Shown here one piece after another: positions 1 through 64,000 of a DNA stretch of 64,000 bases. Made by a program: the position numbers and the translations under genes. Positions within the stretch are counted from its first letter, which is position 1. The number at the start of each line of letters is the position of its first letter. Origin of the DNA: Megasphaera sp. MJR8396C (GTDB lineage: Bacteria > Bacillota > Negativicutes > Veillonellales > Megasphaeraceae); the NCBI RefSeq assembly GCF_001546855.1, contig NZ_KQ958206.1, positions 2,104 to 66,103 of the forward strand, read 5' to 3'. Under the pieces are notes generated by a model that searched no databases, was not told where the DNA came from, and saw only the letters and a list, made by a program, of their open reading frames with translations.

Positions 1-1
1 G

Positions 2-2194
2 ACGGTTAAGCTCAATAAAGACATCAACTTGGGCGAAACCGGTTCTGTAACTATGGGCAACACCGTAGTCAACAATAGCGGTGTAACTATAGGCAGTGGT
101 ACGTCGGCAGTTACCTTGACTGATAAGGGCCTCAACAATGGCGGCAACCAGATCACTAATGTGGCCAGCGGTACAACCGGCAATACTTATGATACATCTG
201 TAGCCGGTCAGGAAAATTACAACAACGCAGCTAATATTGGTGACTTGACCAACGCTGTCAACAATGCTGTCGAAAATATTACAGATGCAACAAAAGGCGG
301 CGGTTTTGCCTTAAGTGCTGACGACAATAACTCTGTAAAACAGAATTTAGGCGATACAATTGCCATTGCTGGTGACGGTAATACCGTAACCTCGGTTAAA
401 GATGGTAAGCTCGTAGTTGGCTTGAATAAGGATGTCGATCTTGGCACTGACGGTTCCCTCACGGCTGGCAATACGACCATCAATAATGATGGCGTGGTTG
501 CGGATAAGATTGCGATTAACGATTCCGGTATCTCCATCGATAAAGATGGCATCAATGCCGGTGATAAGCAAATCAAAAACGTAGGCAGTGGTCTTGGGAA
601 TACCTATGACACGACTCAGCCAGGTCAGGAAAACTACAACAACGGTGCTAATATCGGTGACGTTTACGCCATTGCTAAGAGTCAGGCCGATGCAGAGAAA
701 GCTCAATCCGGTAAGAACATTACTGTAGGTGATGATAACAAAGTTAACCTGAATGACAACATCACCCTTGGCAGTGATACCGATGCCTCCAAGCAGGTCA
801 ACATCGATGGCAACGGTGCAACCGTTACGGCCGGCAGCGGCGACAACCAGGTGAAACTGGATGGTTCTAAAGGCCAAATCTCCGCAGGCGGTGCCGTTCT
901 GGGCAACCAGGAAAACACGGCTGGCGACAAAAATCCGGCAACGGGTAATTACCTCACAGGTTTGGATAATACCACCTGGGATGGCAATAATATTCAGTCC
1001 GGCCGTGCTGCTACGGAAGATCAGCTGAAGACCGTTAGCGATAAAGTCAATAAGGGTCGTGTATTCCAGGGCGATGATGGTGCCGATAATAGCGTCACCG
1101 TAGGCCTGGGCGATACCTTGAAACTTACCGGCGGTGCTGATTCGAATCGCTTGTCTGATGGTAACATCGGTGTCGTAAGAAATAGCTCTAACGATGGACT
1201 CGACATCAAACTTGCCAAGAACTTAACGAATCTTGATAGTGTAACGACCGGCAATACGACAATAAATAATAATGGTCTTACCATTAAGACCGTTGACAGC
1301 GATCGTAACATCACTATCGAAGACAGCAATATCAACATGGGCAACAACGTCGTAAGCGGCGTGGCTGACGGTACGGTAGCCGCCGGTTCGACCGAAGCTA
1401 TCAATGGCAGCCAGTTGGCTCTCCGCGACCAGGCTATCAACAGCTTGGGCGGTACGGTCAATAAGCTCGATAACCGTATCAACCGCGTCGGTGCCGGTGC
1501 AGCTGCTTTGGCAGCCCTCCATCCGCAGGACTTCGATCCTGATGATAAGTGGGATTTCGCCTTCGGCTATGGTCACTATCGCGGCGCTAACGCCGGTGCT
1601 TTCGGTGCCTTCTACAAACCGAACGAAGATACAACCTTCTCGGTCGGCGGCACTATCGGCGGCGGTGAAAACATGGTCAATGCCGGTATTTCCTTCAAGG
1701 TAGGTCAAGGCAACAACGTATCTAATTCTCGTGTTGGCATGGCTAAGGAAATCAAACACCTCCGTGATGACGTAGCGAAACTCGAAGACATCGTCAATCG
1801 TCAGAGTCAAATGATTAATCAGTTGACCGGTCAGAATCCTGGCACGATTGAGTCTAAGGGCAACGAACTCTTCCCGGATGTTCCGGCTAACCACTGGGCT
1901 TACGAATACGTTACCAAGCTTCATAATCTCGGCATCATTGAAGGATATCCTGATGGAAACTTCGATGGTAACCGCATGATGACCCGCTATGAATTTGCAG
2001 CAGTTGTTTATCGTGCCATCATGGCAGGCGCTGCATCGAATGCAGCCCTCCAGGGCGACGATACGTTGGATCGCTTGGCCAACGAATTCTCTGCAGAACT
2101 CAAGTACATCCGCATCGATACGATCGCTAAGGATAAAGACGGGAAACCGACCATCCAGCGTGTCCGCATCGTTCCGGAAAACAAGCAAAACTAA
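2..2194 (+). CDS. Trimeric autotransporter adhesin (YadA-like) with C-terminal SLH domain, 5' partial
   Basis: The frame is open from the window edge, so the N-terminus (signal peptide, head) lies upstream. What remains is a long Asn/Gly/Asp-rich, low-aromatic stalk with repeated modules; for example GNTYDT followed by GQENYNN and ANIGD occurs near nt 180-240 and again near nt 597-660. Around nt 1350-1490 comes the neck (DGTVAAGSTEAINGSQL), then a short YadA-type beta-barrel anchor at nt 1490-1715 (FAFGYGHYRG, TTFSVGGTIGGG, NAGISFKVG). Unusually, the protein does not end there. A heptad-like coiled coil (nt 1735-1835) and one SLH domain (nt 1865-2025, FPDVPANHWAYEYV, TRYEFAAVVYRA) follow, plus a charged tail. 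Known for the families: the YadA anchor trimerises in the outer membrane, and SLH domains bind peptidoglycan or its polymers. Inference: a surface adhesin whose periplasmic tail tethers it to the wall. Confidence 0.9.
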   Translation, partial: TVKLNKDINLGETGSVTMGNTVVNNSGVTIGSGTSAVTLTDKGLNNGGNQITNVASGTTGNTYDTSVAGQENYNNAANIGDLTNAVNNAVENITDATKGGGFALSADDNNSVKQNLGDTIAIAGDGNTVTSVKDGKLVVGLNKDVDLGTDGSLTAGNTTINNDGVVADKIAINDSGISIDKDGINAGDKQIKNVGSGLGNTYDTTQPGQENYNNGANIGDVYAIAKSQADAEKAQSGKNITVGDDNKVNLNDNITLGSDTDASKQVNIDGNGATVTAGSGDNQVKLDGSKGQISAGGAVLGNQENTAGDKNPATGNYLTGLDNTTWDGNNIQSGRAATEDQLKTVSDKVNKGRVFQGDDGADNSVTVGLGDTLKLTGGADSNRLSDGNIGVVRNSSNDGLDIKLAKNLTNLDSVTTGNTTINNNGLTIKTVDSDRNITIEDSNINMGNNVVSGVADGTVAAGSTEAINGSQLALRDQAINSLGGTVNKLDNRINRVGAGAAALAALHPQDFDPDDKWDFAFGYGHYRGANAGAFGAFYKPNEDTTFSVGGTIGGGENMVNAGISFKVGQGNNVSNSRVGMAKEIKHLRDDVAKLEDIVNRQSQMINQLTGQNPGTIESKGNELFPDVPANHWAYEYVTKLHNLGIIEGYPDGNFDGNRMMTRYEFAAVVYRAIMAGAASNAALQGDDTLDRLANEFSAELKYIRIDTIAKDKDGKPTIQRVRIVPENKQN

Positions 2195-2243
2195 TCCTGT
2201 TTCTAAGGGTTCCTCTGGAGGATCTTCTGATTCTCATATAAAG

Positions 2244-2276
2244 TTGCGGCTGTCTTTTGGCAGCCGCAATTTTTTT
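2244..2276 (+). terminator. Intrinsic terminator of the adhesin gene
   Basis: Perfect 9-bp stem TTGCGGCTG/CAGCCGCAA with an 8-nt loop, followed by seven T residues, 50 bp after the adhesin stop codon. Confidence 0.9.
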
Positions 2277-2332
2277 GTACCAAGGGAGAATGTTCCTCTT
2301 CAAAGACATATAGAATAGACGGCAGCATGCCA

Positions 2333-2397
2333 AAAAGAGCCCTGTATTCCTCTCCCATACCGACGGACGGTGTGGGGGAGGGATAAGGGCTCTTTCA
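2333..2397 (-). terminator. Terminator hairpin downstream of the DUF362 gene
   Basis: Long imperfect inverted repeat (AAAGAGCCCT at one end, AGGGCTCTTT at the other, with an inner CTCTCCCATACC/GGTGTGGGGGAG stem). On the - strand it ends in a T-run, so it probably terminates the gene ending at 2450 and may also back up the adhesin terminator. Confidence 0.75.
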
Positions 2398-2449
2398 TTA
2401 TTCCATATTGACAGATCTTGCTGGGTGAAGCGTCAGGCTTGCTGCCGTT

Positions 2450-3490
2450 TTAGTCGATGGAGATCAACTGATACTTGTCATTGCCCATCTTTAATTTCCG
2501 CATGGCCGTCAACTGGTGCAGGCCGTGGCGGGATTCGATTCGTTCTACCAAATCGTGCTTATCTCTTTCCGGCTGGTCATAGACCCAATCGACGCTGGCT
2601 TGATCGATGGCCAGGATATCCGTCGAAGCCATCATGCCTAAATCGGGGATGACCGGTTTTGCAGCCGAAGTACCGGCGCAGTCGCAGTCGACAGACATAG
2701 AGCGCAGGACATTGAGGAAGACGATGTGTTTTCCGAAGTAGTCACAAATGGCTTTGCCGCAGTCGGCCATGTTTTCCATAAAGCCTTCTTCGAGGACCAT
2801 GTTGTCCGACCAGTCGGAACCGACGGGGACGCGGGATTCATGGAAGGCGTGGACCTGTCGTTTGCCTACCTGACCGTCGGCACAGCCGATGGCGATGTTT
2901 TTCAGCGAACCGCCGTAGCCGCCCATGGCATGGCCTTTAAAGTGGGTCAGGACGATCATGGAGTCATAATCGGTAATATTGCGGCCTAAGGATACTTCCG
3001 AAAAGTGCAGGCCGTTGCGGACGGGCATCATGACGTTGCCTTTTTCATCCAAGATGTCGACAGGGCAGAAATTCCAGCCATTGACCTCTAAGGTGCGGCG
3101 GTGTTTTTCTGTCGTATCGCGGTCGCCCGGGTAGAGCGTATTCGTTTCGACGATGCTGCTGTTAGGAACCTGGGCCTGGAAGGCTTTGACCATGTCGCGA
3201 GGCAGGATATAAGGGCCGTGTTGTTCACCTGTGTGGACCTTGATAGCCGTCTTGCCGTAAATGCCTTCATTGATCTTCTGGTACAATTTAATCAAGTGTT
3301 CGGCGTCGATATGCTTGGTGTAATAGACTTTGGCATAAGAGCCTGCCTGACCGGATTGAGCCGTCGTTTCCTGACTGCCTACGACCGGCGCCTGGGCCAT
3401 GGCCGGTAAGATATTGGCTTTTCCTAAAGCGACGCCGAGAGCTGCACTGCCGGCTAATTTTAAAAAGCCGCGCCGAGTTATATTTTCCAT
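2450..3490 (-). CDS. Tat-exported DUF362 domain protein
   Basis: 346 residues. The N-terminus carries a textbook twin-arginine signal (TRRGFLKLAG, then a hydrophobic stretch and an Ala-rich cleavage region near residue 32), so it should be exported folded, probably with a cofactor. The rest matches the DUF362 family: SMIVLTHFKGHAMGGYGG, KNIAIGC and a C-terminal GMMASTDILAIDQASVD. DUF362 proteins often carry a ferredoxin domain; here no CxxCxxC cluster motif is present, although several cysteines (FCPVDI, DCDCAG) remain. The function of the family is not established. The start is ATG behind AGGAGG. It lies 166 bp downstream of a MerR gene on the same strand, which may control it. Confidence 0.85.
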   Translation of the reverse strand: MENITRRGFLKLAGSAALGVALGKANILPAMAQAPVVGSQETTAQSGQAGSYAKVYYTKHIDAEHLIKLYQKINEGIYGKTAIKVHTGEQHGPYILPRDMVKAFQAQVPNSSIVETNTLYPGDRDTTEKHRRTLEVNGWNFCPVDILDEKGNVMMPVRNGLHFSEVSLGRNITDYDSMIVLTHFKGHAMGGYGGSLKNIAIGCADGQVGKRQVHAFHESRVPVGSDWSDNMVLEEGFMENMADCGKAICDYFGKHIVFLNVLRSMSVDCDCAGTSAAKPVIPDLGMMASTDILAIDQASVDWVYDQPERDKHDLVERIESRHGLHQLTAMRKLKMGNDKYQLISID

Positions 3491-3656
3491 AATACGTAAC
3501 CTCCTGTGTGAATGATGTAACCGGCGTCAAAGCTTGAAGCTGCAATGGGAATCAGCACTCTTGCAGACATTTTGCAAAAGACATGGCGGCGTCGATTTTT
3601 GGTGTGAAATGTTTAAAATCGCCTGTTCTTCTTTTTTGGAAAAAGGCAGTCTATAA

Positions 3657-4010
3657 TTAGAATTTTCCTTCGTCGTACAATTTAATTTTCCAGTTCAAGT
3701 GGTCCAAGGCGTCTTGGATATCCTGTAAGTTGCTTTGGAGTTGTTGGCGTTCGTGGATTAAAATTTCCCGCCGCTCCTTGCGAGTGGCGTCACCTTGCTC
3801 GAAAAGCTCCATATAGCGCGTCAGGCCGGAAATAGAAACGTTAGCTGCCCGCATGCACTTGATAAAAGCGATGCTCTTGCAGTTTTCTTCACTATAATCG
3901 CGGACGCCGTTCTTATCGCGGGGCACATTGCGGATGAGCCCAATCTTTTCGTAGTAACGAAGCGTGTCCGGCGAGATTTGAAGTTGTTCACTTACATCTT
4001 TTATTTTCAA
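3657..4010 (-). CDS. MerR-family transcriptional regulator
   Basis: 117 residues from the proposed TTG start at 4010 (AAAGGAGGG ends 6 nt upstream). The longer open frame with ATG at 4034 is unlikely because that ATG overlaps the -10 box of the gene's own promoter. N-terminal winged helix (KIKDVSEQL, SPDTLRYYEKIGLI), then a region containing NCKSIAFIKCMRAA and an Arg/Gln-rich dimerisation coiled coil. It most resembles the short AdhR/NmlR-like MerR group that senses aldehydes or electrophiles; two cysteines in the middle could be the sensor, but this is inference. The nearest same-strand gene is the DUF362 gene. Its own promoter has MerR-type architecture (separate entry), so autoregulation is likely. 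Confidence 0.88.
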   Translation of the reverse strand: MKIKDVSEQLQISPDTLRYYEKIGLIRNVPRDKNGVRDYSEENCKSIAFIKCMRAANVSISGLTRYMELFEQGDATRKERREILIHERQQLQSNLQDIQDALDHLNWKIKLYDEGKF

Positions 4011-4032
4011 GGTAGTCCCTCCTTTGTAGTTC

Positions 4033-4063
4033 ATTATAACGATTGGAGTCGTCTCCAAGTCAA
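4033..4063 (-). promoter_or_regulatory. MerR-type promoter/operator with 19-bp spacer
   Basis: On the - strand: TTGACT (4063-4058), a 19-bp spacer, TATAAT (4038-4033). The spacer contains the perfect dyad TTGGAG-ACGA-CTCCAA (4058-4043). A 19-bp spacer filled by a dyad is the hallmark of promoters that MerR proteins twist into activity. Transcription would start near 4026, just upstream of the Shine-Dalgarno site. Confidence 0.88.
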
Positions 4064-4148
4064 GAGAAAAATAAAAATAATCAAAAGGACTTGCCAAGAT
4101 GGGGGAGATGCGTTATAATAATAAAGTCGCATGACAAATTCATATTGA

Positions 4149-4225
4149 GGGCGGTTAGCTCAGTTGGTTAGAGTATCTCGTTGACATCGAGGGGGTCGAT
4201 GGTTCGAATCCATTACCGCCCACCA
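4149..4225 (+). tRNA. tRNA-Val (anticodon GAC)
   Basis: 77 nt including encoded CCA. Acceptor stem GGGCGGT/ACCGCCC, D-arm TAGCTCAGTTGGTTAGAG, anticodon stem CTCG/CGAG with loop TTGACAT (anticodon GAC at 4183-4185), T-arm GGTTCGAATCC, discriminator A, CCA at 4223-4225. Confidence 0.97.
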
Positions 4226-4229
4226 AAGC

Positions 4230-4280
4230 AAACATATCCGAATGTGGTAGAAATGCCAGTTCGGATATGTTTATTTTTTT
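4230..4280 (+). terminator. Terminator after tRNA-Val
   Basis: 13-bp stem AAACATATCCGAA/TTCGGATATGTTT followed by a seven-T run, 5 nt after the tRNA. Confidence 0.92.
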
Positions 4281-4340
4281 GCCTTGACAAGGGTATCTCG
4301 ATTGCGCGGGGTGAAGATGAATGTCTATTCCTAAATGATA

Positions 4341-4370
4341 TTGGTAAAATTTTCACAAATAGTGTATTCT
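4341..4370 (+). promoter_or_regulatory. Promoter for the panB operon leader
   Basis: TTGGTA, 18-bp spacer, TATTCT. Moderate match; it would start a leader RNA of about 170 nt before the first gene. Confidence 0.5.
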
Positions 4371-4377
4371 GTAGATG

Positions 4378-4534
4378 TAACTGAGATTGGACGGAATCCG
4401 TGGGATCCGTACCGCATATTGTCTCGGTTGCGCATTTTATTAATTTCATAGCATGTCGCTTGGATCGAAAGACTGGGACGAATTTTGTAAACGTAGGCTT
4501 TTTGTGCGCATTCCCGGGAGGAATGCGCTTTTTT
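4378..4534 (+). promoter_or_regulatory. Structured 5' leader with attenuator, candidate pan-motif RNA
   Basis: Three elements are visible. First, an outer stem ACTGAGA (4380-4386)/TCTCGGT (4422-4428) enclosing an inner ACGGA/TCCGT stem that continues to GG/CC across a single bulged A. Second, a strong terminator GCGCATTCC/GGAATGCGC (4506-4528) with six T's. Third, the heptamer GCGCATT at 4430-4436, directly after the first stem, is identical to the terminator's 5' arm and could pair with its 3' arm instead, giving mutually exclusive folds. Such conditional termination ahead of pantothenate genes recalls the pan-motif RNA, a hairpin with bulged A residues. The assignment is a hypothesis. Confidence 0.55.
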
Positions 4535-4547
4535 GAGGGAGTACATC

Positions 4548-5414
4548 ATGCGTTTAGGGATTATTGGTGCCGGCAGAGTCGGCACTTCTTTTGTTTTAGC
4601 CATGCCTTCAGCTGTTGAGGGTATTCTTTGTTCCACAAAAGAACATACGACGCAGCGGGCGCAGTCCCTTAAGGTCAAGGCCTATACGGACGGGGCAGCC
4701 CTTCTTCGGAACTGTGATGTTCTGCTGCTGACGGTACGGGACGATGTGATCGGGAGTGTGGCCGCATCGCTGGCGGACTCGCTGACTGGCGCTGATCGGC
4801 GTGAGACCTGCATTCTTCACTGCAGCGGTGCCATGGACTTGTCTTCTCTTGAGCCGCTCTCGGCTTTGGGGTATTCTGTGGGCAGCCTTCATCCGCTGCA
4901 GAGCTTTGCCGCGCCGTCGGGAGATTTGCTGCGCCATATTTATATGGCTGTCGACGGCGATGATAGGGCCAAGGAAACGGCTCTGTTTCTCGTCAAGGCC
5001 TTGGACAGTAAACCTCTTTTTGTGCCGCAGGAAGAACGCGTCCTCTATCACGCAGCCGCCTGTTTTTGTTCCAATTACGTCGTGACGGCCGTTGCCTTGG
5101 GGCAGCGACTCATGCGGCGCTGGACGGAGACTGACGGAGAGGCAGCACAGTCCTTGATGCCCCTCCTCAAAGGGACGGTGGGAAACCTTGAACGTACCGA
5201 TCGCTGGCAAAAGGCCCTGACCGGCCCTGTGTCGCGCGGCGATACGGGGACCGTGGCCAAACACCTGGACGCCATGCCGAAAGAGCTGGTCGGGCCTTAC
5301 TGTGCCTTTAGCCGGGCTGCCGGAGAACTCTCTTTAGAAAACGGAACGATTACGGAAAACCAGTATGAAGTACTGAAACAAATCCTTGCGATGGCGGAAG
5401 GAGTTCACGAATGA
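4548..5414 (+). CDS. Rossmann-fold and DUF2520 oxidoreductase, possible ketopantoate reductase
   Basis: 288 residues from ATG 4548 (GAGGGAG upstream; the longer frame starts with TTG inside the terminator tail). The N-terminal dinucleotide-binding fold starts at residue 2 (LGIIGAGRVGTSF, a GxGxxG motif), followed by the helical DUF2520 half (SLHPLQSF, HAAACFCSNY). The family resembles pyrroline-5-carboxylate and ketopantoate reductases. The gene overlaps panB by ATGA, so the two are translationally coupled. As panB makes ketopantoate, the next substrate for a reductase, this is a good candidate for the PanG type of ketopantoate reductase. That role is inferred from family fold and context only. 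Confidence 0.82.
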   Translation: MRLGIIGAGRVGTSFVLAMPSAVEGILCSTKEHTTQRAQSLKVKAYTDGAALLRNCDVLLLTVRDDVIGSVAASLADSLTGADRRETCILHCSGAMDLSSLEPLSALGYSVGSLHPLQSFAAPSGDLLRHIYMAVDGDDRAKETALFLVKALDSKPLFVPQEERVLYHAAACFCSNYVVTAVALGQRLMRRWTETDGEAAQSLMPLLKGTVGNLERTDRWQKALTGPVSRGDTGTVAKHLDAMPKELVGPYCAFSRAAGELSLENGTITENQYEVLKQILAMAEGVHE

Positions 5415-6250
5415 ACAAGAAAGTAACGAATCTGACCATCAAGAAAATGAAGGGGGAAGGGACTCCCATTTCCATGATTACGGCCTATGACTACGTCATG
5501 GCGCAGAATGTCGACGAAGCCGGGATCGACATGATCCTCGTCGGCGATTCTCTGGGCAACGTCGTCATGGGCCATACGTCGACGCTTCCGGTAACCATGG
5601 ACGATATGGTTCACCATACGGCAGCTGTCGTCCGTGGGACGAAACGGGCCTTGGTCGTCGCCGACATGCCCTTCATGAGCTATCAGGAAAGTGTCTGCCA
5701 GGCCCTTCACAATGCCGGACGTTTGATGAAGGAAACGGGCTGCGATGCCGTAAAATTAGAAGGTGGCGCCAGTGTCTGTGAAGCCGTTAAAGCCATGACG
5801 ACGGCCGGGATTCCTGTCGTCGGCCATATTGGCCTGACACCGCAGTCGGTCCATCAGCTCGGCGGCTACCGCGTACAGGGGAAAAATGCCGAAACGGCCA
5901 AACGCCTGATCCAGGAAGCCCTGGCTTTGGAAGAAGCCGGTGCCTTTGCCATCGTCTTGGAATGCGTCCCGACGGATATTGCCGCTGAAATCACGAAAGC
6001 CTTGAAGCAGGCGGCTACCATCGGCATCGGGGCCGGTAATGTCTGCGACGGTCAGGTTCTGGTCTGCACGGACCTCCTCGGTATGAGCGGCGGTTTCCGT
6101 CCGAAATTCGTCAAGACCTATGCCAACCTTCATCAGACCATCGTCGATGCTGTAAGTCAGTATATCAAAGACGTCCAGGATCGGAGCTTCCCCAATGAGG
6201 AATACAGTTTCGATGTCGACCCGGAAGTCGTTAAGGCCATGAAAGAGTAG
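5411..6250 (+). CDS. panB: 3-methyl-2-oxobutanoate hydroxymethyltransferase
   Basis: 279 residues, usual length. It transfers a hydroxymethyl group from methylenetetrahydrofolate to alpha-ketoisovalerate to give ketopantoate, the first committed step of pantothenate/CoA synthesis in the cytosol. Family motifs are clear: SMITAYDYVMAQ near the N-terminus, DMILVGDSLGNVVMGH with the Mg-binding Asp, KLEGG and VVGHIGLTPQSVHQLGGY. The start overlaps the stop of the upstream oxidoreductase (ATGA). No panC or panD is adjacent. A strong terminator follows. Confidence 0.97.
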   Translation: MNKKVTNLTIKKMKGEGTPISMITAYDYVMAQNVDEAGIDMILVGDSLGNVVMGHTSTLPVTMDDMVHHTAAVVRGTKRALVVADMPFMSYQESVCQALHNAGRLMKETGCDAVKLEGGASVCEAVKAMTTAGIPVVGHIGLTPQSVHQLGGYRVQGKNAETAKRLIQEALALEEAGAFAIVLECVPTDIAAEITKALKQAATIGIGAGNVCDGQVLVCTDLLGMSGGFRPKFVKTYANLHQTIVDAVSQYIKDVQDRSFPNEEYSFDVDPEVVKAMKE

Positions 6251-6273
6251 GCTGATTTTTCGAATCGCCCGTA

Positions 6274-6305
6274 GAGCCCTGTCTTTTTGGACAGGGCTTT
6301 TTTTC
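6274..6305 (+). terminator. Terminator of the panB operon
   Basis: Stem AGCCCTGTC/GACAGGGCT with a 6-nt loop, then eight T's. Confidence 0.93.
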
Positions 6306-6373
6306 GTATTTTCAGGGTGGCTCGAAGGCCCTTGCGATACTTGCATAAAGCGGCTTTGTGCCGCCGATTGCGA

Positions 6374-6402
6374 TTGACTTGCGTATGTAATCATTGTACA
6401 AT
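6374..6402 (+). promoter_or_regulatory. Promoter upstream of the transketolase leader
   Basis: TTGACT, 17-bp spacer, TACAAT; predicted start near 6409, about 125 nt before the transketolase ATG. Confidence 0.82.
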
Positions 6403-6408
6403 TAATGA

Positions 6409-6496
6409 AAGAAAAGGAAGCGAATTACAGAGGTCGTTTGTCCAAACGCACGCGTACCGCCTGCCCGATGAAAGGGGAGTACTGCGGCGTTTTTTT
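6409..6496 (+). ncRNA. Structured leader or short RNA ending in a terminator-like hairpin
   Basis: Between the promoter and the transketolase start the RNA can form a small hairpin (CGTTTG/CAAACG, 6435-6448) and then a larger interrupted stem (6450-6490: ACG and CCGC pairing with GCGG and CGT, an inner CCC/GGG closing loop GATGAAA) followed directly by seven T's. This is either an attenuated leader or an 88-nt independent RNA. It does not match a riboswitch class I can name. Confidence 0.5.
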
Positions 6497-6533
6497 CTTA
6501 ATCGACCTGTATATTATTAGGAGGCTATGCTGA

Positions 6534-7352
6534 ATGAGGCATGATCTACGCGACGTCTGTATGCAGATACGGCGGGATACCGTGCGGTCTATTTACCGTG
6601 CCGGGTCGGGCCACCCGGGCAGCTCCTTATCGGCTGTCGAACTTATGGCCACCCTCTATTTTACCGATATATTTACGTGTTTCCCCGACAGGCCTCATGC
6701 GCCGGAACGGGATCGCTTTGTCTTGTCGAAGGGCCATGCGGCGCCGGCTTTTTACAGCACCTTGGCTCATAAGGGCTATTTCCCCTTGGAATGGCTCGAT
6801 ACGCTGCGGACGGTCGGAAGTCCTCTTCAGGGCCATCCCAATCTTCAGAAGCTGCCCTGTCTGGACTGTGCCGTCGGTTCTTTAGGGCAGGGGCCGTCCA
6901 TTGCCAACGGCATGGCTTTGGCCTTGAAGCTGAAAGGAAAGCCTCAGCAGGTATTCTGTCTCATCGGTGACGGGGAACAGCAGGAAGGACAGGTCTGGGA
7001 AGCGGCAGCTTTTGCCGGCCAACACCACCTGGACAACGTCTGTCTCATCGTCGACTGCAATGGATTACAGCTCGTCGATTCCATGGCTGATATTAAGGAC
7101 ATGGAACCCATGGATGCCAAGTGGGAAAGCTTTGGCTGGCATGTCCTCCGCGTCGACGGTCACGATACGGATGCCCTCTATGATGCCTATGGGGCGGCGA
7201 AAGCCCGTTCTGATAAACCGACGGTCATCTTGGCCAAGACCGTCAAGGGCAAGGGCGTTTCTTATATGGAAAACCAGGCCGAATGGCACGGTGCTGCGCC
7301 CGATGAAGCCCAGTACGCTCAGGCCATGAAAGAATTGGAGGTGCGGTCATGA
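6534..7352 (+). CDS. Transketolase, N-terminal (TPP-binding) subunit
   Basis: 272 residues, the usual size for the split transketolase of Firmicutes. Contains SGHPGSSLSAVELMATLYF, the thiamine-diphosphate motif GDGEQQEGQVWEAA, and DCNGLQLVD. It moves two-carbon ketol units in the non-oxidative pentose phosphate pathway together with the next gene product. ATG 6534 follows AGGAGG with 9-nt spacing; another ATG at 6527 opens only a five-codon frame. The next gene starts inside its stop codon (ATGA). Confidence 0.95.
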   Translation: MRHDLRDVCMQIRRDTVRSIYRAGSGHPGSSLSAVELMATLYFTDIFTCFPDRPHAPERDRFVLSKGHAAPAFYSTLAHKGYFPLEWLDTLRTVGSPLQGHPNLQKLPCLDCAVGSLGQGPSIANGMALALKLKGKPQQVFCLIGDGEQQEGQVWEAAAFAGQHHLDNVCLIVDCNGLQLVDSMADIKDMEPMDAKWESFGWHVLRVDGHDTDALYDAYGAAKARSDKPTVILAKTVKGKGVSYMENQAEWHGAAPDEAQYAQAMKELEVRS

Positions 7353-8284
7353 ACCGGGTACCTATGCGTGACGGCTATGGCAAGGCCCTCTTAGAGTTAT
7401 GCCGCCTTCACGACGACGTCATGGTCCTTGACGCCGACGTTGCCAAGTCGACGCGGACCGAATGGATTCGCAAGGAATTTCCTGATAAATATATCAATGT
7501 CGGTATTTCGGAACAGGATCTCGTCGGCACGGCAGCCGGCCTGTCTTTGACGGGCTTCGTTCCCTTTGTGTCGACGTACGGTGTCTTTTTGACCGGCCGC
7601 GGCTGGGGACAGATTCGCAATACGGTCTGCTACAATAAACTGAATGTCAAGCTCGGCGGGGCTCACGCCGGTATTTCTGTCGGCCCTGACGGGGCGACCC
7701 ATCAGGCCTTGGAAGATATCGCCCTCATGCGGGTCATCCCCAACATGACGGTCATCACGCCCTGTGACTGGTGGGAAACGTACAAGGCGACCCTGGCCGT
7801 CTATGATATCAAGGGGCCGTCGTACGTCCGCTTTGGCCGCAATCCGGCACCGGTCATTACGTCGGAAGACACTCCCTTTGACCTCTATAAGGCGGCGATT
7901 TTCCGCGATGGTCGCGATGTGACTCTCTTTGCCAACGGCCTCATGGTCCATGAAGCCCTGGTGGCAGCCGAGGCTCTTGAAAAAGAAGGGATTTCGGCCC
8001 GCGTTGTAAATGTCCGCATTGTAAAGCCCCTCGACCTCGATACGATCTGCACCTGTGCTGCTGAAACGGGGGCAGCCGTCGTCTGTGAAGAACATCAGAT
8101 TATGGGCGGCCTCGGCGGCGCCATTTGTGAAGCCTTGGCCCTGCACCATCCGATTCCGGTCGAACTAGTCGGCATTCAGGACCGCTTCGGCGAATCGGGG
8201 AAGCCCGATGATTTATTGAAGGCCTATAATTTGTCGGCAGAAGATGTCATTGCTGCCGCCCATAAAGTTATGAAAAGAAAATAA
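7349..8284 (+). CDS. Transketolase, C-terminal subunit
   Basis: 311 residues, with the pyrimidine-binding and C-terminal domains of transketolase: VLDADVAKSTRT, NVGISEQDLVGTAAGL (including the catalytic Glu of the IGISEQ-type motif), GGAHAGISVGPDGATHQ. It forms the active enzyme with the 6534 product; the 4-nt overlap suggests stoichiometric co-translation. A weak GC hairpin (8287-8324) without a long T-run follows. Confidence 0.95.
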   Translation: MNRVPMRDGYGKALLELCRLHDDVMVLDADVAKSTRTEWIRKEFPDKYINVGISEQDLVGTAAGLSLTGFVPFVSTYGVFLTGRGWGQIRNTVCYNKLNVKLGGAHAGISVGPDGATHQALEDIALMRVIPNMTVITPCDWWETYKATLAVYDIKGPSYVRFGRNPAPVITSEDTPFDLYKAAIFRDGRDVTLFANGLMVHEALVAAEALEKEGISARVVNVRIVKPLDLDTICTCAAETGAAVVCEEHQIMGGLGGAICEALALHHPIPVELVGIQDRFGESGKPDDLLKAYNLSAEDVIAAAHKVMKRK

Positions 8285-8286
8285 TG

Positions 8287-8325
8287 ATGAAGCTGCTCAT
8301 CCTTTATGAACGGGAAGAGCAGCTT
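8287..8325 (+). terminator. Weak terminator after the transketolase genes
   Basis: AAGCTGCTC/GAGCAGCTT stem with an 18-nt loop and only GTTTC after it, so termination may be partial. Confidence 0.55.
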
Positions 8326-8405
8326 GTTTCATATCCGGCATAAATAAATGAACCTCGTGCCAAGTTTGCATAGTGTTTTGAAAGGCATGCAAAATCGGTA
8401 ATTGA

Positions 8406-8434
8406 TTGGCTATTTTAAGCGAGTATTGTATAAT
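8406..8434 (+). promoter_or_regulatory. Promoter of the nicotinate phosphoribosyltransferase gene
   Basis: TTGGCT, 17-bp spacer, perfect TATAAT. Confidence 0.75.
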
Positions 8435-8465
8435 AGTTATAACATCTTTTTGGAGGCGAGTTATT

Positions 8466-9917
8466 TTGTACACGAAAGCGTTGTTGACAGACCTGTATCA
8501 GTTGACGATGATGCAGGGCTTATTTTTTGAAGGCAAGCACGAGCAGCAGTGCGTGTTTGACCGCTATTATCGAAGTAATCCTTTTAAAGGAGGGTATACG
8601 GTCGTCGCCGGGTTGGAACATCTCATCGACTATGTAGAAAACATCCACTTCAGCGATGATGACCTGGCGTACTTGAAGGGTACGGGCTTTTTCCGCCAGG
8701 AATTCCTGGACTATTTGAAAGAGTTGCGCTTTACCGGCGATATTTATGCCATGCCCGAAGGCACCGTCGCCTTTCCGCAGGAAGTCCTCCTGCGCGTCCA
8801 GACCAAGAAGGACGAAGCCTTGCTCTTGGAAACGTGCATGTCCATGATCATGAACCATGAAAGCCTTATTGCCACGAAAGCTCGCCGCGTTCGGACTGTT
8901 GCCGGCAATGACAATCTCATGGAATTTGGCCTGCGCCGCGCTCAGGGGAAATCGGCTGGTATCTATGGCGCTCGTTCGGCTATGATCGGCGGCTTCAATG
9001 GGACTAGTAACGTCCTGGCTGGGGCAAAATTCGGAATGCCGGTCTTAGGGACCATGGCGCACAGCTGGGTCATGAGCTTCTCGTCGGAACTGGAAGCCTT
9101 CCGTCAATATGCCAAACAGTATCCCAACAACCTCATCTTGTTGGCCGATACGTATAATACGTTGAAGCAGGGCGTTCCCGATGCCATTACGATCTTTAAG
9201 GAAATGAAGGAAGCCGGCACTTTGCCTAAGGTTTACGGCATTCGCCTCGACAGCGGCGACTTGGCTTATCTCTCGAAGGAAGCCCACAAGATGTTTACGG
9301 CTGCCGGGTTCCCGGACGCCGTCATCGCAGCTTCGAATGACCTTGATGAAAACCTCATTTTTGAATTAAAAGGTCAGGGCAGCGCCATCAATTCTTGGGG
9401 TGTCGGCACCAACCTCATTACGGCTAAGGACAGCCCGTCTTTGGGCGGCGTCTTCAAACTCGTCGGCCAGTATGACGACGGCAAGTTCGTACCCAAGATC
9501 AAGATGAGCGACAATGCCGAAAAAATTTCTAATCCGGGCCTCAAGAACGTCCTTCGCGTCTATGACAAGAAGACCGGTAAGATGAAGGCCGACATCATCA
9601 TCCTCGAAGGGGAAAGCATCGATGAATCGAAGGATTTGCTCTTGAAGAGCGACAAGGCTCCGTGGCGTTTCCGGACGATTCCGGCCGGTACCTACCGGGT
9701 TCAGCAGATGTTGATCCCTATTTTTAAACAGGGTAAATTGGTATATAAAAAACCGAATCTCAAGGATATCATGACCTATGCCGACGAACAGATTCAGACT
9801 CTGTGGCCTGAATACTTGCGGCTGGTCAATCCGGAAGAAATGTGGGTCCAGCGCAGCAGCAAGCTGTCGGCCCTGCGGGATGCCGTGTTGAAAGAAGAAT
9901 CGGCTCATTTCTTCTAA
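8466..9917 (+). CDS. pncB: Nicotinate phosphoribosyltransferase
   Basis: 483 residues from TTG 8466, chosen because GGAGG lies 9 nt upstream; the longest frame would begin at 8406 inside the promoter. It converts nicotinate, PRPP and ATP to nicotinate mononucleotide (NAD salvage). Motifs: TDLYQLTMMQG at the N-terminus, GTMAHSWVMSF, LADTYNTLKQG, IRLDSGDLAYLSKEA, and a C-terminal region ending in a basic stretch. A GC-rich hairpin without a T-run (9921-9942) follows. It is monocistronic or weakly linked to larE. Confidence 0.95.
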   Translation: MYTKALLTDLYQLTMMQGLFFEGKHEQQCVFDRYYRSNPFKGGYTVVAGLEHLIDYVENIHFSDDDLAYLKGTGFFRQEFLDYLKELRFTGDIYAMPEGTVAFPQEVLLRVQTKKDEALLLETCMSMIMNHESLIATKARRVRTVAGNDNLMEFGLRRAQGKSAGIYGARSAMIGGFNGTSNVLAGAKFGMPVLGTMAHSWVMSFSSELEAFRQYAKQYPNNLILLADTYNTLKQGVPDAITIFKEMKEAGTLPKVYGIRLDSGDLAYLSKEAHKMFTAAGFPDAVIAASNDLDENLIFELKGQGSAINSWGVGTNLITAKDSPSLGGVFKLVGQYDDGKFVPKIKMSDNAEKISNPGLKNVLRVYDKKTGKMKADIIILEGESIDESKDLLLKSDKAPWRFRTIPAGTYRVQQMLIPIFKQGKLVYKKPNLKDIMTYADEQIQTLWPEYLRLVNPEEMWVQRSSKLSALRDAVLKEESAHFF

Positions 9918-10050
9918 GCCGGCCATCGAGGGGACGATGGCCAAACAGGGAGGCTCTTTCTGCTTTCTTTTCCGCAGCTGCTCTTTGGGGCCTTGGCGGG
10001 AAGAGGGGAGAAGGCGCCTTTTCTGCACTATTGTATAAGGGGGAATCCTT

Positions 10051-10884
10051 ATGGTTTCAACAGATACGCGCAAGAAATATGAAAAACTGCAAGCTATATT
10101 AAGCTCCATGGGAAGCGTCGTCGTCGGCTTTTCCGGCGGCGTCGACAGCACCTTTTTGACCTGTGCCGCTCATCAAGCCTTAGGCAATAAGGTTTTGGCC
10201 GTCACGGCCGTATCGGCAACCCTCCCGGGGAGCGAAGCCGCTGACGCTACGGCTATGGCGGAATTCATCGGCGTGGAACACCGGTTGGTCAATTCGACGG
10301 AGTTTGAAGATCAAAAATTCGTCGACAATCCGCCGGAACGCTGCTATTACTGCAAGAAAATCCGCTTTACGGCCCTGGTCAATCTGGCCAAGGCTGAAGG
10401 CTATCAGTGGGTCATCGACGGCGGCAACGTCGACGATCTCGGCGACTACCGGCCGGGGATGAAGGCTCTGGAAGAGTTGTCCGACGCCGTCCGCAGCCCG
10501 ATGATTGAAGCCGGGTTGAATAAGGCCGATATCCGGGCCCTGTCCAAGGAATTTGGCCTTCAGACCTGGAACAAGCAGAGTGCAGCCTGCCTTGCCAGCC
10601 GCGTTCCTTATGGGGTTCGCCTGACGCCTCATTTATTGGCTCAGATCGACGCCGCCGAAGCGGCCGTTGCTCCCTACGTTCAAGGGTCGCTGCGCGTCCG
10701 CTATCACGGCGACGTGGCTCGTATCGAAGTCGGGTTGGACGAAATCCCGTCGGTCTTGGCTCACCGTGAAGAAATCGTCCGGGCCATTAAGGATACGGGA
10801 TTTTCCTACGTAACCCTCGATCTCGGCGGCTATGAAATGGGAAGTCTCAATGATGTCATCGATACCGATGAGGAAGTAAAGTGA
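10051..10884 (+). CDS. larE: LarE-type sulfur transferase (nickel-pincer cofactor synthesis)
   Basis: 277 residues. N-terminal PP-loop ATPase signature GFSGGVDST (residues 26-34) and the family motifs RCYYCKK (C98, C101) and SAACLASRVPYG (C180). LarE adenylates and thiolates the pyridinium precursor in making the nickel-pincer cofactor of lactate racemase. Some LarE proteins sacrifice their own cysteine sulfur; others hold a [4Fe-4S] cluster on three cysteines. The CxxC plus C arrangement would fit the latter, but this is inference. No larA, larB or larC is in the window. The nth gene begins 2 bp after its stop. Confidence 0.9.
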   Translation: MVSTDTRKKYEKLQAILSSMGSVVVGFSGGVDSTFLTCAAHQALGNKVLAVTAVSATLPGSEAADATAMAEFIGVEHRLVNSTEFEDQKFVDNPPERCYYCKKIRFTALVNLAKAEGYQWVIDGGNVDDLGDYRPGMKALEELSDAVRSPMIEAGLNKADIRALSKEFGLQTWNKQSAACLASRVPYGVRLTPHLLAQIDAAEAAVAPYVQGSLRVRYHGDVARIEVGLDEIPSVLAHREEIVRAIKDTGFSYVTLDLGGYEMGSLNDVIDTDEEVK

Positions 10885-10885
10885 T

Positions 10886-11533
10886 ATGGCGATTACCAAG
10901 AAAGTAAAAGACGAAATGCTCCAGCGTTTCCAGGATCAGTACGGCATCATGAAGCCGGCTCTGCATTATAATTCGCCCTTTGAACTGATGATTGCCGTCA
11001 TCTTGTCGGCTCAGTGTACGGACGAACGGGTCAATATCGTGACGGCGGGCTTGTTCCCGGAATATAATACAGCGGAAAAGATGCTGTCTTTAGGCCTTGA
11101 CGGTCTCGAAGAAAAGATTCGGACCTGCGGCCTCTATCACAGCAAGGCCAAGAATATTCTGGCCAACTGTGCCATCCTCTGTGATGAGTATGGCGGCGAA
11201 GTACCGCAGACCTTTGAAGAACTGGTGAAACTGCCCGGCGTCGGCCGCAAGACGGCCAATGTCCTGGTCAGTGTCTTGTTCGACATTCCGGCCATCGCCG
11301 TCGATACCCACGTCTTCCGCGTTTCCAATCGACTCCAACTGGCAAAGGGCAAGACGCCCCTTGAAGTGGAAAAGGGACTGCAGAAGGCCATTCCCAAGGA
11401 ATGGTGGAGTCGGGCGCATCACTGGCTGATCTGGCACGGCCGTCGGGTCTGTAAGGCCCGAAAGCCCTTGTGCGACGAATGCTTCCTTTCTGATTTATGT
11501 CCGGGAAGTCAAAGTAAGTCGTCGAAACAGTGA
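10886..11533 (+). CDS. nth: Endonuclease III
   Basis: 215 residues, usual length. DNA glycosylase/AP lyase for oxidised pyrimidines in base-excision repair. The helix-hairpin-helix LPGVGRKTANVLV holds the catalytic Lys, VDTHVFRV the catalytic Asp, and the C-terminus has the four-Cys [4Fe-4S] loop C-x6-C-x2-C-x5-C (CKARKPLCDECFLSDLC). Follows larE by one base and probably shares its transcript. Confidence 0.97.
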   Translation: MAITKKVKDEMLQRFQDQYGIMKPALHYNSPFELMIAVILSAQCTDERVNIVTAGLFPEYNTAEKMLSLGLDGLEEKIRTCGLYHSKAKNILANCAILCDEYGGEVPQTFEELVKLPGVGRKTANVLVSVLFDIPAIAVDTHVFRVSNRLQLAKGKTPLEVEKGLQKAIPKEWWSRAHHWLIWHGRRVCKARKPLCDECFLSDLCPGSQSKSSKQ

Positions 11534-11549
11534 TTTTGTTAAAAAGTTA

Positions 11550-11578
11550 TTGACAAACAGCGAAAAGTTTTATAAAAT
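11550..11578 (+). promoter_or_regulatory. Promoter of the SAM riboswitch transcript
   Basis: Perfect TTGACA, 17-bp spacer, TAAAAT. Confidence 0.85.
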
Positions 11579-11607
11579 ACTACCAATACATACAAAAATT
11601 TCATACC

Positions 11608-11708
11608 GTGATATCCAGAGCAGCTGAGGGATGGGCCCGATGACGCTGCGGCAACCTGCCGACGGTAAGGTGCCAATTCCTACAGGCTATTCCTGAAAGA
11701 TATGATGT
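11608..11708 (+). promoter_or_regulatory. SAM-I (S-box) riboswitch
   Basis: Conserved S-box elements appear in order: CAGAGCAGCTGAGGGA, GGGCCCGATGA, GCGGCAACC, AAGGTGCCAATTCC and TGAAAGATA. P1 closes as ATATC (11611-11615) with GATAT (11699-11703). It binds S-adenosylmethionine and switches termination at the hairpin that follows. Confidence 0.95.
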
Positions 11709-11712
11709 GAAT

Positions 11713-11747
11713 TGAGGCGCAGCTTGAGGGCAGCGCCTCTTTTTTTG
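11713..11747 (+). terminator. Riboswitch expression-platform terminator
   Basis: Stem GAGGCGC/GCGCCTC followed by nine T's, 5 nt after the aptamer and ahead of the permease gene. Confidence 0.92.
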
Positions 11748-11790
11748 TATGATGCACTTATTCTTTATGATGGGGTTGGGGGGACTTTTT

Positions 11791-13110
11791 ATGAATGATT
11801 CTTGCAGCAGACAGACGATTCGCAAACGGGACGTCATCATCTTGGGCTTTGCCTTCTTTGCTACGTATTTTGGGGCCGGTAACCTTATTTTTCCGCCGCT
11901 CTTGGGACTCAACAGCGGCAGCGATTTCTTGTCGGGCCTGGCTGGCTTGACCTTGTCGGGGATTTTCCTGCCGATTTTTACACTCATCGTCATCGGCCTC
12001 AACGGTGACGTCCACACCATTACGGATAAGGTCGGCAAGTATACGTACCGCATCCTCTTGGCGGCGCTGATGCTGGTCTGTACCTTCGTATCCATCCCGC
12101 GGACGGCTGCGACGGCAATCCAGCTCGGCGTTCAGGGCAATTTTCCGGCAGCGCCCATGATTCCCTTAGTCGTCGTCTATTTTCTGCTCTGCTATTTCTT
12201 CGTCGCCGATCCGCGTAACGTCATGGACCGCATGGGGAAATATTTAACGCCGGCCTTGGCCTTCATCTTGGTGGCCATTGCCATTGTCGGGATTTTCTTT
12301 CCCTTGGGGACTCCAGCGGAACCGGCCGTCGACAATCCTTTCGTCAATGCCTTCCTCGGCGGCTACAATACGGGCGACGTCTTGGTCAGCTTTATCATGG
12401 CTGCCGTCTTCATCAGCTCCATTCACGGCAAGGGCTATACGGCAGTGGGCCAGCGCAATAAGGTCCTCATCTACTGCGGTATCGTATCCTTCGTTCTGCT
12501 GCTCATTATCTACGGCAGCCTGCTCTACATGGGGGCCAGCGTCAGTCAGTTCTATCCTCAGACCATCGGCCGGGCTGAGCTCTTAGTGGCCATCATCCAG
12601 CGCATCGGCACCTGGGTCATGATTCCCATGGGCCTGGCTGTCGTCCTGGCCTGTCTTACGACGGCCATCGGCCAGATTGCTGCCGTTGCTGAATTTACCA
12701 GCACGACGTCCGGCGGCCGCGTCAGCTATAAAAAAGCGGCGGTGGCCTGCTCGCTTCTGTCGGCCCTGACGGCCTTCCTCGGCGTCGACGGCATCGTCAC
12801 CTACATCGGTTGGATCTTCGGCGTCGCCTATCCGCCGTGCCTGGCTCTGCTCGTGTTAGGCATCATCGGGCCCGTCCTGCCCAATCATGGGGCGTATAAG
12901 GGTTCGGTCTACTTGGTCACTCTCTTTGCCTGCTTGGAATCCCTGCCGGGCCTGAGCGGCCTGGCCTTCTCTAAGGCCATCGTGGCAGCTGTGCCGCTGT
13001 CGGCTTACGGTTTTGGCTGGATCATTCCCTTTGTAGGCGGCCTTATCGGAGGTTCGCTCTTGGGGCACTTTACATCGGAAACAGAGGCCTTGGAAGCCGA
13101 GGCAAAATAA
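11791..13110 (+). CDS. LIVCS-family (BrnQ-type) amino-acid permease, SAM-regulated
   Basis: 439 residues from ATG 11791 (GGGGGGA upstream; earlier in-frame ATGs lie in the terminator tail or lack a ribosome site). About 12 hydrophobic segments. Start of the domain: KRDVIILGFAFFATYFGAG, NLIFPP, typical of sodium-coupled branched-chain amino-acid carriers. The gene lies directly behind a SAM-I riboswitch, so its expression should fall when S-adenosylmethionine is plentiful. That points to methionine as a physiological substrate rather than, or in addition to, Leu/Ile/Val. Family: clear; substrate: inferred. Confidence 0.92.
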   Translation: MNDSCSRQTIRKRDVIILGFAFFATYFGAGNLIFPPLLGLNSGSDFLSGLAGLTLSGIFLPIFTLIVIGLNGDVHTITDKVGKYTYRILLAALMLVCTFVSIPRTAATAIQLGVQGNFPAAPMIPLVVVYFLLCYFFVADPRNVMDRMGKYLTPALAFILVAIAIVGIFFPLGTPAEPAVDNPFVNAFLGGYNTGDVLVSFIMAAVFISSIHGKGYTAVGQRNKVLIYCGIVSFVLLLIIYGSLLYMGASVSQFYPQTIGRAELLVAIIQRIGTWVMIPMGLAVVLACLTTAIGQIAAVAEFTSTTSGGRVSYKKAAVACSLLSALTAFLGVDGIVTYIGWIFGVAYPPCLALLVLGIIGPVLPNHGAYKGSVYLVTLFACLESLPGLSGLAFSKAIVAAVPLSAYGFGWIIPFVGGLIGGSLLGHFTSETEALEAEAK

Positions 13111-13114
13111 CGGT

Positions 13115-13156
13115 AAAGGCATTGTACTCAAATTTTTCAGAGGACAATGCCTTTTT
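13115..13156 (+). terminator. Terminator of the permease gene
   Basis: AAAGGCATTGT/ACAATGCCTTT stem with six T's. Confidence 0.9.
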
Positions 13157-13158
13157 GG

Positions 13159-13187
13159 TTGCACAATGGAGAATTTCTATCTATAAT
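13159..13187 (+). promoter_or_regulatory. Promoter of the aldehyde dehydrogenase-malic enzyme unit
   Basis: TTGCAC, 17-bp spacer, perfect TATAAT, immediately after the preceding terminator. Confidence 0.85.
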
Positions 13188-13220
13188 GGTAGCATAAATC
13201 AGCACAAAGGAGGTTTTTTC

Positions 13221-14633
13221 ATGGACTTAAAGAAATTGTATATCGACGGCCAATGGGTAGCACCCTTATCCGGCCAATACATCGACGTTGAAAATCCGGC
13301 GACGAAAGAAACTTTCGCCACCGTTGCCGCTGCCGGTGAACAGGATGTCGCCGCTGCCGCCTTAGCTGCAGCCAAAGCATTTCCTGCTTGGGCGGCAAGA
13401 CCGATGGAAGAACGAATTGATTTTATGAGAAAATTGCTTAAAGAGCTCATTCAATTTGAACCGCAGATGGTCGATGCTGTCGTCAACGAATTGGGGATCC
13501 CTGTTTCCTTCGTTAAGACCAATCACATCGGCTACCAGTTCGTACGGACTCAGTCTTATATCGACTTGGCACCGAAGCTGCCTTTAGTCGAAAAACTGCC
13601 CCAGTCCGTTGTATACCGCCGTCCCTTAGGAGTTATCGGCTGCATCACGCCGTGGAACTATCCTTTGGGCCAGATCATCCAAAAAGTCATTCCAGCTATT
13701 TTGGTCGGTGCGACGGTCGTCTTGAAGCCCAGCCAGTCGACGCCGGTAACGGCTTATTATCTGGCCGAAGCCTTTGATCGGGCAGGATTCCCGAAGGGCG
13801 TCTTCAACTTCATCCCCGGCCGCAGTGGTGAAATCGGCAATGCCATCTGCGACGATCCCAATATCTCTATGATTTCCTTTACGGGTTCGACGAAAGCGGG
13901 CATCAAAGTATCCCAGCGTGCCTTGGCGACCATGAAGCGTATCAGTATGGAATTGGGCGGCAAGTCGCCGTTCATCATCCTGCCCGGGGCCGACTATGAA
14001 AAGGCGGTCCGCATGTGCTTCAACTCGCTGCTGCTCAACAGCGGTCAGACTTGCACGGCCTTGTCGCGATTGATCATTCCCAAGGAAGCAAAAGCCGAAA
14101 TCGAACAGATCATCCTCAAGGTCCTGCCGGAATACACTGTCGGCGACCCGACCTTGGAAACGACGAAAGTCGGCGCTGTCGCTTCGAAAGAACAGTGGAA
14201 TATCGTCGATTCTTACATTGCTAAGGGCATCGAAGAAGGGGCTACAGTCCTCGCCGGCGGCCGTCCGGAACCGCCTGAAAAGGGGTACTTCATCAATCCG
14301 ACGGTCTTCACCGATGTGACCAACGATATGACCATTGCCCAAGAAGAAATCTTCGGGCCTGTCCTCTGCGTCCTCACCTATGAAGGGGTCGACCAGGCAC
14401 TGGCCATCGCTAACGACACCAAGTACGGCCTCAACGGCGCCGTCTGGGGTCCTGATAAGGAAGAAGCCACGAAGGTTGCTGAAGGCATCCTGTCGGGCAA
14501 CATCTACGTCAACGGCAGCCCGCGCGACGTCACGGCGCCTTTTGGCGGCTTTAAGGACAGCGGTCTCGGCCGTGAAGGCGGCAAAGACGGGATGTTGGAA
14601 TTTACGGAACCGCAAGCCATTTTTAACGCATAA
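13221..14633 (+). CDS. NAD(P)-dependent aldehyde dehydrogenase
   Basis: 470 residues from ATG 13221 behind AAAGGAGG; the longer frame begins upstream of the promoter's start site. Complete ALDH superfamily protein: TPWNYPLGQ, KPSQSTP, the cofactor motif FTGSTKAG, MELGGKSPF with the general-base Glu, NSGQTCTALSR with the nucleophilic Cys, and EEIFGPVLCV. It oxidises an aldehyde to the acid; the substrate cannot be told from sequence. The malic enzyme gene follows 24 bp later with no terminator, so the two are probably co-transcribed. Confidence 0.93.
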   Translation: MDLKKLYIDGQWVAPLSGQYIDVENPATKETFATVAAAGEQDVAAAALAAAKAFPAWAARPMEERIDFMRKLLKELIQFEPQMVDAVVNELGIPVSFVKTNHIGYQFVRTQSYIDLAPKLPLVEKLPQSVVYRRPLGVIGCITPWNYPLGQIIQKVIPAILVGATVVLKPSQSTPVTAYYLAEAFDRAGFPKGVFNFIPGRSGEIGNAICDDPNISMISFTGSTKAGIKVSQRALATMKRISMELGGKSPFIILPGADYEKAVRMCFNSLLLNSGQTCTALSRLIIPKEAKAEIEQIILKVLPEYTVGDPTLETTKVGAVASKEQWNIVDSYIAKGIEEGATVLAGGRPEPPEKGYFINPTVFTDVTNDMTIAQEEIFGPVLCVLTYEGVDQALAIANDTKYGLNGAVWGPDKEEATKVAEGILSGNIYVNGSPRDVTAPFGGFKDSGLGREGGKDGMLEFTEPQAIFNA

Positions 14634-14657
14634 ACTATTGTAGAGGAGTTATTAGCT

Positions 14658-15911
14658 ATGAATTTTGATGAACAAGCCATGAATATCCGCCGAGGCAAGC
14701 AAGGCATTCTTGAAACCTTCCCGCGGGCGGTTTTAAAGACTACCGATGATTTGAGTGTGCTCTACACGCCGGGCGTAGCTCAGCCGTGCCGGGAAATCAC
14801 CAAAGATCCGGACCTGTCCTTTGACCTGACCTGCCGGGGAAATATGATTGCCGTCGTATCCGATGGGACCCGCGTCCTCGGTTTGGGCGACATCGGTCCG
14901 GAAGCGGCCATGCCGGTCATGGAAGGGAAATCCATCCTGTTCAAGGTATTCGGCGGCGTCAATGCCGTTCCCATCTGCCTGGACACCAAGGATCCCCAAG
15001 CGTTCATCGAAACGGTCAAGCGCCTGCAGCCGTCTTTTGCCGGCATCAACTTGGAAGACATTTCGTCGCCGAAATGCTATGAAATCGAAGAAACGCTGAA
15101 GCGGGAGATGGACATCCCCGTCTTCCATGACGACCAGCACGGCACGGCCATCGCTGCCTTAGCTGGCGTCATCGGAGCCCTGCGCTTCGTCAAAAAAGAC
15201 CTCAAGACGGCTCGTATCGTCATCAACGGTGCCGGTGCTGCCGGCGCTTCCATCGGCCGCCTCTTGGTCCGGGCCGGTGCTGAAGACGTCACTATGGTCG
15301 ACCGTCCGGGCATCCTCTACGCCGGTATGGAAGGCCTCAATGCCGTCCAGGCGAAACTGGCCGAAGTGACCAACCGCTCCCGGAAGCAGGGGACCTTGGC
15401 CGATGCTGTCAAAGGCGCGGACCTGCTCCTCGGTGTTTCGGCACCTCATATTTTCACGAAAGAGCTCATCGAATCCATGGCTGACGATGCCATCGTCTTT
15501 GCTATGGCCAACCCCATTCCCGAAACGGACTATGCTTCGGCTAAAGCTGCCGGTGCCAAAGTCGTCGGGACTGGTCGTTCCGATGCGCCCAACCAGATCA
15601 ACAATGTCATGGTCTTCCCGGGCATCTTCCGCGGTGCTATGGCCGTCCGGGCCCGCAGCATCAACGAGGATATGAAACTGGCCGCAGCCTATGCTATCGC
15701 GTCCTTAGTTTCTGACGACGAACTGGCTGAAGACCATGTCATCCCTAACGCTTTTGACGAACGAGTAGCTCCGGCCGTCGCAGCAGCCGTCGCCAAAGCG
15801 GCCATGGATAGCGGTGTCGCCCGCATTACTCGCGACCCTGAAGACATCCGCCGGGAAGCAGCAGAAACGATTGCCAAGTTCCGCGCCGTGTCTGAATCGG
15901 TCAACGCATAA
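14658..15911 (+). CDS. Malic enzyme (oxaloacetate-decarboxylating malate dehydrogenase)
   Basis: 417 residues, the short two-domain type without a fused phosphotransacetylase. It decarboxylates malate to pyruvate with reduction of NAD(P). Motifs: LYTPGVAQPCREI (catalytic Tyr), VFHDDQHGTAIAALAG (metal-binding Asp), Rossmann INGAGAAGASIGRLL, FAMANPIPE, and GRSDAPNQINNV. Preceded by GAGGAG; probably in one transcript with the aldehyde dehydrogenase. Cofactor preference cannot be decided here. Confidence 0.95.
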   Translation: MNFDEQAMNIRRGKQGILETFPRAVLKTTDDLSVLYTPGVAQPCREITKDPDLSFDLTCRGNMIAVVSDGTRVLGLGDIGPEAAMPVMEGKSILFKVFGGVNAVPICLDTKDPQAFIETVKRLQPSFAGINLEDISSPKCYEIEETLKREMDIPVFHDDQHGTAIAALAGVIGALRFVKKDLKTARIVINGAGAAGASIGRLLVRAGAEDVTMVDRPGILYAGMEGLNAVQAKLAEVTNRSRKQGTLADAVKGADLLLGVSAPHIFTKELIESMADDAIVFAMANPIPETDYASAKAAGAKVVGTGRSDAPNQINNVMVFPGIFRGAMAVRARSINEDMKLAAAYAIASLVSDDELAEDHVIPNAFDERVAPAVAAAVAKAAMDSGVARITRDPEDIRREAAETIAKFRAVSESVNA

Positions 15912-15923
15912 TATAATACTATA

Positions 15924-15972
15924 AAGAGAGCCGTTTCCTGAGTCTATTGACTTGGGAAACGGCTCTCTTTTG
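15924..15972 (+). terminator. Terminator after malic enzyme (may serve both strands)
   Basis: 14-bp stem AGAGAGCCGTTTCC/GGAAACGGCTCTCT, T-run on the + side. It lies between convergent genes. Confidence 0.9.
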
Positions 15973-16049
15973 GTTCTGTGTCAAATGTTAGGGAACTCTA
16001 AGCTATCCGCTGTGATTGGCTGTAGTGAGTCTTTCTCTCTTGACCATTT

Positions 16050-16454
16050 TTATACGTCGTAAGTGAAGGTCAAATCTTTTTTGATATCGGGGTGGAGGCT
16101 TCGTCCGACGATGCACATATCTCTTGTGGCGGCTTCGATGGAGCTGCGATGCTTTTCATCGACGGATTTGGGTAAATGGAAGTGGACGCCGATGTGTTCA
16201 AGCCGGAAATTTTTGTCATCGACGGCGGTTTCGGTATCGGCATAGGTTCCGGTCAGGTCGCAGTTCATTTGTGATGCCACTGCCGCCATGATGGAGATGG
16301 CGCAGGAAGCGTAGGTGTCGGCCAAGAGTTCTGCCGGGGAATACGTTTCTTCATAGCCACCGTAGCTGGTCGGGCCGTCGGTGAGCACGGTCTGTTTCTT
16401 TTTAGCATCGTGAAGTTCGTTGCGAAGATGGCCTTTGCATAATACGTAAGACAT
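16050..16454 (-). CDS. OsmC-family protein
   Basis: 134 residues. OsmC/Ohr proteins are small dimeric thiol peroxidases with two active cysteines. Here the first is in TYASCAISIM (preceded by the usual SPAELLA) and the second in MCIVGRSLHP. Length and order fit the family; I place it in the general OsmC group rather than Ohr. ATG with AAAGGAGG upstream. It is convergent with malic enzyme and divergent from the heat-shock operon. Confidence 0.88.
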   Translation of the reverse strand: MSYVLCKGHLRNELHDAKKKQTVLTDGPTSYGGYEETYSPAELLADTYASCAISIMAAVASQMNCDLTGTYADTETAVDDKNFRLEHIGVHFHLPKSVDEKHRSSIEAATRDMCIVGRSLHPDIKKDLTFTYDV

Positions 16455-16663
16455 GGGATTACCTCCTTTGAAGCGAGTATTAAAATAATGTAATATATGC
16501 GTGTAGTATATGGGCCGTAACCCTTTGCTTCATTGTACCATAACACCGGGGAACACGTCTGGGATTTTACCGATTTTTTGGATTTGATTTTCCGTTAAAA
16601 AGGGGAGATTATGCCACGTCAATCGGTTTTGATATTTATTTTGACTTTTTGACCTATATTCTC

Positions 16664-16692
16664 TTGACAAAAGATTTGGGTCATGCTATCTT
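16664..16692 (+). promoter_or_regulatory. Promoter of the hrcA-grpE-dnaK-dnaJ operon
   Basis: Perfect TTGACA, 17-bp spacer, TATCTT. Confidence 0.85.
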
Positions 16693-16702
16693 ATATATAG
16701 TC

Positions 16703-16729
16703 TTAGAGGTCAAATAGTCAGAACGCTAA
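16703..16729 (+). promoter_or_regulatory. Divergent CIRCE element (HrcA operator)
   Basis: TTAGAGGTC, exactly 9 bp, GAACGCTAA. The CIRCE consensus is TTAGCACTC-N9-GAGTGCTAA; 13 of 18 positions match, with the outer TTAG/CTAA and the N9 spacing intact. It lies just downstream of the -10 box, where HrcA binding would block transcription. Confidence 0.65.
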
Positions 16730-16760
16730 GAAAAGTCAAATGAGCAAGAGGTGAGTGGTC

Positions 16761-17795
16761 ATGAACTTGGATGCACGAAAACAGAAGATACTGCAAGTCA
16801 TCGTTCAGGACTACATCGCCTCTGCTGAGCCTGTCGGGTCACGGACGATTGCCCGTAAGTATGATTTGGGCGTCAGTCCGGCGACGATCCGCAACGAGAT
16901 GTTCGATTTGGAAATGATGGGATATTTGGAACAGCCGCACACGTCGGCCGGCCGAGTCCCGTCTTTGAAGGGCTATCGGCTCTATGTCGACTGCCTTCTC
17001 AAGCCGACGAAGATCACGGAAGCGGAAAAGAAGTTCGTCCAGTCCTGGTTTCAAGATAAGCTGAGCAGTGTCGATGAAATCTTTCAGTCGACGGCCAAGC
17101 TCCTGGCGAGGATTACGCACAACGTCACCTTGATCATGGCGTCGGAGCGGCTCAACTCCAAGTTGAAGTACATTCGCTTCCTGCCCCTCGATGACAGAAG
17201 GGCGATCATGATCGTCGTCACTGACACGGGACAGGTTGAAAATTGTATTTATCCGAAGCCCCGCGGGGCCAGCATGGATGATTTGAACATCATTGCTCAA
17301 AAGCTGACCAACTATCTGACCGGTACGGCCATGGACCGCATCGATGAAAAGGCTATCGAAACATTTCATGAAACCATCGTCGACGACGTCGAACTGTATC
17401 GGCTGGCCTTCCGGGCCATGGAGCAGACGCGCCGCCAAGGAGAGCATTTCTACAAAGGCGGTACGACGGAGCTGCTCAACAAGCCGGAATTTAAAGACGT
17501 CGACAAGGCCAAGAGCCTCTTTACCATGTTGGAAGAACAGGACATCGTCGCCAACATCCTTCACGATGAAGGCGAAGGTCAGGCTGTTACCGTCCGGATC
17601 GGTGAGGAAACGAAGCTGTCGCCAATCAACGACTGCAGCATCATTGAAGCGACCTTTACCGATCACGATGTCGTTCTCGGCAAGCTGGCCGTCTTAGGAC
17701 CAGCCCGGATGGAATATGCCAAGATCATCGGCCTGTTGGATTTCATGAAACAGCATATGACACAGATGCTGTCCCATTACCAGGACGAGACGTAA
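16761..17795 (+). CDS. hrcA: Heat-inducible transcription repressor HrcA
   Basis: 344 residues from ATG 16761 (AGAGGTGAG upstream; a GTG two codons earlier overlaps that site). N-terminal winged helix with the family signature GSRTIARKYDLGVSPATIRNEM split over residues 26-48 and HTSAGRVPSLKGYRLYVD, then the GAF-like and dimerisation regions. HrcA represses the chaperone operon through CIRCE and needs GroEL to stay folded. First gene of a long operon, so it is autoregulated. Confidence 0.96.
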   Translation: MNLDARKQKILQVIVQDYIASAEPVGSRTIARKYDLGVSPATIRNEMFDLEMMGYLEQPHTSAGRVPSLKGYRLYVDCLLKPTKITEAEKKFVQSWFQDKLSSVDEIFQSTAKLLARITHNVTLIMASERLNSKLKYIRFLPLDDRRAIMIVVTDTGQVENCIYPKPRGASMDDLNIIAQKLTNYLTGTAMDRIDEKAIETFHETIVDDVELYRLAFRAMEQTRRQGEHFYKGGTTELLNKPEFKDVDKAKSLFTMLEEQDIVANILHDEGEGQAVTVRIGEETKLSPINDCSIIEATFTDHDVVLGKLAVLGPARMEYAKIIGLLDFMKQHMTQMLSHYQDET

Positions 17796-17813
17796 GGAGG
17801 AGTACCGAACGAG

Positions 17814-18416
17814 ATGAGTAACGAAGAGAAAAAAGATACTGTATTACAGGAAGAAGCGAATAAAGTAGCAGAAGACGCTGCTAAGGAAAAAGCCGAAGCC
17901 GTAGACGCTCAGGCGGCAGATGAGGGCGCTGCGCAAGCAGAACCGGATGCCAATGACGGCGCTGACAAGGCCGATGCGGAAAAAGCCGCAAAGTTTGAAC
18001 AGCAGTTCGTTCGCCTGCAGGCTGATTTTGCCAACTATAAGAAGCGTACTGCTTCCGAAAAGCTTCAGATTTCGGAAGTCGTCAAAATGGATGTCCTCAG
18101 CCGGATCCTGCCGGTCATCGACAATTTTGAACGGGCTCTAAAAGCCCCGACGGATGCCGTTTCCGACGATGTACACTCCTTTATCGAAGGGTATGAAATG
18201 ATTTACAAACAGCTTATGGCCGTCCTTGAAAAGGAAGGGGTCACGAAAATCGAAGCTGTTGGTAAACCTTTCGATCCCAACTATCATCAGGCTGTCATGC
18301 GTGTGCCCAGTGACGAATACGATGACGATATCGTCGTAGAGGTCCTTCAGGAGGGCTATCTCCTGGGTGAAAAGACCTTGCGTCCGGCCATGGTTAAAGT
18401 TGCATTTAACGGTTAA
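17814..18416 (+). CDS. grpE: Nucleotide exchange factor GrpE
   Basis: 200 residues. Acidic Ala/Glu/Asp-rich N-terminus (about 55 residues), a coiled-coil region (FVRLQADFANYKKR) and the C-terminal beta domain (GYLLGEKTLRPAMVKVA). GrpE releases ADP from DnaK. It sits 18 bp after hrcA and 33 bp before dnaK, the standard Firmicute order. Confidence 0.97.
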   Translation: MSNEEKKDTVLQEEANKVAEDAAKEKAEAVDAQAADEGAAQAEPDANDGADKADAEKAAKFEQQFVRLQADFANYKKRTASEKLQISEVVKMDVLSRILPVIDNFERALKAPTDAVSDDVHSFIEGYEMIYKQLMAVLEKEGVTKIEAVGKPFDPNYHQAVMRVPSDEYDDDIVVEVLQEGYLLGEKTLRPAMVKVAFNG

Positions 18417-18449
18417 TTATCGTTTAGTATAAGAATGGAGGAATCTTTT

Positions 18450-20306
18450 ATGAGTAAAGTTATTGGTATTGACTTAGGTACGACAAACTCCGTAGTCGCT
18501 GTTATGGAAGGCGGCGAACCTACGGTCATCACGAATACGGAAGGTTCTCGTCTCACCCCGTCGGTTGTCGGTTTCTCAAAGACCGGCGAACGCCTCGTCG
18601 GCCAGTTGGCAAAACGCCAGGCCGTTTCTAACCCGGAAAACACCATTGCCTCGATCAAGCGTCACATGGGCGAAAACTACACCGTTGACGTTCAGGGCAA
18701 AAACTATACGCCGCAGGAAATTTCGGCTATGGTCCTTCAGAAATTGAAGGAAGACGCTGAAAGCTACTTGGGCGAAAAAGTAACCCAGGCCGTTATCACG
18801 GTTCCGGCTTACTTTAACGACAGCCAGCGTCAGGCTACGAAAGACGCCGGTAAAATCGCCGGTCTCGACGTTCTCCGTATCGTCAACGAACCGACGGCAG
18901 CCGCTCTTGCTTATGGCCTCGATAAAGGCGGCGACGGCAAGATCCTCGTATTTGACCTCGGCGGCGGTACATTCGACGTCTCGATCCTCGAACTCGGCGA
19001 CGGCGTCTTTGAAGTAAAGGCTACCAACGGCAATACGAAACTCGGCGGCGACGACTTCGACAACAAGGTCATGGATTGGATGGTTGACGAATTCAAGAAA
19101 CAGACCGGCATCGACCTCTCGCAGGATAAGATGGCTGACCAGCGCTTGAAAGAAGCTGCTGAAAAAGCAAAAATCGAATTGTCGACGGTCCTTTCGACCA
19201 ACATCAACCTGCCCTTCATCACGGCTGACGCTTCGGGCCCGAAACATCTCGACCTGACCCTGACCCGTGCTAAATTCAACGAACTGACGGAAGACCTCGT
19301 CCATGCTACGATGGAACCGACGAAGAAGGCTATTGCCGACTCCGGTCTCAGCATCGACGAAATCGATAAGATCATCCTCGTCGGTGGTTCCAGCCGTATC
19401 CCGGCCGTTCAGGAAGCCATCAAATCGATCCTCGGTAAAGAACCGAGCAAGGGCGTAAACCCTGACGAATGCGTTGCTATCGGCGCTGCTATCCAGGCCG
19501 GTGTCCTCGTAGGTGACGTCAAAGACGTTCTCCTCCTCGACGTTACGCCGTTGTCCCTCGGTATCGAAACCCTCGGTGGTGTCTTCACCAAGATCATCGA
19601 ACGCAATACGACAATCCCGACCTCTGGCAGCCAGGTATTCTCGACGGCAGCCGACAATCAGCCGTCCGTTGACGTCCACGTCCTTCAGGGCGAACGTGAA
19701 ATGGCTGCTGACAACAAGACCCTCGGCCGCTTTGAACTGACGGGCATTCCGGCAGCTCCGCGTGGAGTACCTCGTATCGAAGTTACTTTCAACATCGATG
19801 CTAACGGTATCGTAAACGTTTCGGCAAAAGACCTCGGAACGGGTAAGGAACAGAAGATCACTATCAAATCCTCTTCGGGTCTCGACAAGAGCGAAATCGA
19901 CCGCATGGTCAAGGAAGCTGCTGCTCACGAAGCCGAAGATAAGAAACGTAAAGAAGGCATCGAAGCGAAGAACAACGCCGACTCCCTCATTTACCAGGCT
20001 GAAAAGACCATCAAGGATATGGGTGACAAAGCCGACGCTGCTAAAGTTTCGGAAATTAAAGACAAAATCGCCGACTTGAAAGAAGCTGTAAAGAGCGACG
20101 ATGTCGATAAGATCAAGGCTGCTTCGGAAGCATTGACCAAACCGCTTTACGACTTGACCAGCGAAATGTACAAGAACGCTGATGCAGCTTCGCAGCAGGC
20201 ACAGCCGGAAGGCGGCAGCGCTCAGTCCGATGCCGGCGAAAGCCAGAAGCAGGATGACAATGTAGTAGACGCCGATTACACCGTAGTTGACGACGATAAG
20301 AAGTAA
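18450..20306 (+). CDS. dnaK: Chaperone DnaK (Hsp70)
   Basis: 618 residues from ATG 18450 (GGAGG upstream; the longer frame starts 5 codons earlier at TTG). ATPase-domain motifs [26 protein letters not shown] and [10 protein letters not shown], the interdomain linker [13 protein letters not shown], a substrate-binding domain, and a Gln/Asp-rich lid tail ending in [17 protein letters not shown]-dependent folding chaperone working with GrpE and DnaJ. Confidence 0.98.
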
Positions 20307-20329
20307 GATAGATAAGAGGGGCTTCTCAG

Positions 20330-21643
20330 ATGAGCAAAAGAGATTACTATGAAGTGCTCGGCGTTTCCAAAGACGCCAGCGATGCGGAAATTAAAAAAGC
20401 TTTTAAAAAGCTGGCCCTCAAGTATCATCCGGACCGCAACCCTGATGATCCGAAGGCGGCTGAAGAAAAGTTCAAAGAAATCAACGAAGCCTACAGCGTC
20501 TTGTCTAATTCGCAAAAACGCGCCCAGTACGACCAGTTCGGTCCGGCAGCCTTCCAGAATGGGAACGCTGCCGGTTCCGGTGCTGGTTTTGGTCAGGGCG
20601 GCTTCGGAGGATTTGGCGGCTTTGGCGGTTTCGGCCAGGGCGGTCAGGGCTTCGGTGGCTTTGAAGATATCTTTGATTCCTTCTTTGGCGGTCAAGGCGG
20701 CCGGCAGTCGTCCAATGGGCCTCAGCGGGGCGCCGATCTGCGCTATGACGTAGACATCGCCTTGAAGCAGGCTGCTTTTGGGACGGAAATGGAAATTGAA
20801 GTTCCCAAGGAAGAAACGTGTGACCACTGTCACGGCGAAGGTGCCGAACCGGGCAGCAAGGTCGATACCTGCCCTGACTGTCACGGTACAGGCCAGCAGC
20901 GTGTCGTCCAGAACACACCCTTTGGCCAGATGGTCAATGTCCGCACTTGCAGCCGCTGCGGCGGTACGGGCAAGATCATCCATGACAAATGCAAGAAATG
21001 TCATGGTTCGGGAACGGTAAAAGTTCGCAAGAAACTGAAGATCAAGATTCCTGCCGGTGTCGATGACGGCGCACGCCTGCGCGTTGCCGGCGAAGGTGAA
21101 CCGGGTACCCGAGGCGGCGGTCACGGCGATCTGTACGTCTACATCTTCGTTCGCCGCGATCCGAAGTTTGCCCGTGAAGGAAGCGACATCTTGTCAGAAG
21201 AAACGATTTCCTTTGCTCAGGCAGCTTTGGGGACCAAGATTCCTGTCGAAACCCTGGATGGAAAAATCGAGTTGAACATTCCGGCCGGCACCCAGACCGG
21301 TACCTTGTTCCGCATTCGCGGCAAGGGCATTCCGGTCCTCGGCGCCAAGAACCGCCGCGGTGATCACCACGTCCGGGTTACGGTTTCCATTCCTAAGAAA
21401 TTAAACGACAAACAGCAGGAACTCCTGCGTGAATTCGCCTATGCCGGCGGTGAAACGTGGGTGGGGGAGCCAAAGTCGGCTGAAAAGAAGGCCGATGACA
21501 GTGCTGTAAGCAATACGAAAAAAGACACCAAGAAGAACAAGAAGAGCGTCTGGAACAAGCTGAAAGACGATTTGTTTCAGAGCTTGAGAAAAGTATGGGG
21601 CGACTTCTGTTGGAGTTGGGCCCGATTAAAAGAAGATCTGTAA
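20330..21643 (+). CDS. dnaJ: Chaperone DnaJ (Hsp40) with C-terminal extension
   Basis: 437 residues, about 55 longer than usual. J domain with HPD (KYHPDRNPD, about residues 33-37), a Gly/Phe-rich linker, four CxxCxGxG zinc repeats ([32 protein letters not shown]) and the C-terminal peptide-binding domain. From about residue 378 it continues in a Lys-rich linker and a Trp-containing amphipathic segment ([21 protein letters not shown]), which standard DnaJ lacks. The stop precedes prmA by 20 bp. Confidence 0.97.
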
Positions 21644-21663
21644 AGATGAAGGGAGCATAGACG

Positions 21664-22539
21664 ATGCAATGGAATGAAGTCGATTTGCTCGTTTCCCCAG
21701 TGGCCACCGATTTGGTGGCCCTTCTTGTTTATGAATGTGGCAGCAACGGTTCGGTCATCGACGATGAACAGCCGGACTCTGAGGGTCGCGTCCGCATTAC
21801 AGCGTATTTCCCGCTGGCACAAGAAGGTTTGGTGGAAACGATACGAGAAAAAATGAACGCCCTTGAAAGCCGCGGCGCCGACCTCGGCAACTGGCAGGTC
21901 ATCGAAAAGAACGTCAACGATGAAGACTGGCTCTTTGCCTGGCAGGATCATTTCCATCCCAAGAAGATCTCACGCCATTTTTGGGCGGAACCGGCTTGGG
22001 AAAAAGCGTCGCCGGAACCGGGAGAAGATGTCCTTACCATCGATCCCGGACTCGCTTTTGGCAGCGGCTTTCACGATACGACCTGTCTCTGTGTCCAGTA
22101 CCTGGAAGATACGGTACAACCGGGCGACATCGTCTTTGACATCGGAACGGGTACGGGAATTTTGGCCATTGCAGCTGCTAAATTGGGAGCCGCTCATGCA
22201 GCAGCCGTCGATTTTGACAGTGCCGCTGTCGCCCAGGCCCGGGTCAATGCAGCCATTAACGGCGTCGAAGATAGGCTGTCCATTGCCAACAGCGACCTTT
22301 TGGCGGCCATCCCTAAGGGACAAAAAGCCGACGTCATCGTGGCCAATCTGGTGACCAATGCCGTCTTGGCACTCTTGCCGACGGTGGCTCCTTATTTAAA
22401 AGACGGCGGCACGCTCATCGTCAGCGGTATCATCGACGACCGCATCGACGAAGTGCGGGCGGCTGCCGAAAAGGCCGGGTTTGTATGGGCTGATGAACAG
22501 CTCCGGAGCGGCTGGTATGCCGTAAAATTGACGAGGTGA
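21664..22539 (+). CDS. prmA: Ribosomal protein L11 methyltransferase
   Basis: 291 residues. SAM-dependent trimethylation of ribosomal protein L11. Motifs: LAFGSGFHDTTCLC before the Rossmann core, FDIGTGTGILAIAAAKLGA (SAM binding), and ANLVTNAVLALLP in place of the more common NIL motif. Typical position after dnaJ in Firmicutes; 4 bp before rsmE. Confidence 0.95.
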   Translation: MQWNEVDLLVSPVATDLVALLVYECGSNGSVIDDEQPDSEGRVRITAYFPLAQEGLVETIREKMNALESRGADLGNWQVIEKNVNDEDWLFAWQDHFHPKKISRHFWAEPAWEKASPEPGEDVLTIDPGLAFGSGFHDTTCLCVQYLEDTVQPGDIVFDIGTGTGILAIAAAKLGAAHAAAVDFDSAAVAQARVNAAINGVEDRLSIANSDLLAAIPKGQKADVIVANLVTNAVLALLPTVAPYLKDGGTLIVSGIIDDRIDEVRAAAEKAGFVWADEQLRSGWYAVKLTR

Positions 22540-22543
22540 GATC

Positions 22544-23272
22544 ATGCGCAAGATTTTTACGGATTTTCCGATTTGCGGTACCTTTGAACTGTCGGCTGAC
22601 GATGCCCGTCACGTCGTCCTCGTCCTGCGCCACACCGTAGGCGACACCATTCCTGTGACCGACGTGACCGGGACCACCTATGAATGCTTCATTACCCGCA
22701 TCGAAGGTCATTCGGCCTATTTGACGCCGGCTAAAAAGTTATCTGAGCCGGCGGCTTCGGTAGGAACGGTTACTTTGGCAGCCGGCATCTTAAAAGGTGA
22801 TAAGTTCGACTGGGTCATTCAGAAGGCGACGGAGCTTGGCGTCAGCCGAATCGTTCCTGTACAAATGGAATATTGTGTAGTAAAATTAGATGATAAACGG
22901 CAGAAGTCCCGGCTTGAACGGTGGCAGCGGCTGGCACTGGAAGGGGCTAAGCAGTGCGGCCGCGACGACGTGCCCGATGTGGCACCGGTCATGACCTTTA
23001 CGGATTTTGTCGACGCTTATGCCGACCGGCGCTGCATCCTTCCCTATGAACGGGAAACGGCGCCGCTGTCCGAAGCCTGCCGCGACGTGCGGACCGGTGA
23101 TGTCGTCATTGCCATCGGTCCCGAAGGGGGCTATGCCGAGAAGGAAATCGCCTACGCCGGGCAGCATTTTGCCTGGTGCCGCACGGTTTCTCTCGGTCCG
23201 CGTATCCTGCGGGCTGAAACGGCGTCGCTGACGGCCTTATCTATCATTATGTACGAAAGAGGATTCAAGTAA
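22544..23272 (+). CDS. rsmE: 16S rRNA (uracil-1498-N3)-methyltransferase
   Basis: 242 residues. SPOUT methyltransferase with an N-terminal PUA-like domain and the C-terminal knot: KFDWVIQKATELGV, AIGPEGGYAEKEI, VSLGPRILRAETAS. It shares one base with the start of mtaB (TAATG). Confidence 0.96.
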   Translation: MRKIFTDFPICGTFELSADDARHVVLVLRHTVGDTIPVTDVTGTTYECFITRIEGHSAYLTPAKKLSEPAASVGTVTLAAGILKGDKFDWVIQKATELGVSRIVPVQMEYCVVKLDDKRQKSRLERWQRLALEGAKQCGRDDVPDVAPVMTFTDFVDAYADRRCILPYERETAPLSEACRDVRTGDVVIAIGPEGGYAEKEIAYAGQHFAWCRTVSLGPRILRAETASLTALSIIMYERGFK

Positions 23273-24579
23273 TGCCAACTATTGCTTTTGCGACCCTGGG
23301 CTGTCGTGTCAACCAATACGATACGGACAGCATACGGGGCTTATTTCTACAAGCTGGCTTTGAAGAAGCTGATTTTAACGGCCCTGCCGACGTCTACATC
23401 ATCAATACCTGTTCGGTCACCCAAGTCGGTGAAAAAAAGTCTCGCCAGCTCATCCGGCGGACCAAGAAGCGCAATGAAGCGGCTAAGGTCATCGTTACCG
23501 GCTGTTATGCCCAGCTCGATCCGGAGCTGCTTTCGTCTATGCCCGAAGTCGATGCCGTCGTCGGGACCAATGAACGAAAACGCATCGTCTCCATCGTCGG
23601 CGAGTTGATTGCAGGCGGCGGTGATGAAGCCTTTACGGCCGTCCACGACGTGCGCCGTCACGATGAATTTGAGGAAATCCCCCTCTATCCGTCGGCTGTT
23701 GAACATACGCGGGCAGACCTGAAGATACAGGAAGGCTGCAATAATTTCTGTGCCTACTGCATCATTCCCTATACCCGCGGCGCTTTGAAGTCTCGCCGTC
23801 CCGATGCCGTTATTGCCGAAGCCAAACGTCTCGTCGACGCCGGTTTTAAGGAAATCGTCCTGACCGGCATCCACCTCGGTGCCTATGGCCGTGATCTCGA
23901 CGATCATCCGTCTCTGGCCCACATCCTCGACCGCTTGGTCAAAGAAACGGATGTAGCCCGTATCCGCATGGGTTCTATCGAATCGCTGGAAATCGACGAC
24001 GATATGATTGCCGTCATGAACAGTTCGGATCGGATTTGCCGCCACCTGCACCTGCCGCTCCAGGCGGGATCTGATGCGGTGTTAAAGGCCATGAACCGTC
24101 ATTATACGGTCGCTGAATACGAAGCCTTGATAGCCCGTCTGCGCAGCCGTATCAATGGCCTGACCGTTTCGACGGACCTCATCTTAGGCTTTCCCGGTGA
24201 AACAGAGGCCCTGTTTGAAGACACGATGGAAACGCTGAAACGCCTCAACTTTTCCCATATTCACGCCTTTCCCTATTCGCCGCGAAAAGGGACGCCGGCA
24301 GCAACTATGGAAGGCCAGATCGATACGGCAGAAAAGAAGCGCCGCGTCGAATTGGTCAATGAATTGTCGGCCCGTCAAAAAGCAGCGCTCCTCGAATCCC
24401 TCGTCGGGACGAACGCGTTGGTCCTCGTCGAAACCCAGGAGGGGACAGATGGTGAAGGCTTTACGGGAAATTATGAACGCGTTGCCCTTAGCGGACTTTC
24501 GGAAGGCGCACGGGGGACGGTCGTTTCCGTAGCCCTTGTCGGAACCGATGGCAAGAAGCTCTTGGGAAAGGCCCTTTGA
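23272..24579 (+). CDS. mtaB: tRNA t6A37 methylthiotransferase MtaB
   Basis: 435 residues. Radical-SAM methylthiotransferase that turns t6A37 into ms2t6A37 in tRNAs reading ANN codons. The N-terminal UPF0004 domain carries cluster cysteines (TLGCRVNQYD, NTCSVT, VTGCYAQ), the radical-SAM core has CNNFCAYCIIPYTRG, and a C-terminal TRAM domain follows. RsmE-MtaB adjacency to prmA is common in this phylum. Confidence 0.96.
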   Translation: MPTIAFATLGCRVNQYDTDSIRGLFLQAGFEEADFNGPADVYIINTCSVTQVGEKKSRQLIRRTKKRNEAAKVIVTGCYAQLDPELLSSMPEVDAVVGTNERKRIVSIVGELIAGGGDEAFTAVHDVRRHDEFEEIPLYPSAVEHTRADLKIQEGCNNFCAYCIIPYTRGALKSRRPDAVIAEAKRLVDAGFKEIVLTGIHLGAYGRDLDDHPSLAHILDRLVKETDVARIRMGSIESLEIDDDMIAVMNSSDRICRHLHLPLQAGSDAVLKAMNRHYTVAEYEALIARLRSRINGLTVSTDLILGFPGETEALFEDTMETLKRLNFSHIHAFPYSPRKGTPAATMEGQIDTAEKKRRVELVNELSARQKAALLESLVGTNALVLVETQEGTDGEGFTGNYERVALSGLSEGARGTVVSVALVGTDGKKLLGKAL

Positions 24580-24628
24580 TTGAAAGGGCATAGCCTGACT
24601 TTGCCGCATCCAGAAGGAGGAATTTATT

Positions 24629-24973
24629 ATGGAAGACTGCATTTTCTGCAAGATCATCGCCGGGGAAATCCCGAGCACCAAGGTTTGGGAAGACGATAAT
24701 TTCTTCGCCTTCAAGGACATCAATCCCGTCGCACCGGTACACGTTTTGGTCATTCCGAAGAAACACATTCAGAGCATTGCAGCCCTGACTCCGGATGATG
24801 CCGACATAGCCGGCAAGATGCTCTATGCGATCCAGAAAGTCGCTCAGGTCATGAACCTCGATAAGGATGGCTTCCGCGTCGTATTCAATACGGGAGAAAA
24901 GGCCGGTCAGACCGTTCATCATATGCACGCCCACATTTTAGGCGGCAAAGAAATGGCATGGCCCGGCGTATGA
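24629..24973 (+). CDS. HIT-family nucleotide hydrolase (HinT-like)
   Basis: 114 residues. Histidine-triad protein: CIFCKIIAGEIPS at the N-terminus with zinc-ligand-type cysteines, and the active-site triad in VHHMHAHILGG. HinT proteins hydrolyse purine nucleoside phosphoramidates. GGAGG precedes ATG by 8 nt. Still on the heat-shock operon transcript; the last codons overlap the next small gene (ATGA). Confidence 0.94.
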   Translation: MEDCIFCKIIAGEIPSTKVWEDDNFFAFKDINPVAPVHVLVIPKKHIQSIAALTPDDADIAGKMLYAIQKVAQVMNLDKDGFRVVFNTGEKAGQTVHHMHAHILGGKEMAWPGV

Positions 24974-25098
24974 GTGAGCGCCGGCCGCGAAGACAGCCGC
25001 AAAAGCATGTGCAGATTTCCCTGGCTTCGATTACCCGTATCATCGCCATCGTCATCCTCATCGGCCTCGTCGCCTTTTTAGCCATTCATAAAATCTAA
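24970..25098 (+). CDS. 42-residue single-pass membrane peptide
   Basis: ATG overlaps the HIT gene stop (ATGA), arguing for real translational coupling. The product has an Arg-rich cytosolic head (SERRPRRQPQKH), then one hydrophobic helix (about residues 20-39, IIAIVILIGLVAFLAI) and ends HKI: a positive-inside type II anchor. I do not recognise a family. It is the last gene before the operon terminator. Confidence 0.65.
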   Translation: MSERRPRRQPQKHVQISLASITRIIAIVILIGLVAFLAIHKI

Positions 25099-25111
25099 TG
25101 ATTCTTTCATG

Positions 25112-25139
25112 AAAAAAGACCCGACAGGGTCTTTTTTTT
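25112..25139 (+). terminator. Terminator of the hrcA-to-HIT operon
   Basis: AAAAAGACCC/GGGTCTTTTT stem with a 4-nt loop and a long T-run. Confidence 0.93.
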
Positions 25140-25201
25140 ACGCCCCTTTAATCCGCGACGTCTATAATAGAAGGAATAACATCGTGAAAGGGGAAGGTAT
25201 T

Positions 25202-25573
25202 ATGGAAACAAGGCTTTTAGGCTATTATGGAGAACAGGCTGCCATGGATTATATACGGCATCAGACGGATTATCGCATCCGCTGCTGCAACTACCGCAAT
25301 CGCATGGGTGAAATCGATATCATTGCCGACCATGGACGGACGCTTGTTTTCATCGAAGTCAAGACGCGACGATCTGAGCGCTACGGCAGGCCCTGTGAGG
25401 CCGTTGAACGGCGGAAGCGTCAGAAAATTACCTGTGTCGCTTCGGGCTATCTGAAACAGTTCAGGTTGTGGGATAAGCCCTGTCGTTTTGACGTCATCGA
25501 AGTCTGGCCCGGCGCTGACGATCAGCCCGTTATCCGCCACGTCGTCCATGCTTTTTTTGCAGAAAGGCGGTGA
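25202..25573 (+). CDS. UPF0102 (YraN) family endonuclease-like protein
   Basis: 123 residues from ATG 25202 (GGGGAAGG upstream; the longer frame begins in the terminator). Restriction-endonuclease-like fold with the family pattern GEIDIIADHG, FIEVKTRRS (Asp, and Glu-x-Lys) and GRPCEAV. The cellular role is unknown; it usually sits beside DNA-uptake or ribosome genes. Its stop is 4 bp before yifB. Confidence 0.9.
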   Translation: METRLLGYYGEQAAMDYIRHQTDYRIRCCNYRNRMGEIDIIADHGRTLVFIEVKTRRSERYGRPCEAVERRKRQKITCVASGYLKQFRLWDKPCRFDVIEVWPGADDQPVIRHVVHAFFAERR

Positions 25574-25577
25574 ACTC

Positions 25578-27083
25578 ATGTTTGCACGCATTTCAGGTGC
25601 TGCGACCTTGGGCCTTGGCGGTCACGTCATCGCCGTCGAGACGGATATTTCAAACGGCCTGCCGTCCTTCGATTTGGTGGGATTGGCTTCGACGTCGGTC
25701 AAAGAAGCTAAGGAACGGGTGCGAGCAGCCATTAAGAACAGCGGTTATGAGTTTCCCATGCGGCGCCTGACGGTCAATCTGGCACCGGCTGATTTGAAGA
25801 AAGATACGTCGGGACTCGATTTGGGATTGGCCGTGGCGATCTTGGCATCGAGCGGCCAGATTCCCTTGGAAGCCTGTACGGACTGCCTCTTTTTAGGGGA
25901 ACTGGCTCTCGATGGGGAGATTCGGCCGATAAACGGTGTCCTGCCCATGGTCATCGAAGGGGCCGCACAAGGCGTGAAGGCCGTTTTTGTAAGCTCTAAA
26001 AATGGTGCCGAAGCCCTTCTTTGCCCGTCGGTTACGGTCTATACGGCTGAGTCCTTGTCTCGCGTCGCCGGCCATTTGAAAGGCGAGGCGCCTTTGAAGC
26101 CCATCACGGCTCAAGAACAGCTGTCAGACATTCTCGATTACGACCTCGACTTTTCTGAAGTACAAGGCCAGGCCGAAGCCAAACGAGCGCTTGAAATCGC
26201 AGCTGCCGGCGGCCATAATATTTTAATGATCGGCCCGCCGGGAAGCGGCAAGACCATGCTGGCTAAACGGATTCCGACGATTTTACCGCCCTTGGGGAAG
26301 AAAGAGGCCCTGGAGGTGACGAAAATCTACAGTGTTGCCGGCCTCCTTCGGGAAGGGCAGCTCATGCAAAGGCGGCCTTTCCGAAGTCCTCACCACACGA
26401 TATCCCGGGCAGGCCTCGTCGGCGGCGGAACGATTCCTCATCCTGGAGAAGTGACCCTCAGCCATCACGGCGTCCTCTTTCTCGATGAACTGCCGGAATT
26501 TCCCCGTTCGGTCCTGGAAGTGTTGAGGCAGCCACTGGAAGACGGCATCGTTCACATTGCCCGGGTCAATGCCGCCTTATCCTATCCTTCGCGATTCGTC
26601 CTGGTGGCGGCGATGAATCCCTGTCCCTGTGGCCGCTATGGGTTTGATGATGACTGTACTTGTTCTGAAAATAACCGTCATCGCTATATCAATAAGATTT
26701 CTGGTCCCTTACTGGACCGTATCGACCTGCACGTTCGCGTGGCCAGGCCGGCCTACGGCGACTTGGTGGCAAGCCAGGCCGCTGAGACGTCGGCAACGAT
26801 ACGGGACCGAGTCCTGCAGGCCCGGGAACGGCAGGCGGCGCGGCTGTCCAACTATAACTGTTTTTGCAATGCCCACATGGGGCACCGGGAAATCAAGGAG
26901 ACGTGCTGCCTGAGCCAGCCTGCTCGAGAGATACTGCGTGAGACTTTTGACCTCCTTCGCCTCAGTGCCCGCAGCTACGACCGACTCATCAAAGTGGCTC
27001 AGACCATTGCCGACCTCTCCGGCGCAGCGCATATTGAAGAACATCATGTGGCAGAAGCCATCAGTTACCGAAACAAAATGTAA
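25578..27083 (+). CDS. comM: YifB/ComM-type Mg-chelatase-like AAA+ ATPase
   Basis: 501 residues from ATG 25578; the longer frame overlaps yraN. N-terminal Lon-protease-like fold (DLVGLASTSVKEAKERV, LDLGLAVAIL), a central AAA+ core with Walker A MIGPPGSGKTM (about residue 215), LFLDELPEF as Walker B, the zinc-like NPCPCGRYG segment, and a C-terminal helical lid. ComM is a helicase that extends branch migration during natural transformation. It sits directly before dprA, which supports that role. Confidence 0.93.
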   Translation: MFARISGAATLGLGGHVIAVETDISNGLPSFDLVGLASTSVKEAKERVRAAIKNSGYEFPMRRLTVNLAPADLKKDTSGLDLGLAVAILASSGQIPLEACTDCLFLGELALDGEIRPINGVLPMVIEGAAQGVKAVFVSSKNGAEALLCPSVTVYTAESLSRVAGHLKGEAPLKPITAQEQLSDILDYDLDFSEVQGQAEAKRALEIAAAGGHNILMIGPPGSGKTMLAKRIPTILPPLGKKEALEVTKIYSVAGLLREGQLMQRRPFRSPHHTISRAGLVGGGTIPHPGEVTLSHHGVLFLDELPEFPRSVLEVLRQPLEDGIVHIARVNAALSYPSRFVLVAAMNPCPCGRYGFDDDCTCSENNRHRYINKISGPLLDRIDLHVRVARPAYGDLVASQAAETSATIRDRVLQARERQAARLSNYNCFCNAHMGHREIKETCCLSQPAREILRETFDLLRLSARSYDRLIKVAQTIADLSGAAHIEEHHVAEAISYRNKM

Positions 27084-27096
27084 GGGAGGTGACGAC

Positions 27097-28221
27097 GTGA
27101 GCGGCATCACGGAAGAAACGATGTATGCAGCGGCTCTGCAATCCCTTCCCGGTCTTGGCAGTCGGCGCTTGAAAGTTATCCTCGACCGCTATCGTTCGGC
27201 TAAGGCTGCTTGGAATACGTCGTGGGACGACGATTTGCGGCGTCGGCTGCGGTTTTCACCCACTTCTTTTGGCAAACTTATTGAAGAACGAAATGTTTTT
27301 GATTGGGACGGATTTTCCCGTAAACTTTCCTTTTATGGCGTTCGCCCCATTGCCCTGTGGGACGACGACTATCCCTGCTGGCTGCCCTTCATTGCCCAGC
27401 CGCCACTGGTTCTCTTTTGTCAGGGGACTATGGCTAGTGATCGATATACTCTGGCCATGGTCGGTTCGCGAAAGGCCAGTCCTTATGGACTCAATGCCGC
27501 TGAAACCCTGGCCATGAGTCTGGCCGAACGGGGAATTACCCTGGTCAGTGGAGGCGCCCGGGGCATCGATACTCGGATTCATCGGGGAGCGCTCAACGGG
27601 AAGGGGCGGACTATTGTCGTCGCCGCCAATGGCTTGGATCGGACGTATCCTCGGGAAAATAAGCGATTATTTCGAGACATCGTCGACAACGGCGGCGCCA
27701 TTCTTTCGGAATATACCTTCGGGACTGAGCCGCGGGCCCAGCATTTTCCGGCCCGCAATCGCATCATTGCCGGCATGGCAGCGGCGACTGTCGTCATTGA
27801 AGCGGCCCTTGGCAGCGGATCCCTCATTACGGCCGACTTTGCCCTAGAGGAAGGGCGCGATGTCTTTGCCATGCCCGGCAGTATTTTTGCCGAAACCAGT
27901 AAAGGGACGAACCGTCTGCTGCAGATGGGGGCCATGGCCCTGACCGATACCGACGATATTTTGCAGGTCTTTGAACATCGGGGATGGCTTATTCCGACCG
28001 CTGCGGAGGGAGGAGAAGAAATCGACTTCGATGAGACGGAACGGCAGGTCTTAGCCGCTCTTTCCATGGAACGGGCCATTCCGGCCGAAGATTTGATGCT
28101 GACGACCGGCCTGCCGCTTCCCAAATTGCTGCACACCCTCCTTCGACTGCAACTAAAAAAAGCCGTCGAGGAACTGCCCGGCGGCTATATTCGCTGCGCT
28201 GCGGCAGCTTTTCGGTTATAG
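27097..28221 (+). CDS. dprA: DNA processing protein DprA
   Basis: 374 residues from GTG 27097, set by GGGAGGTGA 5 nt upstream; the longest frame reaches back into yifB. The Rossmann-like DprA core is intact: MVGSRKASPYG, LVSGGARGIDTRIHRGAL, RAQHFPARNRIIAG, GSGSLITADFALEEGR. A winged-helix-like C-terminus follows (about residues 305-370). DprA loads RecA onto incoming single-stranded DNA. The 3' end overlaps the convergent kinase-like gene by 6 bp. Confidence 0.95.
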   Translation: MSGITEETMYAAALQSLPGLGSRRLKVILDRYRSAKAAWNTSWDDDLRRRLRFSPTSFGKLIEERNVFDWDGFSRKLSFYGVRPIALWDDDYPCWLPFIAQPPLVLFCQGTMASDRYTLAMVGSRKASPYGLNAAETLAMSLAERGITLVSGGARGIDTRIHRGALNGKGRTIVVAANGLDRTYPRENKRLFRDIVDNGGAILSEYTFGTEPRAQHFPARNRIIAGMAAATVVIEAALGSGSLITADFALEEGRDVFAMPGSIFAETSKGTNRLLQMGAMALTDTDDILQVFEHRGWLIPTAAEGGEEIDFDETERQVLAALSMERAIPAEDLMLTTGLPLPKLLHTLLRLQLKKAVEELPGGYIRCAAAAFRL

Positions 28222-28935
28222 TTTTGAAATATAGTGTCGTGCCTTATCGACGGAGACGACGTCAATCCAGCCGAAGGGACGCAGGACGTGACAGATATAG
28301 AAGAGGGTGTTGTAGTCGAGAATGAGGTTTTTCAGTCCCTTGAGGGTCCGCTTACTGCCTTCGACACTGGCGTAGCCTGCAAGGGCGGCATTGAGGAGAG
28401 ACGTATCGGACCATTCTTCACGAAAACAGCTGTGGATGAAGAGAAAAAGGTCGAGGACGGCAGCCGGTGCCTGGATAAATTTCTTTTCATTTTCCCAATC
28501 TAGGAGGGTAACGGAATCATTTTCACGGTGATAGGCAATATCACGCAGGGCCGGACGGCCGTGATGCAGGCCCAGGACGTGGAGGCGAGCTAGCCCTTCG
28601 CCGGCTTTGGTAAAGGCATGGAGGCGCACGTCGGCGTAATCCTCTTCTTTGGCGACGCGCTGCAAGGTTTTGCCTACATTTTCCATGACGAAGAAGTCTT
28701 CGTCGAGAAGGACGATTTTTGGAGCCAAGGGCAGGCGGGAGTTGACGGTCATGATTTTATAGGCTTCACACCAAAAAGATGCCGAGGGATTCTGTTTGGC
28801 AAAGGCGTTGCGGCCATTGGACATACGGCGTTTGATAAAGTAGTTCATTCCATCGAAAGAAAGGGGGATAACCCGTTTGTCCGGGTTTTCGGCGATTGCT
28901 TCCTGAACCTTTTGGAGAAGAGACGGATTGAACAA
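28216..28935 (-). CDS. Protein-kinase-fold protein (lipopolysaccharide-kinase-like)
   Basis: 239 residues from the proposed TTG 28935, which has AAAGG about 10 nt upstream; GTG at 28944 would sit directly against that site. N-lobe Lys candidate in YFIKRR; catalytic-loop-like LHHGRPALRDIAYH and LLDWENEK, where the Asp could bind Mg, recall the WaaP/RIO/aminoglycoside-kinase fold. The substrate is unknown; a lipid A-core or other envelope sugar is plausible in a diderm, but nothing nearby proves it. It is convergent with dprA. Confidence 0.75.
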   Translation of the reverse strand: MFNPSLLQKVQEAIAENPDKRVIPLSFDGMNYFIKRRMSNGRNAFAKQNPSASFWCEAYKIMTVNSRLPLAPKIVLLDEDFFVMENVGKTLQRVAKEEDYADVRLHAFTKAGEGLARLHVLGLHHGRPALRDIAYHRENDSVTLLDWENEKKFIQAPAAVLDLFLFIHSCFREEWSDTSLLNAALAGYASVEGSKRTLKGLKNLILDYNTLFYICHVLRPFGWIDVVSVDKARHYISKL

Positions 28936-29241
28936 GAGTGTCACACCTTTCTATTAGTAAGACATAGTTTCATTATTTACCGGGTTTATACACAGGGTAT
29001 GGTTTGATTATAGCAAATTTAGGGAGTAAAAGAAACGGAATCCTGTTTAAAATGTCGGTAAAATCAAGGTTTTCAGCATGCAGAGAGGTACTTCGAGGAT
29101 GACGAAGTGCCTCTCTTAATATACTTTTATAGACCGAAAAGTTATAATGAAATTGATAAACGATATTGACATGTGAAGAAATACACTTTATAATAAAAAC
29201 TGCAAAGTGGTATAAATTATTCAAAAAGGGAGATGTGTCGT
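28936..29241. other. Intergenic region with two promoters and a hairpin
   Basis: 306 bp without a gene. A - strand -10 box (TATAAT at 29012-29007) with a poor -35 serves the kinase-like gene. A perfect-arm hairpin AGAGAGGTACTTCG/CGAAGTGCCTCTCT (29082-29116; one G-T pair) has no T-run. A consensus + strand promoter follows (29166-29194). The hairpin's role is not clear. Confidence 0.6.
29166..29194 (+). promoter_or_regulatory. Consensus promoter ahead of the small membrane protein
   Basis: Perfect TTGACA, 17-bp spacer, perfect TATAAT; start predicted near 29201. Confidence 0.93.
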
Positions 29242-29460
29242 ATGTTTCAGAATACGGATTTTTGGATTGGTTTAGGTATCGGTGTCGTCGCAGGTGTCTT
29301 TGGCTACAAATTGATGTCCGAACGTGAACAGCAGCTTCTTGCTATGCAGCAGCCCGCAGCCGGCGCTTTGACGGCCTCCGTTCCGCTCGCTGAACTGCAG
29401 CGCCAGAAGGAAGAATTAGAAGACATGATTGCAGCCCAGGAAGCCGCACAGGCAAAATAA
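29242..29460 (+). CDS. 72-residue single-pass membrane protein with coiled-coil tail
   Basis: ATG 29242 follows AAAGGGAGA at 9-nt spacing; an ATG at 29233 is too close to that site. One transmembrane helix (about residues 8-25, FWIGLGIGVVAGVFGYKLM), then a cytosolic Gln/Glu/Ala-rich tail (LAELQRQKEELEDMIAAQEA) likely to form a coiled coil. No family recognised. It has a very strong promoter, and a terminator separates it from the HMA-like/ATPase genes, which could still be reached by read-through. In outline it resembles the small membrane partners of some P-type metal ATPases, but it lacks their metal-binding tail. Confidence 0.8.
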   Translation: MFQNTDFWIGLGIGVVAGVFGYKLMSEREQQLLAMQQPAAGALTASVPLAELQRQKEELEDMIAAQEAAQAK

Positions 29461-29477
29461 TTACAGACTGTAAAAAG

Positions 29478-29511
29478 AAGACTGTTGCCTTTCGGTGACG
29501 GTCTTTTTTAA
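29478..29511 (+). terminator. Terminator-like hairpin after the small membrane protein
   Basis: AAGAC..TGCC / GGTGACGGTCTT imperfect stem followed by six T's; probably partial termination before the HMA-like operon. Confidence 0.65.
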
Positions 29512-29540
29512 AGGGTAAAAAGAGAGAAAGGGCCGCGTTT

Positions 29541-29825
29541 ATGTTTATTCCGACGTCGAAATGGGACTTCATCATTCGTTCTGTCTCCATCTCGTCTTAC
29601 TTACCGGGCCGCATACGCCTGCACAGTAAGAAACTCATTGGCAATGCTGAACTGGGCCGCAAGGTCTACGCTTACATTGCCAGCTATAAAGAAATCGATA
29701 AGGTCGATATCAACGTCCTCACGGGTTCCGTCTTGATAACCTATCGGCCGCAGCTGCTGCGGACCAACGGCGAACTCGTTCGGGTAGAAAACTATATCAG
29801 GACCCATGCTGAAAGGAGAGGGTAA
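29541..29825 (+). CDS. HMA-like domain protein without CxxC (copy 1)
   Basis: 94 residues. After a short head, residues 15-90 read as one ferredoxin-like beta-alpha-beta fold: SISSYLPGRIRLHS, then a helix with GNAELGRKVYAYI, DKVDINVLTGSVLITY, and a final helix. This is the pattern of heavy-metal-associated domains but with no CxxC metal site. The same LPGRxR...GNA.L...I..N..TGS.L..Y pattern recurs in the next gene. The gene ends 2 bp before that gene, and RBS GAGAGAAAGG precedes the ATG. It is part of a three-gene unit with the ATPase. Confidence 0.8.
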   Translation: MFIPTSKWDFIIRSVSISSYLPGRIRLHSKKLIGNAELGRKVYAYIASYKEIDKVDINVLTGSVLITYRPQLLRTNGELVRVENYIRTHAERRG

Positions 29826-29827
29826 TC

Positions 29828-30457
29828 ATGTCATACGCCTCAGGTTTTATGGTGGGCACGTCGATCGGAAAAGCCGTTTACGACTTGTTCCATAAGAAAA
29901 GAGGAGGCAGCGCCTTTGCCGGTGCGCCTTCAATCCAAGGAGAAAAGAAGGCCGATGTGCCTCGCTTTGCCTGCGTTTCCGCACTCCCGGGCCGTCGCCG
30001 TTACCGGGCTGCGTCCCTTCTCGGCAATGCAGGGTTGGCCGAATTCATGGAAAAGAAAATCGGTGCCATGACCGGTATCAGCTCCATCGAGGTCAACACC
30101 GCTACGGGAAGTATTTTGGTCTATGCTGTAAGTGAAGCTGCGCTGGATCTTTTGGAAGATTTCTTCCGTTCCCGCCTCTTTCCCAGTGCTGTGGAAGGCA
30201 TTATCAACGCCGTCTACGATGCTGACCGGAGCGCTTCTCGCCCGCCGGCAGAACCGACGTACCTCAAGGTTGCCCGGGCGACGGGGGATTTCTTTAATCA
30301 AGTCGTTCGAAAGAAATCGAAGCATCTCCTCGATTTGACGACCTTGGCGGCCTTATTCCTGGTCATCCGCGGCCTTCGCAAAACGGTCTTCATGGGCCAG
30401 CGCCCGTCGGGACCGCAGATGCTGTGGTGGGCCCTGTCACTCTTGAGGAGGGAATAG
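29828..30457 (+). CDS. HMA-like domain protein with C-terminal membrane segment (copy 2)
   Basis: 209 residues. N-terminal Gly/Ala-rich segment (YASGFMVGTSIGKAV), then a second HMA-like module at residues 45-115 (VSALPGRRRYRA, LLGNAGLAEFMEKK, IEVNTATGSILVY), again without CxxC. The C-terminal part is basic and moderately hydrophobic (LLDLTTLAALFLVIRGL, about residues 168-184), a possible membrane-associated helix. The ATPase ATG lies 2 bp after its stop. Confidence 0.78.
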   Translation: MSYASGFMVGTSIGKAVYDLFHKKRGGSAFAGAPSIQGEKKADVPRFACVSALPGRRRYRAASLLGNAGLAEFMEKKIGAMTGISSIEVNTATGSILVYAVSEAALDLLEDFFRSRLFPSAVEGIINAVYDADRSASRPPAEPTYLKVARATGDFFNQVVRKKSKHLLDLTTLAALFLVIRGLRKTVFMGQRPSGPQMLWWALSLLRRE

Positions 30458-30459
30458 CT

Positions 30460-32553
30460 ATGTACTTGTGCAATACGATTTTTCTACACAGCGAAATTCC
30501 CAGCCGCATGCGGCCTATCCTGAGTGTCAAGCTGCGTCAGGTCCGGGATATCGTCTCGGCCGTTGTCGAAGAAAAAAAGGTCACCGTCTATTATCGTAAG
30601 ACCCTGGACTTGCGGGCTTTGAAGCTGTTTATCCGCGCTTTTGAAGAAAAGTACGGCCGCAAGAAAGAAGAAAAATTAGAAGACATGGACGTTGCCACTT
30701 ACCGTCGGGAAGCCATCATCTCCGTCGGCGGCTTCATCGCCATGAACATTCTGCGCAAGGTCAATCCGGAATTTTACGGATCCATGCTCTTGTTTCGTCG
30801 ACTCTTTACCTTATACATCGCGCGTCGCTATATTAAAAGCGGTCTCCTCAGCCTGGTAAAAGATCATCGAGCCAACGCCGATACCTTGACGGCAACGGCT
30901 GTCGCTGCCTCGGTCCTGTCCGGGAAACCTGAATCGAGCCTGACCCTCCTGGCCTTGTCGAACGGGGCTGAAATGATGACCGAATACGCCGCTGAACGTG
31001 CCCGTCGCCAGATTTCCGGCCTCTTAAAGCTCGATCAGCGCGACGTATGGCTCATCGAGGGCGGTAGAGAACACAAGGTTCCTGTCGAATCGCTGAAGCG
31101 GGGAGACCTCATCGCCGTCCATCTCGGTGAAAAGATCTGCGTCGATGGTACTGTCGTCGATGGCAATGCCGCCGTCAATCAGGCCTCTATTACGGGGGAA
31201 TCGAATCCGGCTATCAAGCAGGAAAAGTCATCGGTCTATGCCGGCAGCGTCATTGAAGCGGGGGATCTCGTCATCCGAGTCGAAAAAGTCGGTGCCGATA
31301 CGTCCTTGGCCCAGATCATTCACCTCGTCGAAGAAGCCCAGACCCGTCGGGCGCCGGTTCAGAATTTTGCTGATAAGATGGCCAACCTCTTGGTTCCGAT
31401 TTCCTTTATCGGCGCGGCCATCGTCTATGGGGCGACTAAGGATTGGCAACGGGTACTCAACCTCTTGTTCATCGACTTCTCGTGCGGCCTGAAACTGTCG
31501 ACGGCAACGGCCATTTCGGCAGCCATCGGCGTTGCCGCCCGGAAAGGGATTCTCATCAAAGGCGGCAACTACATCGAAAACCTGGCCGATATCGACACCG
31601 TCGTTCTCGATAAGACGGGGACCATCACCATGGGCGTTCCTCAAATCGACCACATCGAAACGGTCCAGGGGGTCAGCGATAAGGAAATGATTCTCTTGGC
31701 GGCGTCGGCAGAAATGCACTCCGTCCATCCGCTGGCCGTAGCCGTTCAGAAATACGTCAATGCCAAGGGCTGGCAGACACCACCGCACACATCTTCGGAA
31801 ACGATCGTTGCCCGGGGCATGAAGGCCGTCGTTCCGCCCTTTGAAAGCTATGAAGGCGGCGACATCCTCGTCGGCAGCCGCCGGTTCATGACCGAATCCA
31901 ATGTCGAAGGTATGCCGACCGTCGATAATAAGACCTGGGGCAAGAACCTCTTGTACATCGCCCGTGACGGCCAGTACCTCGGCTTCCTCACCATTCAGGA
32001 TCCGATCCGACCGGGCATGAAGAAGACCTTGAACCGCATGCGCCGCTTAGGCATCGACGAAGTCGTCATGCTTACCGGCGACTCGAAAGACGTGGCCGCA
32101 GAAGTTGCCCAGGATATGGATATCGACTCGTACTACGCTGAAATCCTGCCGGAAGAAAAAGCCAACTACGTCATGAAGATGCAAAAAAGAGGCAACGTCA
32201 TGATGGTCGGCGACGGCATCAACGATGCACCGGCCCTGGCATTTTCCGATATCGGCGTCAGCCTCGGCGGCAACAAGACCGACATCGCAGCCGAATCGGC
32301 AGCCATTACCATCCGTTCAGAAGATCCAGCTAAATTGTATGATGCCCTCCATATCGGACGAGAAACGATGCGGGCCATCAATCAGAACTTCACGGCGACC
32401 ATTGCCGTCAACTCGGCCGCTATGCTCCTCGGGGCCTTAGGGAAAATCAGCCCCTTATGGGCCGCTGTTATCCACAACACGGCAACCTTAGCCGTCGTAT
32501 TGAACAGCGTTCGCATTCTCGGGCCATCCGTGCCGAAGGTACGAAGAGCCTGA
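30460..32553 (+). CDS. P1B-type heavy-metal ATPase with non-canonical SCGLKL motif
   Basis: 697 residues from ATG 30460 (GAGGAGGG upstream; the longer frame lies inside the preceding gene). The N-terminus holds a third, decayed HMA-like module (SEIPSRMRPIL, VEEKKVTVYY). The catalytic core is complete: A-domain ITGES (about 242), phosphorylation DKTGT (Asp about 384), HP motif MHSVHPLA and GDGINDAPAL. The metal-selecting helix reads SCGLKL (Cys342) in place of the CPC/SPC motif, so the transported ion cannot be predicted from standard P1B classes. The terminal membrane pair has NSAAMLLG and HNTATLAVVLNS. Inference: export of a transition metal, perhaps Fe/Mn/Zn given the feo operon next door. 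Confidence 0.9.
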   Translation: MYLCNTIFLHSEIPSRMRPILSVKLRQVRDIVSAVVEEKKVTVYYRKTLDLRALKLFIRAFEEKYGRKKEEKLEDMDVATYRREAIISVGGFIAMNILRKVNPEFYGSMLLFRRLFTLYIARRYIKSGLLSLVKDHRANADTLTATAVAASVLSGKPESSLTLLALSNGAEMMTEYAAERARRQISGLLKLDQRDVWLIEGGREHKVPVESLKRGDLIAVHLGEKICVDGTVVDGNAAVNQASITGESNPAIKQEKSSVYAGSVIEAGDLVIRVEKVGADTSLAQIIHLVEEAQTRRAPVQNFADKMANLLVPISFIGAAIVYGATKDWQRVLNLLFIDFSCGLKLSTATAISAAIGVAARKGILIKGGNYIENLADIDTVVLDKTGTITMGVPQIDHIETVQGVSDKEMILLAASAEMHSVHPLAVAVQKYVNAKGWQTPPHTSSETIVARGMKAVVPPFESYEGGDILVGSRRFMTESNVEGMPTVDNKTWGKNLLYIARDGQYLGFLTIQDPIRPGMKKTLNRMRRLGIDEVVMLTGDSKDVAAEVAQDMDIDSYYAEILPEEKANYVMKMQKRGNVMMVGDGINDAPALAFSDIGVSLGGNKTDIAAESAAITIRSEDPAKLYDALHIGRETMRAINQNFTATIAVNSAAMLLGALGKISPLWAAVIHNTATLAVVLNSVRILGPSVPKVRRA

Positions 32554-32648
32554 AATAAGAAGTCGTTATCGATTTTAGAAAACGATTCTTAAATGATACG
32601 AAAAATCACATATTCAAAAGAATGCATCAACCTGCATTCTGTAAAGAT

Positions 32649-32681
32649 AAGAAGCGTATCTCGGTACGCTTCTTTCTTTTT
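32649..32681 (+). terminator. Terminator of the ATPase operon
   Basis: AAGAAGCGTA/TACGCTTCTT stem with a 5-nt loop and a T-rich tail. A smaller AGAATGCA/TGCATTCT hairpin lies just upstream. Confidence 0.88.
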
Positions 32682-32706
32682 ATAAATGAATTTCAATAGC
32701 AAAGTG

Positions 32707-32735
32707 TTGACAGAGTATGTGAAAAAATATATAAT
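32707..32735 (+). promoter_or_regulatory. Consensus promoter of the feo operon
   Basis: Perfect TTGACA, 17-bp spacer, perfect TATAAT; start near 32742. Confidence 0.93.
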
Positions 32736-32741
32736 ATGTTT

Positions 32742-32764
32742 GGTAATGAAATATATTATCATTA
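32742..32764 (+). promoter_or_regulatory. Fur-like operator at the feo transcription start
   Basis: GGTAATGAAATATATTATCATTA, an AT-rich inverted repeat (TAATGA / TCATTA arms) carrying the ATTATC hexamer typical of Fur boxes. It covers the predicted start site, where a repressor would block transcription when iron is plentiful. Fur itself is not in the window. Confidence 0.6.
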
Positions 32765-32814
32765 GTTGAAGGGATGTGTGAGTATTATTTACGGAGCTGA
32801 AAGGAGCGATGTAA

Positions 32815-33108
32815 ATGAGTGTCGTCATCGTAGGTGGAAATGATTGCATGGTGTGCCGTTATAAACGTATTTGCAAAGAATTCGATTATAAGGCCAAAGT
32901 TTTTACACAGGTGCCCAGTGATTTTAAGTCAAAAATCGGGTCGCCTGATTTGGTGGTGTTGTTTACCAGTACCGTGAGTCACAGTATGGTCCGCTGCGCT
33001 CTGAAGGAAGCCCAGCGTAAGAACGTGGATATCGTCCGTTCCCATACCAGCAGCTCAAGCGCACTGAAAACTATACTAGCAGCCAGGACGGAGGAAGCCG
33101 CCGTCTAG
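32815..33108 (+). CDS. DUF2325 domain protein
   Basis: 97 residues. SVVIVGGNDCMVCRYKRIC at the N-terminus gives a Cys11-x2-Cys14-x5-Cys20 cluster, followed by LVVLFTSTVSHSMVRCALKEA and HTSSSSALKTIL, a Rossmann-like fold. The family is of unknown function and is often found next to feo genes. The cysteines could bind iron or sense redox state; this is inference. First gene after the feo promoter and Fur-like box, 21 bp before feoA. Confidence 0.85.
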   Translation: MSVVIVGGNDCMVCRYKRICKEFDYKAKVFTQVPSDFKSKIGSPDLVVLFTSTVSHSMVRCALKEAQRKNVDIVRSHTSSSSALKTILAARTEEAAV

Positions 33109-33129
33109 GCCAGCAAAGGGGAGTTAGTC

Positions 33130-33366
33130 ATGAAGATTGTTTCGTTAGCTGACATGAAAGTCGGTCAGTCGGGTATTGTCGAAGCCCTTGAAGGTCGAGG
33201 AAACATCCAGCATCGCCTGGTCGACATGGGCGTCGTCAAAGGTTCTCGTATTTCTGTTTTTAAAAAGGCCCCTCTCGGAGATCCGGTCGAAGTCAAGATC
33301 AAAGGCTGTGCCATGGCCTTGCGCATGAACGAAGCGGCTATGATTTCTGTAGCCGTGGATCAATAA
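33130..33366 (+). CDS. feoA: Ferrous iron transport protein A
   Basis: 78 residues, a single SH3-like FeoA domain (RLVDMGVVKGSRISVFKKAPLGDPVEVKI split over residues 29-58). Small cytosolic partner of FeoB. Spacing to feoB is 19 bp. Confidence 0.95.
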   Translation: MKIVSLADMKVGQSGIVEALEGRGNIQHRLVDMGVVKGSRISVFKKAPLGDPVEVKIKGCAMALRMNEAAMISVAVDQ

Positions 33367-33385
33367 AAGGGGGTATTTAGTAGTC

Positions 33386-35770
33386 ATGGAAAATGCAGGA
33401 AAAATTAAGGTCGCCCTCGCCGGCAACCCTAACTGCGGGAAAACGACGATTTTTAACAACATTACAGGTTCAAAACAGCACGTCGGCAACTATCCCGGCG
33501 TCACTGTCGAAAAGAAGGAAGGCCATCGCACCTTTAATGGCAAAGACTTGCTCTTCGTCGACTTGCCGGGCACGTACAGCTTGACGGCACGGTCGCTGGA
33601 CGAAGTCGTTGCCCGTAACGTTATCATCAATGAAAAGCCAGATATCATCGTCAACGTTCTCGATGCATCCAATCTCGAACGTAACTTGTATTTGGCTGCT
33701 CAGCTCGTCGAATTAGGACGGCCGATGGTCATCGCCCTGAATATGATGGATATTGCCGAACGAATGGGCATTAAGATCGACATCGAAAAGTTAGGCCGTC
33801 AGATCGGTGCCGTCGTCGTTCCTTTAGTCGGCAGCAAGAACTTAGGCACGAAAGAACTGCTCGACGCTATTTCCAGCATGGAAGCGAAACACCTGGTCAA
33901 TGCTGAAGTCGATTACGGTGCAGACGTCGAACCGGCCATTGCCAATTTGACCGATGCTATCGAAAAGATCGACGTCATCAACTATCCTGTTCGTTGGTTA
34001 GCGGTTAAGCTCCTTGAAAACGACTCCGATGCCGTTGCCAAGGTCAAAGCCATCGACGGAACGGAACATATCTTGGAACTGGCGGCTTCGCTCCGCAATT
34101 CCCTGACTGAAAAAATCGATTTAGACTTCTATTTTGCTCAATGCCGCTACCAATTCGCGACTGACGTATTTAATAAATCTATCATCAATGTCGGTACGAG
34201 CGATACCTTGTCTGATAAAATCGACCGCGTCTTGACCCACCGTATCTTGGGGATTCCTATTTTCCTGGGTCTCATGTGGCTCATGTTTACCGTCGTCATC
34301 GACCTCGGTGCTTATCCTCAGGATTGGCTCGACCAAGGGTTTGGCATGCTTGGCGATTGGCTGAGTACGGTTGTTGCAGATGAACAGCTGAGATCCCTTC
34401 TCGTCGACGGCGTTATCGGCGGTGTCGGTTCGGTCCTCAGTTTCGTACCGCTTATCATCCTCTTGTATTTCTTTATCAGTTTGCTCGAAGATACAGGCTA
34501 TATGGCCCGCGCCGCCTTCCTCATCGACCGCGCTATGCGTGCCCTTGGCCTTCACGGGAAGTCGTTCATTCCGATGATTCTCGGCTTTGGCTGTAACGTG
34601 CCGGGCATCATGGCTGCACGTACGCTTGATAATGAAAAGGACCGCCTGGTCACTATCCTGGCGTGCCCCTTCATGAGCTGCGGCGCCCGTCTTCCTGTTT
34701 ATACCCTGCTCATCGGCGCCTTCTTCGGCGCTTCCGGTTACGGTGGTACGGTTCTCTTCGGCGTCTACCTCTTAGGTATCATCGTCGCCGTTGCCGTCGC
34801 CTTGGTTCTGCGTCACACGACCTTTAAAGGCGAACAGGAACCGTTCGTTATGGAAATGCCGCCGTACCACATTCCGACCCTGAAAGGCGTCCTCATGCAC
34901 ATGTGGGAACGCAGCGTACTGTACCTTAAAAAGGCCGGTACCTTCATCCTCGGCGCTTCGATCATCGTTTGGTTCCTCACGGCATATCCGATGGATGTCC
35001 AGTATTCTCAGGACTTCGATGCTGCGAAAGACCAGGTCAGCGCTCAGATGGAACAGAAACAGGCTGATATCCTTCAGACCTATGGTCTCACGTCCATCGA
35101 TCAGAACAGCGAATTGAACGGCATGTACGAATCCATGATTGCCGCTGCCGACGCTGCTGCTGAAGAAGAAGACAGCGAAGAAGAAGACGTTGAAAGCGTC
35201 CAGCAGGCCGAAGCTGTGGAAGAAAAACCGCAGTATCCCGATGCCTTTGCTGATCTCGAAGCTTCGAACCCGACGGTTTATGCGCAGGCTCTTCCGTTAT
35301 TCGACGCCAAAGTTGCTGCTGACGATGCTACCAGCGAACTCGACAGCCAGCAGAATGCTGAAAAGATTTCCCAGTCCTATGCAGCCCGCTTAGGCCACTT
35401 CATCGAACCGGTCATCGCACCGCTCGGTTATGACTGGAAGATCGGCGTCGCCATCGTTGCCTGCACGGCCGCCAAAGAAGTCATGGTTTCGACCTTGGCT
35501 ACGATTTACAGCGTCCAGGCTGACGATACCCATGAAGCTAACCTCATCACCTTCCTCGCTGATGACCCGAACTTCAACCCGGCCGTTGCCCTGTCGCTGA
35601 TGGTCTTCACCTTGCTCTACATGCCTTGCGTCGCTGCGATGGCTGTCATCAAGCGTGAAACGGGTTCCTGGAAGATGCTCCTTGCCAGCGATGCTATGTG
35701 CCTCGTCTTGGCATATGTCTTGGCTTACGTTACCTATCAGTTAGCCCTTATGGCCGGCCTCGGTGCATAA
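33386..35770 (+). CDS. feoB: Ferrous iron transporter FeoB
   Basis: 794 residues. N-terminal G domain: G1 GNPNCGKTT, DLPGTYSL (G3), NMMD (G4), then the helical GDI-like region and two gate repeats in the membrane part (FGCNVPGIMAARTL, CPFMSCGARLPVYTLL). Between about residues 540 and 670, ahead of FIEPVIAPLGYDW, it carries a long hydrophilic insertion with a strongly acidic run (AEEEDSEEEDVES) that is longer than in the usual protein. It imports Fe2+ under anaerobic conditions. Confidence 0.96.
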   Translation: MENAGKIKVALAGNPNCGKTTIFNNITGSKQHVGNYPGVTVEKKEGHRTFNGKDLLFVDLPGTYSLTARSLDEVVARNVIINEKPDIIVNVLDASNLERNLYLAAQLVELGRPMVIALNMMDIAERMGIKIDIEKLGRQIGAVVVPLVGSKNLGTKELLDAISSMEAKHLVNAEVDYGADVEPAIANLTDAIEKIDVINYPVRWLAVKLLENDSDAVAKVKAIDGTEHILELAASLRNSLTEKIDLDFYFAQCRYQFATDVFNKSIINVGTSDTLSDKIDRVLTHRILGIPIFLGLMWLMFTVVIDLGAYPQDWLDQGFGMLGDWLSTVVADEQLRSLLVDGVIGGVGSVLSFVPLIILLYFFISLLEDTGYMARAAFLIDRAMRALGLHGKSFIPMILGFGCNVPGIMAARTLDNEKDRLVTILACPFMSCGARLPVYTLLIGAFFGASGYGGTVLFGVYLLGIIVAVAVALVLRHTTFKGEQEPFVMEMPPYHIPTLKGVLMHMWERSVLYLKKAGTFILGASIIVWFLTAYPMDVQYSQDFDAAKDQVSAQMEQKQADILQTYGLTSIDQNSELNGMYESMIAAADAAAEEEDSEEEDVESVQQAEAVEEKPQYPDAFADLEASNPTVYAQALPLFDAKVAADDATSELDSQQNAEKISQSYAARLGHFIEPVIAPLGYDWKIGVAIVACTAAKEVMVSTLATIYSVQADDTHEANLITFLADDPNFNPAVALSLMVFTLLYMPCVAAMAVIKRETGSWKMLLASDAMCLVLAYVLAYVTYQLALMAGLGA

Positions 35771-35803
35771 GCAGTTTGATCCTATCGAAAGGGGGGTTCT
35801 GGT

Positions 35804-35995
35804 ATGAGTCCTGCAACGATTATTGTCGCTATCGTCGTCATCATCGCCGTAGCGTACTTCATCCGTCACGTCCGTGGTCTGTTCAACGGAACGGCCGGTT
35901 GCTGCGGTGGCGGCGGCTGCTCGGGCAGCTGCTCCGCAAGCGGACAGTCGAAGACGGGGGATAAATCTAAACTCCCGCCTTGCTGCCAAAAGTAA
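35804..35995 (+). CDS. FeoB-associated Cys-rich membrane protein
   Basis: 63 residues. One transmembrane helix (IIVAIVVIIAVAYFI) and a Gly/Cys-rich tail (GCCGGGGCSGSCSASG, ending PPCCQK). Small proteins of this layout regularly follow feoB in Firmicutes, where a FeoC-like role or Fe-S sensing has been suggested but not shown. GGGGGG RBS 7 nt before ATG. Last gene of the operon. Confidence 0.88.
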   Translation: MSPATIIVAIVVIIAVAYFIRHVRGLFNGTAGCCGGGGCSGSCSASGQSKTGDKSKLPPCCQK

Positions 35996-36012
35996 ATAGC
36001 AGATAACAGCAC

Positions 36013-36052
36013 TGAACCTCCATCGGTCACTTTGGCCGGTGGAGGTTCTTTT
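36013..36052 (+). terminator. Terminator of the feo operon
   Basis: GAACCTCCA/TGGAGGTTC stem (36014-36048) followed by TTTT. Confidence 0.88.
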
Positions 36053-36087
36053 GCATGAAAGAAACAAATTTGCTGTACATCATAAGA

Positions 36088-36142
36088 CGCCTCACCATCG
36101 AGTCCTTTACTGAGATATGAAGAATTCGGCGGTGAGGCGTTT
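36088..36142 (-). terminator. Hairpin downstream of the UvrA-like gene
   Basis: ACGCCTCACC/GGTGAGGCGT arms separated by 34 nt, directly after the UvrA-like stop on the - strand. The T-run is short on either side, so strength is uncertain. Confidence 0.6.
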
Positions 36143-36146
36143 TGTG

Positions 36147-38624
36147 TTATAAATAACGGCCGGTGATACTGGCCTTATTTTTCTTGATATCTTCCGGTGT
36201 ACCTGTGGCCGTGATGCGGCCGCCGTCTTCGCCGCCGCCGGGGCCCATATCGATGATGTAGTCGGCGTTACGGATGACGTCGAGATCGTGTTCGATGACG
36301 AGGACCGTCGCCCCTTGGTCGAGGAGGGCCTGAAAGACTTGGAGCAGGACCTGCACGTCCAGGGGATGGAGACCGATACTCGGTTCGTCAAAGACGAAGA
36401 GCGATGCCGTCTGCGTTCGCCCCATTTCACTGGCCAGTTTCAAGCGCTGGGCTTCGCCGCCGGAAAGGCTGGGCGTTTCTTCGCCGAGGGTGAGGTACCC
36501 CAGGCCCAGGCGGTTGAGGGTGGTGAGTTTCTGGGCGATGTTCTTCCAGTCGGCGCAAAATTCAAGGGCGGAGTGGACATCCATGGCCATCACTTCCGGA
36601 AGGGTCAAGGTCTGGCCTTTTTTATTGGTCAAGCCGACCTCCACTGCGGCCGGGGCATAGCGTGAGCCATGACAGGTCGGGCAGGGGATATTGACGTCGG
36701 GCAGAAACTGGACGTCGAGACTGACCGTGCCAGTACCGTCGCAGTCCGGGCAGCGCAGGGAACCGGTGTTGTACGAAAAGTTTTTGGCCTTGTAGCCATG
36801 TTCTATAGCATCAGGCGATTTGGCAAAGCGTTTTCGCAGTTCGTCGTGAACGCCGGCATAGGTAGCGACGGTAGAACGGACGTTGATGCCGATGGGGGTA
36901 GCATCGATGAGTTTTACCTGCTCGATGCCGCCTGCCTCGATGCTGCGGATATGGTCTGGGAAGGGATGGCCCTTGATGGCAGCCTCTAAGGCCGGAATCA
37001 AACTTTCTAGTACCAAAGTCGTCTTACCCGAACCAGATACGCCGGTGACGACGGTCAATCGGCCTTTTGGGATTGCCAGGTCCAGGGGTTTTACGGTGTG
37101 AATGGAATCCGTTGAGAGCTTGATGTGACCCTCAGCGAAGAGGTCCGAAGGAGGGACATCTTTGCGGATTTTCGTCTGGGTTTTGCCCGACAGGAAGGGC
37201 CCAATTTGGGAGACCGGATTGTCTTCGATGGCTTTTATCGTTCCTTCGGCTAAGACATGGCCGCCATTTATGCCTGCCTGAGGTCCCATTTCGATGATCC
37301 AATCGGCTTTTTTTAAAATCTGCGTGTCGTGGTCGACGAGGATGACCGAATTGCCGTCGGCGATGAGGTCGTTCATGACGCCGATGAGGCCGACAATATT
37401 CGACGGATGGAGCCCGATGGATGGTTCGTCGAGGACGTAGAGTACGCCCGTCGTGCGGTTGCGGACGGCTCGGGCCAGCTGCATGCGCTGACGCTCTCCC
37501 GTCGATAAGGTCCCGGCCGAGCGGTCGAGGCTGAGGTAACCCAGGCCTAAGTCGATGAGGCGCTTTGCCGTATTTTCAAAGGCGTCACAGATGCTGTGGG
37601 CCATGGGCTGCATCTCTTTCGGCAGGGACCCGGGGACGGCTTGGACCCAGCCGGTTAAGGCCGAAAGAGGCATGGTGCAGACTTGGTCAAGGGAGATGCC
37701 CTGTACCTTGGGAGCTCTGGCCGCTTCCGACAGGCGGGTCCCGTGACAGGTCGGGCAGACTTCTTCCTTCAAGAATTTTTCGACGCGCTTCATGCCCTTT
37801 TCGTCTTTAACCTTAGAGAGGGCATTTTCAACGGTATAGACAGCGTTGTAGTAGGTGAAGTCGAGTTCACCGGCTTCATTGGAATTTTTCGATTTATAAA
37901 AGATATGCTTTTTCACCGCCGGTCCATGGTAGACGATATCTTTTTCTTTCTCCGTCAAGTCTTTAAAGGGCACGTCGGTGCGGACTCCCATAGCCCGGCA
38001 GACGTCGGTCATGAGGGACCACATGAGGCTGTTCCAGGGAGCGACGGCGCCGTCGTCGATGGTGAGCGACTCATCGGGGACGAGGGTGGCCATGTCAACG
38101 GTGCGGACCATGCCTGTGCCGCTGCAGTCGGGGCAGGCGCCTTGGGAATTAAAGGCCAGTTCCTCTGCCGAAGGCGGCGTAACATGGGCGCCGCACTGGG
38201 GGCAGATGAGGTCTTTTTCCGCGGCCACGTTTAAGGACGGCGGGACGTAATGACCGTTGGGGCAGCGGTGGCTGGCCAGGCGGGAATAGATGAGGCGCAG
38301 GCTGTTTAGGAGTTCCGTTCCCGTGCCGAAGGTACTGCGGATTCCGGGAATGCCTGGCCGTTGGTGAAGGGCCAGAGCTGCCGGCACATAGCGGACTTCA
38401 TCGACGGCAGCCTGCGATGCCTGGGTCATGCGGCGGCGGGTATAGGTCGATAGAGATTCTAAGTAACGGCGGGATCCTTCGGCATAGAGGACGCCAAGGG
38501 CCAGGGACGATTTTCCCGATCCGGAGACGCCGGCAATGCCGACGATTTTATGGAGGGGGATATCGACGTCGATATTTTTGAGGTTATGGACTTTGGCTCC
38601 GCGAATGAGCATCTTATCAATCAT
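36147..38624 (-). CDS. UvrA-like excinuclease ATPase (short form)
   Basis: 825 residues from ATG 38624 (GGAG 8 nt upstream; GTG at 38633 overlaps it), shorter than the 940-970 of canonical UvrA. Two ABC ATPase halves: Walker [14 protein letters not shown] and [13 protein letters not shown], signatures [15 protein letters not shown] and [15 protein letters not shown], and Walker B-like [11 protein letters not shown] and [11 protein letters not shown]. Zinc-type CxxC pairs: [39 protein letters not shown]. No uvrB or uvrC nearby. Shortened UvrA paralogues of this kind are linked to self-protection against DNA-binding compounds or are of unknown role, so it should not be taken as the main repair UvrA. 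Confidence 0.88.
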
Positions 38625-38689
38625 GGCTTTCACTCCAATCCTAAATTTATTTTTTTACAGCGGTAGGGGTATCGAGGCGGGGACCAGGG

Positions 38690-39625
38690 TCAGGGACTCT
38701 TGTCAACCGGGGTAACCGGGCCGTATTCTCCCATCTGGGTGAGAATCTGATAGCGTATCGTCGATAGAAATTCTTTGACCTGAGAAGGCGCATTTTTGGC
38801 AGCCAGGATGCCGTAGTCGACGGTGATATCTGTTTGTAAAGGGATACTGACCAGCCCGGGATGGATGTCTTCCCACGGCGTCAGATTGATGAGGGCCGCA
38901 TTTTTGTCGATGGCGGCATTGAAGGTATCGAGGCTGTAGCGGCCCGGCGTTTCGAGAATCTGACAATGGGATAATTCTTTTTCCATCCGGTCGCGGAGCA
39001 GATCGTTTTTGTGACTAATGCCCCGGGGCACCATGAGCAGGTGCTGGGATTCCAAATCTTTGATGGCAAGGCTTTCTTTTTCGGCCAGTGGGTTGTCGGA
39101 CCGGACGGCAATGCTGAAGCGATAAGACCCTAAGGGAATGGCGTCGACCAAGGTGTGGGTCGTCGCCTGGTCAAAGGTGCCGATGAGGATGTCGCAGCTC
39201 TTTCCCAGGGCTTCGTACTCCCGGTTCTGGGTGACGAGGTCGCTCGGAAGCGGGACGATGGTCAGACTGTATTGGGGCAGGTGGCCCTTGATGCGGTTCC
39301 AAATCGATAAGAAGGGCCGGCTGGGATGGAGAAGGGACGTCCCCAGGCGCAGGGTGAATACGTGGTTCGTCGTCGCGTGGCAGGCCAAATAGGCCTGATG
39401 GGCCAGCTCGATGAGCTGCTGGGCATAGGTGAGAAAGACTTCTCCTTCCGGTTTTAGACGGATGCCCGCTGACGACCGTTCCAAGAGGGTGCAGCCGAGT
39501 TCACTTTCGAGTTTATTGATTTGCTTCATGACGGCTGTGGCAGAGATGAAGTTCTGCTCGGCCGCCTTGGTAAAACTTCCCAGCTTGGCGACAGCCAGGA
39601 AGGTTTGCAGGTTTTGAATATCCAT
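38690..39625 (-). CDS. LysR-family transcriptional regulator
   Basis: 311 residues. N-terminal winged helix ([39 protein letters not shown]) and a LysR-type effector domain. It diverges from the flavodoxin operon 104 bp away and shares a T-N11-A dyad with it (39637-39651), so it very likely controls that operon. GGAGG before ATG. Confidence 0.93.
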
Positions 39626-39636
39626 CGTGGCCTCCG

Positions 39637-39651
39637 TTAACTTTTGGTTAA
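39637..39651. promoter_or_regulatory. LysR-type T-N11-A operator
   Basis: TTAACTTTTGGTTAA, inverted repeat TTAAC-N5-GTTAA, 11 bp upstream of the LysR start codon and about 80 bp before the divergent flavodoxin gene. Matches the LysR box layout. The flavodoxin promoter itself is weak (CATAAT at 39697-39702, no good -35), as expected if it needs activation. Confidence 0.7.
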
Positions 39652-39729
39652 TACCATACTAACGGATTGACGATTCTCAGTCAAGGCCGGACGTGGCATA
39701 ATAACCTTGTCGATGAAGGAGGGATAGTC

Positions 39730-40224
39730 ATGAAGCATACGATATTAATCGCTTATTTTTCACACAGCGGAAACACCCGCGCCGTTGCCCAGGAAATTGC
39801 CCGCCAGACCGGAGGCGACTTGTTTGAGATACGAACCGACCGGCCTTATCCTGAGGCTCACGACCCTTGTTCGCGTCAAGCCCATCAAGAGTTGATCGAC
39901 GATATCCGGCCGTCTTTGACGAATCGGGTGGCCAATATGGATGACTACGACGTGGTATTCATTGGCCATCCGATTTGGTGGTACTGCGAACCCATGGTCG
40001 TTCGGTCCTTTTATGAAGCCTATGATTTTTCGGGAAAGACGGTCATTCCCTTTGCTACCTCCGGCGGCAGCGATTTGCAGGATACGATGGCCGATATGAA
40101 ACGGTATCTGCCGGCGTCGGTCATCGGTCGGGGGCTCTGCATCGGAAGTTACGACGTGAACCATTGTCAGCAAAAAATCCAAAAATGGATTCATCAGTTA
40201 GGAGTGACTCAATCAAATGAATAA
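39730..40224 (+). CDS. Flavodoxin
   Basis: 164 residues from ATG 39730; upstream in-frame codons precede the Shine-Dalgarno GGAGGG. FMN phosphate loop SHSGNTRAVAQ at residues 11-21, GHPIWWYCEPMVV for the isoalloxazine side, FATSGGSDL. Low-potential one-electron carrier or a short NAD(P)H-flavin oxidoreductase partner. It overlaps the next gene by 8 bp. Probably activated by the divergent LysR protein. Confidence 0.92.
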   Translation: MKHTILIAYFSHSGNTRAVAQEIARQTGGDLFEIRTDRPYPEAHDPCSRQAHQELIDDIRPSLTNRVANMDDYDVVFIGHPIWWYCEPMVVRSFYEAYDFSGKTVIPFATSGGSDLQDTMADMKRYLPASVIGRGLCIGSYDVNHCQQKIQKWIHQLGVTQSNE

Positions 40225-40585
40225 CGCAAAGGTAAAAGTAACCGTCAACGGCTCGACCGTTTTGTCGGCCCAATGGGAAGACAACGCGACAGCCAAGGCC
40301 TTATTAAAAAAGATGCCCTTTACGATCAAGATGTCTAATCTCTACGGTCGGGAAATGTGCCATCGCTTCGGCGGCGGCAGCCTGCCCGTCAAGGCATCAC
40401 AAAATAAAGACTACGCCGTCGGCGACATTTCCTATTGGCCGCCCTTAGGGAGTCTGGTCATCTTATACGGCCAAAACGGAGAAGTCTTTGAACAGGTGTC
40501 CATCGGTCATATCGAGGACGATATCCGATTCTTTTCGGGGATGCCGGAAGCAACGATTTTATTTGAAACGGTAAAGGAGTCATGA
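40217..40585 (+). CDS. Cyclophilin-like fold protein
   Basis: 122 residues. Motifs of the bacterial cyclophilin-like family: LLKKMPFTIKMSNLYGREM, YAVGDISYWPPLGSLVILYG, GHIEDDI. The fold is that of cyclophilin, but isomerase activity is not established for these proteins. They are often encoded next to flavodoxins, as here, with overlaps on both sides (8 bp and 4 bp). Confidence 0.87.
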   Translation: MNNAKVKVTVNGSTVLSAQWEDNATAKALLKKMPFTIKMSNLYGREMCHRFGGGSLPVKASQNKDYAVGDISYWPPLGSLVILYGQNGEVFEQVSIGHIEDDIRFFSGMPEATILFETVKES

Positions 40586-40587
40586 TG

Positions 40588-41013
40588 ATGAAACTGTCGA
40601 AAAAAATCACTGCCATTTTAATGATTGGCCTGTTCTCGGCTTTTCTGGCCGGCTGCAGCCAAGACGGTCAAAGTGCCGATGCTGCTAAGCCGGACACCGG
40701 TGCAGTACAAGCTTCGACGGCCGATGCATCTTCATCGGCCAGTAAAAAAGGAACGATCGAAGATAAGGATATCGTCGGCGTATGGATCAACCATATCGAT
40801 ACCGATATCAACCAAAAGATTACCTTTCATGCCGACCATACATGGACCGAAAATCAGCATAACGTGGATAACATCTATTCCGGGACCTGGTCGATTAAGG
40901 GGGACCACAGCATCTACTTAGAACCCTACGGGGAAACGATTGAAATCAATCCTGACAATCTAAAAGAAATGAACGTCGTCCGCTATAACCACCGGCTGAC
41001 GAAGGAAGATTAA
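40588..41013 (+). CDS. Lipoprotein with lipocalin-like C-terminal domain
   Basis: 141 residues from the third of three consecutive ATGs (8 nt after GGAG). Signal peptide with lipobox FLAGC, so it should be lipidated on that Cys. A Ser/Ala-rich spacer, then a beta-rich domain (GVWINHI, FHADHTWTEN, SGTWSIKGD) resembling lipocalin-like repeats. Ligand unknown. Part of the LysR-linked operon. Confidence 0.8.
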   Translation: MKLSKKITAILMIGLFSAFLAGCSQDGQSADAAKPDTGAVQASTADASSSASKKGTIEDKDIVGVWINHIDTDINQKITFHADHTWTENQHNVDNIYSGTWSIKGDHSIYLEPYGETIEINPDNLKEMNVVRYNHRLTKED

Positions 41014-41035
41014 TTGCTAAGAAAGGAGAATGAAC

Positions 41036-41779
41036 ATGTCCATTCAAGATAAGGTCGTCGTCATCACCGGGGCCTCGTCCGGTATCGGGGCGGCGACAGC
41101 CGTCATGCTGGCCAAACACGGGGCAAAAGTTATGCTCGGCGCCCGCCGGACAGAGCGGCTGGAAGCCTTGGTCCGGAATATTCAGCACTTAGGCGGAAAA
41201 GGCGCTTATTATTCCGTCGATGTGACCCGACTCGACCAGGTCCAAGGTTTGGTACAAGCCGCCATGGATGAGTTCGGACGGGTCGACGCCATCTTCAATA
41301 ATGCCGGCATCATGCCCAATTCGTCCATGAGTGACCTTCGCATCGATGAGTGGAATGCCATGATCGACGTCAACCTCAAAGGCGTCCTCCACGGCATCGT
41401 CGCCGTCATGCCGATCTTTAAGGCCCAAAAGAGCGGCCATATTATCACTACCTCGTCGGTAGCCGGCCTTAAGCATTACGTCGGCTCCGGCGTCTATGGG
41501 GCTACGAAGTTTGCCGTCCGCAACGCCATGGAAGTCGTCCGCATGGAGTCGGCTCAGGAAGGGACGAATATTCGCACGACGACGCTGTTTCCTGCGGCCA
41601 TTGATACGGAACTCATACATCATATCGGTGAAGCGGCGACGGCAGATCGGATGAAGACTTTTTATAAAGCCCACAGCATTTCTCCCGATGCCGTTGCCGC
41701 CTGTGTCCGCTTTGCCCTGGAACAGCCGGAAGACGTCGATATCAGTGAAATGACGATTTATCCGACGAGTCAGGCTTAG
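41036..41779 (+). CDS. Short-chain dehydrogenase/reductase
   Basis: 247 residues from ATG 41036; the ATG at 41030 touches the RBS AAAGGAGA. Classical SDR: cofactor loop TGASSGIGAAT, NNAGIM, catalytic Ser in TTSSVAG, and Tyr-x3-Lys in YGATKFAVR. Arg residues after strand 2 (GARRTERL) favour NADPH. Substrate unknown. Last gene of the flavodoxin operon. Confidence 0.93.
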   Translation: MSIQDKVVVITGASSGIGAATAVMLAKHGAKVMLGARRTERLEALVRNIQHLGGKGAYYSVDVTRLDQVQGLVQAAMDEFGRVDAIFNNAGIMPNSSMSDLRIDEWNAMIDVNLKGVLHGIVAVMPIFKAQKSGHIITTSSVAGLKHYVGSGVYGATKFAVRNAMEVVRMESAQEGTNIRTTTLFPAAIDTELIHHIGEAATADRMKTFYKAHSISPDAVAACVRFALEQPEDVDISEMTIYPTSQA

Positions 41780-41821
41780 GAATAAGCGTTTTTGAAGCAA
41801 ATAGAGGATAGGGTCACTATA

Positions 41822-41864
41822 AAGGGTGCTGCAGCTTTTTGAGAGCTGGGCGCTCTTTTTTAGT
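41822..41864 (+). terminator. Terminator of the flavodoxin-SDR operon
   Basis: Interrupted stem (AGGGTGCTGCAGCT with AGCTGGGCGCTCT) followed by six T's. Confidence 0.75.
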
Positions 41865-42014
41865 TTCAAAACTACCAAAAACATGATACACTGATAACAT
41901 ATAGCTATAATTTGCGGCAGACGATCCCCTTTTTCGTGACGGTCGTTTTTTCTGATTTTCCGGAAAGGACGTACAGGGCGATTACTGCAACCGTTCAGAG
42001 ATGGAGAGAGGGCT

Positions 42015-42497
42015 ATGGGAAAAGATGAAATCTACGCTTATTTGACGGCCAAGGGCATTTCCTATGAAGTGACGAATCATGACGCCGTTTTCAATATGGA
42101 AGAATTAGGGGCCGTGGAACTGCCGTATCCCAAATGGGATGCTAAAAATCTCTTTGTCCGCGATGACAAGAAAAGGAACTACTATTTGATTTCCGTCAAG
42201 GGTGATAAGCGGGTCGACTTGAAGGCGTTTCGCAAACGCCAAGGGCTGCGGCCCCTTTCCTTTGCCTCGGCCGACGACTTGCTGGCCATCTTGGGCCTGA
42301 CGCCGGGAGCCGTGACGCCTTTGGGCCTCCTCAATGATAAGGCCGGAAAAGTCTATTTTTACCTCGATGTCGATTTTAAAGGCCATCTCATCGGCGTCCA
42401 CCCCAATGACAATACGGCGACGGTATGGCTTTTGGCCGATGACTTGATGAAGCTCCTTAGGGAAGAAGGTCATGACGGGGAGTTTGTCGACATCTGA
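42015..42497 (+). CDS. YbaK/ProXp-ala-type aminoacyl-tRNA deacylase
   Basis: 160 residues. Single editing domain of the prolyl-tRNA synthetase insertion family: NHDAVFNMEEL, KNLFVRDDKKRNYYLISVKGDKRVD (catalytic-type Lys) split around residues 45-70, GLLND, GHLIGVHPNDNTATV. Free-standing members such as ProXp-ala or PrdX hydrolyse Ala mischarged on tRNAPro. A TATAAT box at 41906-41911 is the likely -10, and a weak hairpin with a T-run (about 41920-41957) lies in its leader. Confidence 0.88.
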   Translation: MGKDEIYAYLTAKGISYEVTNHDAVFNMEELGAVELPYPKWDAKNLFVRDDKKRNYYLISVKGDKRVDLKAFRKRQGLRPLSFASADDLLAILGLTPGAVTPLGLLNDKAGKVYFYLDVDFKGHLIGVHPNDNTATVWLLADDLMKLLREEGHDGEFVDI

Positions 42498-42638
42498 ATG
42501 CTTCTGCACAGCGTCGATAAGGTTTTCTAGACAGAATCGAAAAAATGACCTCTTTACCAATTTAGATAAAAAAGGTATCATTAACCTAATGACAGCGTTT
42601 TAGCGCAGTCGGATTCTGAATGAGAAAGGCGTGATACG

Positions 42639-43334
42639 GTGCAGAAATTAGGACTTATCGGCGGGACTGGTCCTGAATCGACGATTGAGTACTATCGGGC
42701 CCTTGAATATGGCGTACAGCAGCGGTCGGGACGGAATTTTTTTCCGAATTTGACCATTGAAAGTCTGAGTGTCTTTGATGTCTTGGCCTTCTGTGAGGCA
42801 AAGGATTATGCGGGTTTGACGGCCTACTTAGCAAAGGGCTTTCAGAACTTGGCCGCTGCCGGCGCACAGTACGGGGCTTTGACCGGGATTACGCCTCATA
42901 TCGTCTATGATGAACTTTCAAAAGCTTCGCCCATTCCCATCATCAGTATGGTGGATACGGCCTGTAGTCATGCGCTTTCGAAAGGCTATGATCGAGTCGG
43001 TCTTTTGGGAACGCTGCCGACGATGAATGGATCCTTCTTTCAGCGTCATTTTTCGGATCACGGCGTCACCGTTGTGACCCCCAATGAGGCGGAAAAAGCG
43101 TATATGGGGATGAAAATCGAGACCGAACTGGAATTGGGCAAAATCGTGCCCGATACGCAGGACGCTTTCCGGCAAACGGCCATGCGATTGATTGAAGAAG
43201 AAAAGGTACAAGCCATCGTCCTCGGTTGTACGGAGCTGCCACTGATCTTTGGCGATATCAATCTGCCCGTCCCCTATATCGACGTCATGAAGGTCCATAT
43301 TGAGGCCTTGATCGATGTCATCTTGAAGGATTGA
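42639..43334 (+). CDS. Aspartate/glutamate racemase family protein (Thr/Cys active site)
   Basis: 231 residues from GTG 42639 (GAGAAAGG upstream). LGLIGGTGPEST at the N-terminus, and the second catalytic Cys is present at 197 in VLGCTELPLIF. The first, normally Cys in an NTAH-like motif, is replaced: the segment reads LTGITPHIVYDEL with Thr85. The same Thr/Cys pairing is known in the E. coli broad aspartate/glutamate racemase EcL-DER (YgeA), so activity on L-Asp/L-Glu is plausible, with one-directional preference. Confidence 0.88.
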   Translation: MQKLGLIGGTGPESTIEYYRALEYGVQQRSGRNFFPNLTIESLSVFDVLAFCEAKDYAGLTAYLAKGFQNLAAAGAQYGALTGITPHIVYDELSKASPIPIISMVDTACSHALSKGYDRVGLLGTLPTMNGSFFQRHFSDHGVTVVTPNEAEKAYMGMKIETELELGKIVPDTQDAFRQTAMRLIEEEKVQAIVLGCTELPLIFGDINLPVPYIDVMKVHIEALIDVILKD

Positions 43335-43382
43335 CAGCAAATTATTTTTTTGGAAATGTGTATATGGAAAGGGAGGAAACGT

Positions 43383-44237
43383 ATGGAACGGATAATTGTA
43401 AAGCGCGTGAAAGGTTCTAAAGCTATCGACGGAGCCGGTGTCCACTTGACCCGCGTCTTGGGAAACGCTACGGTAGAAACCTTTGACCCGATTCTGATGC
43501 TCGATTCTTTTGACAGTACCAATCCCGATGACTACACGGCGGGATTTCCCATGCATCCTCACCGGGGGATTGAAACGGTAACCTACCTCTATAAAGGCAA
43601 GATGGTCCACAAGGATACCCTGGGGAATGAAGATAGTATTTCTGACGGCGAAGTCCAGTGGATGAATTCCGGATCCGGCATCCTTCACGAAGAACAGGTT
43701 CCGGCATCGCCGCGGATTTTAGGCGTCCAGCTGTGGCTCAACCTGCCCCAGAAGGAAAAGATGAGCCAGCCGACGTATCGCCATATCGGCAACGATGAAA
43801 TCGAAGACATCCAAATCGAAGGCGGCTTTATTCGCCTCTTGGCCGGTACCTATAAGGATTATAAAGCCCATCAGGGCGATCATCTGCCCCTTAATTACTA
43901 CGACATCCATTTAGACGCCGGTGCTGAATTTGTCCTCGATACCAAGGCCGACGATTCGGTCATGGCCTTCACCCTCTTGGGCGATGCTGTCGTTGCCGGT
44001 GAAACCGTCGAAGCCAAGACGGCCGTTAAACTTTCTGACGGCGATACACTGGTGCTGCAAGGCGCTGAAGGCGGGTCGCAGATTTTGGTCATGCAGTCCA
44101 AGGCCCTTCATGAACCCGTCGTCTGGGGCGGCCCGATTGTCATGAATACCAATGAAGAATTACGGCAGGCCTTTGAAGAACTGCAAAATAATACTTTCAT
44201 AAAAGACCGCCTCGACTTTGACCCTCATAAAGGCTAA
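43383..44237 (+). CDS. Pirin family protein
   Basis: 284 residues from ATG 43383 (GGGAGGAAAC upstream). Bicupin pirin: FPMHPHRGIETVTYL provides the His ligands, WMNSGSGILHEEQ the following His and Glu, LQLWLNLP-type strand (GVQLWLNLPQKEKM). Bacterial pirins bind Fe or other metals and some have quercetinase activity; physiological substrate unknown. Monocistronic, with a strong terminator. Confidence 0.94.
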   Translation: MERIIVKRVKGSKAIDGAGVHLTRVLGNATVETFDPILMLDSFDSTNPDDYTAGFPMHPHRGIETVTYLYKGKMVHKDTLGNEDSISDGEVQWMNSGSGILHEEQVPASPRILGVQLWLNLPQKEKMSQPTYRHIGNDEIEDIQIEGGFIRLLAGTYKDYKAHQGDHLPLNYYDIHLDAGAEFVLDTKADDSVMAFTLLGDAVVAGETVEAKTAVKLSDGDTLVLQGAEGGSQILVMQSKALHEPVVWGGPIVMNTNEELRQAFEELQNNTFIKDRLDFDPHKG

Positions 44238-44243
44238 CCTTGA

Positions 44244-44284
44244 TTCCTCCCGGTTGCGGATATCCGTCCGGGAGGATTTTTTTG
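44244..44284 (+). terminator. Terminator of the pirin gene
   Basis: TCCTCCCGG/CCGGGAGGA stem with eight T's. Confidence 0.93.
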
Positions 44285-44405
44285 TCCCTTGAAGGCGAAA
44301 AAACGGTGATTTCAATCTTTGGCAAAGTTTTTGAAGGAATTTTTTAAAGAATGTCGAAATATATACAGTAAGCGTCAATTTGACCACCTATAAGGAGGGT
44401 TGACT

Positions 44406-45593
44406 ATGAATGGATTGAAACGATGTGTGCTGGCCGGGATGGCGTCCTGCCTGCTGATGATGCCTGGCTTTTCCTTGGCAGAAGGTGCTCCCGGCAGTGA
44501 TGTGACGACTCAGGCAGCGGCCGCGGAAGCGACATCGGCCTTGCCAGAAGCCAATCAGGACAGCGGCGTTTCTCAGGCAGTTCAGAATAAAGACTATGAA
44601 CAAGCTTTGCAGATCGTGAACCGCCGGATTGAAGACAATCCGAACAACGCCGATCTGTATGCCCGCCGGGGCTTGATTTACTTGATGATGGACCGCACAG
44701 ACGAATCGCTGGCTGACAATGACAAGGCCGTTTCTTTGGAACCGGATAATGCCTCACTGTACCTCAACCGCGGTACGGTTTACGAAAAGCGCCGGGACTA
44801 TAAGTTGGCCATCAAGGACTATACCCAGGCTTTGACCCTGTCGAAACCGGGCGAACCTTATCAGGTCATGGCCTATTTCAATCGGGCTCGGACCTACACC
44901 AAGAGTGACTCCTACGATCTGGCCTTGGCCGATATCCGTCAAGGTGAAAAAATCATGCCTTATTTCTCCCAAAATTATTTCTTGGAAAGTCAGATTTACC
45001 AAAAACAGGGGAAGAAGCAGCTGGCCAAGCAGCGCATGGACATCGGCACGGCGTATGAGCTCATGCACCAAGGTCATTATTTATTAGCCAGCGTCACGGT
45101 CGGAAAGATCGGCATGAACGAAATGGCCCTGAACCTCGTGAATAAAGCCGTTGAACAGGATCCGGGAAATTGGGAGGTCTACTCCGTGCGGGGCTTAATC
45201 TATGCCAACTTATTGCAGCATGAAAAGGGGATTGCCGATTTAACCAAGTCCTTGTCTATGCATGAAACGTCCATCGACTATAATAACCGCGGCGAATGCT
45301 ACCGCCACCTCAAACAGTATAATAAGGCTCGGAAGGACTATGCCAACGCCCTGCGTCTGGCAGAAACTGATGCCGACTACCATGCCGTCTACGACAGTAT
45401 CGGTCAACTGGCCTTAGATCAAGGTGATTACAAGAAAGCCGTCGAATACCTTACCAAGTCCATTGCCATCGAACCCTACGCAGAGGGCTATAAATTGCGC
45501 AGCCAAGCCTTCCGTAAGCTGGGAGACAATCAGAAAGCCGATCAGGATGAGGTTTCGGCACAGGAACTGATGCAGCGCGATTTATTGGAATAA
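44406..45593 (+). CDS. Exported tetratricopeptide-repeat protein
   Basis: 395 residues from ATG 44406 (AAGGAGGG, 6-nt spacing). N-terminal signal peptide (Lys-Arg, hydrophobic core, cleavage after SLA near residue 25), then at least six TPR units, for example NADLYARRGLIYLMMDRTDES, NASLYLNRGTVYEKRRDYKLA and SIDYNNRGECYRHLKQYNKA. TPRs bind partner proteins; in a diderm this would be a periplasmic scaffold, possibly for envelope assembly. Partner unknown. Confidence 0.88.
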   Translation: MNGLKRCVLAGMASCLLMMPGFSLAEGAPGSDVTTQAAAAEATSALPEANQDSGVSQAVQNKDYEQALQIVNRRIEDNPNNADLYARRGLIYLMMDRTDESLADNDKAVSLEPDNASLYLNRGTVYEKRRDYKLAIKDYTQALTLSKPGEPYQVMAYFNRARTYTKSDSYDLALADIRQGEKIMPYFSQNYFLESQIYQKQGKKQLAKQRMDIGTAYELMHQGHYLLASVTVGKIGMNEMALNLVNKAVEQDPGNWEVYSVRGLIYANLLQHEKGIADLTKSLSMHETSIDYNNRGECYRHLKQYNKARKDYANALRLAETDADYHAVYDSIGQLALDQGDYKKAVEYLTKSIAIEPYAEGYKLRSQAFRKLGDNQKADQDEVSAQELMQRDLLE

Positions 45594-45602
45594 TAAATTA
45601 CT

Positions 45603-45631
45603 TTTCAAATTCCCTCGAGATGTGCTATAAT
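45603..45631 (+). promoter_or_regulatory. Promoter of the M15-like peptidase gene
   Basis: TTTCAA, 17-bp spacer, perfect TATAAT. A second TATAAT at 45660-45665 lacks a -35 box. Confidence 0.55.
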
Positions 45632-45696
45632 TTAAACGTTATTCTTGAGTGAAACTGCCTATAATATACAACACATCGTATTGAAGGGGGAATTTG

Positions 45697-46482
45697 ATGA
45701 AGAAGGCTGTTATCGCGGCCTTGTCCATATGCTGCCTCATGGGCGTTGTTACGGCGTCGGCAGCAGAAGTACAGGTCAAGACGGAGAAGACCGTATCTGC
45801 AGCGGTAGATGCGGCAGATGAGGCTCAGAAAGAAGGGCCGACGCAGAAACAATATGTTCCGGCAAAGAGTGGAGAACACCATGAAGGTTCGCTGAAAGAT
45901 CGGGTCCAGAAAATTTTGGGTGCTAAGGAAAGTGCGCCGGCTGTGAACCTTGCAGGTGACGAAAAGTACCACTATGCCGAATCGACTCATGAAGCGACGG
46001 TCATTACGCCGTGGAACCGCCAAAAATACGAAGATCAGTACCAATACCAGTACCAGCATGATTCGTACGATGCGGCCATTGCCAATGCCTACGCCTATCG
46101 CCGCGACTTTGGCAAGAGCAATCTTCGTAAGTGGAGCAGCACGGAAGGCATGGATACGCCGTGGGACAGCAATCGCACGACCGATACGGTTCATTTCCAA
46201 AGCTCGACCATTGCCTTTTTGGATCGGTTGAATGCGGAAGCCCGTCAGGCCGGGATTTCCTTCATCATCACTGGCGGTGCCGAAGGCGGCTACCATGCCA
46301 GCGGTCTTTATTCCCATGAAAATGGCTATAAAGTCGATATCTCCGATGACGGCATCTATCAGGGCAGCAAGGCATATGAAGTCCTTCTCAATGCCTTGGC
46401 TCCGTACAAGCATCAAATTACACACGAATGGGATAAGAATCATTTCGATATCACCATTTATCCGGAAAATTACCGCGGGTAA
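45697..46482 (+). CDS. Exported M15-like peptidoglycan peptidase
   Basis: 261 residues from ATG 45697 (GGGGGAA upstream). Signal peptide (KKAVIAALSICCLMGVV, cleavage after ASA near residue 24), a polar spacer with a QYQYQYQ stretch, and a C-terminal domain from about residue 165. There YSHENGYKVDIS gives His207 and Asp214, and WDKNHFDI gives His249, the three zinc ligands of M15 D-Ala-D-Ala or L-Ala-D-Glu peptidases. The general base is normally Glu; here Asp246 stands three residues before His249, as in the L-Ala-D-Glu branch. Inference: periplasmic wall hydrolase. Confidence 0.78.
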   Translation: MKKAVIAALSICCLMGVVTASAAEVQVKTEKTVSAAVDAADEAQKEGPTQKQYVPAKSGEHHEGSLKDRVQKILGAKESAPAVNLAGDEKYHYAESTHEATVITPWNRQKYEDQYQYQYQHDSYDAAIANAYAYRRDFGKSNLRKWSSTEGMDTPWDSNRTTDTVHFQSSTIAFLDRLNAEARQAGISFIITGGAEGGYHASGLYSHENGYKVDISDDGIYQGSKAYEVLLNALAPYKHQITHEWDKNHFDITIYPENYRG

Positions 46483-46525
46483 GGCGTCCTTTTCAACGGA
46501 AAAAGGGAGGCCTTCTGTGGTAAGG

Positions 46526-46554
46526 AAGACTGTCTGCAAGGGCAGTCTTTTTTT
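46526..46554 (+). terminator. Terminator of the M15-like gene
   Basis: AAGACTG/CAGTCTT stem with a 10-nt loop and seven T's. Confidence 0.88.
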
Positions 46555-46601
46555 CATGAGTCTTATTGTTTGGACCGAAGCTATTTTTTAGGAGGTGGCC
46601 T

Positions 46602-47864
46602 ATGAAGTTTGACGATTGGGACGCTTATTTTTCCTCCCTCATTGGCGATGATTTACTTCAAGTACCTGGCTTGGCCCTCTTGGTCTATCATGAAGGCCGG
46701 GAGGTGTACCGCTTTACGGGCGGTTTTCGCCGGTTTCAGCCCAAGTCTTTGCCGATGACGGCGGACAGCCGGTTTCGCATCGCTTCGGTGTCGAAGATGT
46801 TCACCATTTTTACACTTCTGCAGTTGGCCGAAAGGGGGCGGTTGTCTCTTGATGACGACGTCAGCCGTTACCTTGGCTTTCGCCTGCGCCATCCGGCTCA
46901 TGACGATATTCCTTTGACCCTGCGCATGCTGGCTTCTCATACGTCGGGTCTTCGCGACGGGAGAGTCTACAGCATCCCGCCGGCTGTTTCCGTCGAAGCT
47001 TTTTTTAAGCCCGGAAGTCCCTACTGGGAAAATGGGCAGCATTTCGCACCGCCAGAAGAAGTGCCGAGACAGTACTTTACCTACTGTAACCTTAATTACG
47101 GCCTCTTAGGGACGGTCATTGAAGCCGTGACCGGCCAGCGTTTTGATGACTATCAAAAGGCACACCTTCTAAAGGACCTCGACTGTCGGGCTGACTACGT
47201 GCCGGGAAATTTACTGGCTGATGAATTTGAAAAACTGGGCACGATATATGGCAAGGATGAAGAACAAGGGCGCTGGATAGGGAGGATGGACGACTTTAAG
47301 GGCCATCAGCCTGAGAGGGATACGATTGCCCTTCAAAATCCCTACGATGAGGCTGTCTGTCAAATTTATGAACTGGCCGGATACCAACCGGGGACCAATG
47401 CTACTTTATTTTCCCCTCAAGGTGGTCTGCGGCTATCCCTCGATGAAATGGGGCAGACCCTGGAGATGATCCTCCATGACGGCGTCTATCGGGGACGGCG
47501 CATTTTACAGGCGTCGTCGCTGCGGGAGATGTTTTCTCCTCAGTGGACCTATGACGGCCACAACGGTGATACCTGCGGGCAGACGATCTTCACCTATGGC
47601 TTGGGTGAATTTGGCGTCGACGGCGATGGCCCGGCCCGGCCGTGCCGCGAGAAAGAAATTTCTCTTTGGGGCCATACGGGGCAAGCCTTCGGCTTACTAT
47701 CGGGTCTCTTTGTCATACCAGGTACGAGAAGCGGTTTTGCCTACGTCATGAATGGCGAGGGGATGGCTGAAGAAGACCCGGGAAGCTGCGGCTCCTTCAG
47801 CACCAATTATATCTGGGAAGAGCGGGTCTTAGACGGCTTGTGCCGTTTTATTGACGGCCTCTAG
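46602..47864 (+). CDS. Serine hydrolase (class C beta-lactamase/DD-peptidase fold)
   Basis: 420 residues from ATG 46602 (AGGAGGTGG upstream). Active-site SxxK in RIASVSKMF (Ser62, Lys65) and YxN in TYCNLNYG; a late HTG-like motif appears in WGHTGQAF. No signal peptide is visible, so it is probably cytosolic and more likely an esterase/peptidase of this large family than a secreted beta-lactamase. The alanine racemase promoter lies inside its last codons. Confidence 0.9.
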   Translation: MKFDDWDAYFSSLIGDDLLQVPGLALLVYHEGREVYRFTGGFRRFQPKSLPMTADSRFRIASVSKMFTIFTLLQLAERGRLSLDDDVSRYLGFRLRHPAHDDIPLTLRMLASHTSGLRDGRVYSIPPAVSVEAFFKPGSPYWENGQHFAPPEEVPRQYFTYCNLNYGLLGTVIEAVTGQRFDDYQKAHLLKDLDCRADYVPGNLLADEFEKLGTIYGKDEEQGRWIGRMDDFKGHQPERDTIALQNPYDEAVCQIYELAGYQPGTNATLFSPQGGLRLSLDEMGQTLEMILHDGVYRGRRILQASSLREMFSPQWTYDGHNGDTCGQTIFTYGLGEFGVDGDGPARPCREKEISLWGHTGQAFGLLSGLFVIPGTRSGFAYVMNGEGMAEEDPGSCGSFSTNYIWEERVLDGLCRFIDGL

Positions 47865-47879
47865 GCCCTGTGCTATGAT
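47851..47879 (+). promoter_or_regulatory. Promoter of the alanine racemase gene
   Basis: TTGACG, 17-bp spacer, TATGAT. The -35 box lies within the last codons of the serine hydrolase gene. Confidence 0.78.
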
Positions 47880-47921
47880 GATACCAATACGGAAAGTTCC
47901 ATAGGGGAAGGCGATATATAG

Positions 47922-49121
47922 ATGAATGCTTATGAAAGTACCATGAATTTTACGCGGCGGGCTGTGTGGGCCCAAATTGATCTCGATGCAGCGGCCCATA
48001 ATATGCGTCAGATTCGGAAACACGTCGGACCGGACGTCAAAATTGCAGCCGTCGTCAAGGCCAATGCCTATGGCCACGGCAGCGTCGAGTTGGCTCGAAC
48101 CTTTGCGGAAAATGGGGCCGACTGCTTTGCCGTTTCCAGCCTCGATGAAGCCGTTGAACTGCGGCGCTATGCCCATCTCGACAAGGAAATCTTCATCCTC
48201 GGCCACACCGATGCCCGGCGGACGGAAGAACTGTTGACTTATGATATCGAACCGGCCGTCTTCAACTTGAAGAATGCCCGCTTTTTTTCCGAAGAAGCAC
48301 AGCGGCTGGGCAAGGTGCTGCGCGTCCATATCGCTATCGATACGGGCATGAGCCGCGTCGGCTTTCCCGTCAATGAAGCCAGTGTCGCCGATATCAAGAC
48401 CCTGGCGTCCCTGCCCAATATCGAGGTCCGCGGCATTTTTACCCATTTTGCCGTATCGGACTGTAAAGATAAAACATTTACCCATGAACAGTACGGCCAT
48501 TTTCGCTGGATGTGCAAGCGCATGGAAGAAGAAGGTATCGACATTGCCCTGCGTCACTGCTGCAACAGTGCGGCTGTCCTCGAGCTCCCGGACTATTACT
48601 GCGACATGGTGCGGCCGGGCATCATCATGTACGGTTGTGAACCGTCGCCGGACGTCGATATTACGCCCTTTGACCTGCGGCCGGTCATGTCCCTTCGCTG
48701 CTGTATCGCCCACGTCAAACTCATCGACGCCGGGGCTACCGTCAGCTACGGTCGTCACTATACGGCACCGGAACGCCGCAAAATCGCGACCCTACCCGTA
48801 GGCTATGCCGACGGGTATTCCCGTATCTTGTCGGGCAAGGTCGACGTTCTCTATCACGGTCACCGCGTCCCTCAAGTCGGGACGATCTGCATGGACCAGT
48901 GCATGATCGACGTCAGCGGCGAAGCCAACGTCCACGCTGGTGATGAAGTCGTCCTCTTCGGCCAACAGGGCGACAGCTTCATTCCCATTGAAGAAATTGC
49001 TCAGGTCTGCGGTACGATTAATTATGAAATCATGTGCAACTTGTCCCGCCGCGTCCCCCGTGTCTATATGAAAAACGGCAAGGCTGTCGGCCGGGAAGAG
49101 TATCTTTTTGACAAACCATAG
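47922..49121 (+). CDS. alr: Alanine racemase
   Basis: 399 residues. PLP enzyme giving D-alanine for peptidoglycan. PLP-Lys in AAVVKANAYGHGSVE, second-base Tyr in VSYGRHYTAPERR, GTICMDQCMIDVS near the C-terminus. ATG 47922 has GGGGAAGG 12 nt upstream; a second ATG seven codons later is an alternative. Together with the M15-like peptidase and serine hydrolase it forms a wall-related cluster. Confidence 0.96.
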   Translation: MNAYESTMNFTRRAVWAQIDLDAAAHNMRQIRKHVGPDVKIAAVVKANAYGHGSVELARTFAENGADCFAVSSLDEAVELRRYAHLDKEIFILGHTDARRTEELLTYDIEPAVFNLKNARFFSEEAQRLGKVLRVHIAIDTGMSRVGFPVNEASVADIKTLASLPNIEVRGIFTHFAVSDCKDKTFTHEQYGHFRWMCKRMEEEGIDIALRHCCNSAAVLELPDYYCDMVRPGIIMYGCEPSPDVDITPFDLRPVMSLRCCIAHVKLIDAGATVSYGRHYTAPERRKIATLPVGYADGYSRILSGKVDVLYHGHRVPQVGTICMDQCMIDVSGEANVHAGDEVVLFGQQGDSFIPIEEIAQVCGTINYEIMCNLSRRVPRVYMKNGKAVGREEYLFDKP

Positions 49122-49137
49122 ACGATCGATAAGGAAA

Positions 49138-49172
49138 AATGCTGTCCTCATGAGAGGAACAGCATTTTTTTT
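49138..49172 (+). terminator. Terminator of alr
   Basis: AATGCTGTCCTC/AGAGGAACAGCATT stem with eight T's. Confidence 0.92.
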
Positions 49173-49271
49173 GTTATAAACCTTTTATCATTCTTGCAAA
49201 AGTGATATAATATATGTAAAGAATGCATATTAAAGTGCAAAAATAATCATAGGAAAAGGCGGTGTATTAGT

Positions 49272-50444
49272 ATGAATTGGAATGACAAAACAGCGGCAAA
49301 TGTTAGGGCTATCAAGCCATCGGGGATTCGCAAATTCTTTGATATTGCGGCTCAGGTCGAAGGCGTTCTGTCCCTCAGTATCGGCGAACCGGATTTTGCG
49401 GCCCCCGACAAAGTTATCGATGCCATGAAGGCCAGCCTCGATGCGAAAGAAACGAGTTATACCGGCAACTCGGGCATGATGGAACTGCGTGAAACCATCA
49501 GCGAAACATTTGAAAAACGCTATGGCGTCAAGTACGATCCGAAAGATGAAATCTTGGTTACCGTCGGCGTTTCCGAAGGCCTCGCGATGGCTCTGTTGGC
49601 TATGACCGAACCGGGCGACGAAGTCCTTATTCCGGATCCGGCTTATGTAGCTTATCCGGCAGCTGTTGAATTAGCAGGCGGGAAAGCCGTTTTCGTACCG
49701 ACGTATCCGGAGGATGATTTTAAACTGAGCGTGGCAGCTCTGGAAAAAGTCGTTACACCGAAGACGAAAGCCCTGGTCATTGGCTATCCGAACAACCCGA
49801 CCGGTACCGTCATGACGGCTGAAGAATTGATGCCTATTGCTGAATTCGTTAAGAAACACGACCTCATCGTCATGGCCGACGAAATTTACTGCGAACTCAT
49901 GTACGGCGATGCTAAATTCACGACCTTTGCTAAATTACCGGACATGCGTGAACGGACCATCGTATTCAACGGTTTCTCCAAAGCCCATGCCATGACCGGT
50001 ATGCGTCTCGGCTATATCTGCGCACCTCGCGATGGCTTAGCTCCGATTTTGAAACTCCACCAGTACGCTATCATGTGTGCCAACACGACGGCTCAGTTCG
50101 GTGGGATTACGGCCCTCAAGGACTGCGATGAAGAAGTAGAAGCTATGCGTCAGGAATACGACCGCCGCCGCCAAGTTATCTATAAAGGCCTGCGCGACAT
50201 CGGCCTGCCGGTCTTTGAACCGAAGGGCGCCTTCTACATCTTCCCGGATATCCGCTGCACGGGCATGAAATCTTCGGAATTCTGCGAAAAATTGGTACAG
50301 GAAGAAAAAGTTGCCGTCGTTCCCGGTACGGCCTTTGGCGAACAGGGCGAAGGCTTTGTCCGCATTTCCTATGCAACCAGCATGGAAACGATTGAAGAAG
50401 CCTTGAAGAGAATGGGCCGCTTCGTCGAAAAATATCGCAAGTAA
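49272..50444 (+). CDS. PLP-dependent class I/II aminotransferase
   Basis: 390 residues. Aspartate-aminotransferase superfamily fold: SIGEPDF, YTGNSGMMELRE, YPNNPTGTVMT, and PLP-Lys in FNGFSKAHAMTGMRLGY; C-terminal Arg in GFVRISYA. The subgroup resembles PatA/aromatic or branched aminotransferases, but the substrate cannot be fixed. An extended -10 (TGATATAAT, 49203-49211) without a good -35 precedes it. Confidence 0.93.
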   Translation: MNWNDKTAANVRAIKPSGIRKFFDIAAQVEGVLSLSIGEPDFAAPDKVIDAMKASLDAKETSYTGNSGMMELRETISETFEKRYGVKYDPKDEILVTVGVSEGLAMALLAMTEPGDEVLIPDPAYVAYPAAVELAGGKAVFVPTYPEDDFKLSVAALEKVVTPKTKALVIGYPNNPTGTVMTAEELMPIAEFVKKHDLIVMADEIYCELMYGDAKFTTFAKLPDMRERTIVFNGFSKAHAMTGMRLGYICAPRDGLAPILKLHQYAIMCANTTAQFGGITALKDCDEEVEAMRQEYDRRRQVIYKGLRDIGLPVFEPKGAFYIFPDIRCTGMKSSEFCEKLVQEEKVAVVPGTAFGEQGEGFVRISYATSMETIEEALKRMGRFVEKYRK

Positions 50445-50491
50445 TCTTATTTCTGTATTGTTGTCAACTCCTTACTTAAATTTTCCATAAA

Positions 50492-50523
50492 AAAAGAGCT
50501 GTCCTGGGGGGGACAGCTCTTTT
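50492..50523. terminator. Bidirectional terminator between convergent genes
   Basis: AAAAGAGCTGTCC/GGACAGCTCTTTT stem with a 6-nt G-rich loop and T-runs in both directions. Confidence 0.92.
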
Positions 50524-50530
50524 GCTGTGT

Positions 50531-52081
50531 TTAGATAAATCGCCCGATAAAGGGCATTTTGGCAGCGTCCTGACGGGTGACACCACCGCTTAAGGCCATG
50601 CCGCCGATGTAGATGACCGATCCGATGACGCACGATAGGAAGAGGGCCAGGAACAGGCCGATATGGCTGAAGAGGTAGGGGTACATGAAGTACATAGCGA
50701 CGCCCATGACGGCTGCTGAGACGATGTTCTTTAAGATGACCTTGACTTCGATGACGTAGCCGATTTCACGGTAGATGAAGCACATATTGAGGACGGCTGC
50801 GACGCCGATGTCGGCGACGGTGGCGTAGGCAGCACCGGTAATGCCGAAGGCCGGGATGGCGACTAAGAACCAGTTGCAGAGGACCTTTACGATACAGGCC
50901 AGGGCCATGTTGATGACCGGAATCTTAGGCTTCTTAAGACCCTGGAGGATGGCCGTCGAAATCTGGTGCAGGCCTAGAAAACAGATGGCGATGGCAACGG
51001 CTCTCGTGGCGTCGGCGGCAGCCGGTGCGTTGTAGATAAAGGTGACGATCGGTTCGGCCATGACGTAGAGGATGACGCTGAAGGGGATGGTGACTAGGAA
51101 GGCGATGCGCATGGATGTCGCCGTCCGTTCCCGGATTTCACCGTATTCTTTCAGGGTGAAGCTGTGACTGATGGCCGGGACCAGGCTCATGGCCATGGCG
51201 GCTGTCAGGATGGTGGCCAAATTGATGAGCGGCACCGACATGCCGGTCAGGTAGCCAAAGAGGGCCGTTGCCTGATGGGTGGCATAGCCGGCGACTTCCA
51301 GGCGGCGCGGTACGATGAGCAGGTCCAGGTTGGAGACGACGGGGAGCATGATGCTCGACAGGGAGATGGGGATAGCCAGGACGACGAGGCGCTTTAAGAT
51401 ATCCTTAATCTTTTCCTGTTCGAAAACCGGACCGTCGACGGGAAGGGACCGCTTCAGTTTATAATAGTAATAGACGAGGACCAACCAGGCGGCGAGCCCA
51501 CCGGCGCCGGCGCCGAGACTGGCACCACCGGCGGCATAGTCGAGGCCGTAAGGCAGGAGGAGGGCCGCAAAGCCCAGCATGACGACGACGCGGACCAGCT
51601 GTTCGACAATCTGGGACAAGGCCGTCGGCGTCATTTGCTGCCAGCCTTGGAGGTAGCCGCGATAACCGGCGATGATCGTCGTAAAGAAGATGGCCGGTGC
51701 CAGGGCGATGAGGGAATAATAAGCCCGGCTTTCTCGGATGATATGTTCATCGATCAGGAAGCTGGAGCCAAAGAACATGAGGACACTCAGGACGAAAGCC
51801 GTCGTACACAGCATCGATAAGGATACGTGAAAGATGCGCTGGGCTCCGAAGTAATCCTCTTTGGCTACTTTTTCAGCCGTAATGATAGAAATTGCAATGG
51901 GAAGGCCGGCACTGGAAATGTCGAGTGCCAAGAGATAGATCGGAAAGGCCATCTGATAGATGCCGATGCCTTCACCGCCGAGAATACGAGACAAGATGAT
52001 CCAGTTGATACTGCCAATGGCTTTGACGACAAAGCCGGACAAGGTCAGGATCAAGGTGCCCGAGATAAACTTGTTTGCCAT
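50531..52081 (-). CDS. MOP-superfamily flippase (SpoVB/MurJ-like)
   Basis: 516 residues with about 14 hydrophobic segments, typical of the polysaccharide-biosynthesis/SpoVB branch of the MATE/MOP exporters: SGFVVKAIGSINWIILSRILG at the N-terminus, AGYRGYLQGWQQMTPTALSQ, LDLLIVPRRL. Such proteins flip lipid-linked wall precursors or polysaccharide units. A Lipid II role is possible but a second MurJ elsewhere cannot be excluded. Confidence 0.9.
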   Translation of the reverse strand: MANKFISGTLILTLSGFVVKAIGSINWIILSRILGGEGIGIYQMAFPIYLLALDISSAGLPIAISIITAEKVAKEDYFGAQRIFHVSLSMLCTTAFVLSVLMFFGSSFLIDEHIIRESRAYYSLIALAPAIFFTTIIAGYRGYLQGWQQMTPTALSQIVEQLVRVVVMLGFAALLLPYGLDYAAGGASLGAGAGGLAAWLVLVYYYYKLKRSLPVDGPVFEQEKIKDILKRLVVLAIPISLSSIMLPVVSNLDLLIVPRRLEVAGYATHQATALFGYLTGMSVPLINLATILTAAMAMSLVPAISHSFTLKEYGEIRERTATSMRIAFLVTIPFSVILYVMAEPIVTFIYNAPAAADATRAVAIAICFLGLHQISTAILQGLKKPKIPVINMALACIVKVLCNWFLVAIPAFGITGAAYATVADIGVAAVLNMCFIYREIGYVIEVKVILKNIVSAAVMGVAMYFMYPYLFSHIGLFLALFLSCVIGSVIYIGGMALSGGVTRQDAAKMPFIGRFI

Positions 52082-52138
52082 AGTAACCCCTTATCTCTCT
52101 AGAAATTTATCACGATAACAACTAATTTTAGCACATTT

Positions 52139-52168
52139 GCCGGGCCTTGTATATAGTCTGGGCCCGGC
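52139..52168. other. GC-rich hairpin between divergent genes
   Basis: Perfect 8-bp arms GCCGGGCC/GGCCCGGC around a 14-nt AT-rich loop, located between the flippase start (-) and the ABC-F start (+). It has no T-run. It could be an operator or a leader structure for the ABC-F gene; its role is unknown. Confidence 0.45.
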
Positions 52169-52243
52169 CGAAAGGGTTGCATCTTGGCAGTCTTTGTGCT
52201 AGTGTAAACGTAAAATCCAGATAGAGAAAGTGATGTCATTATA

Positions 52244-54112
52244 ATGAATATATTAACGGTAGAACAGGTAAAGAAATCATATGGTCTCCGCGTCCTCTTT
52301 GATGACGTGACCTTTGCCATCGACGGCGGGCAGAAACTGGGCCTCATCGGCCTCAATGGGGCGGGGAAGACGACGCTCCTCAAAATCATCGCCGGCCTGG
52401 CCGATATGGACAGCGGCACCCTGTGGTTCAACCCCAAGGCACGCATCCATTATCTGCCCCAGGAACCGCAGTTCGTATCGGGCCATTCGGTCCTTGAAAG
52501 TGTCCTCGACGGCAACCTGCCGGTCATGAAGCTCCTGCAGCAATATGAAGACGCTGTTCAAAAAGGCGATGACCGGGCCGTCGTCGCCCTCAGTGCTGAA
52601 ATGGATCGGGAGCAGGCCTGGGAACTTGAAGCCAAAGCCAAGATCATCCTCGGAAAATTGGGGATTTCCGACTTATCGAAGTCTGTCGACGACCTGTCCG
52701 GCGGCCAGCGCAAACGCCTGGGATTGGCCCGGGCGCTCATCATGCCCTGCGACCTCCTCATCATGGACGAACCGACGAACCATCTCGACGAACAGACGAT
52801 TCTCTGGCTGGAAGAGTATCTTCGCGACAGCAAATCGGCCATCCTGCTCAGCACCCATGACCGCTATTTCCTCGATACGGTCGTCGACTCGATGATTGAA
52901 CTCGATCGGGGCCGCGTCTACACCTATACTGGAAACTACAGCCAGTATCTCGAACTGCGCCAGGAACGGCTGGAACGGGATGAAGCCAGTGAAGCTAAAA
53001 GGCGCAATCTCATCCGCCGGGAAAAAGCCTGGATCCAGCGCGGCGCCCAGGCCCGGTCGACGAAGCAGAAGGCCCGAAAAGAACGGTACGAACAGCTCTG
53101 TGCCATTGAAAACGGCAAGCCTATCGGCGAAGTCGAGTTCCTCGATACGTCGGCCCGGCTGGGAAAAACCATCCTCGATATCGATGACGTGGCTTTTGGC
53201 TACGATCCGGCAAAGCCCTTGTTCCGACACGTAGACTATCACGTCGTGAAACACGACCGCATCGGTATCATCGGCGCCAACGGTGTCGGTAAGTCGACAC
53301 TGCTCAAAGTACTGGCCGGTCAACTGGTCCCGACGGAAGGCTCCCTTACCATTGGACAGACCGTCCGCTTCGGCTTCTTTACCCAGCAGCTGCCCGAATT
53401 TGATGAATCGATGCGGGTCATCGATTATATTCAGGAACGAGGCCACTTCGTGGTCAATCAATTCGGCCAACGCATTTCGGCGACGCGCCTTCTCGACCAA
53501 TTCCTGTTCACGGAAGAGATGCAGCATACCTTTATTGCCAAGTTAAGCGGCGGCGAACGGCGGCGCCTCTATTTACTGCGCCTGCTCATGGATCAGCCCA
53601 ACGTCCTCTTATTGGACGAACCGACGAACGACCTCGATATCCCAACCCTGACGGTTCTTGAAAATTATCTCGATACCTTCCAGGGCGTCGTCCTCGTCGT
53701 CTCTCACGACCGCTACTTCCTGGATCGGGTGGTTGATAAACTTTTCACATTACACGCGGGACAGTGGGAACGATTTTACGGCGATTATAGTGAATACTTG
53801 GAAGAAAAATACAGTCATCACCAAGAAAAGAAAAGTGAAAAAGCCTCGAAGCCTTCTATTACTAAAACGAATATAAAACCGGTACAGCTTAAGACCGGAC
53901 TGACGCAGCGCCAAGAAGAAGAGCTGAAGAAGATTACGGAAGAACTGCCTCGTTATGAAGCCATGCTCAAAGGAATCAACGCGGCCATCGCCGCAGCCGG
54001 CAGTAATTACGAACAGGTTGAAACGCTGCTGATCGATCAAAAGGAAACACAAGAGAAAGTAGATGCTTTGACGGAAAGATGGTGTGAATTAGAAGATTTA
54101 AAAGGGGAGTAA
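52244..54112 (+). CDS. ABC-F family ATPase (Uup-like)
   Basis: 622 residues, no membrane segments. Two ABC domains: Walker A GLNGAGKTTLLK and GANGVGKSTLLK, signatures LSGGQRKRLGLARAL and LSGGERRRLYLLRLL, Walker B LIMDEPTNHLD and LLLDEPTNDLD, joined by a charged linker (about residues 240-300), and a Lys/Glu-rich C-terminal coiled coil (about 540-620) as in Uup. ABC-F proteins act on the ribosomal E/P site or, for Uup, in DNA/ribosome maintenance; not a transporter. Confidence 0.93.
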   Translation: MNILTVEQVKKSYGLRVLFDDVTFAIDGGQKLGLIGLNGAGKTTLLKIIAGLADMDSGTLWFNPKARIHYLPQEPQFVSGHSVLESVLDGNLPVMKLLQQYEDAVQKGDDRAVVALSAEMDREQAWELEAKAKIILGKLGISDLSKSVDDLSGGQRKRLGLARALIMPCDLLIMDEPTNHLDEQTILWLEEYLRDSKSAILLSTHDRYFLDTVVDSMIELDRGRVYTYTGNYSQYLELRQERLERDEASEAKRRNLIRREKAWIQRGAQARSTKQKARKERYEQLCAIENGKPIGEVEFLDTSARLGKTILDIDDVAFGYDPAKPLFRHVDYHVVKHDRIGIIGANGVGKSTLLKVLAGQLVPTEGSLTIGQTVRFGFFTQQLPEFDESMRVIDYIQERGHFVVNQFGQRISATRLLDQFLFTEEMQHTFIAKLSGGERRRLYLLRLLMDQPNVLLLDEPTNDLDIPTLTVLENYLDTFQGVVLVVSHDRYFLDRVVDKLFTLHAGQWERFYGDYSEYLEEKYSHHQEKKSEKASKPSITKTNIKPVQLKTGLTQRQEEELKKITEELPRYEAMLKGINAAIAAAGSNYEQVETLLIDQKETQEKVDALTERWCELEDLKGE

Positions 54113-54312
54113 CCGTAATTTTTTAAACATGATAAAAAAGCATAGAAAATATGGCAAAAAAGGTGGTCGAATTCTCTAAAAGCAATGGAAATTTATGCTG
54201 GTTTGTATTATCCTATAAGTAACAAAGTTTGTGATAAAATGTTACATAGTTCTTGGCGCTGCCAACACCATATCCAGCATTTTAAATTTCAGACCGAAAA
54301 GGAGTATTCGCC

Positions 54313-55767
54313 ATGCCTGAATTCCATTCCCGCTTTGAAAACATCGACCGCCGCGTCCCCATTGATGAACATAACTGCGCCGTTCAGTTCGACGTGACCA
54401 AGTGTAAGAACTGTACCTTATGCCGCAGAGCCTGTGCCGACACGCAGACCGTACTCGACTATTATTCCCTGTCCAGTACGGGCGATTTGCCGATTTGCGT
54501 TCATTGCGGCCAGTGTGCCACTGCCTGCCCCTTTGATGCCATTAACGAAGTCAATGACGTCGGCCGCGTCAAGGAAGCCTTGAAAGACCCTGACAAGATC
54601 GTTATTTTCCAGACGGCTCCGGCCGTCCGCGTCGGTCTCGGTGAAGCCTTTGGCATGGAACCGGGCAGCTTCGTCGAAGGACAGATGGTATCGGCCCTTC
54701 GTGCCCTCGGTGCCGATTACGTCTTTGATACCGACTTCGGTGCCGATATGACCATCATGGAAGAAGCTATGGAACTCCTGCACCGCCTGCAGTCTGAAGA
54801 AATTCCTATCCCGCAGTTCACCAGCTGCTGCCCGGCCTGGGTCGAATTTGCAGAAACCTTCTATCCCGACCTCATTCCCCATCTGTCGTCGACCAAGAGC
54901 CCAATCAGCATCTTGAGCCCGATCATCAAAACCTATTTTGCCCAGCAGAAAAACATCGATCCCAAGAAGATCGTCAACGTCTGCGTTACGCCGTGTACGG
55001 CGAAAAAATCGGAAATCCGCCGTCCTCAGCTGAGTGCTGCCGGCCTCTTCTGGGACGAACCGGAAATCCGCGATACCGATATCTGTATCACGACGCGGGA
55101 ACTGGCCAAGTGGATTCAGGAAGAAAACATCGACTTCGACAGCTTGGAAAACAGCCAATTCGACAAGACCTTTGGCTCTTCCTCCGGCGGCGGCCGTATT
55201 TTCGGCAACTCCGGCGGCGTTATGGAAGCGGCCATTCGTACGGCCTACCACATGTTCACCGGCCGTCCGGCACCGAAGGACTTCATCCCCTTTGAACCGG
55301 TACGCGGCCTGCAGGGCGTCAAGAAGGCGACGGTCATCTTCGGCCATTTCGTCATCCACGTCGCAGCCATCAGCGGTCTTGCCAATGCCCGGGCTTTCAT
55401 CGACGACCTCATCAAGGAAGACGCTTTCGAAGACTATTCCTTCATCGAAATCATGGCCTGCCCCGGCGGCTGTATCGGCGGCGGCGGCCAGCCGAAAGTC
55501 AAGATGCCTCAGATTAAAAAAGTACAAGAAGCCCGGACGGCTTCCTTGTATCAGAGCGACGCCGATACGGACGTCAAAGCCAGCTGGCAGAATCCGGAAA
55601 TCGCCGAACTTTACGAAGTATTCCTCGATGAACCGCTGTCGGAAATGGCAGAATTTACCTTGCATACGTATTTCTCCGATAAGAGTGATCAGTTGGGCCG
55701 CATGAAGAACCTCACGCCCCAAACGAATCCCATGTCGCCGAAATACAAACCGCCGACAGCTGAATAA
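54313..55767 (+). CDS. hydA: [FeFe]-hydrogenase
   Basis: 484 residues, the length reported for the M. elsdenii enzyme. Two N-terminal [4Fe-4S] ferredoxin clusters (C31-C41 in CKNCTLCRRAC; C62-C72 in CVHCGQCATAC) and no [2Fe-2S] or His-ligated cluster. H-cluster motifs: TSCCPAW (C172, C173), TPCTAKKSE (C228) and MACPGGCIGGGGQP (C383, C387). The second motif has Thr226 where most hydrogenases have Met (MPC). The enzyme takes electrons from ferredoxin/flavodoxin and evolves H2 in fermentation. Own terminator; no maturases nearby. Confidence 0.97.
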   Translation: MPEFHSRFENIDRRVPIDEHNCAVQFDVTKCKNCTLCRRACADTQTVLDYYSLSSTGDLPICVHCGQCATACPFDAINEVNDVGRVKEALKDPDKIVIFQTAPAVRVGLGEAFGMEPGSFVEGQMVSALRALGADYVFDTDFGADMTIMEEAMELLHRLQSEEIPIPQFTSCCPAWVEFAETFYPDLIPHLSSTKSPISILSPIIKTYFAQQKNIDPKKIVNVCVTPCTAKKSEIRRPQLSAAGLFWDEPEIRDTDICITTRELAKWIQEENIDFDSLENSQFDKTFGSSSGGGRIFGNSGGVMEAAIRTAYHMFTGRPAPKDFIPFEPVRGLQGVKKATVIFGHFVIHVAAISGLANARAFIDDLIKEDAFEDYSFIEIMACPGGCIGGGGQPKVKMPQIKKVQEARTASLYQSDADTDVKASWQNPEIAELYEVFLDEPLSEMAEFTLHTYFSDKSDQLGRMKNLTPQTNPMSPKYKPPTAE

Positions 55768-55780
55768 GGAGATTTATCAC

Positions 55781-55815
55781 AAAGGTCCTGCATCTTTTTG
55801 CAGGACCTTTTTTGC
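55781..55815 (+). terminator. Terminator of hydA
   Basis: AAAGGTCCTGCA/TGCAGGACCTTT stem, six T's. Confidence 0.93.
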
Positions 55816-55893
55816 ATGGCTTTTTTGGCCAAGGGCGGCACTGTGTGGGTTTATGACTATTTTAGATAGAAAAGGTATACAATAAATTAGATA

Positions 55894-55923
55894 TTGACAA
55901 CCAATATCATGAAAAGCTATAAT
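55894..55923 (+). promoter_or_regulatory. Promoter of the SLH porin gene
   Basis: Perfect TTGACA, 18-bp spacer, perfect TATAAT. Confidence 0.88.
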
Positions 55924-55938
55924 GAGTATGTACTCATT
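55921..55938. promoter_or_regulatory. Palindromic operator candidate on the porin start site
   Basis: AATGAGTA-TG-TACTCATT: perfect 8-bp arms overlapping the end of the -10 box and the predicted start site, a placement typical of repressor operators. The regulator is unknown. Confidence 0.6.
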
Positions 55939-56083
55939 GTAACAAGCCGTGAAATGATAGGAAAAGGCAGACATATCTTTGTTTTAGGTGAGAGGAAATT
56001 AGGAACACTCGATTGCAGCGAACGAAGACGTTCTGTGTGACCTGTCATTTTTGGCTTGAAAACCAAGAAAGAAGGTATACATA

Positions 56084-57427
56084 ATGAAAAAGAAGATCAC
56101 AACAACCTTAGCCGTTCTGATGGCTGTCGGTGCTGCCAGCGCCTTTGCAGCCAATCCCTTCGTCGACGTACCGTCTGACAGCTGGGCTTACAAATCCGTC
56201 GTAGAATTGGCTGATGCCGGCATCATTCAGGGTGTCGACGGCGAACACTTCCAGGGTCAGCGCAATATTACCCGTTATGAAGCCGCTGAAATGGTCGCCA
56301 AAGCCATGGCTCACATGGACAAAGCGTCTGTCGAACAGCGTGCCCTCATCAACAAATTGGCTGACGAATTTGCCGATGAACTCAATAATCTCGGCGTTCG
56401 CGTCAGCGCTCTCGAAAACCGTGTCGGCAACGTTAAACTGACCGGTGATGCTCGTGTCCGCTTCCAGCACCAGAGCAGCGGTGCTGTTAACGGCAACGAC
56501 GGCAAAGGCTACCGCAACGATGCTTCTTGGGATTACCGCGTTCGTATCCGTGCCAATGCGCAGGTCAACGATCGTACGACCGTAACCTACGGGATCAGCA
56601 CGGACGACATCAACTTCGCTGATAATGGCTCGGCCAGCGACAACAGCAACATCTTCACGGACAATGCCAAAGTCGACTACAACTTCGGCGGCAATACGTG
56701 GAACCTCAGCGTCGGCCGTACCGATACATACATCCTCGGCGGCGACAATGCCTATGGCTTCCAGTACGGCGACGTCTTCGACCGCGCTGAATTGAAATAT
56801 ACCAGTGACCACTTCGGCCTGACCGGCGGCTATGGTAAATTCAAAGCCGGCGACATTGCAGGCTCTGACGAAGACGGCTTTGACGGCGTCAAGACGGCTT
56901 ACGGCGTCGCAGAATTCTACTTCGGCGGCGGCAGCTCGGAAGGCTCGGCTATCGGGGCTTATTACAATGACTTCTCCGTCAGCGGCGGCACCAACACGGG
57001 TGACTACTTCGCAGCCAATGACCTCTGGGGCGCATATGCCAGCCTGAACTTCGGCAACTGGAACGCCTTGGCTAACTACGAAAAGATCAACAGCAACAGC
57101 GCTCACCTCGAAGATGGTTACACCAAAGATCCGGCCGTATGGATCGGTAAATTGACCTACGGCTCGGCCGACAGCGATACGAAAGGTACCTGGGATGCCT
57201 GGGTTGAATACATCAACTCCGACAAGGGTGCCCTCCTCGGCGGTGCAACCAACTCCTGGCGCGATGACAGCGTCCTCGACAACGTCAAGTCCTGGGGCGT
57301 TGGCATCGACTACACCTTAGCGAAAAACGTCGTCCTCACGGCCGCTCAGACCTTTGGCACCAAAGCGAAACACGGCACGGACGATCCCGATGAATTTACG
57401 GATGTAGAAATCAACTTCTTGTTCTAA
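56084..57427 (+). CDS. SLH-domain outer-membrane porin (OmpM-like)
   Basis: 447 residues. Signal peptide (KKKITTTLAVLMAVGAASAFA, cleavage near residue 22, given here in outline), one SLH domain at about 25-75 (NPFVDVPSDSWAYKSV, NITRYEAAEMVAKAM), a coiled-coil spacer (LINKLADEFADELNNL, about 85-115), then a beta-barrel of alternating aromatic/polar strands ending in the outer-membrane-type terminal residue Phe (EINFLF). In Negativicutes such proteins are the most abundant outer-membrane porins and hold the outer membrane to the peptidoglycan. Strong promoter, long leader and own terminator fit high expression. Confidence 0.95.
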   Translation: MKKKITTTLAVLMAVGAASAFAANPFVDVPSDSWAYKSVVELADAGIIQGVDGEHFQGQRNITRYEAAEMVAKAMAHMDKASVEQRALINKLADEFADELNNLGVRVSALENRVGNVKLTGDARVRFQHQSSGAVNGNDGKGYRNDASWDYRVRIRANAQVNDRTTVTYGISTDDINFADNGSASDNSNIFTDNAKVDYNFGGNTWNLSVGRTDTYILGGDNAYGFQYGDVFDRAELKYTSDHFGLTGGYGKFKAGDIAGSDEDGFDGVKTAYGVAEFYFGGGSSEGSAIGAYYNDFSVSGGTNTGDYFAANDLWGAYASLNFGNWNALANYEKINSNSAHLEDGYTKDPAVWIGKLTYGSADSDTKGTWDAWVEYINSDKGALLGGATNSWRDDSVLDNVKSWGVGIDYTLAKNVVLTAAQTFGTKAKHGTDDPDEFTDVEINFLF

Positions 57428-57456
57428 TATTCATCCTCCCCTGCATAGATAAAACA

Positions 57457-57495
57457 CGAAAGAGGACTGTCAATTTTGGCAGTCCTCTTTCGCAT
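57457..57495 (+). terminator. Terminator of the porin gene
   Basis: CGAAAGAGGACTG/CAGTCCTCTTTCG stem (57457-57492). Confidence 0.88.
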
Positions 57496-57541
57496 AAGGG
57501 GAAGCTGCACGACTACGGCCAGGGAGCGGGGGAATCCGGCA

Positions 57542-57575
57542 AAATAAGGGTATCCTTGTCACGAAATAAGGGTAT
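57542..57575 (+). repeat. Two direct repeats AAATAAGGGTAT 22 bp apart
   Basis: Identical dodecamers at 57542-57553 and 57564-57575. The 22-bp period equals two helical turns, so a tandem-binding regulator could contact both from one face. They lie about 70-100 bp upstream of the amidase promoter. Confidence 0.6.
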
Positions 57576-57640
57576 ATTTGAGATTTATCTTAAAATAGCG
57601 TTAAAAGGGAGTGGGTATGTGACTTATTTTCACTCCAATA

Positions 57641-57669
57641 TGGACTTTTTTGGCTATTCGTGGGATAAT
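57641..57669 (+). promoter_or_regulatory. Promoter of the amidase gene
   Basis: TGGACT, 17-bp spacer, GATAAT; a non-ideal promoter that may depend on an activator. Confidence 0.6.
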
Positions 57670-57709
57670 AAATAAGTTAACAGTTTAGGATCGTAAAGGA
57701 GAAGATAGC

Positions 57710-58915
57710 GTGCTTAAAAAAATATGGATGCTTCCGCTTATCATGCTCATCTGTCTGATCCCGATGGTATCAGCTCATGCAGCTTCGAAAACGGAAATTA
57801 CCAATGTGCGGACGGCAACGCGAAACGATGCCAATACGCCTTTTGTCCGGACCGTTCTCGATGTCAGCGGCAAGGTAAATCCCAAACTTTACATCGATAA
57901 CTCTGGCGAGTATGTGTTTGTGACCCTGCCCAATACCAGTATCGGTAAAAAAGTAGATAAAACGTATAAACCGAACAGCAATGTCGTGTCCCGCGTGACG
58001 TTGTCGTCGCGGTCAGCCGGTACGGATGTTACCATCAAGGTTCCCCAGGCGGTGACCAAGAACGACGTCAAAGTCTTTACGCTTCCGGGAGCGACGGGGA
58101 CGAAAGGCTCGAGCCGCGTCGTCATCGACATTAACGATAAGTCCGGCAAGGTCAAACAGTGGAGCCAGTGGAGCACGGCTAATGGCAGTAAGACAGCGTC
58201 AAAACCGGCTTCAAAGCCAACTTCGACGTGGACTCCGCCGGCTAAAACGACGACTCCGGCGAAAACCACCTCGTCCAGTACAACGGCTACGACCGTTCCT
58301 GCCTACGCCAGCAGTCAGTCCTACAGCCTGACCAAGGGTCTTCAGGGCAAGACCATCGCCATCGACCCCGGTCATGGCGGCAGCGACTCCGGTGCTGTCG
58401 GTGCTTTTTCGAAAGAAAAAGACATTACCCTGGCTATCGCCAAGAAGGTAGCGTCCCTGTTGAATGCGGCCGGTGCCAACGTCGTCATGACCCGCACGAC
58501 CGACGTCGATGTCTATGCGCCCTATGACGGTGCCGTAGAAGAACTGCAGGCCCGCAGCAACATTGGCAACGCAGCCAAGGCTGACGTATTCATCAGCATT
58601 CACATCGATTCCTTCGATTCACCGTCTGCCGGCGGTGTCACGGCTTACTACAACAGTAAGACCCCTTATGATTACGGCTTGGCCAACTACATCCACCTGC
58701 AGAACATGAAGGCGACGAACTTCTCGGACCGCGGTGTCAAGACGGCTAACTTCTACGTCCTCCTGCATACCAATATGCCGGCGACGCTCCTTGAACTGGG
58801 CTTCATCTCGAACCCTGGTGAAGAACAGGCTCTCAATACGGAAGCGCAGCAGCAGAACTTTGCTGAAAGCATTGTAAAAGGCTTGGCGGACTACTTTAAT
58901 CACAACGGAAACTAA
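57710..58915 (+). CDS. AMIN-domain N-acetylmuramoyl-L-alanine amidase
   Basis: 401 residues from GTG 57710 (AAAGGAGAAG upstream). Signal peptide (about 1-24, cleavage after AHA), AMIN domain (about 27-145; EITNVRTATRNDANTPF onward) that directs such enzymes to the septum or envelope, a Thr/Pro/Lys-rich linker (about 150-205), and an Amidase_3 catalytic domain from about 210: AIDPGHGGSDSGAVG (Zn His), ISIHIDS (second His) and LLELGFISNP (catalytic Glu). It cleaves the amide between MurNAc and the stem peptide during division. Confidence 0.95.
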   Translation: MLKKIWMLPLIMLICLIPMVSAHAASKTEITNVRTATRNDANTPFVRTVLDVSGKVNPKLYIDNSGEYVFVTLPNTSIGKKVDKTYKPNSNVVSRVTLSSRSAGTDVTIKVPQAVTKNDVKVFTLPGATGTKGSSRVVIDINDKSGKVKQWSQWSTANGSKTASKPASKPTSTWTPPAKTTTPAKTTSSSTTATTVPAYASSQSYSLTKGLQGKTIAIDPGHGGSDSGAVGAFSKEKDITLAIAKKVASLLNAAGANVVMTRTTDVDVYAPYDGAVEELQARSNIGNAAKADVFISIHIDSFDSPSAGGVTAYYNSKTPYDYGLANYIHLQNMKATNFSDRGVKTANFYVLLHTNMPATLLELGFISNPGEEQALNTEAQQQNFAESIVKGLADYFNHNGN

Positions 58916-58930
58916 GTTCGTTTCCCCTTC

Positions 58931-58973
58931 GAATATCCCCGTTATCGGCGTTGCCGTGATGGGGATATTTTAT
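58931..58973 (+). terminator. Terminator of the amidase gene
   Basis: AATATCCCC/GGGGATATT stem followed by a short T-run. Confidence 0.82.
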
Positions 58974-59019
58974 GTCCGGAAATCGGCATCGTTTTGGGCG
59001 TTTTCAGGGGCTTTATATA

Positions 59020-59048
59020 TTGACAGGCCCGATGATTCATGATATAGT
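59020..59048 (+). promoter_or_regulatory. Promoter of the rplU-prp-rpmA operon
   Basis: Perfect TTGACA, 17-bp spacer, TATAGT. Confidence 0.88.
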
Positions 59049-59054
59049 AGATGA

Positions 59055-59150
59055 GTCGTAGCATAAGTGGCTATGGATAAGCCGCGTGGAGAGGCCTGTA
59101 AGTGTCCTTTTCGGAACGCCGTATCCAGCGAGTATATTGATGAGGAGGTG
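59055..59150 (+). promoter_or_regulatory. Structured leader of rplU, candidate L21 leader
   Basis: About 100 nt between promoter and rplU. GGATA near 59074-59078 can pair with TATCC at 59122-59126 and encloses GGAGAGGCC and TCCTTTTCGGA hairpin segments. Firmicute rplU genes commonly have an autoregulatory L21 leader here; this one is assigned by position and foldability, not by motif match. Confidence 0.5.
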
Positions 59151-59156
59151 TCACTC

Positions 59157-59468
59157 ATGTACGCTATTATCAAAACAGGCGGAAAACAGTATCGTGTCCA
59201 GGAAGGCGACAATATCTTTGTTGAAAAGTTGGACGCTGATGTTGATTCCAATGTCGTATTCGACCAGGTATTGGCAGTCGTCAACGACGGTGATGTTAAA
59301 GTAGGTGCTCCCGTTGTCGAAGGCGCTAAAGTAACGGCAAAAGTATTGGCTCAGGGTAAAGAAAAGAAAATCCTTGTTTTCAAATACAAAGCAAAATCTA
59401 ACTACCGTCGTCGTCAGGGCCATCGTCAGCCGTTCACGAAAGTTTCTATCGAAAAAATCGAAGGCTAA
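59157..59468 (+). CDS. rplU: Ribosomal protein L21
   Basis: 103 residues, standard length, from ATG 59157 (GAGGAGGTG upstream; longer frames lie in the leader). Starts [18 protein letters not shown] and ends in the conserved [19 protein letters not shown] segment. The stop shares one base with the prp start (TAATG). Confidence 0.98.
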
Positions 59469-59776
59469 TGATTACCATAACGATGCATCGTGATAAGGAA
59501 CATCGCTATACGGGTTTCACGATAAGCGGCCATGCCGATTATGCTGAAGCCGGGAGCGATATCGTCTGTGCCGCCGTATCGGCACTGTCACAGACAGCTT
59601 TGTTGGGTCTCATGGAGTATGCTTCGAAGGACGTACCCTATGAAGTAAACGAAGGATTCTTATCGGTAACGGTTCCTAAGCCCTCTGATGCGTCAGAGAT
59701 CATCTTAGGTACCATGGCAAGAGGATTGCAGGAAATGGTGCGACAGTATGGAGAATACGTCGTACTCGACTTATAG
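59468..59776 (+). CDS. prp: Ribosomal-processing cysteine protease Prp
   Basis: 102 residues. Family signature with catalytic His22 and Cys34: [20 protein letters not shown]. Prp removes the N-terminal extension of L27, and this window contains its substrate as the next gene. Position between rplU and rpmA is the Firmicute norm. Confidence 0.96.
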
Positions 59777-59795
59777 ATGTCAGGAGGTGGACGGA

Positions 59796-60080
59796 ATGTT
59801 CAATTTCAACTTACAGCTTTTCGCTCATAAAAAAGGGACAGGCTCCACGCGTAACGGTCGTGACAGCGAATCGAAACGCCTTGGCGTAAAATGCCATGAC
59901 GGCGTCATCGTTAAAGCCGGCAACATCATCGTTCGCCAGCGTGGTACGCACTTCCATCCGGGCACGAACGTAGGCATCGGCAAAGATGATACGTTATTTG
60001 CTACGGCTGCAGGCAAAGTTGCGTTCGAACGCGCTGGTAAATACAACCGCAAAGTCAGCGTATACCCTGTAGAAGCGTAA
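59796..60080 (+). CDS. rpmA: Ribosomal protein L27 with cleavable N-terminal prosequence
   Basis: 94 residues from ATG 59796 (AGGAGGTGG upstream). Begins with the prosequence MFNFNLQLF followed by [15 protein letters not shown], the same layout as the Firmicute L27 precursors that Prp cuts between Phe9 and Ala10. Mature L27 reaches the peptidyl-transferase centre, so removal of the extension is required. Confidence 0.98.
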
Positions 60081-60087
60081 ATACGTG

Positions 60088-60141
60088 AAGAAAAGAACTG
60101 CCGCAGTGAGGCTCAGGCCGAGTTGCGTCGGTTCTTTTTTT
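60088..60141 (+). terminator. Terminator of the rplU operon
   Basis: AAGAACTGCCGCA with TGCGTCGGTTCTT interrupted stem and seven T's. Confidence 0.85.
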
Positions 60142-60158
60142 GTTTGCAAAAAAGCCCT

Positions 60159-60186
60159 TTGACGCGGCCTTAAAATCCTGTATAAT
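60159..60186 (+). promoter_or_regulatory. Promoter of the hypothetical protein-deacetylase unit
   Basis: TTGACG, 16-bp spacer, perfect TATAAT. Confidence 0.82.
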
Positions 60187-60231
60187 AGAGATTGTATTTA
60201 CTTTGATTAAACTCAAGCGGAGGTGTACGCC

Positions 60232-60630
60232 ATGCGCGTTAGTGTCAATGGAGAAAACCGTGAGCTCCACGTCTATGACCGCGAGACGGGAATGGACTAT
60301 GCCAAGCCCATCGTCTGTTCTCAGGAACAACTGGAAACGGATATGTACGGCGAGTTCGTCCTGACGGAAGAAGAATACGCCCATTGGACGGAATTACTGG
60401 CTGTACAGCAGGAATCGGAAGACATGCTCTTTGCCTTAAAAGATGCCATCGTAAAAGAAGAATGGGACAATTATCTGTACGAAGAAACAAAATATATGAC
60501 GACGACTCTCGAGACGATTCAGATGGAAAATATCTGTGTCAAGGAATTGAAAGAAGCCTTGGAAACGGGAAATCAAGAATGGCTGACAGAAAACCATTTT
60601 TTCAAGACTGCAGAAAAAATGAAAAAATAA
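60232..60630 (+). CDS. Hypothetical protein, Glu-rich, cytosolic
   Basis: 132 residues from ATG 60232 (GCGGAGGTG 6 nt upstream). No signal peptide or membrane segment. N-terminal beta-like stretch (MRVSVNGENRELHVYD), then mostly helical, acidic sequence with ALKDAIVKEEWDNYLYEE and KELKEALETGNQEWL. I do not recognise a family. It is co-transcribed with the deacetylase 10 bp downstream. Confidence 0.8.
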   Translation: MRVSVNGENRELHVYDRETGMDYAKPIVCSQEQLETDMYGEFVLTEEEYAHWTELLAVQQESEDMLFALKDAIVKEEWDNYLYEETKYMTTTLETIQMENICVKELKEALETGNQEWLTENHFFKTAEKMKK

Positions 60631-60640
60631 AGGAAGTCTT

Positions 60641-61495
60641 ATGGTGAAAAAACTATGTTCCTGGATCATTGGTGTCATCCTCACCGTATTGGTCCTCCTC
60701 ATCGGCGTGTTTTCCTTTTGGTATTTCGGTTCGACTAACTATCATCTGACCGGCGTGCCGGTTTTGAACTATCATCAGGTCAATAATAAGTTCAATACGG
60801 TATTGACCATGAAACCTGCCGATTTTGAAGAACAGATAAAGTACCTTCATGATAACGACTACCATGCTATCACGTTGGAACAATTCGATGCCTATATGCG
60901 GGGCGAAGGCGATTTGCCCGACCGGCCAATCCTCATTACCTTTGACGACGGCTATGTCGATAATTATGAAGATGCCTATCCCATCTTACAGAATTATCAC
61001 ATGCGGGGGACGATTTTCCTCATTATCAATCTCGTGGGGACACCAGGCTATCTGACCTGGGACCAGGTGCATGAAATGGCTGCCGGCGGGATGGAATTCG
61101 GGTCCCATACGATGAGTCATAAGCCCTTGACCAGCTTTGACCGCAATGGGGCGCGGTATGAACTGCAGGCTTCTAAGGCTGCCATTGAAAAAGCTACCGG
61201 GAAGCCTTGTGAATTCATTGCTTTTCCGGAAGGGAAGTATAATGATATGGTCATGGAAGAAACGAAGGAAGCCGGCTACCGCTATGCCTTTACGGTCAAT
61301 ACGGGCCGCGATTTCCCTTGGGATGATCCCTATGACCTCGATCGGGTTCCCTTGTTTGAAGGACCTATCAGTTTCAATCATTTCCGCTTCCGCCTGACCT
61401 TCAGCGCCTTCAGCGCGCTCTTGTGGAAGAGCCACCAATACTTCAGCCATATCGAAATCACCAAAGACTTGGCTCAGCATATTCCCGAACCGTAG
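60641..61495 (+). CDS. Membrane-anchored polysaccharide deacetylase
   Basis: 284 residues. N-terminal transmembrane anchor (about 8-28), then a NodB-type carbohydrate esterase 4 domain: ITFDDGYVDNYED (Asp102, Asp103) and FGSHTMSHKPL (His155, His159) give the catalytic Asp and metal triad. It removes acetyl groups from a wall or surface glycan in the periplasm. Substrate unknown. Confidence 0.92.
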   Translation: MVKKLCSWIIGVILTVLVLLIGVFSFWYFGSTNYHLTGVPVLNYHQVNNKFNTVLTMKPADFEEQIKYLHDNDYHAITLEQFDAYMRGEGDLPDRPILITFDDGYVDNYEDAYPILQNYHMRGTIFLIINLVGTPGYLTWDQVHEMAAGGMEFGSHTMSHKPLTSFDRNGARYELQASKAAIEKATGKPCEFIAFPEGKYNDMVMEETKEAGYRYAFTVNTGRDFPWDDPYDLDRVPLFEGPISFNHFRFRLTFSAFSALLWKSHQYFSHIEITKDLAQHIPEP

Positions 61496-61514
61496 TAGGG
61501 AAGCGTCTTTGACA

Positions 61515-61558
61515 ACGAAACCCCTGTTTCAGGATATACCTGAAGCAGGGGCTTTTGG
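61515..61558. terminator. Terminator after the deacetylase gene
   Basis: CCCCTG.TTCAGG / CCTGAAGCAGGGG nested stem followed by CTTTT; it lies between convergent genes. Confidence 0.8.
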
Positions 61559-61568
61559 CTGTATGGAA

Positions 61569-62453
61569 CTAGAATCTGCCGGTAAGGACCGCGTCCTGCA
61601 GGAGGCTTACGTTGTCCGTATCGTATTCGATCTGTTCCGACCAGCGGCGGAGGGCTTCGGGAAGGTCACCGGTGGCCGTCGCCAGGAGGGCGATGAAGTC
61701 CGTATTGCGATTGGCATATAGGGAAAGGGCTTTGATGGGAACGCCTATAAAGGTTTCTAATTGGCGGTAGAAGATGTAATCGTATATCCGCTGGTATAAG
61801 GCCTGGTTGCGTGCGATGGAAGCCTGCACGGCCTCTCTTTTCGGCGGCCTCGTCTGTAAGGCCGTAAGGGCCTCCGTCCAAGCCTCGTCGATGGGCTCCG
61901 TTTCAGACAGCACGGCTAAGAGACGTTTGGCAGCGTCCTCTGACGTATCGGGTTCATAGGTGAGTGCTTCTTTTGGAAGGTCACAGCCGAGGTCGATTAG
62001 CAGTTCGGCTAGGGTTTTCGATGTCGACGGATCTTCGCTGTCGGAGAAGTGAAGGGGACCTTTTTCCCCCAGCAGCAGTTCGCAGGCGGCTTCACAGGCA
62101 AGGCCCAGGCCGCCAAGTTCTTGTTCTCGACCGTCTTTATCGGTGATGACTTCAAAGAAGCGGGGATGGAGGCTGCAGATGTCGCAGAGGATATCTTCTC
62201 CTCCTTCTAAAATGAGCCGGCAGAGTCCGTCGGGACGAAGGAAGGGACAGGCTTCGTCTTTGGTCAGGACGAAGTGCCAGGCATCAGGCCCTTTTTCGAT
62301 ATGGTTTCGGATGGATTCACCTAAAGGGCCTGGCAGTTCTTGGTAGTAAGCGGCCGTGTCCTTGTCGATGTCGATTTCCCAGCCCTTACAGCACGTGTGC
62401 TGGCAATCACCGGCCTTACAGCGGAAATGGGGATAAAAATCAGGTATGATCAA
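61569..62453 (-). CDS. FliB-like Cys-cluster protein (flagellin lysine-N-methylase family)
   Basis: 294 residues from TTG 62453 (AAAGGA 7 nt upstream); the longer frame runs into the preceding terminator. N-terminal Cys-rich motif FRCKAGDCQHTCCKGWEIDID and a second group ACPFLRPDGLC...CDICSLHPRF, as in FliB/YkgJ-type proteins that bind a metal or Fe-S cluster. FliB methylates flagellin lysines in Salmonella, but no flagellar gene is in the window and Megasphaera is non-motile, so the real substrate is probably another surface protein. Confidence 0.82.
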   Translation of the reverse strand: MIIPDFYPHFRCKAGDCQHTCCKGWEIDIDKDTAAYYQELPGPLGESIRNHIEKGPDAWHFVLTKDEACPFLRPDGLCRLILEGGEDILCDICSLHPRFFEVITDKDGREQELGGLGLACEAACELLLGEKGPLHFSDSEDPSTSKTLAELLIDLGCDLPKEALTYEPDTSEDAAKRLLAVLSETEPIDEAWTEALTALQTRPPKREAVQASIARNQALYQRIYDYIFYRQLETFIGVPIKALSLYANRNTDFIALLATATGDLPEALRRWSEQIEYDTDNVSLLQDAVLTGRF

Positions 62454-62484
62454 AAGAAGCGTCCTTTCTGGGATACATAGGGAA

Positions 62485-62517
62485 CAAAAAAGGAGCTGCC
62501 GCAACAGCTCCTTTTTG
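62485..62517 (-). terminator. Terminator of the UPF0173-CCG-like unit
   Basis: AAAAAGGAGCTG/CAGCTCCTTTTT stem with T-run on the - strand, 5 nt after the hydrolase stop. The FliB-like gene starts just beyond, so it may depend on read-through or an unseen promoter. Confidence 0.9.
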
Positions 62518-62521
62518 AAAG

Positions 62522-63187
62522 CTAGAATTCATATGTCGTTCCCGGCTCTACGACCTGTACGGGAATATTGTACTTCGTTTCCGTCAGTTTTTTGTATTCC
62601 TGCGGGTCGGCTTCGATGATCGGCCAGGTCTTGTAATGGATGGGGATGACGAAATGGGGCTGCACCCATAAGGCTGCCAGAGCCGCATCTTCCATGCCCA
62701 TGGTGAAGTTGTCGCCAATGGGCAAAATGGCACAATCGATTTGACCGAAGCGGTCGAGAATTTTCATATCTGAGAAGAGGCCTGTATCACCGGCAAAGTA
62801 AACGCGCTTGCCGCCGAACTCGACGATGACACCACAGGCCAGTCCGCCTGCAATGCCCGAGCCGTGGAAGGCCGGAGTCAGACGCACCCTGCCAAAGGGG
62901 AAAGCGGCACTGCCGCCGACGTGCATGGCGTGGGCCTTACAGCCGGCATTTCCTGCTTTTCCCGCGATTTCTGCCGTGCTGATAATCGTTGCGTCATTGG
63001 CTTTGGCAATCGCTTCAGCATCGCCGTAGTGGTCGCCGTGACCGTGGGTGATGATGATGTATTGACAGGCAATATCCGTCGGACAGACGTCTGTCCAGGG
63101 GTTGTCTGTAATGAACGGATCAAAGAGAATCGTCGTAACGTCATCAGAAAGGGTGAATGCGGAATGACCATAGTAGTTAAATTTCAT
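62522..63187 (-). CDS. UPF0173 metal-dependent hydrolase (beta-lactamase fold)
   Basis: 221 residues, standard length. Metallo-beta-lactamase fold: HSAFTL, metal motif ITHGHGDHYGDA (HxHxDH), AFHGSG, FAGDTGLFSDM, and IPIHYKTWP near the C-terminus. The family's substrate is unknown. RBS GGAGCAGAGG. It lies 25 bp downstream of the CCG-like gene on the same strand. Confidence 0.93.
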   Translation of the reverse strand: MKFNYYGHSAFTLSDDVTTILFDPFITDNPWTDVCPTDIACQYIIITHGHGDHYGDAEAIAKANDATIISTAEIAGKAGNAGCKAHAMHVGGSAAFPFGRVRLTPAFHGSGIAGGLACGVIVEFGGKRVYFAGDTGLFSDMKILDRFGQIDCAILPIGDNFTMGMEDAALAALWVQPHFVIPIHYKTWPIIEADPQEYKKLTETKYNIPVQVVEPGTTYEF

Positions 63188-63212
63188 GATAGCCTCTGCT
63201 CCTAAAGACGAA

Positions 63213-63641
63213 TCAGTCTTTTTCTGTACTGTTCAAGCTCCATTTCTTCCATTCTTCGAGCCAGTCTTTGACGTGTTTCTGCGGGAGCGAGCCACAGAAG
63301 GTGTTCTTTAAGGTCTGGCGGAGTTCGGCTTCTTTGGCACCGAGGGGATAGACGTCTTTGTATTCGTCATAGACGTTCCAGAAGTCGCGCATATGCAGGT
63401 TTGCATAGGTTTCGCCATAGATTTTGAAACAGGTATCGCATAAGGTGATGAAGACGGCTTCATCGTTGTGCTGATTGGCGTCGTCGAGGAAACAGCAGCG
63501 GGTATAGAGATGCATGTTGCTGCCGAAGAGCTGACGCAGGTAATCGTAGACTTCGGAAACCATCTGGGGCTGCAGCTGCAGCAGTCGACAGCCGGGAGCG
63601 AAATACATAGGATACTGAGCAATGTTGTCAAAATTGTCCAT
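63213..63641 (-). CDS. Small protein with CCG-like cysteine signature
   Basis: 142 residues from ATG 63641 (AGAGGTG upstream); the longer frame precedes that site. Cysteines Cys18, Cys49-Cys50, Cys68 and Cys71 are spaced C-x30-CC-x17-C-x2-C (PGCRLL, TRCCFLDD, LCDTCFK). This recalls the CCG domain of heterodisulfide reductase B-type proteins (C-x30-39-CC-x35-C-x2-C), but the second gap is only half as long. It may bind a non-cubane Fe-S cluster or zinc. Family not recognised with confidence. Confidence 0.75.
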   Translation of the reverse strand: MDNFDNIAQYPMYFAPGCRLLQLQPQMVSEVYDYLRQLFGSNMHLYTRCCFLDDANQHNDEAVFITLCDTCFKIYGETYANLHMRDFWNVYDEYKDVYPLGAKEAELRQTLKNTFCGSLPQKHVKDWLEEWKKWSLNSTEKD

Positions 63642-63748
63642 AAAAAGACACCTCTTTCTAAGAAATTTACAGAAAAACTGCATTTCTATTAAATAATAAC
63701 TATTATTCATAAGTGTACCATAAAAAAGTCATAAACGCAATGTTCCTC

Positions 63749-63777
63749 TTGTACTTCCTGTATAAATCCTGTACAAT
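63749..63777 (+). promoter_or_regulatory. Promoter of trmL
   Basis: TTGTAC, 17-bp spacer, TACAAT. Confidence 0.78.
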
Positions 63778-63799
63778 ATCCATTGGAGAGTGATATAAC

Positions 63800-64000
63800 A
63801 TGCATATCGTAATGGTAGAGCCGGAAATTCCCGGCAATACGGGCAACGTTGCCCGCTTGTGTGCGGCCAATCACATGTCACTGCACTTGGTAAAACCCCT
63901 GGGTTTTTCCATTGATGATAAGCACTTAAAACGGGCAGGACTCGATTACTGGTCCCTCGTCGATGTCCAGGTCCATGAAAATTTTCAGGAAGTCCTGGAT
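63800..64000 (+). CDS. trmL: tRNA (cytidine/uridine-34 2'-O)-methyltransferase, 3' partial
   Basis: The first 67 codons are in the window. MHIVMVEPEIPGNTGNVARLC and HLVKPLGFSIDDKHLKRAGLDYW (given in two parts of the SPOUT N-terminus) identify TrmL (YibK), which methylates the wobble nucleotide of tRNA-Leu isoacceptors. ATG 63800 is preceded by GGAGAG. Confidence 0.93.
   Translation, partial: MHIVMVEPEIPGNTGNVARLCAANHMSLHLVKPLGFSIDDKHLKRAGLDYWSLVDVQVHENFQEVLD

Follow-up and report, generated by a model that had tools for sequence, protein, structure and literature searches.

Ferrosomes are membrane-bound iron stores. The fez operons, which encode the pump FezB, have been described in Rhodopseudomonas palustris, Shewanella putrefaciens, Desulfovibrio magneticus, and Clostridioides difficile. 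In C. difficile, ferrosomes require FezA and FezB, both of which are Fur repressed (PMC12574912). In the efflux platforms of mycobacteria, PacL1, a DUF1490 protein, scaffolds the P1B6-like pump CtpC (PMC9374683; PMC13043812), which is a zinc exporter (PMC9374683). DUF6110 proteins are PacL-like and are likewise encoded with pumps (PMC9374683; PMC13043812), and these DUF6110-paired pumps are termed P1B6 in the literature (PMC9374683). An HN motif in TM6 is a feature of the P1B-6 group (PMC9374683).

Here, we describe a four-gene unit from Megasphaera sp. MJR8396C, a gut-type anaerobe. It is probably a divergent ferrosome-type (Fez-like) iron module whose pump would transfer cytosolic Fe(II) to a membrane compartment or platform. 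Like the fez operons, it combines in a single operon and an iron context a small TM protein, HMA_2 proteins with a PGR motif, and a pump that most likely belongs to the same deeper clade and whose TM4 and TM6 carry D-x-S-C and HN, respectively. Unlike them, it has only four genes in another order and lacks a FezC-like part. The DUF6110-P1B6 pairs of Bacillota (such as the one in G020, a genome from the same order) also place a small membrane protein and a P1B6 pump beside feoAB, but they have no separate HMA_2 genes, and the small protein described here is not DUF6110. The PacL/CtpC platforms share with our unit a small scaffold-like membrane protein and a P1B6-like pump with HN in TM6; CtpC, however, is required for zinc resistance and has CPC as its TM4 motif, whereas our pump carries DFSCGLKL.

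Layout and conservation of the unit

The unit under study (29242-32553, plus strand) lies within the window, the whole 64,000-nucleotide stretch of DNA that was analyzed. It encodes a small membrane protein, two Pfam HMA_2 proteins, and a P-type ATPase with the DFSCGLKL sequence, and it sits beside feoAB (Table 1). The initial annotation had given the small membrane gene its own consensus promoter, and the match proved to be complete; TTGACA/TATAAT-like elements are similarly placed in most genus relatives. The annotation had also let feo follow the unit, and feoAB is indeed downstream, although a DUF2325 gene intervenes between the ATPase gene and feoA. A consistent Fur box was not found 5' of the four-gene cluster, and an Rfam scan of 28900-36100 returned zero family matches.

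Table 1. Features of the unit and its neighbors, in window positions
Feature	Position	Strand	Description
Sigma-70 promoter, predicted	29166-29194	+	TTGACA-17-TATAAT, perfect 12/12 consensus; 5' of small membrane gene
Small membrane protein	29242-29460	+	72 aa from ATG 29242; ATG 29233 is a possible alternative start
Terminator-like hairpin	29474-29509	+	Between small membrane gene and first HMA_2 gene
HMA_2 protein 1	29541-29825	+	94 aa; Pfam PF19991, E 1.2e-11
HMA_2 protein 2	29828-30457	+	209 aa; Pfam PF19991, E 1.4e-23 over 8-153/154
P1B-type ATPase	30460-32553	+	697 aa, ATG 30460, stop 32553; TIGR01525, E 1.8e-156
Intrinsic-terminator-like hairpin ending the unit	32649-32674	+	
Second promoter, predicted	32707-32735	+	Second perfect 12/12 sigma-70 consensus; 5' of DUF2325-feoA-feoB
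Fur-box-like TGAAATATATTATCA	3' of promoter 32707-32735		11/14 match; upstream of DUF2325-feo
DUF2325 protein, neighbor	32815-33108	+	Pfam PF10087, E 2.2e-32
feoA, neighbor	33130-33366	+	FeoA, PF04023, E 9.4e-21
feoB, neighbor	33386-35770	+	Ferrous iron importer
Cys-rich FeoB-associated small protein, neighbor	35804-35995	+	

Every testable genome from the genus, and likewise from a second Negativicutes family, keeps the four-gene order and the motif, while rearranged forms with five genes occur in two further Bacillota families, on Priestia plasmids, and in Fusobacterium. A gene-neighborhood survey revealed that the HMA_2 genes are always encoded with the pump and that the neighborhood of this ATPase type is strictly conserved in related genomes. 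Because both small proteins also pass the HMA_2 cutoff, the pattern goes beyond chance. Iron is the likely theme of the unit, as evidenced by feo genes that adjoin it in at least four separate arrangements; only 6 of the 14 genus loci have feo next to the unit. A flavodoxin gene is found near the unit in two genomes (G001 and G203). Many relatives have ferritin-family genes, as does the genome of the window, and so the idea that these cells have no ferritin and hence need ferrosomes was rejected.

The pump and its relatives

The ATPase has the complete P1B catalytic core (DKTGT, TGES, HP, and GDGINDAP), all in invariant columns. Its TM4 reads DFSCGLKLSTAT, and its TM6 carries HN (H672-N673). 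Alignment confirmed the proposal that SCGLKL takes the place of the classical motif, since DFSCGLKL falls where Escherichia coli CopA and ZntA carry CPC. Relative to the D-x-S-C-A-L-K-L sequence of FezB-type pumps, the D, S, C, L, K, and L residues are kept, while the alanine is replaced by glycine and a later proline by alanine, so that SCGLKLSTA stands against the SCALKL[SA]TP of FezB. The window-type and SCALKL pumps have both D-x-[SA]-C in TM4 and HN in TM6 in common. The HN pair is invariant across the FezB rows of the alignment, but it is not specific to them, as some CPC pumps carry it too.

An AlphaFold2 model of the ATPase (pLDDT 86.5) contains an N-terminal ferredoxin-like domain at residues 5-66, and a fold search with this model ranked solved P1B pumps at the top. 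The N terminus contains IPSRMR at residues 13-18, has a cysteine (Cys4), and lacks CxxC. In the ATPase, the P-x-R-x-R motif is degenerate. Neither the sister Negativicutes family nor the genome G262 retains it, and for that family the idea that it is a fixed feature of the pump was rejected.

Among the 53 pumps placed in a tree, the 16 rows of the window type form a single clade with support of 100/99. This clade joins the SCALKL pumps (94/89), which comprise those of six-gene operons from Rhodoblastus, Azospirillum, and Magnetospirillum together with DUF6110-paired pumps, and it is sister to the FezB clade rather than within it; the FezB references are same-genus orthologs from Rhodopseudomonas and Shewanella. 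An alternative topology that unites the window clade with CPC/HMA_2 pumps is not rejected (p-AU 0.18). The window pumps are thus most likely, if not fully securely, the sister clade of the P1B-6/FezB pumps of ferrosome operons.

The small membrane protein and the HMA_2 proteins

The small membrane protein has a glycine-rich TM segment followed by a charged helix that ends in ELQRQKEELEDMIAAQ. A Pfam search returned no match and hence detected neither a DUF1490 nor a DUF6110 domain. Orthologs lie 5' of the HMA_2 genes in 23 of 23 surveyed Negativicutes loci. Profile comparison with hhalign matched the protein to the gene immediately 5' of FezB in six-gene fez-type operons at 92.5% (controls, ≤1.3%), and the match was reproduced by hmmsearch with a motif-free selection based on position only. 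The profile match to DUF6110 was weak, at 39.6%. The small TM protein is encoded by the first gene in our operon, whereas its counterpart directly precedes the pump in fez-type operons. It is a candidate FezA/YtxH-like scaffold.

The terminator-like hairpin behind this gene has a 16-bp stem and a U-run (−22.4 kcal/mol; z, −2.4). Its exact sequence occurs once in the genome, and a comparable hairpin with changed sequence is found in 22 of 24 equivalent gaps. This conservation suggests that the small membrane protein may be made in excess.

The two HMA_2 proteins score 45.2 and 84 bits, respectively, against a Pfam cutoff of 30, and the HMA kinship that had been suspected for them is further backed by a confident ferredoxin-like model. 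The (L/I)P(G/S)RxR motif reported in three consecutive genes is where the initial annotation had placed it: LPGRIR occupies residues 21-26 of HMA_2 protein 1 (motif string SYLPGRIRL...GNAEL...NVLTGSVLITY), LPGRRR occupies residues 53-58 of HMA_2 protein 2, and the third copy is the IPSRMR of the ATPase. GNA.L, N..TGS.L, and Y are common to copies 1 and 2, and all three proteins lack CxxC. The label "cysteine-free" applies to HMA_2 protein 1, which has zero cysteines, but not to HMA_2 protein 2, with its single cysteine (FACVS), nor to the ATPase N terminus.

For HMA_2 protein 2, AlphaFold2 predicts a beta-alpha-beta-beta-alpha domain at residues 48-114 (pLDDT about 95), followed by helices at 117-136, 144-188, and 195-208; the C-terminal helices are hydrophobic. 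A structure search returned classical HMA domains with Z scores of about 6 to 6.6 over some 62 residues. Other ferredoxin-like folds score equally, so the fold match was rejected as proof of HMA family membership. Compared with classical HMA domains (PF00403), both proteins lack the CxxC metal site. Conservation is strongest at P-G-R-x-R, N, and S/Y, a conserved Cys/His cluster is absent, and the separate HMA_2 proteins of relatives mostly retain PGR.

HMA_2 proteins accompany both window-type and FezB-type pumps, and HMA_2 protein 1 matches those of fez-type operons at 97.6% in profile comparison. In relatives, HMA_2 protein 1 carries at its N terminus an extra H-x(13-14)-H membrane hairpin, which the window protein is without. 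Both the HMA_2 protein 1 of relatives and an HMA_2 protein in alphaproteobacterial operons carry this two-His hairpin as a fusion (96.7% and 94.6%); it is DUF4405-like and resembles that of the ferrosome cytochrome FezC (PMC10979944). A FezC-like part was found neither in the window cluster nor elsewhere in its genome.

Storage, efflux, or another metal

Because the pump is closely related to the ferrosome iron-loading pump, the bacteria that carry this cluster probably have a variant ferrosome storage or export machine. In this mechanism, the ATPase would spend ATP to drive Fe(II) from the cytosol, the ion passing a site formed by D-x-S-C in TM4 and H-N in TM6 in place of CPC. The small protein with its single TM segment, presumably overproduced, would organize the membrane of the pump together with the two membrane-associated HMA_2 proteins; with no metal-binding CxxC, these may be structural or docking/regulatory parts. 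The outcome would be either a ferrosome-like vesicle that stores iron or a pump platform that buffers Feo-imported iron. The sequences establish the gene families, their linkage across genomes, the kinship to P1B-6/FezB and to fez-operon accessory proteins, and the hairpin, whereas iron as the metal, the transport direction, the surplus of the small protein, its scaffold role, and an organelle are inferred. The metal-export platform envisaged by the initial annotation, with noncarrier HMA-like partners tied to Fe2+ import, was reasonable, but it missed the kinship to FezB and fez operons. With P1B-6/FezB pumps and fez-type operons as the nearest relatives, plain export is no more likely than the loading of an iron store inside the cell.

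Such export would take the form of a plasma-membrane platform with no organelle, in which the small protein gathers the pump into foci, the role of PacL proteins for CtpC, to expel excess Feo-imported Fe(II). We consider this somewhat unlikely. The small protein has the plan of the PacL-like scaffolds, one TM segment and a charged helix, and the cells already have ferritin-family genes; yet its profile resembles the fez-operon gene far more than DUF6110, and the HMA_2 chain is absent from the efflux platforms considered here while present in fez-type operons. It is very improbable that the unit instead pumps another divalent metal (Zn, Mn, Ni, or Co) and adjoins feo by chance. The possible grouping with CPC/HMA_2 (CtpC-like) pumps, the loci where feo is not adjacent (most of them), and a cluster promoter without a Fur box would fit this alternative, but TM4 D-x-S-C-x-L-K-L is common to FezB-type pumps and not to Zn or Cu pumps, and the independent arrangements beside feo or flavodoxin genes argue for iron. 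Compatible with either account of the whole unit is the improbable view that the HMA_2 proteins are metallochaperones passing metal to the pump via noncysteine ligands: they have the ferredoxin-like HMA fold and constant linkage to the pump, but, with neither CxxC nor a conserved Cys/His cluster, their most conserved residues are more reminiscent of an interaction surface than of a metal site.

Several observations count against the ferrosome-type reading: the position of the clade beside FezB, the p-AU value for the CPC/HMA_2 grouping, the lack of a consistent cluster Fur box, of a FezC-like part, and of a DUF6110 partner, the minority of genus loci with adjacent feo, and the occurrence of HN in other CPC pumps.

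A further, tentative possibility is that SCG-type pumps mark a third lineage of iron-organelle machinery, spread across Negativicutes, other Bacillota, Fusobacterium, and mobile Priestia plasmids, that may build its own membrane-bounded iron store from an excess scaffold protein and metal-free HMA_2 domains, half-cytochrome-fused in some lineages.

Ferrosomes have been shown in few bacteria, and a review asks about other gut pathogens or commensals (PMC12574912). The cluster allows this question to be tested in Negativicutes, which are common anaerobes of gut and rumen, and in Fusobacterium. Its diverged pump clade offers a means to map determinants of Fe(II) selectivity in P1B-6-type pumps, its HMA_2 proteins are singled out as conserved pump partners without a metal-binding CxxC, and its conserved hairpin hints at dosage control.

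Gene layout and HMA_2 proteins

The cluster and the genes after it, for ferrous iron import (feo), share one strand (table). Both small proteins preceding the ATPase, initially read as HMA-like, exceeded the Pfam HMA_2 cut-off (E values of 1.2e-11 for protein 1 and 1.4e-23 for protein 2), which bears out that reading. In the predicted structure of the 209-amino-acid protein 2, a ferredoxin-like domain (residues 48 to 114, pLDDT of about 95) is followed by long helices, and a structure search with this model returned classical HMA domains at Z scores of about 6 to 6.6 over ~62 residues, with which other ferredoxin-like folds tie. The ATPase N terminus fell below a Pfam HMA match; its residues 5 to 66 were modeled as the same kind of domain. 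The initial annotation had placed every motif correctly; its description of these modules as cysteine free holds for CxxC, which is absent from all three, but not for protein 2, which has one cysteine, or the ATPase N terminus, which has Cys4. Because the P-G-R-x-R, N, and S residues of the HMA_2 proteins are near-invariant while metal ligands are absent, a docking surface is favored over a metal carrier.

Features of the window and of compared loci
Feature	Location	Strand	Source
Perfect consensus promoter of cluster	29166-29194	+	
Small single-TM protein gene	29242-29460	+	
Protein 1, P-G-R-x-R motif (HMA_2)	29541-29825	+	Pfam
Protein 2, P-G-R-x-R motif (HMA_2)	29828-30457	+	Pfam
P-type ATPase	30460-32553	+	
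Terminator-like hairpin 3' of ATPase	32649-32674	+	
Second perfect promoter		+	
DUF2325 gene	32815-33108	+	
feoA		+	
feoB	33386-35770	+	
Cys-rich FeoB-associated protein		+	
DUF2325/DUF2325-like, Arcobacter plasmid	L092 1613-1942		
DUF2325/DUF2325-like, G144	L068 226-495		
feoA-feoB-FeoB-associated-DUF6110-P1B6 pump (SCALKL), one direction	L080 (G020) 4726-10341		
Priestia megaterium plasmid cluster	L096 3232-7079		
G001 mini-cluster	L191 15552-15758 and 14954-15466 (4243-5047 of reverse complement)	-	

The small membrane protein matched no Pfam family and no NCBIfam entry over the cut-off. A terminator-like hairpin of 16 bp (29474-29509), whose sequence is unique in the genome, separates its gene from the first HMA_2 gene; hairpins of the same place and shape and different sequence occur in 22 of 24 equivalent gaps (L191-L210, L069, and L078 compared). 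This retention through sequence change suggests unequal dosage within the operon, the simplest reading being partial termination, by which the small protein would be made in excess over the pump. In three genus members (L193, L194, and L200), an inverted repeat, TTCTCAA...TTGAGAA, overlaps the -35/-10 region upstream of the small membrane gene and may be an operator for some regulator.

Conservation and iron-related neighborhood

Within the genus, 14 of 15 genomes, the window's included, encode the ATPase at 75 to 96% identity; the one lacking it is 78% complete. SCGLKL is strict in the genus and in every one of the 10 genomes sampled from a second Negativicutes family. Among the rest of the 398 phylum genomes, G262, G144, and G212 encode pumps with SCGLKL or ACGLKL in TM4 and 61 to 70% identity over that region, separated by a clear gap from other pumps (<50%). 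The proposed linkage of this ATPase type to its neighbors was borne out, as the order small TM-HMA_2-HMA_2-ATPase recurs at 23/23 Negativicutes loci (regions up to 20 kb). Related sets, in which the small TM protein comes last and the pump is followed by one more PGR-type or HMA_2 protein, occur in G262, G144, Priestia megaterium plasmids, and Fusobacterium vincentii. Plasmids of Priestia, Arcobacter, Azospirillum, Vibrio, and Cereibacter (L096, L092, L093, L097, and L099) carry clusters of the window or related types, which can thus move between bacteria.

The feo genes adjoin the unit at 6 of 14 genus loci and, in other arrangements, in G262 and G283. In G020, from the same order, a related DUF6110-pump pair stands beside feo in place of the window type. 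A Fur-box-like site (11/14 match) precedes DUF2325-feo; upstream of the cluster itself, no consistent such site was found. Flavodoxin, an iron-starvation protein, is encoded divergently beside the cluster in G203. In three lineages, clusters of the fez or window type have a DUF2325 or DUF2325-like gene nearby (table). Also, the window's FeoB has an acidic low-complexity insert (AAAEEEDSEEEDVESVQQAEAVEEKPQ) within its C-terminal half.

Kinship with ferrosome pumps

Rhodopseudomonas palustris and Shewanella putrefaciens reportedly form ferrosomes, membrane-bound iron stores, via a six-gene fez operon whose FezB is said to be a P1B-6-ATPase. Searching named genomes for D-x-S-C-[AG]-L-K-L recovered FezB-type pumps from Shewanella, Vibrio, Ferrimonas, Rhodopseudomonas, Rhodoblastus, Azospirillum, Magnetospirillum, Helicobacter, and others. 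In Rhodoblastus and Azospirillum, the pump gene closes a set of six that also encodes HMA_2 proteins, and it directly follows a gene for a YtxH-like small TM protein. In profile comparisons, the first HMA_2 protein matched its counterparts in fez-type operons (97.6%), and the small TM protein matched the gene directly before FezB (92.5%), with controls at ≤1.3%; for the small TM protein, a motif-free search based on position only agreed.

Genes for DUF6110 proteins accompany those of P1B6 pumps, HN in TM6 is typical of P1B6 pumps, and CtpC (CPC) is P1B6-like (PMC9374683). The TM4 signature D-x-[SAI]-C-[GA]-[LI]-[KR]-L favors FezB kinship of the window pump. In a maximum-likelihood tree of 53 pumps, the window type formed one clade (100/99), sister (94/89) to a clade of six-gene and DUF6110 types (100/100), and CPC pumps with an HMA_2 N terminus fell outside both (100/99). 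Grouping the window type with the CPC/HMA_2 pumps was not rejected (p-AU of 0.18); grouping FezB with them was (0.008). The CPC pumps at L052-L055 (G361, G294, G178, and G148), whose N terminus is of the HMA_2 type (PGRVR, no CxxC), group in a separate clade (100/100) and are likely of the P1B6-like (CtpC-like) group.

FezC is a DUF4405-like ferrosome cytochrome that binds heme (PMC10979944). A DUF4405/FezC-like two-helix membrane hairpin with H-x(13-14)-H is fused to the N terminus of an HMA_2 protein, either the first or an extra copy, in G262 and G001 as well as in the second family (loci L067, L069, L201, L203, L204, L206, L207, and L078). Alphaproteobacterial fez-type operons have it at the C terminus of an HMA_2 protein, and in Campylobacterota it forms part of a small protein encoded after FezB, where it matches DUF4405 weakly, below the Pfam cut-off. 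Such fusions could possibly place a half-cytochrome in the cluster. The hairpin is absent from the window cluster and the rest of its genome, where it was either lost or never present. G001, of the same genus, has a second mini-cluster, which lacks its own pump and consists of a further small membrane protein copy and an HMA_2 protein with this hairpin; DUF3793-like and flavodoxin genes lie divergently beside it, and the nearby ATPase is of the CPC type.

Proposed role in iron storage or efflux

We propose that the pump would remove Fe(II) from the cytosol and that the small TM protein and the HMA_2 proteins would organize the membrane around it. The main rival to a ferrosome-like store as the product is a plasma-membrane efflux platform. 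The initial annotation, which proposed metal export, was sound in its observation and partly right in its interpretation; the ferrosome-like store is the preferred reading. As far as homology goes, the cluster would be a variant of already known ferrosome-type systems.
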